A stretch of 43,085 bases of DNA from an uncultured Butyrivibrio sp. (GTDB lineage: Bacteria > Bacillota > Clostridia > Lachnospirales > Lachnospiraceae): positions 1 to 43,085 of the forward strand of contig CAMORK010000016.1 in NCBI GenBank assembly GCA_946623755.1, given 5' to 3'. The position numbers and the translations under genes are program-made. Shown piece after piece: positions 1 to 43,085 of this stretch. Position 1 is the first letter of the stretch, and every line of letters starts with the position of its first letter. The notes under the pieces are model-generated. The model made no database searches. It was not told where the DNA came from and was given only the letters and a program-made list of their open reading frames with translations.

Positions 1-1145
1 ATCAGGAAGTGCAGTACAAGCGCCCCGACGCTCAGGACCTCATGGAGAAGATGGACATTCAGTATCTGACTGCCAAAAAGATCTCAGAGAGAGTCTGCGC
101 AGCACTTGATGAGGGCAAAAAGCCTTCTGAGATCGATTTTACAGGATATGAGAAATACAAGGCGGCAGTAATTGATATACTTGAGTCCGGAAGACGTTAT
201 CTGGGCCAGATGGACCTTAATATTAAGTCTGATCTTGTTTGGGAGCATTACAGAAATACACTTAAGGCTCTTTCAGGATACGGCGCTAAGATTGTAAGAC
301 TTGATGCCTTTGCCTATGCGCCAAAGGAACCCGGCAAGAAGAATTTCCTCAATGAGCCCGATACCTGGGATGTTCTTGAGAGGGTAAAAGAGATTGCTGA
401 TGAGTTCGGCGTTTCCCTTCTTCCCGAGATCCATGCAAGCTACAGCGAGAAAATCTATGAGACTGTAGCTGGCAAGGGATATATGACCTATGACTTCTTC
501 CTTCCCGGCCTTCTCATCTATGCAATTGAGAATAAAGACGGATCGGTTCTTAGAAAATGGGCTGAGGAGATTCAGGAAAAGAAGATCCGCGTAGTCAACA
601 TGCTCGGCTGCCACGACGGTATTCCGCTTCTTGATCTCAAGGGAATCCTTGCAGAAGAAGACATACAGAAGATGATAGATACTATCGTTGGAAGAGGCGG
701 TTTTGTAAAGGACCTTCACGGAGCCAAGAACATGTACTACCAGGTAAATGCAACATATTACAGTGCTCTTGGAGAGGACGACAAGAAGATGCTCTTTGCA
801 AGAGCAATCCAGATGTTCATGCCAGGCAAACCCCAGGTATGGTACCTTGATCTCTTTGCAGGTAAAAATGATCACGAAGCAGTAAAAAGAGCCGGAGCCG
901 GCGGACATAAGGAGATAAACAGAACCAATCTTACCATGGATCAGATCGCGGATGCCATGAACATGGATGTGGTTAAAAAGCAGCTTGAACTTTTAAGGTT
1001 CAGAAACACAAATCCTGCCTTTGGATTTGATTCAAAGCTTGATATCAGGACAGAGGGCAGCATAATGACCTTCACTTGGACAAAGGGTGAAAACAAAGCA
1101 AGTCTTAGGGCAGACTTCTCTGATTATAGTTATACAATTGAATAA
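1..1145 (+). CDS. GH13 subfamily 18 sucrose-phosphorylase-like enzyme, 5' truncated by window edge
   Basis: The frame is open to the left edge, so the first roughly 100 or more residues are missing; the GTG at 9 is probably internal. The visible part carries the alpha-amylase clan triad. RLDAF holds the nucleophile Asp (codon at 303), LPEIH the acid/base Glu (codon at 426), and CHDGI the transition-state Asp (codon at 615). GHKEINRTNL near the C-terminus is typical of GH13_18, the sucrose and glucosylglycerate phosphorylase group. These cytoplasmic enzymes split sucrose or a related alpha-glucoside with phosphate to give glucose-1-phosphate. Exact substrate cannot be read from the fragment. 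No clear terminator follows; a possible promoter for the next gene lies directly behind the stop. Confidence 0.85.
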   Translation, partial: QEVQYKRPDAQDLMEKMDIQYLTAKKISERVCAALDEGKKPSEIDFTGYEKYKAAVIDILESGRRYLGQMDLNIKSDLVWEHYRNTLKALSGYGAKIVRLDAFAYAPKEPGKKNFLNEPDTWDVLERVKEIADEFGVSLLPEIHASYSEKIYETVAGKGYMTYDFFLPGLLIYAIENKDGSVLRKWAEEIQEKKIRVVNMLGCHDGIPLLDLKGILAEEDIQKMIDTIVGRGGFVKDLHGAKNMYYQVNATYYSALGEDDKKMLFARAIQMFMPGKPQVWYLDLFAGKNDHEAVKRAGAGGHKEINRTNLTMDQIADAMNMDVVKKQLELLRFRNTNPAFGFDSKLDIRTEGSIMTFTWTKGENKASLRADFSDYSYTIE

Positions 1146-1149
1146 AACT

Positions 1150-1158
1150 TGATATAAT
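1150..1158 (+). promoter_or_regulatory. Extended -10 promoter of the receiver gene
   Basis: TGATATAAT gives a consensus TATAAT with the TG extension, starting 5 bases after the preceding stop codon and about 45 bases ahead of the receiver start. No good -35 box is visible, which is acceptable for an extended -10 promoter. Confidence 0.45.
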
Positions 1159-1204
1159 AATATAAGAGAAGTGAACGATATCAGGATAACACAGGAGAGC
1201 CTAT

Positions 1205-1555
1205 ATGCCGCGAATACTTATAGTTGATGATTCTGCCGTGAATCGCAATATCCTCAGGAATATATTGGAAAAAGAGGGCTTTGATGTAATTGCGGAGGCG
1301 GAGAACGGAGAAACCGGTATTGATGAGTATCTGGATAAATCACCGGACATCGTGACTTTGGATATTTCCATGCCGGGGATTGGTGGAATTGAGGTCCTTA
1401 AGCATATCAAGGAGCATAATCCCCATACTAAGGTAATTATGCTTTCCGCGGATGGCGGGCAGAAAGAGAGGGCTGCCGAATTAGGAGCTGATGAGTTCAT
1501 CACAAAACCTTATCAGATATCAGAGATAATGAATGCTGTAAAGAATTGCAGTTAA
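1205..1555 (+). CDS. Single-domain CheY-like response regulator
   Basis: A 116-residue stand-alone receiver domain with no output domain. The acidic pocket is D8/D9, the phosphoacceptor is D53 (TLDISMP), the switch Ser is S81 (MLSA) and the conserved Lys is K101 (TKP). AGGAGA lies 6 bases before the ATG. It would take phosphate from an unknown histidine kinase and act through protein binding. The sequence resembles CheY and the receiver part of chemotaxis or stress phosphorelays, but no che or kinase gene is adjacent, so the partner is unknown. It is monocistronic, bounded by its own promoter and a strong terminator. Confidence 0.93.
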   Translation: MPRILIVDDSAVNRNILRNILEKEGFDVIAEAENGETGIDEYLDKSPDIVTLDISMPGIGGIEVLKHIKEHNPHTKVIMLSADGGQKERAAELGADEFITKPYQISEIMNAVKNCS

Positions 1556-1560
1556 TATAA

Positions 1561-1600
1561 AAGTCAGGGAGATCATCACAACATCCCCCTGACTTTTTAA
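1561..1600 (+). terminator. Rho-independent terminator after the receiver gene
   Basis: AAGTCAGGG (1561-1569) pairs perfectly with CCCTGACTT (1587-1595) across a 17-base loop and is followed by a T-rich tract. Confidence 0.85.
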
Positions 1601-1628
1601 TTTAAGTTGAAATTACGGCTTTTGCTAT

Positions 1629-2411
1629 TTACTTCTTTAGATAGATAAGATAATACATGACTCCGACACAGAGACCGCCACCTATAATATTTCCGATGGT
1701 AACAGGAATGAGATTGGTGACAAAATAGCCAAAGAGTGAAAGTCCGTCAGCGCTGATACCGTAGACATAGGAAGCTATCATTCCGGCGGGGATAAAGTAC
1801 ATGTTTGCAACGCAGTGCTCGAAGCCGCCTATGATAAAGAGCATGACAGGGAACCATAATGAGAGCACCTTGCCTGCCAGCTCGTCTGCTGCAAAGGAAC
1901 ACCATACGGCCATACATACCAGGATGTTGCAGAGAATTCCCTTAAGGAGTCCGTCGGTAAAAGAGATTCCGGACTTGGCAACGGCTGTGCTTACAACAGC
2001 TTCTGCGAGCGCACCGTCTGCAAAGGCATATGTGTGAGAGTAATTTGCCAAAAGAGCTATAAAAAAGGCGCCAACCATATTTCCAAGATAGACGATGACC
2101 CAGTTCCTCAGCATTCCTGTAACTGTGGCTTTTTTGCTCATCACCGGAACGATGATCAGACAGTTCCCGGTAAAGAGTTCTGCGCCACCTACCAGCACCA
2201 TGAAAAGACCTATTGGGAAAACCACGCTGCTGACAAGTCTTCCGACTGAAGGGTTCGGAGCACATACCGATGCGATCTGACTGCCCAGACCTCCCAGTGC
2301 TATGAAAGCTCCTGCCATGATTCCCAGTAAAAAGGTCTTTCCAAAACTCATGCCCGTTTTGGCGGTTCCGACGGTTTCGTAAGTGGTTGCGATAGCAGCT
2401 GGTGATTTCAT
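1629..2411 (-). CDS. Formate/nitrite transporter (FNT) family channel
   Basis: 260 residues with six hydrophobic segments, the expected size for FNT. Family landmarks are the pore-loop segment GGAELFTGNC and GGFEHCVANMY, whose His corresponds to the central pore histidine of FocA. FNT proteins are pentameric membrane channels for formate, nitrite, hydrosulfide or other small monovalent acids. For a mixed-acid fermenter formate export is plausible, but substrate is not decided by sequence. GGAGG lies 6-10 bases before the ATG. It converges with the receiver gene and diverges from the phosphatase gene. A 7-bp inverted repeat (2469-2487, TTCAATA/TATTGAA with a 5-base spacer) lies upstream and may be an operator. 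Confidence 0.93.
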   Translation of the reverse strand: MKSPAAIATTYETVGTAKTGMSFGKTFLLGIMAGAFIALGGLGSQIASVCAPNPSVGRLVSSVVFPIGLFMVLVGGAELFTGNCLIIVPVMSKKATVTGMLRNWVIVYLGNMVGAFFIALLANYSHTYAFADGALAEAVVSTAVAKSGISFTDGLLKGILCNILVCMAVWCSFAADELAGKVLSLWFPVMLFIIGGFEHCVANMYFIPAGMIASYVYGISADGLSLFGYFVTNLIPVTIGNIIGGGLCVGVMYYLIYLKK

Positions 2412-2580
2412 GAGAGCCTCCTTTGAACTTATAATTACTTCTACATCATATAGTATCTCAAATATATTTTCAATACAAGATATTGAACACTGGTGTGGGA
2501 CGTTTTAGCGTTTTTTAATGTACGTTTTCTTAAGGGCATGGTAGTATATAAATAATAACTCCAATTAAGAAGGAAGTTCT

Positions 2581-4209
2581 ATGGCCGGAAAAAAGAAAGA
2601 AAAAAAGAAAAAAAGAAAGTCCCTCACCAGGCAGATCATACACATTATCATTGCTGCGCATTTTATAGCGATTGCCCTGGTGCTCTTTGTTTCGAGGTTT
2701 TATTTGATAAATGAGACTTTTGATGATGCAACGGAAATTGCAGATGTAGCCCTTGACGGTGCTGTTCAGGTTGTGGAAGCACTTAATATGGATTACACCA
2801 AAAGTCTGGATCCTGAGGTCAATGCTGCCATAAGGGAGAGTTTTACAAGATTTTGTAAACGGGCTGAAATTGCATATCTGTACCTGTATACCATAGATAA
2901 AAGCGGAAATATCCTTCATCTGGCAAGTGCATCCGGAACCCCTGAGAATGATGAGAGAGTAAGAGAGCTGTATGGGAACGGACAAACAGAAAACAGAGAG
3001 CTTACTGATTATGAGAATTATCTCATGTACGGCGGGGATATAACTAACAATTCAGATTTGATCGTAAATGATCTTGGATATTTCTTTAGCGGTTATATGG
3101 GATTATATGATGATGACGGGAATCTTGAAGGTATTCTCAGAGCGGACTTTGATCTCTCCAAAATAATCGGCAAAATGTTGCAAAAGATAATTACCTATCT
3201 ACTCGTGGGAGTAATATCATTTATTATTACCACGATCTCGTCTGTTGTTCTTTTAAGGCATGATGTGGTAAATCCGGTAAAGAGTCTTTCAAAGAATATG
3301 ACGAAATTTACCGGGACAAAAGAAATTGTCACTCTTGAGAACAAATCAAAATACTTAAATGAGATAACCGACATAGAAAGCTCTTTTGACACTATGCAGA
3401 AGGAGATAAAGAGCTATATGGATGATATAGAATCTCTTACAAGAGATAAAGTCCAGACCCAGACCCAGGTAGACATTGCCAGGAGAATACAGCTCGGTAT
3501 AGTTCCCGAAACAAGTAACTATATCAAAAATCACTCCTATGTCTATGCTACCAGCAAGCCTGCGATTGATGTGGGCGGAGACTTCTATGATATTTTTGAA
3601 CTTGATAAGAGAAATATATGCATAGTTGAGGCTGATGTTTCCGGAAAGGGTATTTCGGCAGCTCTTTTCATGATGATGATGCGCAGCATAATAAGGGAGA
3701 AGATCAAGTCGGACAAGGACCTTAGCCGTGCTCTCTCTGAAGTAAACTTAGATGTTTGCTCATCCAATCCAGAGCTGATGTTTGCAACAGTTTTTGCCCT
3801 TACACTTGATACTCTGACGGGAGAAATTGTTTACTGCAACGCGGGACATAATCCGCCTGTGTTCTTTGACGGAGCTAAGGCAAAAGAGCTTGAGGTAGAA
3901 CCCAATGTTGTCGTGGGCTTTGAGGGAAATTCGACCTTTACCTCCGGCAGTATGAAATTAAAGGACGGCGAAGGCCTTTATATCTACACGGATGGTGTCA
4001 CTGAGGCCATCAACACATCTGATGAGCAGTTTACGATAAAGCGAGTGGAGGACACCATAAAGGCATCCTCCAAAGAAAGTCCTGAGCTTATCATAAAGAC
4101 GATCACGGATAACTTAAATGATTTTGCAAAAGGCAAGGATCAGTTTGACGACATAACACAGATCGCCATTCTCTACAAAGACAGTGGACAGGCATCAGAG
4201 AGTATTTAA
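2581..4209 (+). CDS. Membrane-anchored HAMP-PP2C (SpoIIE/RsbU-type) serine phosphatase
   Basis: 542 residues. A very Lys-rich cytoplasmic start (residues 2-15) precedes TM1 (about 18-40). An extracytoplasmic sensor of about 150 residues follows, then TM2 (about 200-225), a HAMP-like linker and coiled coil, and the SpoIIE/PP2C domain. Metal-binding acidic residues are visible in DVGGDFYD (from D330), EADVSGKG (D352), YTDGVTE (D471) and DDITQ (D523/D524). Such proteins dephosphorylate anti-anti-sigma (STAS) proteins in partner-switching stress pathways. No STAS or anti-sigma gene is adjacent, so the target is distant. RBS AAGGAAG lies just before the ATG. The 3' end overlaps the convergent MATE gene by 15 bases. 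Confidence 0.92.
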   Translation: MAGKKKEKKKKRKSLTRQIIHIIIAAHFIAIALVLFVSRFYLINETFDDATEIADVALDGAVQVVEALNMDYTKSLDPEVNAAIRESFTRFCKRAEIAYLYLYTIDKSGNILHLASASGTPENDERVRELYGNGQTENRELTDYENYLMYGGDITNNSDLIVNDLGYFFSGYMGLYDDDGNLEGILRADFDLSKIIGKMLQKIITYLLVGVISFIITTISSVVLLRHDVVNPVKSLSKNMTKFTGTKEIVTLENKSKYLNEITDIESSFDTMQKEIKSYMDDIESLTRDKVQTQTQVDIARRIQLGIVPETSNYIKNHSYVYATSKPAIDVGGDFYDIFELDKRNICIVEADVSGKGISAALFMMMMRSIIREKIKSDKDLSRALSEVNLDVCSSNPELMFATVFALTLDTLTGEIVYCNAGHNPPVFFDGAKAKELEVEPNVVVGFEGNSTFTSGSMKLKDGEGLYIYTDGVTEAINTSDEQFTIKRVEDTIKASSKESPELIIKTITDNLNDFAKGKDQFDDITQIAILYKDSGQASESI

Positions 4210-4224
4210 GCTCTGCCTTTTTCT
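4191..4224 (+). terminator. Possible terminator at the convergent phosphatase/MATE ends
   Basis: GGCA plus GAG (4191-4200, with a 3-base bulge) can pair with CTC plus TGCC (4211-4217), followed by TTTTTCTT. The stem overlaps both stop codons. Weak but correctly placed. Confidence 0.4.
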
Positions 4225-5550
4225 TAACTGCTTCATGACGTAGATATACAGGATTATGGAGAATATACCTGCCGTAAGCCATGCCGAAGCATCTCCTGCA
4301 ACAGCCATGTTAAAGCTGTGAAGCTTCATTGACAAAAGAGCTGTGCCAAATCTTGCAATCAGCTCCACAATACCAAGCATAAGGGCTGTTTTGCCAAATC
4401 CGCAGGCCTGCATGGCGTTTCTGTAGATGAATATCATGGCCAGCGGGATATAGAACGGAACGCAGGCATATACATAGGCCCTGGCGTAGGGCAGATAGGC
4501 TGCTATGTCAACTCCGGGATCAAAGAAGAACCCGATTATTATCGGCAGCAGTACAACGCTTAAGACTCCGTTTATGACAGAGTAAACTGCTGCAATCTTC
4601 ATGGCATCCCTTGTACCCATATCAACTCTTTCAAGATCGCCGTAGCCGAAGTTCTGTCCTGCATAGGCGGCTATTGTCTGGCCTATAGAGGGCATTCCGG
4701 CGGTCATGAGGTTTACAACCTTTCCTGCGGCGGTAAAGCCGGTAACGGCAGTTGAACCGTAGATGTTGATGGATGACTGCATTACCATGGTTCCGGAGGC
4801 TGTTATTCCAAACTGAAGAGCCATGGGGATACCGATGTTTAGCTGTTTTAATGAATAATCTTTGTGGAGATGCCAGTCGCTTTTCTTTGGGCGAAGTACC
4901 TCCACTTTTTTTATTATGTAGATCATGCAAAGTACGGCAGAAGCCGCCTGGGACAGGTCAGTTGCCAGAGCAGCACCGAATGTTCCCATATGAAATCCCA
5001 CGATAAACAAAAGGTCTAGCACTATATTTAAAAGTGCCGAGAATATCAGAAAATACAGAGGAGTTCTGCTGTTTCCGATGGCGCGAAGAGATGCTGCCAG
5101 GAGGTTATACCCGATAAGAGCGATACTTCCCGCACAGATGGTGGAGATATAGGCATAGGCATCGCTGTATATGTCTGAGGGGGTATTCATAATTCGAAGG
5201 AGAGGGTGCATCACAATAAGAGCTATTACCGTAACTACCACAGTGCTGATAAGACCCAGAAGTATGGCGTTTACAAAGGCAACTCTCGTGCCGTCTTTAT
5301 CACCTGCCCCGTACTTCTGACTGATGAGGACCGTATAGCCTGTGGTCATACCGTTGGCAAGTCCCATTATCATGAACATGATTGTTCCTGTGGAACCCAC
5401 GGCAGCAAGGGCTGTGGGAGATACGTATCTGCCTACGATAACCGTATCCACCATGTTGTAGAACTGCTGAAATATAAAGCCCAAAAAGATGGGAAGAACA
5501 AATTTTAACAAAAGAGTAAGTGGCCTTCCCTGGGTCATAGATGATTCCAT
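4195..5550 (-). CDS. MATE family multidrug/sodium antiporter
   Basis: 451 residues with about 12 hydrophobic segments. The N-terminus has the PIFLGFIFQQFYNMVDTV pattern of the DinF/NorM-like MATE group. MATE proteins export cationic drugs or metabolites using a Na+ or H+ gradient. CAGGAGGAA lies 7-8 bases before the ATG and supports this start. It begins 20 bases after the merR-like gene on the same strand, so the two form an operon, and the exporter is probably controlled by that regulator. Substrate is unknown. Confidence 0.93.
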   Translation of the reverse strand: MESSMTQGRPLTLLLKFVLPIFLGFIFQQFYNMVDTVIVGRYVSPTALAAVGSTGTIMFMIMGLANGMTTGYTVLISQKYGAGDKDGTRVAFVNAILLGLISTVVVTVIALIVMHPLLRIMNTPSDIYSDAYAYISTICAGSIALIGYNLLAASLRAIGNSRTPLYFLIFSALLNIVLDLLFIVGFHMGTFGAALATDLSQAASAVLCMIYIIKKVEVLRPKKSDWHLHKDYSLKQLNIGIPMALQFGITASGTMVMQSSINIYGSTAVTGFTAAGKVVNLMTAGMPSIGQTIAAYAGQNFGYGDLERVDMGTRDAMKIAAVYSVINGVLSVVLLPIIIGFFFDPGVDIAAYLPYARAYVYACVPFYIPLAMIFIYRNAMQACGFGKTALMLGIVELIARFGTALLSMKLHSFNMAVAGDASAWLTAGIFSIILYIYVMKQLRKRQSLNTL

Positions 5551-5570
5551 AAATTTCCTCCTGTAAACGA

Positions 5571-6026
5571 TCAGCCTATTTTGGTCAAAATAGCGTCAAG
5601 CGCCTTTTGATGATAGTCTTTTTTATCGTATTTATCCCACCGGGGCAGTTCTTTTCCGCTCTTTAAAGCTTTTTCAATGTGACCGTAGTAATCGAGCTTT
5701 TTCAGAATATGCTCATAGGATTCATATCGTTCATAAAACTCCTCAAGCATTATCCTGCTCCTGTTTCTTAAGAGGCTCATCATATCATCGATGCACGTTG
5801 CCTCATCTTTTTCATATTCAAAGAAATCCTTGATCTCGCTTATGGACATGCCTGCCTTTTTAAAACAATTAATGGCTTCGAGTTTACCGACATGATCCTC
5901 GGAATAAACTCTGTGTCCGCTTTCAGTTCTTTTTACATTTGATAAAATACCGATTTCCTCATAATACCTCAGGGTAGAGGCATTAACATCAAATTTTTTC
6001 GATAATTGCGCTATTGTGTAGCTCAT
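5571..6026 (-). CDS. MerR family transcriptional regulator
   Basis: 151 residues. The N-terminal winged helix-turn-helix has the family signature (TIAQLSKKFDVNASTLRYYE, then GHRVYSEDHV). It is followed by the dimerisation coiled coil (about 75-115) and a short C-terminal effector region without a metal-binding Cys cluster. The closest known type is the AdhR/YfmP-like aldehyde or drug-responsive group, not a metal sensor. AAGGAGG sits close before the ATG. It is cotranscribed with the MATE gene and divergent from an aldo/keto reductase. The shared intergenic region contains a 20-bp palindrome, so it probably controls both directions and itself. Confidence 0.93.
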   Translation of the reverse strand: MSYTIAQLSKKFDVNASTLRYYEEIGILSNVKRTESGHRVYSEDHVGKLEAINCFKKAGMSISEIKDFFEYEKDEATCIDDMMSLLRNRSRIMLEEFYERYESYEHILKKLDYYGHIEKALKSGKELPRWDKYDKKDYHQKALDAILTKIG

Positions 6027-6061
6027 TTGGCCTCCTTAAAAAACGTTTCAAAAAATAACTG

Positions 6062-6090
6062 TTGACTTCAAGTGTACTTTAAGTATTAAG
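6062..6090 (+). promoter_or_regulatory. MerR-type operator/promoter in the divergent intergenic region
   Basis: A palindrome at 6065-6084 reads ACTTnAAGT, two bases, ACTTnAAGT, with only the starred centre and two wobble positions breaking symmetry. It overlaps a TTGACT -35 box at 6062-6067, and possible -10 boxes lie at 6084-6092. The placement of a palindrome between the promoter boxes is the classic MerR layout. The site lies 39 bases from the merR start and 62 bases from the aldo/keto reductase start. Confidence 0.7.
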
Positions 6091-6145
6091 CTTTGTAAAG
6101 AACCAAAAAAGGAACTACAATGAAGTAAGTATAGGGAGGTTTACC

Positions 6146-7138
6146 ATGTATACAGCAAACGAAAACAGATATGAAAAGATGCAGTATAACCGCTGCGGAA
6201 ACAGTGGCCTTAAGCTTCCGGCAGTTTCTCTGGGGCTTTGGCACAATTTCGGTGACACGGGAAATTTTGAGAACATGAGGCAGATGTGCTTTACTGCTTT
6301 TGACAACGGTATCACGCACTTTGATCTTGCAAACAACTATGGACCAAAAGAGGGCAGTGCCGAGATCAATTTCGGCAAGATATTAAAAGAGGATATGGCA
6401 TCCTACAGGGATGAGATGATCATTTCCACCAAGGCAGGATACTATATGTGGCCGGGACCTTACGGGGACTTTGGCAGCAGGAAGTACCTGATCGCCAGCC
6501 TTGATCAGTCCCTTAAGAGAATGGGACTTGAATATGTTGATATTTTTTATCATCACAGACCGGACCCCGAGACTCCTCTTGAGGAGACCATGGAGGCTCT
6601 TTCTCAGATCGTAAAAAGCGGAAAGGCTCTTTACGCAGGGCTTTCAAATTATGATGGGGACAGGCTTGAAAAGGCAACAAAGATTCTTACAGACCTTCAT
6701 GTTCCCTTTGTGATCAATCAGAACCGCTACAATATTTTTGACAGAACCATAGAAAAGAATGGACTTAAGGAGAAGGCAAAAGAGCTTAATAAGGGTATCA
6801 TATGCTTTTCACCCCTTGCACAGGGCCTTTTATCAGACAGGTATCTGCAGGGAATTCCGGAGGACAGCAGAGTCCGCACCGACGGAAGATTCCTTCAGGA
6901 AAACAGGATCAGTGAAGATGTGCTTGCCAAGGTAAGAGCTCTTAATGAGATCGCAGCAAAGCGCGGACAGACACTGGCAGAGATGGCTCTTGCCTGGATC
7001 TTAAAGGACGGCTATGTGACATCTGTACTTGTTGGAGCATCAAAGCCTACCCAGATCCTTGATAATATCAAGGCAATTGAGAACATAACTTTCTCAGAGG
7101 ATGAGCTGAATGAGATTGACAGGATTTCTCAGGGCTGA
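6146..7138 (+). CDS. Aldo/keto reductase, YghZ/GpR-like
   Basis: 330 residues, full length for the AKR14-type family. The catalytic tetrad is D60 (HFDLANNYG), Y65, K96 (ISTKAGYY) and H136 or H137 (FYHHRPDP). The MWPGPYGD segment and the TIM-barrel C-terminus (VLVGASKPTQILDN) fit the L-glyceraldehyde-3-phosphate/methylglyoxal reductase branch. It is a cytoplasmic NADPH-dependent reducer of reactive aldehydes. An AGGGAGG-like RBS precedes the ATG. Divergence from a merR gene of the aldehyde-responsive type suggests induction by electrophilic aldehydes; this is inference. It ends 3 bases from the convergent GNAT gene with no visible terminator. Confidence 0.93.
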   Translation: MYTANENRYEKMQYNRCGNSGLKLPAVSLGLWHNFGDTGNFENMRQMCFTAFDNGITHFDLANNYGPKEGSAEINFGKILKEDMASYRDEMIISTKAGYYMWPGPYGDFGSRKYLIASLDQSLKRMGLEYVDIFYHHRPDPETPLEETMEALSQIVKSGKALYAGLSNYDGDRLEKATKILTDLHVPFVINQNRYNIFDRTIEKNGLKEKAKELNKGIICFSPLAQGLLSDRYLQGIPEDSRVRTDGRFLQENRISEDVLAKVRALNEIAAKRGQTLAEMALAWILKDGYVTSVLVGASKPTQILDNIKAIENITFSEDELNEIDRISQG

Positions 7139-7141
7139 TGA

Positions 7142-7972
7142 TCAAAGAATATAATTATGCTGCAGATTCCTTGCGCCTTTAAGACGACCAAGCATTGTCT
7201 CGTACCGGTCATCGGGCGCAGGTATGAGAACAGTGGTATCCGGTGATATTGCATTTCTGCTCATGGACAGGAATGTCCCAAGGAGAGCGGATGTAACATT
7301 CGGAGCTGAAAAGCTTGAGAGCTTTATGAGAGGTTTTTTGTGAAATCTTTTGCTGTAGCCCAGCAGGAGGTAACCTAAAACCTCTCCTTTTTGTGTAAAT
7401 ACAAATGAAAACTCCGGATTTGATCTGAGGTTGCCGAGCATGTAGCTCTGAACTGTACTGTCTGTGGATATATATTTGCTCCAGAAAGCATCATCTTCTT
7501 TGACATTAATCTTAGATATCTGCCTGATATTATTGCTGTCATATTTACCGGAAAATAAATCCGATTCATAGAAAGAACTAAGGGGCACTGCATACAGGTG
7601 CTCAAAATCTGATGCCTCATATATTCCAATAGCTTCTGCAAATTTAAAAAAAGCCTCATTGTCGGAGCTTTTGCCTTCAATGAACGAAAGCATTGCAGGC
7701 CCGCTGTTTTGAAACTCCAGACTTTCTTCAAGACCCTGTATGAGCATAGTCCCGCCACCCTTTCTTCTAAATTGCGGATCTACATATATACTGAGCACAT
7801 TGAAGTCGTTATAATTGTCAGTGATGCCTATGGCAGCCCCAACGGGCCTGCCATCTTCAAGCAGGCCCAGGGCCATAAGCTGCAGATCCTCATTAAGCAA
7901 TGGGTAAATTGCAGGGTCTATGAAAGGTTTAAAAGGATGAGCTTCATCCGGATTGATTATTATTGTTTCCAT
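7142..7972 (-). CDS. GNAT-fold N-acetyltransferase
   Basis: 276 residues. The N-terminal half contains GNAT motif A: a beta strand (VLSIYVD) followed by the acetyl-CoA pyrophosphate loop QFRRKGGG (about residues 66-73). The C-terminal half (about 150-276) has no motif I recognise. It may be a second degenerate GNAT lobe, since it contains a strand pair like GEVLGYLLLGY. Substrate unknown. The downstream neighbour is convergent, and the upstream gene on the same strand is 21 bases away, so the two are probably cotranscribed. The start is the ATG complement at 7972; no strong RBS is obvious. Confidence 0.8.
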   Translation of the reverse strand: METIIINPDEAHPFKPFIDPAIYPLLNEDLQLMALGLLEDGRPVGAAIGITDNYNDFNVLSIYVDPQFRRKGGGTMLIQGLEESLEFQNSGPAMLSFIEGKSSDNEAFFKFAEAIGIYEASDFEHLYAVPLSSFYESDLFSGKYDSNNIRQISKINVKEDDAFWSKYISTDSTVQSYMLGNLRSNPEFSFVFTQKGEVLGYLLLGYSKRFHKKPLIKLSSFSAPNVTSALLGTFLSMSRNAISPDTTVLIPAPDDRYETMLGRLKGARNLQHNYIL

Positions 7973-7993
7973 ATTTTTGAGCCTGTTTTAAAA

Positions 7994-8749
7994 TCAGTAA
8001 TTTGCAATCTTTTTGATCAATATCTTCATACAGGATTTGATGGTATCGTGCTTTGTAGTGCAGTGAGAAAAAGCACCGCTATGGTCGTAATATTTTTTCA
8101 TGGCATCGTTTTTGATAGCGCCTGACTCGTTATCACGTTCATCCGGAACAGTTGTTTTGTATTTGCCGATCATGACATTACTTGTAAACGGAGATTTGAT
8201 GATCTCGTTTGGCAGCGGAGCCATGGTTTCGGTTGTATATGTAGTATCTTCTATTTTGCATATATTTGCAGCTTTGTGAAACTCATATTTTACATAATTG
8301 GAATACAGACTCTTCAGCGTTTTGAGATCGTCATGATTTAGTGGTCCTGACCTGCGTTTCTCTTCCAGATCACGTATGTTTTTTTTGTGCTCCTCAGCTA
8401 GGGCCTCCTTGTTAAAAAAGCTGTCTACAATATTGTCCATATTCGACACCAATATATTCAGGGCTGCATCGGGGTCTGTTTTTGGCAGGTCTGCGTATGA
8501 GTACTGAAGTGCTGGGTGAATGCTGTTATCCACAAATGATTCCATGATATTCTGATTGAACTGTGCATTATCTCCGCAGGACTGAAATCCCGGCATCTCT
8601 TCATCATCCGTGTCAAGATATCTGAACTGTGCGTACTCTGATTCGTTCTGCTTGATCTCCTCCTTGAACTCTCCTAGTACGGTTTCAACTTCCTCTTTAG
8701 TGAGATTGCGACCATCTATCTTGAGTGTCTTAAAGTAAGGGGAGTCCAT
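7994..8749 (-). CDS. Hypothetical protein, 251 residues, family not recognised
   Basis: An acidic, hydrophilic protein with no signal peptide or membrane segment. A helical region with many charged residues (about 95-165) contains ALAEEHKKNIRDLEEKRR. The C-terminal stretch is Lys-rich with CxxKHDTIKSC spacing. There is no other in-frame start before an upstream stop at about 8803, so the ATG at 8749 is taken, although only GAGAG is available as an RBS. It precedes the GNAT gene by 21 bases, suggesting cotranscription. No function is proposed. Confidence 0.65.
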   Translation of the reverse strand: MDSPYFKTLKIDGRNLTKEEVETVLGEFKEEIKQNESEYAQFRYLDTDDEEMPGFQSCGDNAQFNQNIMESFVDNSIHPALQYSYADLPKTDPDAALNILVSNMDNIVDSFFNKEALAEEHKKNIRDLEEKRRSGPLNHDDLKTLKSLYSNYVKYEFHKAANICKIEDTTYTTETMAPLPNEIIKSPFTSNVMIGKYKTTVPDERDNESGAIKNDAMKKYYDHSGAFSHCTTKHDTIKSCMKILIKKIANY

Positions 8750-8926
8750 AATACTCTCAGCAGTAGCATTTTTTATGTAATTGACGGCTTTGTGCTTGTT
8801 TTATTCATGTCTCAGAGGTGGAATGTGGCATTTCTGCCACGGATTTCAGCGAAGAACATCCCCTTGTGCTTGCCTTTTTGATGTTGCGCCTCTCATCAGG
8901 TGTCAATTAGCATCGGCATACAGAAT

Positions 8927-8972
8927 AAAAAAAGAACTGCCGGAGAATCATCCTGTCCGGCAGTTCTTTTTT
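8927..8972. terminator. Bidirectional terminator overlapping the end of a remnant ORF
   Basis: AGAACTGCCGGA (8933-8944) pairs perfectly with TCCGGCAGTTCT (8956-8967). It is flanked by A7 on the left and T-rich sequence on the right, so it can terminate on both strands. The stop codon of the reverse ORF (8948-8950) lies in the 11-base loop. Confidence 0.88.
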
Positions 8973-9310
8973 GTATATGGCTTATCTTCGTCATCGGGAA
9001 TGAGATTGGCTTCCTGTTTAGACTCGTCATACATTGCTTCAGCAACAGCCTGAATATCAAAGCCGTCCAGGTTTGGTACTTCGCAGGAGAGGCTGTAAAG
9101 AGCTCCTGTCTCAAGATCGTGCCAGGTTATCAGGTCAACATACTTGTCATCCCCTATGAATCTGTAGGCTTTCCCGGTCATCAGTCCGCCTGCCCAGTTA
9201 GCAAGGGTCACATCGTCCTCTGCTGTCCAGGTATAGTACATTCCTGAAATATCAGTATCCTCTGGAACTCCGTACCATTCTCTGGTAGTAAAAGAAACTC
9301 CTTCATAATG
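8948..9310 (-). pseudogene. 5'-truncated remnant of a secreted or lipoprotein-like gene
   Basis: The reverse frame is open to 9388, but only the part from about 9310 down looks coding: rich in aromatics and glycines, ending in LITWHDLETGALYSLS and LDGFDIQAVAEAMYDE. The latter resembles the C-terminal part of Lachnospiraceae surface or DUF4367-like proteins, from memory only. The stretch 9310-9388 is AT-rich promoter-like DNA, and there is no signal peptide, RBS or convincing start. The last seven codons are the terminator stem itself. I read this as a decayed gene that lost its 5' part, perhaps when the adjacent ABC operon was placed here. A short active gene with an unseen start is the alternative. 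Confidence 0.5.
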
Positions 9311-9376
9311 TATAAAAATAAATGTTTGAAAACGAATACACTTTATTTTATTATTTAACTGATGTATATTAAAATA

Positions 9377-9390
9377 AATTGCGCGCAATT
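9377..9390. promoter_or_regulatory. 14-bp perfect palindrome upstream of the ABC exporter operon
   Basis: AATTGCGCGCAATT is perfectly self-complementary, with a GC-only core in a very AT-rich 120-bp region. It lies 36 bases before the ATPase start, in promoter position. It is a possible operator; the regulator is unknown. Confidence 0.4.
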
Positions 9391-9426
9391 AAATGTATTC
9401 TGCTTTTTACTAAACTGAGGAGAATT

Positions 9427-10131
9427 ATGAAGAAACTCGTAGAGATCAAGGATGTATGTAAGATATACAATCCCGGTGAGAATGAGGTCAGAGCACTTAA
9501 TCATGTGTCATTGACCATTGGAGAGGGAGAATTTGTCGCCATCATCGGACAATCCGGCTCCGGTAAATCCACACTGATGAATATGCTGGGGTGCCTTGAT
9601 ACACCTACCAGTGGGAAGTATTTTCTGCATGGTCAGGATGTATCTCACATGACAGACGATGAGCAGTCGGATATAAGGAACAGGGAGATAGGGTTTATTT
9701 TTCAGGGTTTTAATCTGATACCTTCCCTTACCGCCCTTGAAAATGTTGAACTTCCTCTTATATACAGGGGAGTTGGCAAGAAGGAGAGAGACAGGCTTGC
9801 CAGTGCAGCTCTAAAGAGCGTTGGTCTTGCCAAGAGAATGACTCATAAGCCCAATGAGATGAGTGGCGGACAGCAGCAGAGAGTTGCCATAGCAAGAGCT
9901 ATAGCCCAGGCCCCTCCGATACTTCTTGCAGATGAGCCCACAGGTAACCTTGACACAGCTTCAACCAAGGAGATAATTACTATAATAAAGAGGCTCTACC
10001 ACGAGGGAAGGACAGTTATCATAATCACTCATGACCCGGGCATTGCTTCCCAGGCCAAGAGGATCATCACCATATCCGACGGGATGATAAAGAGTGATAT
10101 CATAAACCCGGAATATAAGGATGAAATCTGA
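9427..10131 (+). CDS. ABC exporter ATPase, MacB/LolD type
   Basis: 234 residues. Walker A is GQSGSGKST, the signature is MSGGQQQRVAIARA, Walker B is ILLADEPTGNLD, and the switch His is in IITHD. The ATG at 9427 is chosen over an upstream in-frame ATG at 9379 because GAGGAG precedes it and the family starts with MKKLVEIKDVCKIY-like sequence. The upstream extension falls in the promoter palindrome. It is the first gene of a four-gene exporter operon (ATPase, adaptor, two FtsX permeases) that would export peptides, antibiotics or lipids across the membrane. Confidence 0.95.
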   Translation: MKKLVEIKDVCKIYNPGENEVRALNHVSLTIGEGEFVAIIGQSGSGKSTLMNMLGCLDTPTSGKYFLHGQDVSHMTDDEQSDIRNREIGFIFQGFNLIPSLTALENVELPLIYRGVGKKERDRLASAALKSVGLAKRMTHKPNEMSGGQQQRVAIARAIAQAPPILLADEPTGNLDTASTKEIITIIKRLYHEGRTVIIITHDPGIASQAKRIITISDGMIKSDIINPEYKDEI

Positions 10132-10210
10132 TCATAATCGAGGCAAATTATCCGCTTCGACAGAATCAGCATAAATAGAACCGATAAACATGTTTTATGG
10201 AGGAAAAGAA

Positions 10211-11803
10211 GTGCCTGAAAATAAGAATAACATTAATGAAGCAAAAGAAGCTGAGAAGGAAACCGCCGGTCAGGCTCCGCAGATACCTGACGGGGCGAAT
10301 GAGATCAGGGAAACCACCGGTGCAGACATGGAGGTCTATGACGACTACGACGTGACGGACCTGGCGGATTCTGCTCCTAAGAAAAAGAGATTTAAGAAGA
10401 GATATGCAGTGATCGGTATAGCTGCTCTGCTAATCGCAGCCTTTGTCATATACCGCATCAATGCTGCAAAGAGTGCTGCAGTTTATGTTGAAACACAGGA
10501 AGTAGCTCTTTCAAGCATTGAAAATGTTTTGTCGATTTCAGGAACCGTACAGAGTGCTGAAACCAAGAACTACTATTCGGAAGTCACAGCACCTATACAG
10601 TCTCTTAATGTAAAGGTGGGAGATAAAGTCTCAGAGGGTGATGAGCTCTATGCATTTGATACAGAGGCTCTCGACCTGGCCCAGAAAAATGCTGAGCTTG
10701 CCATCAAGCAGGCTAAGGGTACATATAGTGCTACTGCTGCCGGAGCAACGATTTCGGATTCTGCTGAGTACTATGCACAGAACATGACTCTTGATCAGAT
10801 CAATAACAGGATTGATCAGATTACAAATGAAGTAGAAGCTGTCAAGAAGCAGATTGAGGAGAAGCAAAACAGGATCAATCAGACCATTGATGAACTAAAG
10901 AAGGTTCAGATGGATTATAACCAGAACAGAGTAAGTGATGCGTCAGAGGGATACAATCAGTATTCCAGAAAAGACAGCGATGGAAATGAGATGTATCTTC
11001 AGACGCAGGAGGCGCTGGTTGACGCTCAGGCTGCCCTTACAAGAGATTCTGAGATCATTGCATGGAATGATCAGATTACAGCCTTAAATGATGAGTCTGC
11101 TCGCCTTACTCAGGCAAGAGGCTTGAAAACCAGTGGAGGAACTGTTTCAGCTTCAAAGGCTGCCCTTGACTCCACCCAGCTGACTCAGGAAGATACCATC
11201 GCTAAGATCGAAGCTGCAAAAGAGGGTGTTAAGGCTGATTTTGACGGCGTAATCACAGCAATTCCTGCAACTGTTGCAGAGGGAGCTACCGTGACTCCCG
11301 GGGCACAGATCCTTACAATGGCCAATCTTGACGATGTACAGGTATCGATCCAGGTTTCCAAGAGCGATCTTCCCAAGATTGCCGAGGGACAGAAGGTTGA
11401 TATAACCATCAACGGAAAGCCTTATAGCGGTGAGATCACCAAGATTTCCGGAAATGCGACCAAGAATACCAATGGTGTCGCTGTGGTTGACACTATCATA
11501 AAGGTTACAAACCCTGATTCAGACATAATCCTCGGAGTTGAGGCAAATAACAAGATCCATGCTCAGAAGGCTGATAACACCATCGTTCTTCCTTATGAGT
11601 ATGTTCAGACAGATTCCACAGGAGATTATGTATACGTTCTTGCAGCAGATAATACGGTACAGAGAAAGGATGTAGTCATCGGTATTTCAACCTCCACAGA
11701 TGCCCAGATAACAGAGGGACTCGAAGTTGGAGATAAGGTAATCACATCGGATGCATCACTCCTTACAGAGGGTATGACTGTAGCAGTTATGCCACAGCAG
11801 TAA
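10211..11803 (+). CDS. HlyD/MacA-type membrane fusion (adaptor) protein
   Basis: About 530 residues. An acidic cytoplasmic N-terminus (first 50) precedes a basic KKKRFKKR and one TM helix (AVIGIAALLIAAFVIY). A lipoyl half-motif (APIQSLNVKVGDKVSEGD), a long coiled-coil hairpin (about 190-330), the second lipoyl half (GVKADFDGVITAIPATVAEGATVTPG) and beta-barrel domains follow. Start choice: GGAGG at 10199-10203 sits 7 bases before GTG 10211, while an in-frame ATG at 10190 has no RBS and overlaps it. Both are possible; I prefer GTG. In Firmicutes such YknX/MacA-like adaptors sit outside the membrane and assist the FtsX permease. Confidence 0.9.
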   Translation: MPENKNNINEAKEAEKETAGQAPQIPDGANEIRETTGADMEVYDDYDVTDLADSAPKKKRFKKRYAVIGIAALLIAAFVIYRINAAKSAAVYVETQEVALSSIENVLSISGTVQSAETKNYYSEVTAPIQSLNVKVGDKVSEGDELYAFDTEALDLAQKNAELAIKQAKGTYSATAAGATISDSAEYYAQNMTLDQINNRIDQITNEVEAVKKQIEEKQNRINQTIDELKKVQMDYNQNRVSDASEGYNQYSRKDSDGNEMYLQTQEALVDAQAALTRDSEIIAWNDQITALNDESARLTQARGLKTSGGTVSASKAALDSTQLTQEDTIAKIEAAKEGVKADFDGVITAIPATVAEGATVTPGAQILTMANLDDVQVSIQVSKSDLPKIAEGQKVDITINGKPYSGEITKISGNATKNTNGVAVVDTIIKVTNPDSDIILGVEANNKIHAQKADNTIVLPYEYVQTDSTGDYVYVLAADNTVQRKDVVIGISTSTDAQITEGLEVGDKVITSDASLLTEGMTVAVMPQQ

Positions 11804-11808
11804 TAAAT

Positions 11809-13017
11809 ATGGGAAAAATTACAGAGTATTTAAAAAGTGCAATTAAACAGATAATAGGCAACGGATACAGGACCATTATGACCATGCTGGGCATCGTCAT
11901 AGGTATTGCTGCGGTTATTGCGGTGGTTTCCCTTGGAAACGGAATGAGCGCTTATGTAAAGAATTCACTCAACGACCTTGCTGGAAACTACGGTATTATC
12001 AGCATAAACACTGCCAAGACAGCTGAGAGATTCACAAGAGATGACATGGAAAAAATAGAGGAAGTTCTTCCTAATATCAAGGGAGTATCTCCGAATCTGT
12101 CAGCATACGGAAATGTAAAGGGCAGAAAGAAAACGGTAAGCACCAGTATCAATGGTGGGTCTCCGGCTCTTGAATATTCATATAGCAACGGAATCGTCAA
12201 GGGGTCATATTTTACACAGCAGCAGGTGGATTCCGGTTCCAGAGTATGTGTCATGCTTTTGGATGATGCCAAGGAACTGTTCGGAACCGAAGATGCCATC
12301 GGCTTTGATGTTGACATAACGGTCTGGGGTAAGACATCCACCTATACTATAGTAGGACTTCGTGATCACATGAATGACATGTATCAGTTTCTTATGGCAG
12401 GACAGGACTACAGTGCTCAGATAGAGGTTCCCTACACTGCGCTTGGTGCAGATTATGATATAGGTACCGAGAATTTTGAGCAGCTCGTTCTTTTTGATGA
12501 ACAGGACACACTGGCAGAGTCTGTGGAGAGGGCCAAAGACGTAGTTGCCAACGCCCATAACCTGAGAGGGTCTTCTGCTCTTACAGCCCAGAGTATGGCG
12601 GATTTCTCGGATCAGCTTGATCAGATTCTGGGCTACGCCAGCAAATTCCTTATTCTTGTTTCGGTAATTTCTCTTATCGTAGGCGGAATCGGAGTCATGA
12701 ACATTATGCTGGTTTCCGTTACAGAGAGAACCAGGGAAATCGGTATCAGGAAGTCCATAGGTGCATCGACGGGAGCAATAATGACACAGTTTCTGGCAGA
12801 GGCAGCCATTCTTACATTCCTCGGAGGAATAGTAGGAATAATCTTAGGTATATTGGCAGCCTATGTGATCTGCAGTGCCATCGGCTTCGATGTCATAATC
12901 ACTCCCACATCTGTCGTTGGGGCAGCCGTTTTCTCAGTCATGATAGGTCTTTTCTTCGGAATCTATCCCGCCAGAAAAGCAGCAACCATGAAACCCATTG
13001 ATGCACTTAGATTATAG
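11809..13017 (+). CDS. MacB/FtsX-type ABC permease, first copy
   Basis: 402 residues. The N-terminal TM (about 20-42) precedes an extracytoplasmic MacB-PCD-like domain (about 45-260). Three TM helices follow in the FtsX domain, with GGIGVMNIMLVSVTERTREIGIRKS, the coupling-helix signature (the stretch here is longer than 20; key residues are GGIGVMN and ERTREIGIRK). The start lies 5 bases after the adaptor stop with only a weak RBS, so translation is probably coupled. The last eight codons and stop are duplicated 146 bp downstream. It pairs with the second permease to form a heterodimer. Confidence 0.93.
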   Translation: MGKITEYLKSAIKQIIGNGYRTIMTMLGIVIGIAAVIAVVSLGNGMSAYVKNSLNDLAGNYGIISINTAKTAERFTRDDMEKIEEVLPNIKGVSPNLSAYGNVKGRKKTVSTSINGGSPALEYSYSNGIVKGSYFTQQQVDSGSRVCVMLLDDAKELFGTEDAIGFDVDITVWGKTSTYTIVGLRDHMNDMYQFLMAGQDYSAQIEVPYTALGADYDIGTENFEQLVLFDEQDTLAESVERAKDVVANAHNLRGSSALTAQSMADFSDQLDQILGYASKFLILVSVISLIVGGIGVMNIMLVSVTERTREIGIRKSIGASTGAIMTQFLAEAAILTFLGGIVGIILGILAAYVICSAIGFDVIITPTSVVGAAVFSVMIGLFFGIYPARKAATMKPIDALRL

Positions 13018-13023
13018 AATCAC
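12988..13023 (+). repeat. 36-bp direct repeat, copy 1 (end of first permease gene)
   Basis: ATGAAACCCATTGATGCAC and the following 17 bases, ending TAGAATCAC. It encodes the C-terminal MKPIDALRL and stop of the first permease. It matches copy 2 at 13134-13169 with a single difference (A versus G, just before the TAG). Confidence 0.95.
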
Positions 13024-13137
13024 GCATATACTGCGTGATTCGTAAGAAAATGAATCAGTAGTGAGGGGCAATCATTTGCGAAGCAAATTCTAATATTGCC
13101 CCGAATCATTGCCATAAGCGGAAGCGAATGGCAATGA
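13017..13137 (+). repeat. Small hairpin-rich element between the two permease genes
   Basis: Three consecutive perfect inverted repeats. (1) GAATCACGCA/TGCGTGATTC (13017-13041, 5-base loop). (2) GGGGCAAT/ATTGCCCC (13065-13102) enclosing ATTTGC/GCAAAT. (3) TCATTGCCAT/ATGGCAATGA (13106-13137, 12-base loop). None has a T-run, so they are not classic terminators. The structured stretch is bracketed by the 36-bp direct repeats, as for a small inserted element (REP- or MITE-like) or an mRNA processing/stability structure in the operon. Confidence 0.75.
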
Positions 13138-13169
13138 AACCCATTGATGCACTTAGATTGTAGAATCAC
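13134..13169 (+). repeat. 36-bp direct repeat, copy 2 (non-coding duplicate)
   Basis: Copy of the permease 3' end at an offset of 146 bp, followed directly by the RBS region of the second permease. It would restore the original junction TAGAATCAC-TATAAAAGG if the 146 bp were removed. It contains a cryptic open stretch ending MAMKPIDALRL and stop, probably not translated. Confidence 0.95.
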
Positions 13170-13186
13170 TATAAAAGGAACTATAA

Positions 13187-14404
13187 ATGGGAACATTTGG
13201 AGAGTATATAAAAAGTGCTCTGTCAAGCATCAGAAACAATAAGGGACGATCTTTTCTGACAATGCTTGGCATCATCATAGGAATTTCGGCAGTACTGGTC
13301 GTGCTCATCATAGGTGATGGCATGAAGGCTACTGTGAACAGCGAGATTGACTCCATGGGAGCCAGTTCTATTTCTGTTACTCTGGATGACACCAAGACAG
13401 ATAAGAGATTTACCAGGAGTCAGTTAAAGGCTATTGAAGAGAATATCGATGGAATTTATGGTATATCTCCAAGCTTTACTGTGTGGGGCAATGCAAACAG
13501 CAAAAGGGGAGAGGGATTTGAACTCTTTATTACGGGCGGAAGTGAATCCTCTGAGACAGCTAGTGGTATCAAGATGCTCCATGGAAGGTACTACAACAGC
13601 TCTGATGTGGAGGATGGTAAGCAGGTCCTTGTAGTCAGCCAGTCGTTTGCAAGAAACATCTTTGGATACGAAGAGGTAGTTGGTGAAACACTGGATGTGA
13701 CTGCTTATGACATCACCAAGGAGTTCATGATCGTTGGAATAAGAGAGGATACTCCGATGGACATAGCTTTTTCAAGCTATGGCGAGGACATCATCCTTAC
13801 TGCAGATGGACCCTACACTTCACTTGCTGAGGCTTACGGCTTTGATATGGATAACATGTTTAATTCCTTTACCATATATCTCGACAGTGAAAACAGAAAT
13901 GAGGTTCTTGGTAAGGCAAGATCCGTGGTGGAGAATGTCACGGGACTCAGAGGAGAGAATGCCGTCAAGATATCATCGGGCTCCGGCTTTGATGAGACCA
14001 CAAACTCGATCCTTGACATCATAACCTCGGTTGTTGCCATAATTGCCGCCATATCTCTTTTGGTAGGCGGAATCGGAGTTATGAATATCATGACGGTTTC
14101 GGTTACTGAGAGAACGAGGGAGATCGGTATCAGAAAATCCCTTGGCGCCAGGACTTCTTCAATACTTACTCAGTTTTTGGCAGAGGCATCAATCCTTACT
14201 TTTACCGGAGGTATAATAGGAATCATCTTTGGAATCACGGTTTCATTTATCATCTGCAAGATAATTGATTTCTCATTCTCGGTAAACCCTGTTCTTGTAG
14301 CCGCTGTAGTTGCAATCTCGACTTCCATAGGCCTGTTCTTTGGTATCTATCCTGCAAAGAGGGCGGCAAATCTTGATCCTATAGAAGCTCTTCGTAACGA
14401 ATAA
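13187..14404 (+). CDS. MacB/FtsX-type ABC permease, second copy
   Basis: 405 residues, same architecture as the first permease and clearly paralogous: N-terminal TM (about 20-42), extracytoplasmic domain and a three-TM FtsX domain. Key residues are GGIGVMNIMTVSV and ERTREIGIRKSLGAR. The C-terminus is GIYPAKRAANLDPIEALRNE. AAGGAAC lies before the ATG. It completes the exporter. Two non-identical permeases suggest a heterodimer such as YknZ-like or bacitracin/lantibiotic-type peptide exporters; there is no immunity or peptide gene nearby to name the cargo. Confidence 0.93.
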   Translation: MGTFGEYIKSALSSIRNNKGRSFLTMLGIIIGISAVLVVLIIGDGMKATVNSEIDSMGASSISVTLDDTKTDKRFTRSQLKAIEENIDGIYGISPSFTVWGNANSKRGEGFELFITGGSESSETASGIKMLHGRYYNSSDVEDGKQVLVVSQSFARNIFGYEEVVGETLDVTAYDITKEFMIVGIREDTPMDIAFSSYGEDIILTADGPYTSLAEAYGFDMDNMFNSFTIYLDSENRNEVLGKARSVVENVTGLRGENAVKISSGSGFDETTNSILDIITSVVAIIAAISLLVGGIGVMNIMTVSVTERTREIGIRKSLGARTSSILTQFLAEASILTFTGGIIGIIFGITVSFIICKIIDFSFSVNPVLVAAVVAISTSIGLFFGIYPAKRAANLDPIEALRNE

Positions 14405-14462
14405 TATAATATGAATAAAGCTTAATTAGCTGTCTTAAAAGAGCAAGAGGAGGAATGGAGTA

Positions 14463-14963
14463 ATGGCCAAAACTTATAAATTCGAGCAGGAGAGGAAGTT
14501 TTTAAAGGCAGGTTATTTCATGACAGATCAGGATGGAAACATGGTCTATGAGGCAAAAATGCTGACTCAGCCTCTGATCGGAGCCTACGATTTTGACTTT
14601 ATCAATCATCTGACAAACAGAACTGAATCCCACAAAGTGTCCAAAACCGTAACAGTGCAGATGAATGAGGGATTAAATACGAAATCCTGGTTTAAACTCA
14701 ATGGGGAGAATATCTGGGACTATCTTCACGAACTTGGTATAAGGATCGATTCACATATGAGTAAGGATAAGTTCGGTCTGACCTACAACGTGACCTTAAA
14801 GGGCCAGCCTATGGCCGTGATCGCAACATCATCTCCCGGCGGTAAAAGTCCCATCACTGTAAAAAATTTCCTGGATGTGACAGTTGAAGATGACAAGGAT
14901 CTTGATCTGGCATTTCTGGTTGCCTTTGCATCCGCAAGGACAGAGCAGTCTTTCCTCAGTTGA
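14463..14963 (+). CDS. LURP-one/Tubby C-terminal-like beta-barrel protein
   Basis: 166 residues, no signal or TM. An alternating strand pattern starts with a short YFMTDQDGNMVYEAK hairpin and ends with a hydrophobic helix (DLDLAFLVAFASAR), as in the LURP-one-related/Tubby-like fold, where one central helix is wrapped by a 12-strand barrel. The Pfam assignment is by appearance only. AGGAGGAA lies shortly before the ATG. It sits 58 bases after the exporter and 94 bases before the 1195-residue gene. A TATAAT just before the latter suggests a separate transcript, so linkage to the cassette is possible but not shown. In bacteria this fold is associated with membrane or phospholipid-related roles; function unknown. 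Confidence 0.6.
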   Translation: MAKTYKFEQERKFLKAGYFMTDQDGNMVYEAKMLTQPLIGAYDFDFINHLTNRTESHKVSKTVTVQMNEGLNTKSWFKLNGENIWDYLHELGIRIDSHMSKDKFGLTYNVTLKGQPMAVIATSSPGGKSPITVKNFLDVTVEDDKDLDLAFLVAFASARTEQSFLS

Positions 14964-15009
14964 TGCATTGTTTTTATCATCTCCCCGGAACTTGCTCTGC
15001 CTTATGCTG

Positions 15010-15015
15010 TATAAT
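15010..15015 (+). promoter_or_regulatory. Probable -10 box of the Hsp70-like cassette
   Basis: Perfect TATAAT preceded directly by TG, 42 bases before the GTG start of the first cassette gene. The nearest -35-like TTGCTC (14992-14997) gives too short a spacer (12), so the -35 is uncertain. Confidence 0.4.
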
Positions 15016-15057
15016 GTGGTATACTTAAAGATGATTATCAAAGTTTTGGGGTGAATC

Positions 15058-18000
15058 GTGAGAGAGATTATTGATCAGCTTTTACAGGGGAAATATATGT
15101 ATGCCCAGAGAAGTTTAGACTTCTCGACGGGTCGTGTTGAGCTGAGTTTGGAGCCCGGTGAGGTTGTCGAAGGCTCTTTTACCATATTCGGACCTGAGAA
15201 TACTCCGGTATATGGTCATATTTCATCAACAGAGATCAGAATGGAAGTCCTCACAGGGGATTTTTCGGGATCCCCTTATGAGGTTTCTTACAGATTTAAT
15301 GCTGTCGGAATGTCTCAGGGAGATGTTCTTAAGGGACAGTTCAGGATCATATCCAATCAGGGAGAGTATGAGCTCCCTTTCGTAGTCACTCTGCAGCTGG
15401 ATCACATTGCATCGAGCCTGGGTGATATCAAGAATTTATTTCACTTTGCAAATTTAGCCAAGACTGACTGGGATGAGGCGGTAAACCTCTTTTATTCCCA
15501 TGACTTCATTTCAGTATTTAAAGGCAATGATGCCCAGTATGAGAGTCTTTACAGGGGGCTTTGCATAAATCCCGACAATGTCCAGAATGTGGAGGAGTTC
15601 CTTATCTCCATAAACAAGAAGCAGCCGATGCAGTTTATGCTGGATCAGGAAGAGCTGCAGATAGATTTTACAGGGCTATCCCATGAGCACGGGATTATAA
15701 TCACCAGAAGCGGTTGGGGCTATACGCATCTTTTGGCTGATGTGGACGGTGACTTTATTACCCTGGATAAGTACGAAGTGGGTGAGGACGACTTTACGGG
15801 CTCTACCTGCAGGCTTAAGCTCCGCCTTCGGACTGATAAGCTCCATGAAGGTAATAATTTTGGCAGGATCACTTTTTATAATGGTTTTGTGAAGGTGGTA
15901 TTACCTGTCACCGTATCTGTCGAACTTGAACAAAGGCATCTGACAGCCGACTATCAGGAGATGAAGAAGCTCACTGTCGAGCTGGTCAGGGTGTATGAGA
16001 ACTTCAGCTGCAAGAAGATAACTTCAAGAGCATGGCTCTCAGAGACCGGCAAGATAATCGCCAAGATGAATGCCATCGATGACAAGAATCTGGAAGTAAG
16101 GCTTTATACAGCGCACTATTACATCACAGCCGGCAGGACCAATGAGGGTAAGTGGATCCTCGATAAGGCAGCAGGGGAGGCACTTGATGCCCCGGGAGAT
16201 ACACTTTACAGTTATTATCTCTACCTGACAACACTCTGCAGCAGAGAAGATGCTTTTATAAACGATGTTTCCGAAAGGCTTGAGGGGATTTTCAGAAGAA
16301 ATCCCGACAACTGGCGTATTGCCTGGCTTCTTCAATATATTTCTGAAGAGTATTCGACCAGTACTCCAAGGAAGTGGATGATGCTGGAAGAGCAGTTCAC
16401 ATTTGGCTGCAGGAGCCCGATACTGTATCTGGAGGCCATGAATCTTCTCAATGATTCGCCTTCAATACTGACGCATCTTGATGATTACGAACTCTATGTC
16501 CTGGAATACGGTGCCAAGAAACAGATAATAAGTCTGAACCTGATAGACCAGATAGTTTATCTGTCTGTTCGTGTACGTAACTTTAATCCAAGGCTTTTCA
16601 GAATACTTAAGGCCTGTTATGAGATCAAGGAGAATGATGAAGTTCTTGAAGCCATCGTCTCGCTGCTGATAAAGGGCGGCAAGACCGATGCTTTTGCTTT
16701 TGAGTGGTACCAAAGAGGCGTCGACAGGGAGCTCCGCATCACCAGACTCTACGAGTACTATATGATGTCCATCTATACTGATGAGAACGGACTTCTGCCA
16801 TGTGAGATCAACAAGATGGTACTGATGTATTTTTCGTACCAGAGTGATCTTGAATATGACAAAAATGCAATACTTTACAGATACATTCATGAGCACAGAG
16901 AGGATTATCCTGAGCTCTACGAGTCGTACGTTCCTCAGATCGAGAAATATCTTATGGCTCAGCTGGACAAGGGAAGAGTCACCAAGGACCTTGGCTATCT
17001 TTACAAGAACCTTCTTACAAGGCAGATGGTTGATGCCGCTAATGCATCCAAGGTGCTCTCGGTTCTTTATACCTCTCAGATCATTGTTCCGGACAAAAGA
17101 GTTAACGGCGTAATTGTTGTCTATGACAAGTGCGAGAGAGAAATGCGTTATCCGGTAGTTGACGGAGAGGCTTTTGTTCCGCTGTACGGCAGTGATTATG
17201 CAGTTCTTTTAACAGATCACGAAGACAACAGGTATGCATCAAGCATCCCATACTCCAACATAAGGCTCATGCTTCCCGGTAAGCTGGCTTCTTATGCTAT
17301 TCCGTATATCCAGAAGGGAAAAGAGAATCTGGATCTGTTTTTGTGCGATCTGGGCAAGAACGCGTATACCATCGATATGGACAATGTGGGCAGATATCGT
17401 GATCTGGCAAGTTCAGAGCTTGTGCGTGGCAGCTGCAGAAATGAGATAAGGGGTAATCTTGTTCATTTCTACTATGACAACGACTTTACAAGGCAGCTCA
17501 CTGAGTATCTGCTTGATATAGACCCAAGAGACCTTACGACTGCTGAAAGGGGAGAAATACTGGAGCTTATGGTAATGGCAGGGCTCTATGAACGATCTCT
17601 TGAGTGGATCAAGGAATACGGGACCTATGGCATCGACGCCAAAGTTATCTTAAGACTCTGCGTAAGGCTTATGGACAGAGGCCTTTTTGAGTACGGGGCA
17701 AAAGAGCTTGAGATCGCCCACTACTCATTTGTTAACGGCAAGTATGACGAGCAGCTCCTTGGCTATCTGATTGCAGGATTTAACGGTACGATCAAGGAGA
17801 TGAGGGACATCTGGAAGGCTGCTGAATCCTTTAGCATTGACAGTTATTCTCTCTGTGAGAGGATGCTGGTTCAGATGCTCTACAGCGGATCATATATAGG
17901 TGAGAAGATCGATATATTCAGAAACTACGTAAACAGCGGTGCCAATACCGATATTGAGATGGCTTTTCTGACACAGAGCGCCTATGATTATTTCGCTCAC

Positions 18001-18645
18001 GGCACTGTAACTGACAGATATATTTTTGACCGCATTGAGAGGCTTACACAAGAGAACCTGCCGCTGGCTGAAGTGTGCAAGCTGGCTTACCTGCGCTACT
18101 ATGCAACAGATAAGAAATCTGACGAGGAGATCAATGAGGAAGTGGCTAAAGGCTTCATGAGAAAGCTTTTGTCAAAAGATATCTTCTTCCCGTTTTATAC
18201 GGAGTACGAGGATCTGCTTCCCGATATGGTGCAGTTTATTGATAAGACAATGATAGAGTACAGAACAGCTCCGGGAAGGCACTGTATCGTTCATTACAGG
18301 CTGGACAATGATGCGTATGGTGAGTATAAGACCGCGGAGATGAGAGAGATGTTTGACGGTATTTTTGTCAAGGAGTTCGTTCTCTTTTTCGGTGAGCAAA
18401 TGCAGTATTACATCACTGAGGATGAGCAGGAAGAAGGCGCTTTGACAGAGAGCGGAACTATCCAGAAGAGTGATATCACGGGTGGTCATTCCGTGGGAAG
18501 ATACAGCCTTATAAATGATGTAATGATCGGGGAAACCCTTCAGGATTATGATACTGTGGATAGTCTGATCGCGGAGTATTTCAAGAAAAAATATATCTGC
18601 GAGAAACTGTTTTCACCGCTGGAGAGGCAGGATGAATCACAGTGA
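15058..18645 (+). CDS. Giant DUF5717-like protein (1195 residues), beta-sandwich plus helical solenoid
   Basis: Starts at GTG 15058 behind GGGGTGA. Two similar beta-sandwich modules can be seen: residues about 15-120 (with LSLEPGEVVEGSFTIFG) and about 190-290, separated by a short helical segment. From about 300 to 680 it is a helical-repeat solenoid (pairs of amphipathic helices, TPR/HAT-like). A beta insert follows at about 680-790 (VNGVIVVYDKCEREMRYPV), then more helical repeats to the end. No signal peptide or TM helix. From memory it matches the Lachnospiraceae family DUF5717; I cannot check this. It heads a cassette with an Hsp70-fold protein, a TPR-like protein and a membrane coiled-coil protein, so a cytoplasmic scaffold role is inferred. 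Confidence 0.85.
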   Translation: MREIIDQLLQGKYMYAQRSLDFSTGRVELSLEPGEVVEGSFTIFGPENTPVYGHISSTEIRMEVLTGDFSGSPYEVSYRFNAVGMSQGDVLKGQFRIISNQGEYELPFVVTLQLDHIASSLGDIKNLFHFANLAKTDWDEAVNLFYSHDFISVFKGNDAQYESLYRGLCINPDNVQNVEEFLISINKKQPMQFMLDQEELQIDFTGLSHEHGIIITRSGWGYTHLLADVDGDFITLDKYEVGEDDFTGSTCRLKLRLRTDKLHEGNNFGRITFYNGFVKVVLPVTVSVELEQRHLTADYQEMKKLTVELVRVYENFSCKKITSRAWLSETGKIIAKMNAIDDKNLEVRLYTAHYYITAGRTNEGKWILDKAAGEALDAPGDTLYSYYLYLTTLCSREDAFINDVSERLEGIFRRNPDNWRIAWLLQYISEEYSTSTPRKWMMLEEQFTFGCRSPILYLEAMNLLNDSPSILTHLDDYELYVLEYGAKKQIISLNLIDQIVYLSVRVRNFNPRLFRILKACYEIKENDEVLEAIVSLLIKGGKTDAFAFEWYQRGVDRELRITRLYEYYMMSIYTDENGLLPCEINKMVLMYFSYQSDLEYDKNAILYRYIHEHREDYPELYESYVPQIEKYLMAQLDKGRVTKDLGYLYKNLLTRQMVDAANASKVLSVLYTSQIIVPDKRVNGVIVVYDKCEREMRYPVVDGEAFVPLYGSDYAVLLTDHEDNRYASSIPYSNIRLMLPGKLASYAIPYIQKGKENLDLFLCDLGKNAYTIDMDNVGRYRDLASSELVRGSCRNEIRGNLVHFYYDNDFTRQLTEYLLDIDPRDLTTAERGEILELMVMAGLYERSLEWIKEYGTYGIDAKVILRLCVRLMDRGLFEYGAKELEIAHYSFVNGKYDEQLLGYLIAGFNGTIKEMRDIWKAAESFSIDSYSLCERMLVQMLYSGSYIGEKIDIFRNYVNSGANTDIEMAFLTQSAYDYFAHGTVTDRYIFDRIERLTQENLPLAEVCKLAYLRYYATDKKSDEEINEEVAKGFMRKLLSKDIFFPFYTEYEDLLPDMVQFIDKTMIEYRTAPGRHCIVHYRLDNDAYGEYKTAEMREMFDGIFVKEFVLFFGEQMQYYITEDEQEEGALTESGTIQKSDITGGHSVGRYSLINDVMIGETLQDYDTVDSLIAEYFKKKYICEKLFSPLERQDESQ

Positions 18646-18688
18646 GCGCCTATGTGCGCTACCGGTAACTGAGGAAGGATGATGTTTT

Positions 18689-19990
18689 ATGCTTTTTGGA
18701 AATTCTGATACAAGGCGCTTTGTGCTGGGATATGATCTGGGTGATAAGGTCTCTCAGATAAGCTTTCTGGCGTCTGATGCGGACATGCCTGAAACCCTCT
18801 CAGTGCTCGCCGGCTCAGAACAATATAATATTCCCACCGTTCTCTGCAAGAGAAAAGAGGTTAATCAGTGGTTTTACGGCAAGGAAGCCGCAAGGCACAT
18901 AGAGGACGGGGACGGATATGAGGTTAGGGGACTGATCTCCAAGGCCAAGGAAGGTAAGCCTGTTGTAGTCGGAAATACGGAATACGATCCCATAGCTCTT
19001 TTGACTTTGTTTGTAAAAAGAAGCTTATCCCTCCTTTCAATGGAGGTGTCTCTTGACAACGTCGATGCGGTCATGTTTACTGTCCGAAGCCTTGATCACA
19101 GGATGGTACAGGTTCTCAATGCAGTAACTTCAGTCCTTGAGCTGGGAACTTCAAATGTTTTTTACCAAAGTCATGAAGAGAGCTTCTACAACTATATGCT
19201 CTATCAGCCTGATGATCTGACACATCACACGATCCTGGCCTGTGACTATGATCATGAAGAACTGTCCGTATATGAGATGGCTCTTAACTACAATACAAGG
19301 CCTGTTGTGGCAACTATAGATGTCAAGACCTTTGATGATCTGTGGCTGGATAAAGGTGAATTTCCTACTGATGCAGCTCTTTTCCACAAGACATGTGAAA
19401 GACTTGATGACGAGTTTTTGACTATTATGCAGAAAATCTGCGGTGAGAAGGTAATATCTACGATATTCCTGCTTGGTGACGGCTTCAGAGAGAAATGGCC
19501 AAAGAGATCTCTTGAGTATCTGTGCAGGACCAGAAGAGTTTTCCAGGGCAACAATCTCTTCAGCAAAGGCGCCAGCATTGCGGCAAGAGAGAGAATACGC
19601 CCCAGTGGTAATTCTTCGAGGTTTGTATTTTTGGGCGAGGACAAGCTCAAGTCAAATCTTGGAATGAAGCTTTTAAAGTGCGGGACCGAAGTATATCATG
19701 CTCTTCTTGATGCCGGTGTAAACTGGTATGAGGCGGGCACAAGCCTGGATATAATAATGGATCCCAGCGGTATTCTGAATATCGAAGTAACGCCCCTTAC
19801 CGGCAAGATGCCCAGAATAGTTCAGCTGTATCTTGACGGGCTTGAAAAAAGGCCCCCCAGGGCTACAAGGCTTCGCATTGAGCTCAGTATGGGAAGCGTA
19901 AATGAAGTAAACGTCAAGGTCACAGATCTTGGCTTTGGCGAACTGTTCCCGGCTACCGGCAAGGTGTGGGAACAGACGATAGAGGTGTGA
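18689..19990 (+). CDS. Hsp70/actin-fold ATPase-like protein (possibly DUF5716 family)
   Basis: 433 residues. Actin/Hsp70 superfamily landmarks in order: phosphate-1 loop GYDLGDK (14-20), a strand pair at the phosphate-2 position (ILACDYDHEELSVYEM, about 182-197), an adenosine-type motif (IFLLGDGF, 259-266) and SKGASIAA (292-299), equivalent to the VARGAA of DnaK. The phosphate-2 loop lacks the usual DxGGGT glycines, so ATP turnover is uncertain. A beta C-terminus (about 330-433, ending VTDLGFGELFPATGK) could be a reduced substrate- or partner-binding domain. GAGGAAGGA precedes the ATG. It is 43 bases after the 1195-residue gene and 6 bases before the next, clearly one operon. The DUF number is a recollection, not a search result. 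Confidence 0.75.
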   Translation: MLFGNSDTRRFVLGYDLGDKVSQISFLASDADMPETLSVLAGSEQYNIPTVLCKRKEVNQWFYGKEAARHIEDGDGYEVRGLISKAKEGKPVVVGNTEYDPIALLTLFVKRSLSLLSMEVSLDNVDAVMFTVRSLDHRMVQVLNAVTSVLELGTSNVFYQSHEESFYNYMLYQPDDLTHHTILACDYDHEELSVYEMALNYNTRPVVATIDVKTFDDLWLDKGEFPTDAALFHKTCERLDDEFLTIMQKICGEKVISTIFLLGDGFREKWPKRSLEYLCRTRRVFQGNNLFSKGASIAARERIRPSGNSSRFVFLGEDKLKSNLGMKLLKCGTEVYHALLDAGVNWYEAGTSLDIIMDPSGILNIEVTPLTGKMPRIVQLYLDGLEKRPPRATRLRIELSMGSVNEVNVKVTDLGFGELFPATGKVWEQTIEV

Positions 19991-19996
19991 TAATTT

Positions 19997-20839
19997 ATGA
20001 GCAGACCAATTCTTTGCATAGGACGATATGCAGAAAATCCATATCATATAGAGAAGATTGGCAGAAACGTATACTGCATAGAAGAGCTATGTTACTGCAT
20101 AGTTCAGAATGCATTCCTTCTTGATGAAGAGAGTTTTGGCAGGGAGCTCTTTGACTGGATAGACAATGAGTGCTGCCTTGAAAAGCTCGCTGATGAACTA
20201 AGGGCTATGGCTGCCAAGAGGTGCTCCATGGCATCCCTGGCGGGGACAATCCTTGATTATGTCGGCTACAACACCAGGAAAGAGGTTGATAAGACTGAGG
20301 AAATCCTAAGGGGCAACGCCGGAATGGACATCTACCAAAAAAAGCTCCAGAGAGCAGATTTCCTCATGAAGAATGACAAATATACAATGGCCTTCAGGGA
20401 ATATGAATTTCTTTTACATAATACTCCCGATATCGACAGCAAGCTAAGAGCGTATATCGAGCACAATGAGGGCGTGATGTACGCAAGGCTGTTTTTGTTT
20501 GAAAAGGCAGCAGAGAGGTTTAAGACAGCCTTTGAGGATGGCGGAGATAAGGAATCATATCTGCAGTATCTTGCAGCTGTCAGGATGAATCTTTCCAACA
20601 AGGAATATGTATCCTTTATTGCGGATTCCGATGAGGCCTATGAGGCTTCCATGGAGCTCGAAGGCAGGATGAATGAGGCAGAGGAGCTCTACGCATCCAG
20701 CGAGGATAATCTGATGGTCAGAACAATGGCTCTTTATAAAGCAGAGAGCAAAATGCATGAATATTATGATCAGGTGGGAGAGATCACCGAAGAAATGAAA
20801 CTCACATACAGAAATCTTGTAAAAGATAAGGTGAAATGA
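19997..20839 (+). CDS. TPR-like helical protein of the Hsp70-like cassette
   Basis: 280 residues, soluble. The N-terminal 100 residues start RPILCIGRYAENPYHI and are Cys-rich (six Cys in the first 75, including CCLEKLAD). From about 110 to 210 come TPR-like helix pairs: ADFLMKNDKYTMAFREYEFL, EHNEGVMYARLFLFEKAAERF, and a further pair with KESYLQYLAAVRM. It begins 6 bases after the Hsp70-like stop and its stop overlaps the next start (ATGA), the tightest coupling in the window. TPR partners of Hsp70 proteins are co-chaperone-like, so a functional pairing with the upstream ATPase-fold protein is plausible; not shown. Confidence 0.75.
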   Translation: MSRPILCIGRYAENPYHIEKIGRNVYCIEELCYCIVQNAFLLDEESFGRELFDWIDNECCLEKLADELRAMAAKRCSMASLAGTILDYVGYNTRKEVDKTEEILRGNAGMDIYQKKLQRADFLMKNDKYTMAFREYEFLLHNTPDIDSKLRAYIEHNEGVMYARLFLFEKAAERFKTAFEDGGDKESYLQYLAAVRMNLSNKEYVSFIADSDEAYEASMELEGRMNEAEELYASSEDNLMVRTMALYKAESKMHEYYDQVGEITEEMKLTYRNLVKDKVK

Positions 20840-22017
20840 TGGGCTTATTTGATTTCTTTAGGAACGATGACAAACAGGACGAGTGGGTAAAGCAGACTGG
20901 GCTCCAGGACTGGAACGATATTGTCTATACCAGAAAAGATGTGGACATGGATGATCCGGTTCAGCGAAGGGAGTATATCGGAAGCTGCCTTGCTCAGATG
21001 CAGGAGGCATCCAGAGAGCTTGATGCCCTTGAAGCAGAGTACAACGATGTAACATCGCGCCTTCGTGACATGGAGGAGATTGATGCGCTTCCGCCGGAAC
21101 AGCGGGAAGAGATCAACGAATGTGCCAAGAAGATACTGGAATCTCAGGAACAGCAGGAAAAATTCGACAAGCGCAAGAGCCGCATGAGCGATGAGGAATT
21201 TGAGCATATGGAGAGACTTCAGTCAGGAGCCAAAGAGGGCGCCAGGAAGCTGGCTGAAGCTGAGGAATATCAGAAGAAGATCAGAAACGATCTAAAGCGC
21301 CTTGATAGTGAACGTGAGGCATATCTGTTTCAGGAGGATGAGATCCTTACTACGGTTGAAAACGACAGAAAGCTTATCATTGCAATATCCGTTGCGCTGG
21401 TTGTGATCGTGGTGTTCCTTTTGTTTTTGCAGTTGGGACTGGGACTTAATGTTATCTACGGATTCATGGTGACATTCCTGCTTGCGGCGATTTCGGTTAC
21501 GTATCTTTATATCCATCAGAGTAACACAGCATCGGAGCTAAAGCTCGTTACCAAGTCGATCTCAAGGCTCATCATGCTCCAGAACCAGGTTAAGATCAGG
21601 TATGTCAATAACACCAATCTTATAGATTATCTGTGCCTTAAGTATGGAGTTAATACGTCAAAAGAGCTTACCGGCATGTATGGCAAGTATCTTCAGGAGA
21701 GAAACGAGAGAGCCAAGGTAGAGGATGCCAGAAAGCTTCTGGATTCCAACCAGAAGGACCTGATCTACATGCTCCGTCACTTCAGGGTCAAGGATCCTGA
21801 CATATGGATACATCAGGCAGAAGCGCTCCTTGATCACAACGAGGAGGTTGAGATAAGGCACAACCTTAATGTGCAGCGCCAGTCCCTCAGAAAGCGCATG
21901 GAATATAACCGCGATATCGTGGCCGGTAATGCCAAGGCTGAGATTGAGGACATGGCTCGCCAATACCCCAAATATACACAGGAAATTCTTGACATGGTAT
22001 CCAGGTACGATGACTGA
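20836..22017 (+). CDS. Two-TM coiled-coil membrane protein of the Hsp70-like cassette
   Basis: 393 residues. A cytoplasmic coiled-coil arm (about 45-175, very rich in Glu, Lys, Gln and Arg) leads to two adjacent TM helices (about 180-200 and 205-226, separated by only a few residues). A second helical/coiled-coil arm (about 228-393) follows. Both arms are therefore on the same, presumably cytoplasmic, face, with a hairpin in the membrane. This looks like a membrane anchor for the cassette's soluble proteins. The ATG overlaps the previous stop by 4 bases, and a second Met follows immediately. A strong terminator follows, closing the operon. No family recognised. Confidence 0.8.
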   Translation: MMGLFDFFRNDDKQDEWVKQTGLQDWNDIVYTRKDVDMDDPVQRREYIGSCLAQMQEASRELDALEAEYNDVTSRLRDMEEIDALPPEQREEINECAKKILESQEQQEKFDKRKSRMSDEEFEHMERLQSGAKEGARKLAEAEEYQKKIRNDLKRLDSEREAYLFQEDEILTTVENDRKLIIAISVALVVIVVFLLFLQLGLGLNVIYGFMVTFLLAAISVTYLYIHQSNTASELKLVTKSISRLIMLQNQVKIRYVNNTNLIDYLCLKYGVNTSKELTGMYGKYLQERNERAKVEDARKLLDSNQKDLIYMLRHFRVKDPDIWIHQAEALLDHNEEVEIRHNLNVQRQSLRKRMEYNRDIVAGNAKAEIEDMARQYPKYTQEILDMVSRYDD

Positions 22018-22022
22018 CCGGG

Positions 22023-22053
22023 GCCTTTGCAGTTTTGCAAAGGCTTCGTTTTT
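22023..22053 (+). terminator. Terminator closing the Hsp70-like cassette
   Basis: GCCTTTGCA (22023-22031) and TGCAAAGGC (22036-22044) form a perfect 9-bp stem with a 4-base loop, followed by TTCGTTTTTT. Confidence 0.92.
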
Positions 22054-22160
22054 TATGTGACAGTTGTGTGATACTTCGGGTGATAATATTACTTCAAGAT
22101 AAAACAAACCAGACAAAACGAAGAACTGATTTCAGACTTCGAAAGAAAAGGAGATATATT

Positions 22161-22517
22161 ATGAAAAAGATCATCACCCTGGCAGCATCAATTATTACAT
22201 CTGTTGTTTGTGTATTACAGGTCGCACCGCCTGTGACGTCACTGGCAGCTTCACGCGAAACAGCAAAGACAGCTATGACAGCAGCTCCTATGAAGGAGAG
22301 CGGAGTTGCATCCGGAGTTACCAAACTGCAGGCTCTTGATATCGCATTAAAGCATGCAGGTTATGACATGGAGGATACTCTCTATACAAAGGTTAAAAAA
22401 GATCATGATGATGGCATGGAAGTTTACGAAGTAGAATTCAGGGTTGGATTTGTTGAGTATAACTATGAGATAGAAGTTGCTTCCGGCCAGATCCTGGACT
22501 TTGATTTAGACGACTGA
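22161..22517 (+). CDS. Secreted PepSY-domain protein
   Basis: 118 residues from ATG 22161, preceded by AAAGGAGA. The longer upstream frame from 22035 would run through the terminator and is rejected. A Sec signal peptide occupies about residues 1-30 (MKKIITL, hydrophobic core, SLAA). One PepSY domain follows at about 52-116, with KLQALDIALKHAG and the paired strands MEVYEVEFRVGFVEYNYEIE and ASGQILDFD. PepSY domains act outside the membrane, often as inhibitors or chaperones of peptidases, but no peptidase is adjacent. It is monocistronic, between two terminators. Confidence 0.92.
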   Translation: MKKIITLAASIITSVVCVLQVAPPVTSLAASRETAKTAMTAAPMKESGVASGVTKLQALDIALKHAGYDMEDTLYTKVKKDHDDGMEVYEVEFRVGFVEYNYEIEVASGQILDFDLDD

Positions 22518-22591
22518 AGATTTTCGGTAATACTAAATTGCGACATTATCAAACACTTCTTAATCATAATTTTTCTCTCTCTAAAGGAAGC

Positions 22592-22620
22592 AGAGAGCGC
22601 CTTTTCGGTGCTCTCTCTTT
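22592..22620 (+). terminator. Terminator after the PepSY gene
   Basis: AGAGAGCGCC (22592-22601) pairs with GGTGCTCTCT (22607-22616; one G-T pair) across a 5-base loop and is followed by CTTTT. Confidence 0.88.
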
Positions 22621-22731
22621 TCTATTATCAAAATACGGAAAATCATATTAAAATCACACATCTAACATCTATATTGCGTTTGTGATAAAATGATATATAG
22701 ATAATTATTTTATCTATGCCGGAGGCGCTAC

Positions 22732-25700
22732 GTGGAAAAATATAAATATGACAACACGACATTTGAAATACTGGAAAAGATCAGTTTACCAATTGGGGTG
22801 TATCAGTACATCAATAAACGTCTGGTCACGATCCTTCTTTCAAACGGATTCCTGGGTTTTTATGGCTACGAGGATAAGCAGGATACCTATGATCTTATGG
22901 ATAATGACATGTTCAGAGATATCCATCCGGATGATGTGGCATTTGTTGCTGATGCTACGCACAGATTTCTGGAAAAGGATGATCCATTTGATGTTATATA
23001 CAGATCCAGGATCCATGGAGAGTACAGGATCATACATGCCTATGGGAAACATATATATAAGGAAAACGGCGTAAGACTCGAGGTTTGCTGGTACACAGAT
23101 CATGGTTCATTTGACAAGAATGCGGAATTCAAGAGCGACGGAGGGTTGCTTGCTTCACTGAGTGTTGCCATTATAGAAAGATCCACAAAAAGAACTTTAA
23201 GCTATGATTACCTCACAGGATTTCCTTCAATGACAAATTTCTTTGAGCTTGCAAATGAAGGCTGCAGGAATATAAGGGAAAATGGCAGGATACCTGCAAT
23301 ACTGTTCCTGGATTTCAACGGTATGAAGAGCTATAACCAGAAGTACGGAATGGAGGAAGGAGACCGCTTTCTGGTAGCTTTTTCGAAAATTCTCATAAAG
23401 CATTTCAGCAATCAGAATTGCAGCAGATTCAGCGCGGATCATTTCTGCGTATATACGGATTCTGAAGGTGTTTCAGGTATCTGCGAATCTATAATCGAAG
23501 AGTCGGAGAACATTTGCAGCGGCAGGAGTATGCCCCTGAGAATAGGCGTTTATTACTATGACAATGGGGATGTAACTATAAGTGCGGCCTGTGACAGGGC
23601 TAAGCTTGCCTGTGATTCCGACAAAAAGACCTTTGATGCCCATATATACTATTTTGATAAGTCTATGGTGGCCCAGCTTGAGAAGGAAAGGTATATTGTC
23701 GAAAATCTGGACAAAGCCCTTGAAGAGGAGTGGATAGAGGTCTGCCACCAGCCTATATTCAGAGCTGCCAACGATCATATTTGTAACGAGGAAGCATTGG
23801 CGAGATGGGTGGATCCCGAACGGGGGACCTTTAGCCCCGATGAGTTCATTCCGGTGCTTGAGGAAGCTAACAGTATCTATAAACTTGACCTTTATATGGT
23901 GGACAAGGTTATAGAAAAAATGCAGGGACAGATGGCCCATGGAGTATTTGTGGTGCCGGAGTCTGTAAACTTCTCAAGATCCGATTTCTATACCTGTGAT
24001 CTTGTTGAAGAGATAAGAAGACGTGTAGATCAGTCAAAGCTTGGCAGAGACAAGCTGATAATAGAGATAACAGAGAGCGCCATTGCTGATGATATCGACT
24101 ATATGGCTCAGCAGGTGGCGAGATTTAAGGAACTTGGATTTACTGTATGGATGGATGACTATGGAAGCGGCTATTCATCCCCTGTTGTTTTGCAGAAGAT
24201 TCCCTTTGATCTTATCAAGATAGATATGCTTTTTGTCAGCCAGATTGGTGAGACAAAAAGCAGTAAGATCATAATCACAGAAATTGTAAGAATGGCTATG
24301 GCCCTTGGAATAGAAACCATTGCAGAGGGTGTTGAGAATGAAGAGCAGATGGAGTTCCTAAAGGAGGTAGGATGTACCAAGCTTCAGGGATTCTATTTTG
24401 CAAAGCCTCTTTCTATGAAGGAAATACTTGAGAAGAGGCAGACTATTGATGCTGAGATGTTTGAAAATCCTGCCGAAACGGATTACTACGTTCAGATAGG
24501 TAATGTCAACCTGTATGATCTTTCGATATCAAGGTTCGATGATGATACGCTTTCCAACTACTTCGATACAATGCCAATGGTTTTGACGGAAGTGGATGAT
24601 AAAACCATGTCCATTATCCGTTGTAATCAATCCTTCAGGGAGTTTTTTGAAAAAGCATTCCCGGGACGCCTTTCAAGAAAACAGTTTAAGATAGGCGAAT
24701 ACACCGGATTCCCCGGAGGCTATACATTAAAAGCAATAGTTCAGTGTGCACGGGACGGTCGCAGGAACTTCATTGACGATATAAGCTCAAACGGCATGAA
24801 TATGCAGATGTTCATGAGAAGAATTGCAGTAAATCCAATTACGGATGTGGCAGCAGTGGCACTTGTCATTCTGTCAATTACTGACAATTCCAAGGTTAAC
24901 ACAGGACTCACCTATAATTATATAGCAAGGGCCCTGACGGAGGACTATGTAAACCTGTACTTTGTGAACATGGAATCGGGAGAATTTACCGAGTATACGC
25001 CTGACGGTCTGAACCGTGAAGTTACTGTTGAAAGACACGGCAGGAACTTCTTTGACGAGTGCAAGAAAGATGCTGTGGATAAGATCTTTAAGGATGATCT
25101 TGATGAATTCTTCAGAGTGTTCAATAAAGAGAACATCATAAAGAGCCTTAATACTAACGGCAGTTTTACGCATACCTACAGGATCATGGCGGATGATAAT
25201 CCCGTTTACGTCAACATGAAAATAGTTCCCGTAAGAAACAGAAAAAACGAGATCATAATAGGTGTAAACAACGTTGATGCTCAGATGAAACAAAAAGAAG
25301 CGATGGAAAAGCTCAGGGAAGAGCGCCTTATTTATTCCAGGATCAGTGCTCTTTCCGGAGATTACATGGCTATCTATATCATTGACCCTGAAACGGAAGA
25401 ATATTCACTTTACAGTTCAAAAGAGATTTTTGACGCCCTGGGTACTCCTGAAAAGGGAACAGACTTTTTTGCAAAGACCATCAAATCCGGAGAAAAAGTC
25501 ATATTCAAGGATGATTATCCGGTTTTCTGCAGCAGATTTCAAAAAGAAAATTTATTAACGCGCATAGAAGAAGACGGGATTTTTACATTGAATTACAGAC
25601 TTCTTCTGGATAAAAAACCGGTTTACGTGCAGATCAGAGCAAACCTGATCCATGAGAATTCCGAAGATAAGATCATCATGGGACTTTTAAATGTTGACCG

Positions 25701-26211
25701 TGAGACAAGGAAGGAACAGGAATACAATTTCAATCTGATAGCGGCCAGAGAAGAGGCGAATATCGATGAGCTTACAGGCGTCAAGAACAAGCACGCCTAT
25801 GCAGATATGGAACAGAGCCTTGATAAGGAGATTGCAGGCGGAGCATGTCCGGAAATAGCTATTGCTGCATTTGACTTAAATGATCTGAAACTTATAAATG
25901 ATACAAAGGGTCATCAGGCCGGCGACAAGTATATAAAGGACGGCTGCAGCATCATTTGCAAGACATTTACCCACAGTCCGGTGTACAGGATTGGAGGCGA
26001 TGAGTTTGTAGTGGTTGTCGGTGGCGAAGATTATGACGAGCTTGATGAGATCATGGAGAAAATTGAAAAGATCAACCGGAAGAACAAAGCAAACGGAAAA
26101 GTTGTGATTGCCGCCGGTGCTTCCAGGTTTGCCAGGGACAAGAATATGGCAGCTGTGTTTGAAAGAGCCGATAAAGCGATGTATGAAAACAAAGCCGAAC
26201 TAAAAAAATAA
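22732..26211 (+). CDS. PAS - degenerate GGDEF - EAL - PAS-like - GGDEF c-di-GMP turnover protein
   Basis: 1159 residues, no TM. A PAS_3-like N-terminus (about 30-125, IHPDD) precedes GGDEF-1 (about 155-320), whose signature is SADHF (234-238) and so is probably inactive. The EAL domain (about 325-580) keeps EAL (E354), VNFS, EITES, DDYGSGYSS, KID and AEGVE and should be an active phosphodiesterase. Three PAS-like modules (about 600-1000) follow, two sharing a YxVNMESGE/YIIDPETEE pattern. GGDEF-2 (about 1010-1159) has an intact GGDEF (1088-1092) without an RxxD inhibitory site. Start is GTG 22732 behind GGAGGC. An 8-bp hairpin (ATAGATAA/TTATCTAT, 22697-22717) abuts the RBS. Confidence 0.93.
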   Translation: MEKYKYDNTTFEILEKISLPIGVYQYINKRLVTILLSNGFLGFYGYEDKQDTYDLMDNDMFRDIHPDDVAFVADATHRFLEKDDPFDVIYRSRIHGEYRIIHAYGKHIYKENGVRLEVCWYTDHGSFDKNAEFKSDGGLLASLSVAIIERSTKRTLSYDYLTGFPSMTNFFELANEGCRNIRENGRIPAILFLDFNGMKSYNQKYGMEEGDRFLVAFSKILIKHFSNQNCSRFSADHFCVYTDSEGVSGICESIIEESENICSGRSMPLRIGVYYYDNGDVTISAACDRAKLACDSDKKTFDAHIYYFDKSMVAQLEKERYIVENLDKALEEEWIEVCHQPIFRAANDHICNEEALARWVDPERGTFSPDEFIPVLEEANSIYKLDLYMVDKVIEKMQGQMAHGVFVVPESVNFSRSDFYTCDLVEEIRRRVDQSKLGRDKLIIEITESAIADDIDYMAQQVARFKELGFTVWMDDYGSGYSSPVVLQKIPFDLIKIDMLFVSQIGETKSSKIIITEIVRMAMALGIETIAEGVENEEQMEFLKEVGCTKLQGFYFAKPLSMKEILEKRQTIDAEMFENPAETDYYVQIGNVNLYDLSISRFDDDTLSNYFDTMPMVLTEVDDKTMSIIRCNQSFREFFEKAFPGRLSRKQFKIGEYTGFPGGYTLKAIVQCARDGRRNFIDDISSNGMNMQMFMRRIAVNPITDVAAVALVILSITDNSKVNTGLTYNYIARALTEDYVNLYFVNMESGEFTEYTPDGLNREVTVERHGRNFFDECKKDAVDKIFKDDLDEFFRVFNKENIIKSLNTNGSFTHTYRIMADDNPVYVNMKIVPVRNRKNEIIIGVNNVDAQMKQKEAMEKLREERLIYSRISALSGDYMAIYIIDPETEEYSLYSSKEIFDALGTPEKGTDFFAKTIKSGEKVIFKDDYPVFCSRFQKENLLTRIEEDGIFTLNYRLLLDKKPVYVQIRANLIHENSEDKIIMGLLNVDRETRKEQEYNFNLIAAREEANIDELTGVKNKHAYADMEQSLDKEIAGGACPEIAIAAFDLNDLKLINDTKGHQAGDKYIKDGCSIICKTFTHSPVYRIGGDEFVVVVGGEDYDELDEIMEKIEKINRKNKANGKVVIAAGASRFARDKNMAAVFERADKAMYENKAELKK

Positions 26212-26222
26212 GATAGCAAAGT

Positions 26223-26254
26223 AAAAGCAGTCGATTTCATTTCGACTGCTTTTT
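26223..26254. terminator. Shared bidirectional terminator of the two c-di-GMP genes
   Basis: AAAAGCAGTCGA (26223-26234) pairs with TCGACTGCTTTT (from 26242) across a 7-base loop; A-rich on the left and T-rich on the right. The stop codon of the reverse gene (26237-26239) lies in the loop. Confidence 0.92.
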
Positions 26255-28078
26255 GATTTTATACATCTGCTCATCTGCAGCATTGATAGCTTTGTTAAGA
26301 TCAAATTCACCGTCAAACCTGGTGACATGAACTCCGATGCTGGCTGAGATCTTAATGCCAAGTCTCTCGGTGTCTTTTTTCAGGTCTTCATCAATGCCTG
26401 CTTTTATCTTATCCGGATCGCAGGGACCAATGATAAGAGCAACCATTTCGTCGCCTCCATGTCTAAGACACAGTGTATTTTCCGGACAATTTTCTTTTAA
26501 CCTTGTGGCCACTGCCTTGATGGCTTTATCACCTGCAGAGTGTCCAAAGTTATCATTAATCTTCTTCAGGCCGTTTAAGTCTGCCATGATGACCGTTACG
26601 TCTTTTCCCAGATTAGAAGGATCTTCCTTTATATCCTCATACTTGGAGTAGAAGGCAAGCCTGGTATAAAGACCTGTAAGAGCATCGTTCTGGTACATCC
26701 GCTGGATCTTGTCCCTGATAAAGAGCTGGTAGCGCATGTTTATATAACTTCCAAGACCCATGCTGATGGTGCTGGTAAGAGAGGCTGTCTTGGAATAGTC
26801 GATCATCTCATATCCTTGAAAAGAGTAGCATATAAATCCCGGAGATTTACTCATATACTCCAGGGCGTTGAAGATAAGAGGATAACCTGTTTCAAGAAGC
26901 TCTGTAAGATGAGGAGCTACGCAGTTTGGATCAAAAGGAGTTACTCTGTCTTCATCGATATAGGAGTCATAGATAAGAACCTTATCGGTGTTGTCTGTGT
27001 CCTCCAGGAAATAGTTCACTTCCTCGTTGAGGCAGGCAGCGTCAAGGACAATGCACATATTGTTTGAAATAGGGCTTCGCAGGTAGTCAAGGCAATCCTC
27101 CAATGTTTCACTGCTGATGATCCTTGATGTAAAGTCCTGCATGATATGGATATCATCCTGGTGATGATAGAATCTGTTGTTAAAGCTGTGAACGGCAGAG
27201 ATGGCACTGGGAGTGCGGCGTGGACATCCGCAGGATTCATTTGGCTTGAACTCCGGAACGACATCAATGCGGCGCAGGGGTTTGCCCTCATAAGCATCTT
27301 TTACTATCTCAAAGACAGCCCTGGCAAGATCTATACTGCTGCATTTGGCTGTAGTTATACCGGGAGTTGCCAGCGAAGCTTCGTCAATGCCGTCAAACCC
27401 GGTAACCATTACTTCACCCGGAACCATTTTCAGGTGAGTGGTGAGGACGTCACAAACATTTATCGCCATGATATCGTTGGCGCAGATGATCGCATCCGGA
27501 AGCACGTCTCTTTTTAAAATCTCCTCGGTTGCTGCTCTGGAAGGAACAGACCAGAAGTCTCCGTAGCTGAGCATTGTGTCATCAAAGGGGATATTGTTAT
27601 CGGCAAGAACCTCTTTGAAAACCTCAATACGCTCGTTGGAGAATTTATTCTCACGTTTGCCGGCCATAAAGTGTGGGCGGATCGCCCCATGATCTTCAAT
27701 AACATGTCTTACGACAGTTTCAAAGCCTGTTCTGTAATCGAAGTTAACAGTAAATACCCCTTCGTATTCACCGTCTATGACAATGACAGGAACCTCAGCT
27801 TTTTTGGCGTTATCAATGATCTTAAGAACAGTCTCCCTGCTCTTTATTTTTTCGTCCATTATCACGACAACATCAACTTTGTCAAAGGGAATAAGATCGT
27901 ATACCGAAGTCTCTGCAAGGAAGCCACACTTATTACCGATCTCGGCATTAATGGTATAGACAAAAAGATGGGAGTTCAGCTTTTTTAGCAAGTCGTTGAA
28001 CTCTGTAATAAAAGTAAATACCTGGGAATCATGTATTCTATATGTGCATAGAGCAACGATTTTTTTACCGTCTATCAT
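26237..28078 (-). CDS. LacI-type ligand-binding sensor fused to GGDEF diguanylate cyclase
   Basis: 613 residues. Residues about 5-285 have the periplasmic-binding-protein/LacI fold (DAIICANDIMAINVCDVL, VMVTGFDGIDEASLATPGITT) but no helix-turn-helix, signal peptide or TM, so it is a cytoplasmic sugar-type sensor. A linker with NESCGCP, common in LacI-type two-domain sensors, leads to a GAF-like region (about 310-440) and then the GGDEF domain (about 455-613). The active-site loop is GGDEM (541-545), which keeps the catalytic acidic residues. ADLNGLKKINDNFGH is canonical. No RxxD I-site. It probably couples an intracellular ligand to c-di-GMP synthesis. It is convergent with the EAL/GGDEF gene. 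Confidence 0.93.
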   Translation of the reverse strand: MIDGKKIVALCTYRIHDSQVFTFITEFNDLLKKLNSHLFVYTINAEIGNKCGFLAETSVYDLIPFDKVDVVVIMDEKIKSRETVLKIIDNAKKAEVPVIVIDGEYEGVFTVNFDYRTGFETVVRHVIEDHGAIRPHFMAGKRENKFSNERIEVFKEVLADNNIPFDDTMLSYGDFWSVPSRAATEEILKRDVLPDAIICANDIMAINVCDVLTTHLKMVPGEVMVTGFDGIDEASLATPGITTAKCSSIDLARAVFEIVKDAYEGKPLRRIDVVPEFKPNESCGCPRRTPSAISAVHSFNNRFYHHQDDIHIMQDFTSRIISSETLEDCLDYLRSPISNNMCIVLDAACLNEEVNYFLEDTDNTDKVLIYDSYIDEDRVTPFDPNCVAPHLTELLETGYPLIFNALEYMSKSPGFICYSFQGYEMIDYSKTASLTSTISMGLGSYINMRYQLFIRDKIQRMYQNDALTGLYTRLAFYSKYEDIKEDPSNLGKDVTVIMADLNGLKKINDNFGHSAGDKAIKAVATRLKENCPENTLCLRHGGDEMVALIIGPCDPDKIKAGIDEDLKKDTERLGIKISASIGVHVTRFDGEFDLNKAINAADEQMYKIKKQSK

Positions 28079-28097
28079 AGAAATTACCTCTGAAAAA

Positions 28098-28106
28098 ATT
28101 ATATCA
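28098..28106 (-). promoter_or_regulatory. Extended -10 promoter of the LacI-sensor-GGDEF gene
   Basis: On the reverse strand TGATATAAT, preceded by TTTTG, gives an extended -10 about 20 bases before the start codon, just downstream of the terminator of the preceding reverse gene. Confidence 0.5.
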
Positions 28107-28107
28107 C

Positions 28108-28141
28108 AAAAAACGTGGAGTGATATTTCTCCACGTTTTTT
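28108..28141 (-). terminator. Terminator of the reverse Fe-S aldo/keto reductase gene
   Basis: AAAAAACGTGGA (28108-28119) and TCCACGTTTTTT (28130-28141) form a perfect 12-bp inverted repeat, 13 bases beyond the stop codon. T-runs are present for both strands. Confidence 0.88.
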
Positions 28142-28154
28142 ACAATATTTTTCA

Positions 28155-29336
28155 TCAGGATCTCAGCATAAACTTTCTCACCAGATTTATTCCGATCTTA
28201 TATGGAAGTGGCCGGATCACCCTGTCAGCTTCCTTGAGCTTCTCCCTGATCGGAATGCTCTGAGGACAATGCTGTTCACACTTTCCGCAGCCGATGCACT
28301 GAGTGGCAAAGGCCGGATCCTTTTTAAGCCCGACATACTGGGCATACTCAAATCTGGCTGCCGATTTGCCCTCCACTGTGGTCATGTTGTAGCTCCTGAA
28401 AAGGGCAGGAATGTCTACTCCTTTTGGACATGGCATACAGTATCTGCAGCCGGTGCAGCCGACAAGTTCGGTCTCAGAGATTATCTGTTTTACCTTGTCT
28501 ATGACTTCAAAATCTTTTTCGGTAAAAGAGTCTGCCTTTGCCGAAGATGCGATCCTGCAGTTTTCTTCTACCATCTCGATTGAATTCATTCCGGAAAGAA
28601 CACAGGTTACTTCCTTCTGGTTCCAAAGCCAGCGAAGTCCGTATTCTGCAGGGGTGTAACCGTTGTCCTGGGAAGCTATAAGCTCTTTTGCCTTCTCCGG
28701 AAGCTGGTTTACAAGCTTACCTCCGCGAAGAGGCTCCATGATAACAACAGGGATATTCTTTTCTGCTGCATGCAAAAGACCCTTTCTTCCGGCCTGAGTG
28801 TGCTCATCCACATAATTGTACTGGATCTGGCAGAAGTCCCAGTCGTACGCATCAAGGATTCCAATGAAATCCTCTGTGTTTCCGTGATATGAAAAGCCGA
28901 TGTTCCTGATCTGGCCTGATGCCTTCTTCTCAGCCACCCACTCTCTGATACCGACGTTCTCAAGCTTGTTCCACTGGTTCATGGCAGTCATATGGTGCAT
29001 GAGATAGTAGTCAACATGGTCGGTGCGAAGGCGCCTGAGCTCCTCGTCAAAATACTTATCAAGTGCAGCTCTGCTTCCCACAAGATACTGCGGAAGCTTG
29101 GTCGCAATGTTTACCTTGTCCCTTATGCCGTTTCTCTCAAGAATCTCGCCAAGCGCTGCTTCGCTTCCCGAATAAACATAGGCAGTATCATAATAATTGA
29201 CGCCGGCGTTGAAAGCCGCCATGATCTCTTTTTCTGCCTTATCAATGTCAATGCCGCCACCTTTGGTGGTGAATCTCATACATCCGTAGCCCAGAATTGA
29301 TATGGGCTCTCCCGATTTACTCTGCCTGTATTCCAT
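28155..29336 (-). CDS. Aldo/keto reductase with C-terminal 2x[4Fe-4S] ferredoxin domain
   Basis: 393 residues from the ATG at 29336; AGGAAGGA upstream favours this over a longer frame from 29396. The AKR barrel (about 1-285) has YYDTAYVYSGSE (Asp, Tyr), ATKLP (Lys) and YLMHH (His). The C-terminal part has two ferredoxin-like clusters, CTGCRYCMPCP and CIGCGKCEQHCP. This family (COG1453) is cytoplasmic, common in anaerobes, and presumably links NAD(P)H or ferredoxin to a carbonyl substrate; physiological substrates are mostly unknown. It is divergent from a paralogue at 29560 and has its own terminator. Confidence 0.93.
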   Translation of the reverse strand: MEYRQSKSGEPISILGYGCMRFTTKGGGIDIDKAEKEIMAAFNAGVNYYDTAYVYSGSEAALGEILERNGIRDKVNIATKLPQYLVGSRAALDKYFDEELRRLRTDHVDYYLMHHMTAMNQWNKLENVGIREWVAEKKASGQIRNIGFSYHGNTEDFIGILDAYDWDFCQIQYNYVDEHTQAGRKGLLHAAEKNIPVVIMEPLRGGKLVNQLPEKAKELIASQDNGYTPAEYGLRWLWNQKEVTCVLSGMNSIEMVEENCRIASSAKADSFTEKDFEVIDKVKQIISETELVGCTGCRYCMPCPKGVDIPALFRSYNMTTVEGKSAARFEYAQYVGLKKDPAFATQCIGCGKCEQHCPQSIPIREKLKEADRVIRPLPYKIGINLVRKFMLRS

Positions 29337-29456
29337 AACCTGAATTCCTTCCTGAAAATTAACATAAATATGCTGGCACGCGCAATATAATTGCATAAAA
29401 TATATGTATTATTATATAATATTAACCGGTCATATTCAAGGTAATAATCATGGCAA

Positions 29457-29488
29457 TATGACAAAATATGAAGTGGGTTATGACAAAA
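29457..29488. promoter_or_regulatory. 22-bp-spaced direct repeat TATGACAAAA between divergent reductases
   Basis: TATGACAAAA occurs at 29457-29466 and 29479-29488, exactly 22 bases apart (about two helical turns). It lies upstream of a possible -10 TATGAT (29516-29521) for the forward reductase. The geometry suits an activator that binds direct repeats. No regulator gene is adjacent. Confidence 0.4.
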
Positions 29489-29559
29489 ATAGCAGTGTAT
29501 TTTTATGCGAATTGATATGATAAAATATTATGAAATGATGGTATAAAAGGAGAATGACT

Positions 29560-30681
29560 ATGAGCATTGATCTGAGCAAGATGCCAAAGCTTGGCTTTGG
29601 ACTTATGAGACTGCCTGAAAATGACGGTGTTATCGATCATGAGCAGGTATGCAGAATGGTAGACAAGTATCTCGAGGCAGAGCTGACCTATTTTGATACT
29701 GCCTATGTTTATCACGGCGGAAAGAGTGAAGTTGAGGCGAGAGAAGCTCTTGTTAAACGTCATCCCAGGGACAGCTTTACACTGGCAACCAAGCTTCCCG
29801 CATGGGAGATCAAGAAGGAAGAGGATGTCGAGAGAATCTTTAACGAGCAGCTTGAGAGAGCAGGTGTGGATTATTTTGATTTCTATCTGCTTCACTCCAT
29901 CGAGGAGGGAAACAATTACGATACTTATGTTAAGTACAACTGCTTTGAGTGGGGCGTTAAGAAAAGAGAAGAGGGCAAGATAAAGCACTTCGGATTCTCG
30001 TTCCACGGAAGCCCCGAGCTTCTTACAGAGATCGTTGATAATCACCCTGAGATTGAATTCGTACAGATCCAGTACAATTATCTGGACAGAACAAATCCTG
30101 TTGTAAGAAGTCAGGAGCTCTATGAGATTCTCCGTGCAAGAAACATCCCTATGGTCATCATGGAGCCTGTCAAGGGCGGAGCTCTTGCCAAGATGGTACC
30201 TGAGGCAGAGGCAATGTTTAAGGCGAAGAGACCTGATAAATCAGTAGCTTCCTGGGCTCTCAGGTTCGTAGCTTCCCAGCCGGGGATCATGACTATCCTT
30301 TCAGGTATGTCAGATGAGACACAGATGGAGGATAACTTAAATACCTTTAAGAACTTCGAGCCTCTTACAGATGAGGAAACAGCTGTAGTAAATGAAGTTA
30401 CTGCAAAGCTCCTTGAGGTTCCTCAGATCGGATGTACAGCTTGCAAGTACTGTACTCCCGGATGCCCTATGCAGATCAGCATTCCTGATGTATTCAGGAC
30501 TATCAATACACTGCGCCGTACTCCGGATGACTGGAGATCCAAGAACTTCTATTCAGGTCTTATCCAGAGAAGCGGAAAGGCATCCGACTGTATTGCCTGT
30601 GGCCAGTGTGAGGGTGTATGTCCTCAGCATCTTCCTATCATAGATCTTATGAAGGAAGCTGCGGAAATACTGGGACAGTAA
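29560..30681 (+). CDS. Aldo/keto reductase with C-terminal 2x[4Fe-4S] ferredoxin domain, second copy
   Basis: 373 residues from ATG 29560. AAGGAGA ends one base before an in-frame ATG at 29554, so the second ATG is the workable start. Catalytic residues lie in YFDTAYVYHGG, ATKLP and YLLHS; the His position is kept. Fe-S clusters are CTACKYCTPGCP and CIACGQCEGVCP. It is paralogous to the divergent gene at 28155 but not a recent duplicate. The NhaC gene follows 25 bases later with no terminator, so reductase, antiporter and GTPase may be cotranscribed. The functional link is unclear. Confidence 0.93.
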   Translation: MSIDLSKMPKLGFGLMRLPENDGVIDHEQVCRMVDKYLEAELTYFDTAYVYHGGKSEVEAREALVKRHPRDSFTLATKLPAWEIKKEEDVERIFNEQLERAGVDYFDFYLLHSIEEGNNYDTYVKYNCFEWGVKKREEGKIKHFGFSFHGSPELLTEIVDNHPEIEFVQIQYNYLDRTNPVVRSQELYEILRARNIPMVIMEPVKGGALAKMVPEAEAMFKAKRPDKSVASWALRFVASQPGIMTILSGMSDETQMEDNLNTFKNFEPLTDEETAVVNEVTAKLLEVPQIGCTACKYCTPGCPMQISIPDVFRTINTLRRTPDDWRSKNFYSGLIQRSGKASDCIACGQCEGVCPQHLPIIDLMKEAAEILGQ

Positions 30682-30706
30682 ATAGTGTATAAGGGGGAGA
30701 AATAAT

Positions 30707-32233
30707 ATGTTTGTAAACAGCTTCTGGTCACTTTTGCCGGCGATAATTGCCATCGCTCTGGCACTCATTACCAAAGAGGTTTATTCATCTCTGTTTATCG
30801 GTATTGTTGTGGGTGGACTGCTCTATTCGGGCTTTTCATTCACCGGAACGATAGAACACGTCTTTGTGGACGGTATGATCACCCAGCTCTCCGACAGCTG
30901 GAATGTGGGTATTCTCATATTCCTTGTGGTCCTCGGAAGTATGGTAATGCTCATGAACCGTGCCGGAGGCAGTGCAGCTTTCGGAAAATGGGCCGTAGAG
31001 CACGTTAAGACCAAGGCAGGTGCTCAGATCGCCACAATTCTTCTCGGTGTTCTCATCTTTATCGATGATTACTTCAATTGCCTCACAGTAGGATCGGTTA
31101 TGAGTCCTCTCACAGACAAACACAAGATCTCAAGAGAAAAGCTCGCGTACCTCATTGACGCAACAGCAGCACCTGTCTGCATCATTGCGCCTATTTCTTC
31201 GTGGGCCGCAGCGGTTACGGGTTTCGTTGACGGGGCAAACGGACTTACTCTTTTCGTAAGGGCTATTCCCTATAATTTCTATGCGCTGTTAACAATAGCA
31301 ATGATGTTTACGCTTACTATTGCTGACTTCGACTTTGGTCCCATGAAGAAGATCGAGAGAGATTCGTTAAAAGAGCTCAAGGACAAGGCAGCAGGCATTG
31401 AGCCAAGCTCAAGTATGACCGGTGCTACCGATCAGCCTCATCCGCCGGTATCTGCAAAAGGAAAGGTTATACACCTTGTACTTCCTATCGCAGCTCTTAT
31501 CATCTGCTGTATCATCGGAATGATCTATACAGGCGGATTCTTTGAGGGGGCGAGTTTTATCGATGCTTTCTCAAATTCGGATGCTTCGGTGGGACTTGTT
31601 TACGGCTCTGTTGCAGCTCTTTTGATAACACAGATATTCTTTATGGCAACAAGAGTGCTGAACTTTACAGAGTGCATGAATACTATTTCGGAAGGATTCA
31701 AGAGTATGGTTCCCGCCATCCTCATCCTTACCTTTGCATGGACACTGAAGTCTATGACTGATTCCCTTGGTGCAGCTGACTATGTTGCGGGACTGGTTCA
31801 GAATGTTGCCGGCAACGGAGCATTTATGAATATCCTTCCGGCAATCGTATTCGCAGTGGGCGCATTCCTTGCATTTGCTACAGGTACTTCCTGGGGAACA
31901 TTTGGAATTCTGATTCCTATTGTTGTTAATGTTTTTGGCGGAGATATGAATAATGAGCTTATGATCATTGCTATTTCTGCATGTATGGCTGGCGCTGTCT
32001 GCGGAGATCACTGTTCACCGATTTCCGATACAACTATCATGGCAAGTGCCGGTGCTCAGTGCAATCATATCAGTCACGTTTCAACCCAGCTTCCTTATGC
32101 ACTTACAGCAGCCGCTGTTTCCATGGTAGCTTACATCTTTGCCGGATTTATCAGAAACTGGATCATCTGCCTGCCAATAGGTATAGCACTTATGGTAGTT
32201 ACACTTCTTGCAATCAAAAAGGCAGATGTTTAG
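30707..32233 (+). CDS. NhaC-family Na+/H+ antiporter
   Basis: 508 residues with about 11-12 TM helices. It carries the NhaC/ArsB-superfamily segment IDDYFNCLTVGSVMSPLTD, and later FLAFATGTSWGTFGIL and GDHCSPISDTTI, which are hallmarks of this group. GGGGGAG precedes the ATG. It should exchange Na+ for H+ at the membrane; some members with this pattern exchange malate/lactate or amino acids instead, so substrate is moderately sure only. It is followed 10 bases later by the CobW-like gene. Confidence 0.9.
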   Translation: MFVNSFWSLLPAIIAIALALITKEVYSSLFIGIVVGGLLYSGFSFTGTIEHVFVDGMITQLSDSWNVGILIFLVVLGSMVMLMNRAGGSAAFGKWAVEHVKTKAGAQIATILLGVLIFIDDYFNCLTVGSVMSPLTDKHKISREKLAYLIDATAAPVCIIAPISSWAAAVTGFVDGANGLTLFVRAIPYNFYALLTIAMMFTLTIADFDFGPMKKIERDSLKELKDKAAGIEPSSSMTGATDQPHPPVSAKGKVIHLVLPIAALIICCIIGMIYTGGFFEGASFIDAFSNSDASVGLVYGSVAALLITQIFFMATRVLNFTECMNTISEGFKSMVPAILILTFAWTLKSMTDSLGAADYVAGLVQNVAGNGAFMNILPAIVFAVGAFLAFATGTSWGTFGILIPIVVNVFGGDMNNELMIIAISACMAGAVCGDHCSPISDTTIMASAGAQCNHISHVSTQLPYALTAAAVSMVAYIFAGFIRNWIICLPIGIALMVVTLLAIKKADV

Positions 32234-32243
32234 GAGTCATTAA

Positions 32244-33227
32244 ATGGTCAAAATTGATCTGATAACGGGTTTTCTCGGATCAGGGAAAACGACATTCATC
32301 AAGGAATATGCAAGGTATCTCATCTCTAAGGGCGAGAGGATCTGCATAATAGAAAATGATTACGGAGCCGTGAACATCGACATGGTGATGCTTCATAACC
32401 TTTTGGGGGATAACTGTAACCTGGAGATGATCGTGGGCGGAGACGGAAAAGAGGCCCACAGAAGGCGCTTCAGGACCAAGCTGATCTCCATGGGTATGAG
32501 CGGATATGACAGAGTGCTCATTGAACCTTCGGGTATCTATGATGTGGATGAGTTCTTTGATGTCCTTTATGACGAACCATTAGACAGATGGTACGAGATA
32601 GGAAATGTTATTTCACTGGTGGATGCTGAGGCTGTCTTTGATCTTGGTGACTTTGAGAGATATATCTTTATGTCAGAGATCGCCTGCGCCGGGAAGCTCG
32701 TCTTTTCCAAGATCAGGGAAGATTCTGATGCCGGAGCGGTTTTGGATGCTGTCAATAAGATCATGGAGGAGTTTGGAGGCAGGAAATTTGATGCCGAAAA
32801 AGACATTATCTTTAGATCCCCCGGTGCTGCCGGACATGATGGGAAAAACCCCTTTGAGCTTTTAACGACAGAGGATTTTGATGGTCTTTTAAGATGCGGC
32901 TATCGCCATGCGTCCTATGTCAAGCTTCCGATAGAAGATAAGCAGTTTACACCGCTTTTTTACTTCGATGTGGCTATGCCTTCAGATAGGCTGCAGGAGA
33001 TAGCTAAAGGTCTTTTGACCGATAAGAAGGCAGGCCATGTTATCAGGATCAAGGGCTTTGTGCAGATATCGCCGGATTCTCAGGTGGAACTTAACGCCAC
33101 GGAAAAAGAGATTAAGACTACGCCCATTATCAGCAGCAGAAATGTGCTTATTGTCATCGGCGAAAGACTGGACAAGCAATACATTAACAGTATCTTTAAG
33201 GACTACTGCTCAGTGGTGTCATTGTAG
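32244..33227 (+). CDS. CobW/COG0523-like G3E GTPase lacking the CxCC metal motif
   Basis: 327 residues. Walker A is GFLGSGKTT (9-17), a switch-like ENDYGAVNID follows, and EPSG stands at the ESTG position of G3E GTPases. COG0523 proteins normally carry a CxCC motif in switch I/II for Zn2+, Ni2+ or Co2+ transfer. Here the equivalent place reads MIVGGDGKEAHRRRF with no Cys. The C-terminal half (about 215-327) keeps a CobW_C-like beta region (AGHVIRIKGFVQI). It may be a non-metal G3E GTPase or use different ligands. AGGAGT overlaps the preceding stop codon, so it is coupled to the antiporter gene. Confidence 0.85.
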   Translation: MVKIDLITGFLGSGKTTFIKEYARYLISKGERICIIENDYGAVNIDMVMLHNLLGDNCNLEMIVGGDGKEAHRRRFRTKLISMGMSGYDRVLIEPSGIYDVDEFFDVLYDEPLDRWYEIGNVISLVDAEAVFDLGDFERYIFMSEIACAGKLVFSKIREDSDAGAVLDAVNKIMEEFGGRKFDAEKDIIFRSPGAAGHDGKNPFELLTTEDFDGLLRCGYRHASYVKLPIEDKQFTPLFYFDVAMPSDRLQEIAKGLLTDKKAGHVIRIKGFVQISPDSQVELNATEKEIKTTPIISSRNVLIVIGERLDKQYINSIFKDYCSVVSL

Positions 33228-33241
33228 ATCATAGAGTAAAA

Positions 33242-33320
33242 ACTGCCATCAGGCAGTATCGGCAAAGATTATTCGGATAGACAAATGGGAGCCTTTGCCT
33301 GGCAAAGACTCCCATTTTAT
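33242..33320 (+). terminator. Tandem hairpins ending the antiporter-GTPase operon
   Basis: A small hairpin, ACTGCC/GGCAGT (33242-33257), is followed by a strong one. In it, AAATGGGAG (33283-33291) with CTTTGCC pairs to GGCAAAG with CTCCCATTT, ending in TTTTAT at 33320. Confidence 0.85.
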
Positions 33321-33358
33321 GAGGGTTGTGTCATGTGGAGTGTGTAGTGAAAAGCAAA

Positions 33359-33676
33359 TTAAAGTGCCTCATCAAGCATTTTAGCAAGTGCTGACTGAGA
33401 CATAGCCCCTGTCTGGCTGTTTACAACTTCACCGTTCTTGAAAACCATGAAGCTGGGTATTGACATTACACCATACTTGGCTGCAATAGCGTTGTTCTCA
33501 TCAACGTTGAGCTTGCCGATCTTGATCTTGCCGTCATATGACTCTGCCATCTTCTCGACAACAGGCATCATCATCTTGCAGGGTCCGCACCAGTCAGCGT
33601 AGAAATCTACGAGAACAGGTGTGTCGCTTCCAAGTACTTCTGTATCGAAATTTTCTTCTGTGAATCTATATTCCAT
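33359..33676 (-). CDS. trxA: Thioredoxin
   Basis: 105 residues, the normal thioredoxin length, with redox motif WCGPC (29-33). The cis-Pro is in MSIPSFMVF, and conserved DFYADW precedes the motif. It is a cytoplasmic dithiol reductant. GGAGG is about 8 bases before the ATG. The upstream region to 33838 is shared with a truncated DUF3990 ORF and contains a 26-bp inverted repeat that could regulate it. No thioredoxin reductase gene is nearby. Confidence 0.97.
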   Translation of the reverse strand: MEYRFTEENFDTEVLGSDTPVLVDFYADWCGPCKMMMPVVEKMAESYDGKIKIGKLNVDENNAIAAKYGVMSIPSFMVFKNGEVVNSQTGAMSQSALAKMLDEAL

Positions 33677-33748
33677 ATTGATAACCTCCTGAATTACTGT
33701 GTGTTGTTAGTGGTTGTTGTTTTGTTGTGATGTTAATGTAACATACAA

Positions 33749-33774
33749 CAATTTAATTGTCAACAATTAAATTG
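33749..33774. promoter_or_regulatory. Perfect 12-bp inverted repeat operator candidate upstream of thioredoxin
   Basis: CAATTTAATTGT, CA, ACAATTAAATTG: a 26-bp near-continuous palindrome whose core TTGTCAACAA resembles MarR-type boxes. It overlaps the -35 box (33772-33777) of the rightward promoter, so binding would block it. Confidence 0.6.
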
Positions 33775-33799
33775 CAAATAATTTCAAAAATGTTATAAT
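33772..33799 (+). promoter_or_regulatory. Promoter of the DUF3990 stub
   Basis: TTGCAA (33772-33777), 16-base spacer, TATAAT (33794-33799) with TG extension (33791-33792). It is followed by AAGGAGGT at 33823-33830 and ATG at 33838. Confidence 0.7.
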
Positions 33800-33837
33800 A
33801 AGGGTGTAACCGCCGATGAAATAAGGAGGTAACCAAT

Positions 33838-33993
33838 ATGATAAAAGTCTTTCATACAGGATATGAAGAGATAAAAGAACCTGATGTTTACAGAGGTCGC
33901 AAAAATGCCGATCTGGGACAGGGTTTCTATACAACAGACAATAGTGAGTTTGCAAACAGATGGGCAAGGGAAAAGAATGGTTCCAATTATTAA
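33838..33993 (+). pseudogene. Truncated DUF3990-like protein (51 codons)
   Basis: A clean start (AAGGAGGT, ATG) encodes 51 residues that match, from memory, the N-terminus of DUF3990: HTGYEEIKEPDVYRGRKNAD, then LGQGFYTTDNSEFANRWARE. The fold is related to ADP-ribosyltransferases, and family members are usually 150 residues or more. The frame stops at 33991 after NGSNY, and the next gene's promoter follows at once, so the catalytic remainder is gone. The good promoter and RBS mean the stub may still be expressed. Either a 3' deletion remnant or a short functional peptide. Confidence 0.65.
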
Positions 33994-34008
33994 AATCTCC
34001 TGTATAAT
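33981..34008 (+). promoter_or_regulatory. Promoter of the membrane protein gene at 34054
   Basis: TTCCAA (33981-33986), 16-base spacer, TATAAT (34003-34008). It overlaps the last codons of the DUF3990 stub. Confidence 0.55.
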
Positions 34009-34053
34009 GAAGTTTATAAAAAATAAAACTTGTATTTGAAAGGGGAAACAAAA

Positions 34054-34743
34054 ATGGAAGAGATGGCAGTACTTGCAACACTTGGAGGATTCTTGATAGT
34101 TGTGTTTCTGATCCTGATTGCTCTTTATCTTGTGGATGCTATTGCAAGATACAAGTACCTTAAGGTTCGAAGCTATCAGAATCCCTGGATGGGATTTATT
34201 CCGATAGCAAACATTTATGCATGTGTAGAAGCTACATACGGACCTGTTAATTACATCAACCTTTACGGTTGGAGAGCACCGTCAACACTTATTAAGCTCT
34301 GGGGCATTGTTACATATGTATTAAGTATTGTATGTAATCAGATCCCATATATTGGCGGAGTTCTTTCTTTACTGGTTACAATCATTAACATAGCAGTTCT
34401 GGTTCAGATCTTCAGGGATATGATGGAGAGACTTGATGATCCTCAGACATTAGGATTTGCAGTTCTTGCTAACATTATCAGTATCATTGCCAGCATTAAG
34501 CTTCTTACCACAGCAGGGAGCAGAGTAGCAGGATCACAGAACTGGCAGGCAGATCCAAGAGTTCTTGAATCTCAGAAAGTAATTGACGGACCGCTAAGCT
34601 TCATGAACGGATCAAACGGTGGAGCACAGGCAGGCTACACATACACAGCACCCGAAGCTCCTGAAGCACCCGTTGCACCCGAGGCACCTGCAGCTCCTGC
34701 TCAGAACTCCACAACAGACGATACAAATCAGAATCAGCAGTAA
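34054..34743 (+). CDS. Small integral membrane protein with Pro/Ala/Glu-rich tail
   Basis: 229 residues from ATG 34054, preceded by AAAGGGGAAA. The longer frame from 34030 lacks an RBS. Four hydrophobic segments occupy residues 8-155, with a short conserved-looking cytoplasmic loop (ARYKYLKVRSYQNPWMGFIPIAN) typical of DUF5684-like membrane proteins. The C-terminal 50 residues are low complexity, with a PEAP/APAAP repeat and an Asn/Gln-rich end. Function unknown. It is monocistronic: own promoter, strong terminator. Confidence 0.85.
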   Translation: MEEMAVLATLGGFLIVVFLILIALYLVDAIARYKYLKVRSYQNPWMGFIPIANIYACVEATYGPVNYINLYGWRAPSTLIKLWGIVTYVLSIVCNQIPYIGGVLSLLVTIINIAVLVQIFRDMMERLDDPQTLGFAVLANIISIIASIKLLTTAGSRVAGSQNWQADPRVLESQKVIDGPLSFMNGSNGGAQAGYTYTAPEAPEAPVAPEAPAAPAQNSTTDDTNQNQQ

Positions 34744-34765
34744 TCGGCTGCATATATGAATTACA

Positions 34766-34799
34766 AGAGCGTGACACCAATCGGTGCCACGCTCTTTTT
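34766..34799 (+). terminator. Terminator after the membrane protein gene
   Basis: AGAGCGTG plus CACC pairs with GGTG plus CACGCTCT across AATC, followed by TTTTT. Confidence 0.92.
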
Positions 34800-34831
34800 G
34801 CAATTATTAATGTATTAGCAGCCGTTAAGTT

Positions 34832-34840
34832 TGATATAAT
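34832..34840 (+). promoter_or_regulatory. Extended -10 promoter of the CDF transporter
   Basis: TGATATAAT (TG extension plus perfect TATAAT), 33 bases before the ATG. No convincing -35. Confidence 0.55.
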
Positions 34841-34872
34841 ATAGGTGTTAACGCAAACGGGAGGCGACTGTC

Positions 34873-35790
34873 ATGGAACAGGATGTAAAAAAGATCACCA
34901 ATCAGATGGCGTTTGTGGGAATTCTGGGGAATGTGTTTTTGGCAGTGTTTAAGCTGATAGCAGGAATTGTCGGCCATTCTACAGCCATGATCTCCGATTT
35001 TGTACATACACTATCCGATGTTTTTGCCACATTTATTGCTTATATCGGGGTTGTTCTTTCAAGAAAAAAGGCGGATGATAAGCATCCTTACGGGCATGAG
35101 AGAATAGAGTGTGTGGCTTCGCTGATCCTGTCATTTATCCTTTTTGCAACAGGTATCGAAATAGGGAAAAAGTGCCTTGAGGCGATAGCGGATGGCAGCT
35201 ACAGGCAGTTTGCAACGCCCGGTATGCTGGCTGTTATCGCAGCTGTGGTTTCCATTGCAACCAAAGAAGCTATGTACTGGTACACCATGTACTACGCAAA
35301 ACAATTAAATTCCAGCGCCTTCAAAGCTGATGCCTGGCATCATCGTTCCGATGCTCTTTCTTCAATAGGAGCACTTATAGGTATTGTAGGGGCAAGACAT
35401 GGGTTCCCGGTTCTTGATCAGGTTGCAGGTATTTTGATCTGTCTGATGATCATGTGGGTGGCAATAGAGATATTCCGCGGAGCAGTGGACAAGATGCTTG
35501 ATACATCGGCGGACAGGGAAATGGAGACGCAGATAAGAGATCTGGTTTATAACTTCTCAAGGGATGAGAAGCTGGGAGTCGGAGTGGATCTTTTAAGAAC
35601 CAGGACATTTGGCGAGAGAGTATATGTCGAGATGGAGATAAACGCCGACGGAAGTATGACTCTGCAGCAGTCTCATGATATTGCCGAGAGAGTTCATGAC
35701 AAGATAGAAGAAGAATTCCCTGAAGTTAAACATGTTATGATCCATGTAAATCCGACAGGCTATAAGCATCACTCAGATGAGAATCGATGA
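34873..35790 (+). CDS. Cation diffusion facilitator, probably zinc-type
   Basis: 305 residues with six TM helices and a C-terminal cytoplasmic ferredoxin-like domain (about 215-300, with VKHVMIHVNP). The TM2 metal site is H45-x3-D49 (FVHTLSD) and the TM5 site H156-x3-D160 (HHRSD). The HxxxD/HxxxD pair is the pattern of Zn2+-exporting CDF proteins, unlike the DxxxD of Mn/Fe types. It would export Zn2+ (or Co2+) from the cytoplasm in exchange for H+. GGGAGG precedes the ATG. An in-frame K+ channel tail remnant follows the stop directly. Confidence 0.92.
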   Translation: MEQDVKKITNQMAFVGILGNVFLAVFKLIAGIVGHSTAMISDFVHTLSDVFATFIAYIGVVLSRKKADDKHPYGHERIECVASLILSFILFATGIEIGKKCLEAIADGSYRQFATPGMLAVIAAVVSIATKEAMYWYTMYYAKQLNSSAFKADAWHHRSDALSSIGALIGIVGARHGFPVLDQVAGILICLMIMWVAIEIFRGAVDKMLDTSADREMETQIRDLVYNFSRDEKLGVGVDLLRTRTFGERVYVEMEINADGSMTLQQSHDIAERVHDKIEEEFPEVKHVMIHVNPTGYKHHSDENR

Positions 35791-35796
35791 AGGAGT

Positions 35797-35943
35797 TTGC
35801 TTTATCCGACAACTGATATAGGCCGCTTTATAACTATGATATCAGCACTGATGGGAGTGGCTGTAATAGCACTCCCATCAGGTATGATCACTGCTGCTTA
35901 TATGAACGAAATTAGTAAAAAGAAATCCAAGTATGAACTCTGA
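35797..35943 (+). pseudogene. Remnant of a voltage-gated K+ channel C-terminus
   Basis: The frame LLYPTTDIGRFITMISALMG, then VAVIALPSGMITAAYMNEIS, ends at TGA 35941. It matches the end of a Kch/Kv-type pore: the residues right after the TVGYGD selectivity filter (usually YP.T..GR) and the S6 helix with its ALP-G hinge. The filter, pore helix and all upstream parts are absent. It lies in the same frame just behind the CDF stop. An ATG at 35836 could in principle start a 35-residue peptide, but there is no RBS. Confidence 0.72.
35848..35881 (+). terminator. Perfect 12-bp hairpin within the channel remnant
   Basis: CTGATGGGAGTG (35848-35859) and CACTCCCATCAG (35870-35881) with a 10-base loop. 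No T-run follows, so it is not a textbook terminator, but it is the only strong structure between the CDF gene and the convergent surface protein gene. Confidence 0.45.
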
Positions 35944-35949
35944 TTTTTA

Positions 35950-36528
35950 TCAGAGGAGCTTATTTGCTATTCTGTGCTCTGCCTTACCTGTCTGATAGAA
36001 GTGTGTAAAGAGTGCATCACCGTTGGTGCCGAAAGTATTCTGAAGATCAGGATAATTCATGTAGTAGTCGTATGCATTGAACTCACTGTTGTTGTTTGCG
36101 TACCATTTAAGAGGTGCTGCCATATCTGCTTTCTTTCCGTAGGTAGGATCTATATTCTGTACGTAAACTTCGATGCAGTCATTAAGGTTCTTGTCATCCA
36201 CTCTCTTGTCGTCAACGTAGAAGTAGAAGAATACATTTTTTACCTGCTCGTCGGGACCGATATGAAGAATGATGTGCTGTGATCCGGATTTTTCTGAGCA
36301 TTCAATGTATGTCTTGCTGCTGGTGTGCTCACTGATATAAGCGTCATAGTCATATGTTGCTCTCATCCAGAGATCCATTGAATCACCTGCATTTATTGAT
36401 ACACAGCACTGCTCGAAATCGAAGCATTCAGGGATTTCACTGTATGCAAATGACTTGAAGTTAAAAGCTGTAATGCTGAGTGCGATGATGAATAATGATG
36501 CGATAAGTCTTTTAATCTGATTTCTCAT
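35950..36528 (-). CDS. Secreted protein with C-terminal YPDLQ-type surface repeat
   Basis: 192 residues from the ATG at 36528; GGAGGTG upstream supports this over 36552. A Sec signal peptide occupies about 1-30 (RNQIKRL, hydrophobic core, FKSFA). Residues about 35-135 form a beta-rich domain (SMDLWMRATYDYDAYI, FFYFYVDD) like Clostridial pre-peptidase/CBM-type modules. The C-terminus (about 148-188, YDYYMNYPDLQNTFGTNG, then HFYQTGKAEHR) is a repeat unit widespread on Lachnospiraceae surface proteins. It is probably released or wall-associated; ligand unknown. It is divergent from the TIR gene across a regulated-looking intergenic region. Confidence 0.85.
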   Translation of the reverse strand: MRNQIKRLIASLFIIALSITAFNFKSFAYSEIPECFDFEQCCVSINAGDSMDLWMRATYDYDAYISEHTSSKTYIECSEKSGSQHIILHIGPDEQVKNVFFYFYVDDKRVDDKNLNDCIEVYVQNIDPTYGKKADMAAPLKWYANNNSEFNAYDYYMNYPDLQNTFGTNGDALFTHFYQTGKAEHRIANKLL

Positions 36529-36622
36529 AATGAACACCTCCATAATTTTCATAATTTTTATCTTTGGTTACTTCTTTGTTTTTCTCTCTTGATTGATTCT
36601 GATTAAACTATACTCCCCTGTT

Positions 36623-36687
36623 TATCACAAAATTATCACACTTTATGTGATGTTCTTCATTGCGTCTTAAAAATTTTGTGATATATT
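36623..36687. promoter_or_regulatory. Cluster of four TATCACA/TGTGATA half-sites and promoter upstream of the TIR gene
   Basis: TATCACA at 36623 and 36634 and the inverse TGTGAT(A) at 36646 and 36677. The outer pair extends to a 12-bp inverted repeat (TATCACAAAATT/AATTTTGTGATA) and the inner pair is ATCACA/TGTGAT with a 5-base spacer. The right half-site overlaps a promoter: TTGCGT (36660-36665), 16 bases, TATATT (36682-36687). Confidence 0.6.
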
Positions 36688-36744
36688 CTTCTAGGAAAAG
36701 GTTTTGCTGACTACAATGCCGGCATAGGGGGAGAGGGAAAGATA

Positions 36745-39700
36745 ATGATCAACCATTTTAATGCTTTTATTTCTTATAAGCATGCTGATCTTGATAATAA
36801 GATTGCAGCATCCATAGTAAGGGATCTGGAGCATTTTCATATACCCAAAAAGATACAGAAAGCAACGGGTGTAAAAAGGATAGAGAGAATATTCAGGGAT
36901 AAGGATGAGCTGCCTATTACAAGTGATCTCAATGACACTATTTCCATGGCGCTGCATAACGCTGATTATCTGATAGTTATCTGTTCAACAAACACCAAGT
37001 ATTCTACCTGGGTGGAAAAAGAGATTGAGGTGTTCCTGCAGAACCACACAATGAATCAGATTCTGACGGTTCTGGCAGATGGTGAACCAAATGAAGTCAT
37101 ACCGAAATGTCTTTTGACAGGTAAAAAAGAAGTTGTGGATGAAGACGGCGTAAAGCGTATTGTGGAAATGCCTTTTGAACCGCTCTCATGTGACTACAGA
37201 ATTCCTTATAAAAGGGCCAAGGCTGAAGAAGTACCTCGTATGGTGGCTGCCATCATCGGTTGCTCTTATGATGAGCTTATAAACAGACATCGTCAGTACA
37301 AGATGAGAAGACTGACTGCAGTTTTTGCCGGGGCAATGGCACTTTCATTGGGGTTTGCCGGTTACATGCTCCACAGTAACACTCTTATTCACGAAAACTA
37401 TCTGGAAGCTCTTAAGAACCAGTCGAGAAATCTGGCAAATCAGTCTGAGAGGCTCCTTGATGAGGAAAACCGAATCGAGGCAATGCAGCTGGCTCTGGAG
37501 TCACTCCCTAAGTCGGAAGATGATGAAAAGCCGGTAACAGCGGAGGCTGTAAGGGCTATAACAAAATCTTCGAGGGCATATGTATCTCTTGCCGGAGGCA
37601 ATGTCGATGCGGTATGGAACTACAAGATGCCCAATCATGTCAAACAGTACAAGCTGTCTGAGAAGAATACATATCTTGGGGCATTGGATGATAACAGTGT
37701 TGTGATTGCCTGGGACACTAAGACTCATAAGCAGGTGCTGAATGTGGAGAATTACGGAGATGATGCCGATGATATTTACTTCTTTGGGGATGATAAGCTG
37801 ATCGTTAAGTGTGAAGAGAGCATTCATGCATATGACCTTTCCCAGGAGGGAAAAGAAATTTGGGTTATTCAGGATAATGATTACAGTATTCCGTATGTAC
37901 ATGATGTTTTCACGTGTTCCGATGATGCGATAATAGTGGCTGCCAGTACCGGGGAAATCAAGGTTGTTTCAATGAAAGATGGGCAGGTAATACAGTCATT
38001 TGATATTGTAGGCGATGATCCTGAAAAGGATGTCTACATATCATTGTTTGATTTTTCAGAGGACAAAGGTAAGCTTGCATATATTCTGATGGATAGAACA
38101 GATTTTTCTGCTTATACCTACAGGCTCGGTGAGTATGATCTGACAACCGACACAAATACAGTTTCGGAAGAGGCGATGGTAGAATATGTCAAGGCGCTTA
38201 CATACCAGGGAGACAGAATTGTTCTTGCCTGTGAAGATGAATCAAACTCGAGTACTATGCTTTTTGATTTTAATTTTGTTGCCAAGGGTACTGATTTCAT
38301 CAAATGTTACTCATCGGGAAATTTAAACCCGGAATGGACGTCTGATTTTACTTATCTTGATCTGAGTGAGAAAAATGAATTTCTCCCAATGTCCGGTGAT
38401 AAGATCGCCTATGCAGAAGGCGATACCTACAGGGTCTGGGATGTTATAACCGGTGAGATCATCGGAACATATGATACCAACGATACCATCGTAGACATCA
38501 GTGACACAGATGATGACGGGGTTCCTATGTTCGTGACTCAGAGCGGTGCATCCGGAACATCAGCTTCACTCAGGGACGTGAGCGGAGTCAGCATGAGTAC
38601 CCTGTTTTCTGATGATCTGAGAGAAGCTGTTGTCAAAGGAGGCGTATACACACTCAGGTATATGGACAGACAGATAATTTACTATACCTCCGGTGTATAT
38701 GATGAGGACTGGACGAGGATCACAGAGGTTCCTGCCTATAAGACAGGCGGCAGCTTCTGCCTGGATGAAAATGTTTTGGCAGTTTTCGATATTGCCAAAG
38801 AAAATCCGGAGCTCATATTTGTTGATCCCGTGAGCAAGACATATCTTGGAAGCGCTGTTTTGAGCAGTACAGTAAGTGCTTACCAGTACAAGCTGCTTGG
38901 AAGCTATGAAGGCGTATTTTATGCCGTGCATTCCGAGGACAAAAAGCTTGTGCTTACCGGAGTGGATCTGAATACGATGCAGGTCTCAACAGAGATCATC
39001 TGTGATGAATATTCAGAATACGATCCTGTATGCGATATGAAGGCCGGTAAGCTTGTTTATTACGGCTCAGAGGATAATTCATACTATTATGTTGTAAAAA
39101 GAGATATTGCAACAGGTGAAGAAACAAGGATCAGTCTTGATGGCAAAATGACAGGGATTACATATTTCCCTGAAAAAGACTGTGCATATATGGCTACCAA
39201 CAAGGAGTATACAATTTCAGCACCGACAGATGCCATTGTAAGTTTCTCCGATGAAGCACTTTCTTATATAGAAATGCCTGAGCAGTGGCTGAATACAGGT
39301 TATGTGGTATTGGATGAAAGCGGCAAGAGAATTGCGGCTTCCGACGGTGAAAAGATCCGTATACTGGATGTAAATGGTGAGTTTAAGGGAGAAGTGGCCT
39401 GTAACAATGTTTCTCCTCTTGGAATAAGCTTTAAAGAGGTCGGAGGAAAAGAGCTTTTGCTTGTGGCCTTCGATAACGGAACTCTTAACAGATATGACGC
39501 CGAAACCGCAGAATTTCTCGGAAGATCGGACCTGACAGTTGTTTCGATGGCGTCACTTTATGAGGCAGACATGGACTATGATAAAGAGCAGGGCCTTTTG
39601 TACGTGCAGATTGGAACCATGCTCGACATCATTGAGACAGATACATGGATTGAGCTAACGAGCATTTCAAATTGCTATGGACATAATAAAGAAACCGATA

Positions 39701-39855
39701 CTTTTATCACATCGGGATATGATGGTGTAAATAACGGAATCGTCGGATATTTTGAACACTACAGCGTTGACAGGCTGATCCAGAAGGCAAGGGATTACCT
39801 TCAGGGCGAAGAAATGTCCGATGAGCTTAAGTCGATGTACGGAATAAGCGGTTAA
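36745..39855 (+). CDS. TIR domain - TM - WD40-like beta-propeller protein
   Basis: 1036 residues. The TIR domain (about 3-130) has FNAFISYKHAD, the BB-loop region RDKDELP and W89-V-E-K-E93. The WVxKE pattern matches the catalytic Glu region of SARM1-type NADases. A helical linker leads to one TM helix (about 190-210) preceded by RHRQYKMRR, so by the positive-inside rule TIR is cytoplasmic. Next comes a helical stretch (about 215-270, NQSRNLANQSERLLDE and EAMQLALESLP) seen in nSTAND-, caspase- and TIR-WD40 proteins. About 700 residues of short strands then form propeller-like repeats (WD40/YVTN type). It looks like a surface-sensing TIR effector or receptor; phage defence is possible. Monocistronic. 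Confidence 0.88.
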   Translation: MINHFNAFISYKHADLDNKIAASIVRDLEHFHIPKKIQKATGVKRIERIFRDKDELPITSDLNDTISMALHNADYLIVICSTNTKYSTWVEKEIEVFLQNHTMNQILTVLADGEPNEVIPKCLLTGKKEVVDEDGVKRIVEMPFEPLSCDYRIPYKRAKAEEVPRMVAAIIGCSYDELINRHRQYKMRRLTAVFAGAMALSLGFAGYMLHSNTLIHENYLEALKNQSRNLANQSERLLDEENRIEAMQLALESLPKSEDDEKPVTAEAVRAITKSSRAYVSLAGGNVDAVWNYKMPNHVKQYKLSEKNTYLGALDDNSVVIAWDTKTHKQVLNVENYGDDADDIYFFGDDKLIVKCEESIHAYDLSQEGKEIWVIQDNDYSIPYVHDVFTCSDDAIIVAASTGEIKVVSMKDGQVIQSFDIVGDDPEKDVYISLFDFSEDKGKLAYILMDRTDFSAYTYRLGEYDLTTDTNTVSEEAMVEYVKALTYQGDRIVLACEDESNSSTMLFDFNFVAKGTDFIKCYSSGNLNPEWTSDFTYLDLSEKNEFLPMSGDKIAYAEGDTYRVWDVITGEIIGTYDTNDTIVDISDTDDDGVPMFVTQSGASGTSASLRDVSGVSMSTLFSDDLREAVVKGGVYTLRYMDRQIIYYTSGVYDEDWTRITEVPAYKTGGSFCLDENVLAVFDIAKENPELIFVDPVSKTYLGSAVLSSTVSAYQYKLLGSYEGVFYAVHSEDKKLVLTGVDLNTMQVSTEIICDEYSEYDPVCDMKAGKLVYYGSEDNSYYYVVKRDIATGEETRISLDGKMTGITYFPEKDCAYMATNKEYTISAPTDAIVSFSDEALSYIEMPEQWLNTGYVVLDESGKRIAASDGEKIRILDVNGEFKGEVACNNVSPLGISFKEVGGKELLLVAFDNGTLNRYDAETAEFLGRSDLTVVSMASLYEADMDYDKEQGLLYVQIGTMLDIIETDTWIELTSISNCYGHNKETDTFITSGYDGVNNGIVGYFEHYSVDRLIQKARDYLQGEEMSDELKSMYGISG

Positions 39856-39916
39856 GCTTCACATTTCTTGTATATGGAGTTAAATAAAAATAGATTTTGA
39901 CATACCGGTTCACCCA

Positions 39917-39945
39917 TTGCCACAACCTTCAAGATTTGCTATTAT
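39917..39945 (+). promoter_or_regulatory. purF promoter flanked by an 8-bp inverted repeat
   Basis: TTGCCA (39917-39922), 17 bases, TATTAT (39940-39945), giving a short leader of about 40 bases. TGCCACAA (39918-39925) and TTGTGGCA (39954-39961) form an inverted repeat that brackets the -10 and overlaps the -35. It is a candidate repressor site rather than an RNA structure, since only the right arm is transcribed. Confidence 0.6.
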
Positions 39946-39990
39946 GTTCGTGTTTGTGGCAGTTTTTTTCTTTATATAAAGAGGAGAAAT

Positions 39991-41436
39991 ATGAAAGATT
40001 TGAACAGGACAGAGCCATACAAGCACTTAGGGGAAGAATGCGGTGTGTTTGGCATGTATGATTTTGATGGCGGTGATGTTGCTGATTCTATCTATTACGG
40101 CCTTGTTTCGCTTCAGCACAGAGGCCAGGAGAGCTGCGGTATAGCGGTCAGCGACACAAAAGGGCCAAAAGGAAAAGTCCTAAGTTTTAAGGATATGGGC
40201 CTTGTAAATGAGGCTTTTACCCCGGAAGAGATAGACAAGCTTAAGGGGGATATCGGCGTGGGACATGTGCGCTATTCCACAGCCGGCAGCAGTACCAGAG
40301 AAAACGCGCAGCCCCTTGTTCTTAATTATGTAAAGGGAACGCTGGCAATGGCGCACAACGGCAATCTAATAAACGCACCGGAACTGCGGCATGAGCTTGC
40401 ATATACCGGAGCGATTTTCCAGACCACAATTGATTCTGAGGTCATAGCTTATCACATTGCAAGAGAAAGACTGAACTCCAAGTCTGTAGAGGAAGCGGTC
40501 GGAAGAGCGATGCTCAAGATAAAAGGTGCATACAGCCTTGTGATCATGTCTCCGAGAAAACTCATCGGAGCAAGGGATCCATATGGATTTAAGCCGCTGG
40601 TTATAGGAAGAAGAGAAAACTGTTATATCCTTGCTTCCGAGACCTGCGCCCTTGATACCATCGGCGCCACCTTTATAAGAGACGTAGAGCCCGGAGAGAT
40701 CGTGACTATATCTCCTGAATACGGGATACAGTCAGATAAGAGCCTGTGCATAGAAAAGAGCAGGCAGGCCAGATGTATATTTGAGTATATTTACTTTGCA
40801 AGGCCCGACAGCACAATAGACGGCGTAAGTGTTTATGATGCCAGGATCGCAGCAGGAAGATTTCTTGCCAAGGATTCACCTGTAGATGCCGACATGGTAG
40901 TGGGAGTTCCGGAATCGGGAAATGTAGCCGCTCTCGGCTATGCCCTTGAGTCAGGCATCCCCTACGGTCAGGCCTTTGTCAAGAATTCATATATTGGAAG
41001 AACTTTTATCAAACCCAGGCAAAAGAACCGTGAATCCAGCGTGCAGGTCAAGCTAAATGCCCTGCGCAGTGCGGTGGAGGGCAAGAGGATCATCATGATA
41101 GATGACTCGATCGTCCGCGGAACTACTTCTGACAGGATTGTCCGCATGCTTCGTGATGCCGGAGCCAAAGAGGTTCACATGAGAGTAAGCTCCCCGCCGT
41201 TTTTGTGGCCGTGCTATTTCGGAACGGACGTACCGGCAAGGGATCAGCTTATTGCATATAACAGGAATGTAGATGATATCTGCAGGATAATCGGTGCAGA
41301 TTCCCTGGCATATCTTGAACTTGGAAGACTGGAAGAAATGGTGGGAGGTAATCTCTCCATCTGCAAGGGATGCTTTACAGGCAAATATCCTATGGATCCG
41401 CCAACAGAAGATATCAGAGGAAGCTACGAAAAATAA
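39991..41436 (+). CDS. purF: Amidophosphoribosyltransferase (glutamine PRPP amidotransferase)
   Basis: 481 residues, full length. A short propeptide precedes the nucleophile C17 (EECGVFG), as in the Bacillus-type enzyme that is cleaved to expose Cys. The glutaminase domain has SLQHRGQES, GHVRYSTAG and AHNGNL. The phosphoribosyltransferase domain has the PRPP motif MIDDSIVRGTT. Cys residues near CIFEYIY, WPCYFG and ICKGCFTG are the ligands of the structural 4Fe-4S cluster. It catalyses the first step of purine synthesis in the cytoplasm. GAGGAGA precedes the ATG. purB follows 35 bases later, with its own RBS, in the same operon. Confidence 0.97.
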   Translation: MKDLNRTEPYKHLGEECGVFGMYDFDGGDVADSIYYGLVSLQHRGQESCGIAVSDTKGPKGKVLSFKDMGLVNEAFTPEEIDKLKGDIGVGHVRYSTAGSSTRENAQPLVLNYVKGTLAMAHNGNLINAPELRHELAYTGAIFQTTIDSEVIAYHIARERLNSKSVEEAVGRAMLKIKGAYSLVIMSPRKLIGARDPYGFKPLVIGRRENCYILASETCALDTIGATFIRDVEPGEIVTISPEYGIQSDKSLCIEKSRQARCIFEYIYFARPDSTIDGVSVYDARIAAGRFLAKDSPVDADMVVGVPESGNVAALGYALESGIPYGQAFVKNSYIGRTFIKPRQKNRESSVQVKLNALRSAVEGKRIIMIDDSIVRGTTSDRIVRMLRDAGAKEVHMRVSSPPFLWPCYFGTDVPARDQLIAYNRNVDDICRIIGADSLAYLELGRLEEMVGGNLSICKGCFTGKYPMDPPTEDIRGSYEK

Positions 41437-41471
41437 CACAGAATAAACAAGGAAATATCAGGAGGAAAATT

Positions 41472-42905
41472 ATGAGTACAGATCGTTACACCAGCCCATT
41501 GTCAGAGCGCTATGCAAGCAGCCAGATGCAGTATATCTTTTCACAGGATATGAAGTTTAAGACCTGGAGAAAGCTCTGGATCGCCCTTGCTGAGATTGAG
41601 AAGGATCTTGGCCTTAACATTACACAGGAACAGATCGATGAGCTCAAAGAGCACGCCGAAGACATAAACTATGATGTTGCAAGAGCCCGTGAAAAGGAAG
41701 TCCGACACGATGTTATGAGCCATGTTTATGCATACGGACATCAGTGTCCCAAGGCAAAGGGAATCATCCATCTTGGTGCAACAAGCTGCTACGTTGGTGA
41801 TAACACTGACATCATCATAATGACTGATGCTTTAAGGCTCGTTCGCAAGAAGCTTGTAAACGTGATCGCTAAGCTCTCAGAGTTTGCTGATAAATACAAG
41901 GACCAGCCAACTCTCGGCTTTACACATTTCCAGCCTGCACAGCCTACAACAGTAGGTAAAAGAGCCTGCCTCTGGCTTCAGGATTTCACGATTGACCTTG
42001 AGGATCTTGACTATGTGCTTGATAACATGAAACTTTTGGGATCCAAGGGAACAACAGGAACACAGGCATCCTTCCTTGAGCTCTTTGACGGAGACCTTTC
42101 CAAGGTTGATAAGCTCGACCCAATGCTTGCTAAGAAGATGGGCTTTAAGGGATGTATGGCTGTTTCAGGCCAGACCTACAGCCGTAAGATTGATATGAAG
42201 GTTATCAATGTTCTCTCTGGAATCTGTGCATCAGCCACCAAGATGGCTCAGGATATCAGACTCCTTCAGCACCTTAAAGAGGTTGAGGAGCCCTTTGAGA
42301 AGAGCCAGATCGGTTCATCAGCTATGGCTTACAAGAGAAATCCCATGAGAAGTGAGAGAATCTGTTCACTTTCAAGATACGTTATGATAGATGCTCTAAA
42401 CCCGGCTATAACCGAGGTTTCACAGTGGTTTGAGAGAACTCTTGATGACTCAGCCAACAAAAGAATTTCAATTCCGGAAGGATTTCTTGCAACAGATGGA
42501 GTCCTTGACTTGTGTATTAATGTAGTAGATGGTCTTGTGGTTTATCCTAAGGTCATTGAAAAGCACATGCTTGCTGAGCTTCCTTTCATGGCAACAGAGA
42601 ATATAATGATGGATGCGGTTAAGGCAGGCGGCGACAGACAGGAGCTTCACGAGAGGATCAGAGAGCTCTCAATGGAGGCCGGCAAGACTGTCAAGGTTGA
42701 GGGTAAAGACAATAATCTCCTCGAACTTATCGCTGCAGATCCTGCATTCCACTTAAGTCTTGAGGAACTTAAGGCTTCAATGGATCCGAGGAAGTACGTC
42801 GGATGCAGCGCACATCAGGTTGAGAAATTCCTTGATGAAGTAGTAAAGCCCATTCTTAAGGCCAACGAGAAAGACCTTGGAGTGACAGCAGAGATAAACG
42901 TGTGA
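41472..42905 (+). CDS. purB: Adenylosuccinate lyase
   Basis: 477 residues from ATG 41472, preceded by AGGAGG; the upstream in-frame ORF overlapping purF is rejected. Fumarase/aspartase-superfamily signature: SSAMAYKRNPMRSE, with the catalytic Ser loop. The substrate-binding TSCYVGDN and FTHFQPAQPTT (catalytic His) are also visible. It works twice in purine synthesis, on SAICAR and on adenylosuccinate, releasing fumarate. The C-terminal PurB extension is present. Clustering with purF supports the assignment. Confidence 0.97.
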   Translation: MSTDRYTSPLSERYASSQMQYIFSQDMKFKTWRKLWIALAEIEKDLGLNITQEQIDELKEHAEDINYDVARAREKEVRHDVMSHVYAYGHQCPKAKGIIHLGATSCYVGDNTDIIIMTDALRLVRKKLVNVIAKLSEFADKYKDQPTLGFTHFQPAQPTTVGKRACLWLQDFTIDLEDLDYVLDNMKLLGSKGTTGTQASFLELFDGDLSKVDKLDPMLAKKMGFKGCMAVSGQTYSRKIDMKVINVLSGICASATKMAQDIRLLQHLKEVEEPFEKSQIGSSAMAYKRNPMRSERICSLSRYVMIDALNPAITEVSQWFERTLDDSANKRISIPEGFLATDGVLDLCINVVDGLVVYPKVIEKHMLAELPFMATENIMMDAVKAGGDRQELHERIRELSMEAGKTVKVEGKDNNLLELIAADPAFHLSLEELKASMDPRKYVGCSAHQVEKFLDEVVKPILKANEKDLGVTAEINV

Positions 42906-42921
42906 GATAAAGGGATTCAAA

Positions 42922-42959
42922 GTCATATGCTACTGTGCTTGCACAAAGTAGAATATGAC
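42922..42959 (+). terminator. Extended hairpin between purB and the metF-like gene
   Basis: GTCATAT, CTACT and GTGC (42922-42938) pair with GCAC, AGTAG and ATATGAC (42941-42959), with one mismatch and a 2-base bulge. No T-run follows, so it may be an attenuator, processing or weak termination structure. Confidence 0.45.
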
Positions 42960-43037
42960 CTTGAAGACCGAACGGACATGAGGAAAAAAGATACGCGAAG
43001 AATGAGCGGATCGATTTCCGAGAAAGGTATAATAAGT

Positions 43038-43085
43038 ATGAAAATAAGTGATTTGTTCAAGGAAAAAGAAGTCACCCTCTCTTTT
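43038..43085 (+). CDS. Probable methylenetetrahydrofolate reductase, first 16 codons only
   Basis: MKISDLFKEKEVTLSF runs off the right edge. MetF proteins typically begin like this and continue FEIFPPK. AGAAAGG lies 11 bases before the ATG. An in-frame ATG at 42978 would add 20 Arg/Lys-rich residues but has no RBS. MetF would reduce methylene-THF to methyl-THF, consistent with one-carbon metabolism next to purine genes. Only 16 residues support this. Confidence 0.5.
   Translation, partial: MKISDLFKEKEVTLSF

Follow-up and report, generated by a model that had tools for sequence, protein, structure and literature searches.

In yeast, the ribosome-associated complex (Ssz1-Zuo1) contains Ssz1, a non-canonical Hsp70 composed of a nucleotide domain and a beta substrate domain, with the lid missing, which binds ATP without hydrolysing it (PMC7083937). 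Another point of reference is the DnaK-DnaJ-GrpE system. A further theme is that of the GAP1-N2 GTPase systems, for which a neighbourhood with HSP70, GrpE and a protein of beta-sandwich repeats and TPR has been described (Kaur et al., 2020, PMC7159879). At the level of protein families, Pfam holds DUF5716 (PF18980) and DUF5717 (PF18984 and PF18983), whose one-line descriptions state no function. Among the open-licence papers searched, the two families are mentioned once, in a paper that its title marks as unrelated, and, judged by titles and opening lines of abstracts, none deals with an operon such as the one described here.

The window (the whole stretch of 43,085 nucleotides analysed, from an uncultured Butyrivibrio sp. 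of the Lachnospiraceae) carries a cassette of four open reading frames, all on the forward strand: gene A (15058..18645; 1195 aa, GTG start), gene B (18689..19990; 433 aa), gene C (19997..20839; 280 aa) and gene D (20836..22017; 393 aa). The spacing is 43 bases between A and B, 6 between B and C and -4 between C and D, so the tight layout proposed in the initial annotation is borne out by the coordinates. The single strong terminator said to close the unit is a terminator-like stem-loop with a 13-pair stem followed by TTTTTT (22019..22048, forward strand); it is the longest of the 6 terminator-like sites in 13000-23000, but the number of such sites in that interval is not above chance (6 vs 6.4 in shuffles). 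We consider it probable that the cassette is a housekeeping, Hsp70-derived scaffold complex, the reduced core of a larger machine, in which a hydrolysis-dead pseudo-Hsp70 works in the manner of Ssz1.

The protein of gene B is a member of DUF5716 (346.3 bits vs a cut-off of 34.7), and A is a member of DUF5717 (1100 and 328.9 bits for PF18984 and PF18983, respectively, vs a cut-off of 25), in line with the earlier remark that the families were known at DUF level only. B itself has no match to Pfam HSP70 (PF18980 is the sole family found up to E 1) and as a single query finds nothing in the PDB; a profile of B with 39 rows of its sister-family counterpart (Hsp70 #2, described below) finds DnaK at 7.1e-25 and also BiP. 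The structure model has an Hsp70-type fold whose beta domain is modelled with good confidence, and the 50 Foldseek matches listed for it are Hsp70-type proteins or complexes containing one. By model, Foldseek and profile, B thus combines the nucleotide-type domain and the beta substrate-type domain that define the Hsp70 superfamily; the helical lid is missing, as the modelled chain stops within the beta domain. The Hsp70/actin-like fold suggested for the 433-residue protein is therefore of the Hsp70 type, and the unrelated fold that the initial annotation had named as telling against its proposal is not what was found. An unrelated or actin-type fold is ruled out by the Foldseek matches listed and by the DnaK and BiP matches of the profile.

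Of the hallmarks of an active Hsp70, B has lost nearly all catalytic Lys, Thr and Glu residues, most of the phosphate loops and the lid. Equivalents of Lys70, Thr11, Thr199 and Glu171 occur in 1, 2, 1 and 0 of 40 alignment rows of B, respectively; the same four are present in 13/13 rows of each of the sister-family Hsp70s #1, #3 and #4. Both phosphate motifs are largely gone from B; 33 of the 40 rows retain the first-motif Asp and all 40 one adenosine-motif Gly. Since the second-motif Asp persists in just 24 of 40, B may have lost nucleotide binding too. Judged from its residues, B is a pseudo-Hsp70 that has shed nearly all positions catalysing ATP hydrolysis and is probably inactive. In Foldseek, the B model finds the Ssz1 chain 6sr6_C at 1.8e-16, with an identity of about 10%. 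Unlike Ssz1, which has a J-protein partner at the ribosome, B has TPR-type proteins as neighbours, and no J-domain protein was found by Pfam among the operon proteins scanned, from the window or from sister families. By analogy, B may work like Ssz1, and it is not a member of the ribosome-associated complex.

Gene A had been described as a 1195-residue scaffold with two beta-sandwich modules and helical repeats. The repeats are supported by the predicted structure and by TPR profile matches, which place a TPR-like helical solenoid at residues 297-1060 (15946..18237, forward strand), with a beta insert near residues 672-737 in the model; the beta nature of the modules is a low-confidence prediction. 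The two N-terminal modules (residues 19-113, 15112..15396, and residues 192-289, 15631..15924; both forward strand) are homologous to each other (hhalign 95.5%). The model has a mean pLDDT of 64.9, with the first 295 residues mostly under 50; this part is unreliable because the alignment behind the model is restricted to the C-terminal two thirds. Foldseek searches with the A model return generic repeat solenoids at TM values of at most 0.25. For a third module in A_N, the N-terminal of the two A genes in the sister families, the evidence is divided: two comparisons gave 56.6% and 60.9%, and another two gave 0.4% and 5.1%.

The window C protein has no Pfam match; TPR repeats are recognised by Pfam in its 393-aa sister relative, which upholds the idea of a TPR-like partner. 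As to the Cys-rich start, Cys7 recurs in 26/29 relatives and Cys32 in 20/29, while the remaining ones of the seven cysteines recur in 2 to 6. Gene D was annotated as a two-TM hairpin with coiled-coil arms. A hydropathy scan finds two neighbouring hydrophobic stretches near residues 174-211 (21355..21468, forward strand), consistent with a hairpin between long polar arms, while the coiled-coil character of the arms is based on weak library matches only. D reaches a convincing score in 65 of 150 Lachnospiraceae genera and is missing in over half, so a membrane anchor is unsupported as a general trait of the set; D is optional. In seven sister loci the gene directly upstream of A_N encodes another long-tailed TM protein, U. 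Homology between U and D was not found (hhalign 0.9%), in a comparison weakened by one unrelated protein in the U set (L043_393). The hairpin and arms of D, together with the position of U, are what might favour an envelope or cell-shape machine, in which D would fix the scaffold to the membrane and B would switch assembly in an actin-like way; given the restriction of D to a minority of genera and the Hsp70-type matches listed for B, we regard such a machine as quite improbable. Of the chaperone, secretion, envelope or cytoskeletal machine initially proposed, the co-inherited unit, the Hsp70 fold, the TPR-type partner and the repeat scaffold stand; no evidence was found for secretion or a cytoskeletal role, the 50 Foldseek matches listed for B being Hsp70-type proteins or complexes with one.

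The neighbourhood survey supports the cassette as a co-inherited unit. Among 150 Lachnospiraceae genera, A was found in 147, B in 145 and C in about 144. Of 42 hand-selected family loci, every one has B next after A, and 41 have C next after B or fused to it, the sole exception (L083) being a contig stretch that stops after B; the A-B-C order expected from the initial annotation is thus kept wherever the contig permits. In one locus (L087), B was masked in ORF calling by an antisense ORF and is present with 417 aa. Gaps of 60 nt or less separate 37/40 measured A-B pairs, 35/35 B-C pairs and 22/22 C-D pairs. Against this, A and B lie on separate contigs in at least 4 of 150 genomes (G009, G039, G051 and G055), and in G084 the contig with C differs from that with A-B, both counted irrespective of contig breaks. 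In G091, A, B and C were not found, and in G029 A and B were not found and the C match is weak; therefore A-B-C is not indispensable. Of 16 comparisons with four congeners, the 11 with unsaturated dS give dN/dS values of 0.06-0.19. Judged from frame lengths, 5 of 145 genera have B and C fused into a single frame (L059-L063, picked because of their long frames, with the rate counted over the 145 genera), and these fusions fall at two places in the B tree. That a common transcript merely serves products with separate functions is extremely improbable, given the fusions, the A-B-C order in 41/42 picked loci and the similar gene order among sister families.

The most telling evidence lies outside the window, beyond the reach of the initial annotation. 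In sister families (Defluviitaleaceae, Vallitaleaceae and others) of the order, a larger operon with active-looking Hsp70s is read from the sequence. It comprises A_N and A_C (which in the window's family are the single gene A), Hsp70 #1, a long GrpE-type protein X, the degenerate Hsp70 #2, #3, #4 fused to a vWA domain, C and sometimes D. The order #1-X-#2-#3-#4-C on one strand is seen in 31 of 60 named sister loci, 24 of these 31 without any intervening ORF; many of the remaining loci are cut by flank or contig end. X frames span 211-276 aa; two of four X proteins match Pfam GrpE (PF01025; 54.6 and 50.7 bits), the other two match nothing in Pfam within the limits applied, and a PDB GrpE is matched at E 0.0034. 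This set resembles DnaK-DnaJ-GrpE in joining Hsp70s to a GrpE-type protein and differs from it in that no J-protein was found, the HSP70 matches end before the lid, scores are far below the DnaK cut-offs, and no CIRCE is seen; the window set differs further in having no active-looking Hsp70 or GrpE. DUF5716_C is matched by #2 at 65.6 bits and by #3 at 42.1 bits, so that #3 also passes the DUF5716 cut-off, and #2 additionally matches Pfam HSP70 (45.1 bits). B resembles #2 most and is its counterpart. In the tree, B and #2 are separated from #1, #3, #4 and DnaK with a support of 100; with #2 not forming one clade and several long branches among B and #2, long-branch attraction is possible.

Hsp70 #1 is present in 29 of 30 sister-family A carriers, and was found in 0/150 family genera, 0/2 intermediates and 0/20 A-lacking genomes. 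The #4-vWA protein was not found in the 150 family genera (best match 48.1 bits, to part of the model only), #3 is absent from the 42 family loci read, and long X was not found in the 150 genera (best score 34.8 bits), the X profile picking short GrpE-sized frames in 17/150 family genomes. The lack of #1 and #4 in the family would also suit B as a structural adaptor, a rigid joint between A and C binding neither nucleotide nor peptide, in a scaffold or signalling hub rather than a chaperone. The largely lost phosphate motifs and the B-C fusions point the same way, yet the retained first-motif Asp and adenosine-motif Gly, along with a well-modelled beta domain, argue for more than a joint, and we judge this reading unlikely.

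Under the preferred reading, a reduced Hsp70-derived scaffold complex, an ancestral-type machine with active Hsp70s would have lost these in Lachnospiraceae and retained the degenerate B beside the scaffold A, the inferred direction being loss in the family and not gain in the sisters. A, B and C would assemble into one complex, in which B may bind nucleotide without hydrolysing it. More tentatively, its lidless beta domain could serve the scaffold as a peptide site of low affinity that works without ATPase activity and might pass clients to the ordinary DnaK or, as in Ssz1, retain one dedicated client. D would tether the complex to the membrane solely in those genera that have it. The wider proposition, to which we give an even chance, is that the order possesses a dedicated Hsp70 machine with as many as four lidless Hsp70 paralogues in tandem, of which one is degenerate and one is fused to vWA, and its own long GrpE-type exchange factor, acting on a giant scaffold whose N-terminal modules are followed by TPR-like repeats, and that one large family stripped the motors to leave an ATPase-independent complex built on a dead Hsp70 and found today in almost all of its genera. 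For DUF5716 and DUF5717, Pfam families of unknown function near-universal in one large family, this supplies an origin and a hypothesis that biochemistry can test. In the sister operon, bacteria would have an Hsp70 system that combines several specialised Hsp70s with a dedicated exchange factor, and the apparent reduction would be, to a degenerate subunit, a natural experiment on what an Hsp70-based complex can achieve without ATP hydrolysis.

The unit would be housekeeping and outside the HrcA/CIRCE heat-shock switch. CIRCE was found in 0/42 family and 0/14 further A loci (test regions of about 460 nt), while 12/12 dnaK control stretches, longer at 4.4-5 kb, were positive; heat-shock control by HrcA/CIRCE was rejected accordingly. 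The fast divergence of A, X, #2 and C vs the conserved #1, #3 and #4, and a sister operon built from the same kinds of parts, recall a module for conflict or defence of the GAP1-N2 type, with which the present set shares HSP70, GrpE and the beta-sandwich/TPR combination (Kaur et al., 2020, PMC7159879). Unlike those systems, the set described here occurs almost throughout one family, mostly as a single copy, and the operon proteins scanned (window and sister) gave no match to a GTPase or to GAP1. PADLOC gave no match for the four window proteins and weak ones for sister proteins, including the Hsp70s (PDC-M61B), C (PDC-M71B), the U tail (ZorA) and D (JetC2). A defence role was rejected on these PADLOC results and the module as such is very improbable; a phage origin was likewise discarded, as viral contigs scanned with A and B yielded no relative. 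As regards chromosomal context, the stretches read around the loci (121 sequences, 61 + 60) include a valS-like gene at 10 family and 4 sister loci and a member of an aminotransferase cluster (exemplar PF00155) at 14 family and 6 sister loci, a possible sign that a minority of loci occupy a common chromosomal position.

Taken as a whole, the reading that the cassette comprises a pseudo-Hsp70 on a TPR scaffold is reasonably probable. The four open reading frames of the cassette (window 15058..22017, forward strand) lie where the initial annotation had placed them, and the intergenic distances of 43 (A-B), 6 (B-C) and -4 bases (C-D) likewise agree with it; a terminator-like stem of 13 pairs with six T residues (22019-22048) closes the unit. 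In Pfam, gene A is DUF5717 over its full length and gene B is DUF5716 (the model spans residues 128-433); no Pfam family was found for gene C and none above the cut-off for gene D, and for the window proteins neither NCBIfam, at its cut-off, nor PADLOC gave a match. The N-terminus of A consists of two mutually homologous modules, which match at 99% the first two modules of A_N, a separate N-terminal gene in other families of the order (a third module in A_N is uncertain), and beyond these modules A continues as a TPR-like solenoid that carries beta inserts.

In these sister families (nine genomes sampled, plus 60 named loci from Defluviitaleaceae, Defluviitalea phaphyphila, Candidatus Epulonipiscium, Petrocella (labelled Vallitaleaceae) and others), a larger operon encodes A_N (~400 aa), the C-terminal counterpart A_C (~890 aa), Hsp70#1 (~557 aa), the long GrpE-type protein X (~565-645 aa), the degenerate Hsp70#2 (456-565 aa when complete), Hsp70#3 (~545 aa), Hsp70#4 (~690-735 aa, with a vWA domain at the C-terminus), C (~387 aa) and, in a minority of operons, D. 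A_N and A_C form a single gene in some loci (e.g., L044, L103). Among the 60 loci, many of which are cut by contig or flank, the labels assigned were #4 (60), #3 (52), C (49), #2 (41), X (37), #1 (35), A_C (28) and D (5); the order #1-X-#2-#3-#4-C was observed in 31 (24 without an intervening ORF). The genes are separated from one another in some termite-gut genomes. Hsp70#1, #3 and #4 match Pfam HSP70 at 236, 206 and 320 bits, respectively; these matches stop short of the lid, at about position 488-501 of 599, and the proteins fall well under the equivalog cut-offs for DnaK and HscA. Hsp70#2 matches DUF5716_C (65.6 bits) and HSP70 (45.1), and #3 also matches DUF5716_C (42.1 bits; cut-off 34.7). 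Sister C carries TPR in Pfam, and two of the four X proteins scanned matched GrpE above the Pfam cut-off. Mean identity is 71-75% for #1, #3 and #4 and 25-35% for A, X, #2 and C. In one genome (G152; L034/L096), Hsp70#4 (198 and 494 aa) and C each occur in two pieces and X is only 279 aa, aligning to X-profile positions 373-622, the location of GrpE; this state would reflect ongoing decay or assembly error. Seven sister loci (L036, L038, L040, L041, L042, L046, L050) carry, less than ~100 bases upstream of A_N, another TM protein (U; 331-482 aa) with hydrophobic stretches at the N-terminus and a long tail, within which one U protein gave weak PADLOC matches to ZorA; U may replace D.

Judged by sequence, B is the counterpart of Hsp70#2, and its origin and motif loss are demonstrated at that level. 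A branch with support of 100 separates B and #2 from #1, #3, #4 and DnaK, although #2 does not group as a single clade and long branches are common. With Lys70, Thr11, Glu171 and Thr199 of DnaK as catalytic reference, all positions examined are kept in 13/13 each of #1, #3 and #4. Hsp70#2 keeps Lys70, Glu171 and Thr199 in 0/13 and the second-motif Asp in 13/13; B keeps Lys70 in 1/40, Thr11 in 2/40, Thr199 in 1/40 and Glu171 in 0/40, together with the first-motif Asp (33/40), the second-motif Asp (24/40) and one adenosine-motif Gly (40/40). The predicted model of B (mean pLDDT 83.1) combines a nucleotide-type domain with a beta domain and is lidless; Foldseek matched it to DnaK (5.8e-20), Ssz1 (6sr6_C; 1.8e-16) and Sse1 (2qxl; 1.5e-14), with query TM-scores of 0.44-0.58 across both domains.

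In the family of the window (taken to be Lachnospiraceae; 150 genomes, one per genus), A is present in 147 genera, B in 145 and C in 145, including one weak match (G029). G091 lacks A, B and C, and G029 lacks A and B; the misses also include three genomes that are 67-69% complete (G020, G128, G146) and G098, where the A fragment begins at base 40 of its contig. D was matched in 69 genera, four of them below 25 bits, which leaves 65 convincing. From the earlier reading of Hsp70, TPR and membrane anchor, the Hsp70-type B and its TPR-type partner stand, but the anchor is not supported as a general feature (65/150 genera). Where found, D has a hydrophobic hairpin followed by a YVN-type stretch, kept across family and sister rows. 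In wider draws, B occurred in 4/249 genomes of the phylum (all four of this family), and A in 122/246 of the order (33 of this family and 89 spread across 15 others; 120 passed the cut-off) and 10/245 of the class (nine of this family, one below cut-off). Therefore, as far as sampled, the system belongs to one order. Of 16 dN/dS comparisons with congeners, 11 were unsaturated, and these gave 0.06-0.19.

Among 42 family loci (the window, L048, L054-L093), hand-picked in part because of weak scores or unusual frame lengths, B follows A in all, if one includes L071, where B is split, and L087, where an antisense ORF had masked it. C follows or is fused to B in 41 (the L083 stretch ends there), and D follows C in 22. 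By frame length, B and C form one frame in 5/145 genera (L059-L063; 684-723 aa); in the B tree four of the fusions make up a single clade and that of L063 is placed elsewhere, so fusion probably happened twice. Across the 150 genera, at least four genomes (G009, G039, G051, G055) carry A and B on separate contigs, and in G084 it is C that is separated from A and B in this way. In L082 (2764-5613, reverse strand), D continues in frame into glutamyl-tRNA synthetase-like sequence (950 aa; second half judged by eye).

Of the remaining sister Hsp70s, #1 and #4 were not found in the 150 family genera. Hsp70#1 was found in 0/150 genera at E 1e-100, and by the same search in 29/30 sister-family genomes with A, 0/2 possible intermediates and 0/20 genomes without A. 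These possible intermediates, L048 (G250) and L051 (G312), encode B and C together with an A_C-like protein (853 or 860 aa) in genomes without Hsp70#1; no A_N was recognised in either, A of L051 being truncated by the contig start. The best family match to #4 reached 48.1 bits; among the matches listed, the top three are confined to the vWA part and most others to the substrate domain, in frames of DnaK size. The X profile matched 17/150 genomes at 18.9-34.8 bits, in GrpE-sized frames (211-276 aa), and #3 is absent from the 42 loci. In the window's genome (60% estimated completeness; the window is contig 16), PF00012 retrieved only one DnaK and one MreB-like protein. We infer that the family lost the active-looking sister Hsp70s, this being simpler than repeated gain elsewhere.

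Gene order, fusions and joint presence suggest that A, B and C would form a physical complex, in which B, given its retained beta domain and likeness to Ssz1, would bind peptide without hydrolysis. Ssz1, of the yeast ribosome-associated complex, is likewise lidless, and binds ATP but cannot hydrolyse it (PMC7083937). Among gene arrangements already described, the closest that we found is the HSP70/GrpE theme of GAP1-N2 GTPase systems (PMC7159879); the operon proteins scanned include no match to the GTPase or GAP1 of those systems. In open-licence literature, nothing relevant to DUF5716/DUF5717 was found by title, nor any multi-Hsp70, vWA or GrpE operon like the sister set by title or abstract; the main text of PMC11019930, on DnaK duplication, does not contain the terms Lachnospir, Clostridia or VWA. 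All 12 dnaK-region stretches, each from a different family genome, contain CIRCE with at most one mismatch; the closest site upstream of A had at least five mismatches in the 42 family loci and at least seven in 14 sister loci.

Elsewhere on the forward strand of the window, a 166-aa ORF without a Pfam family lies directly upstream of A (14463-14963), and an Rfam GA-cis RNA (13058-13142; 37.5 bits, cut-off 34.7) lies between two MacB/FtsX-type permease genes. A 1159-aa protein (22732-26211) carries PAS and, in an unusual order, EAL (324-559) before GGDEF (1009-1156), and a 1036-aa protein (36745-39855) has a TIR/ThsB-TIR-like domain at its N-terminus.
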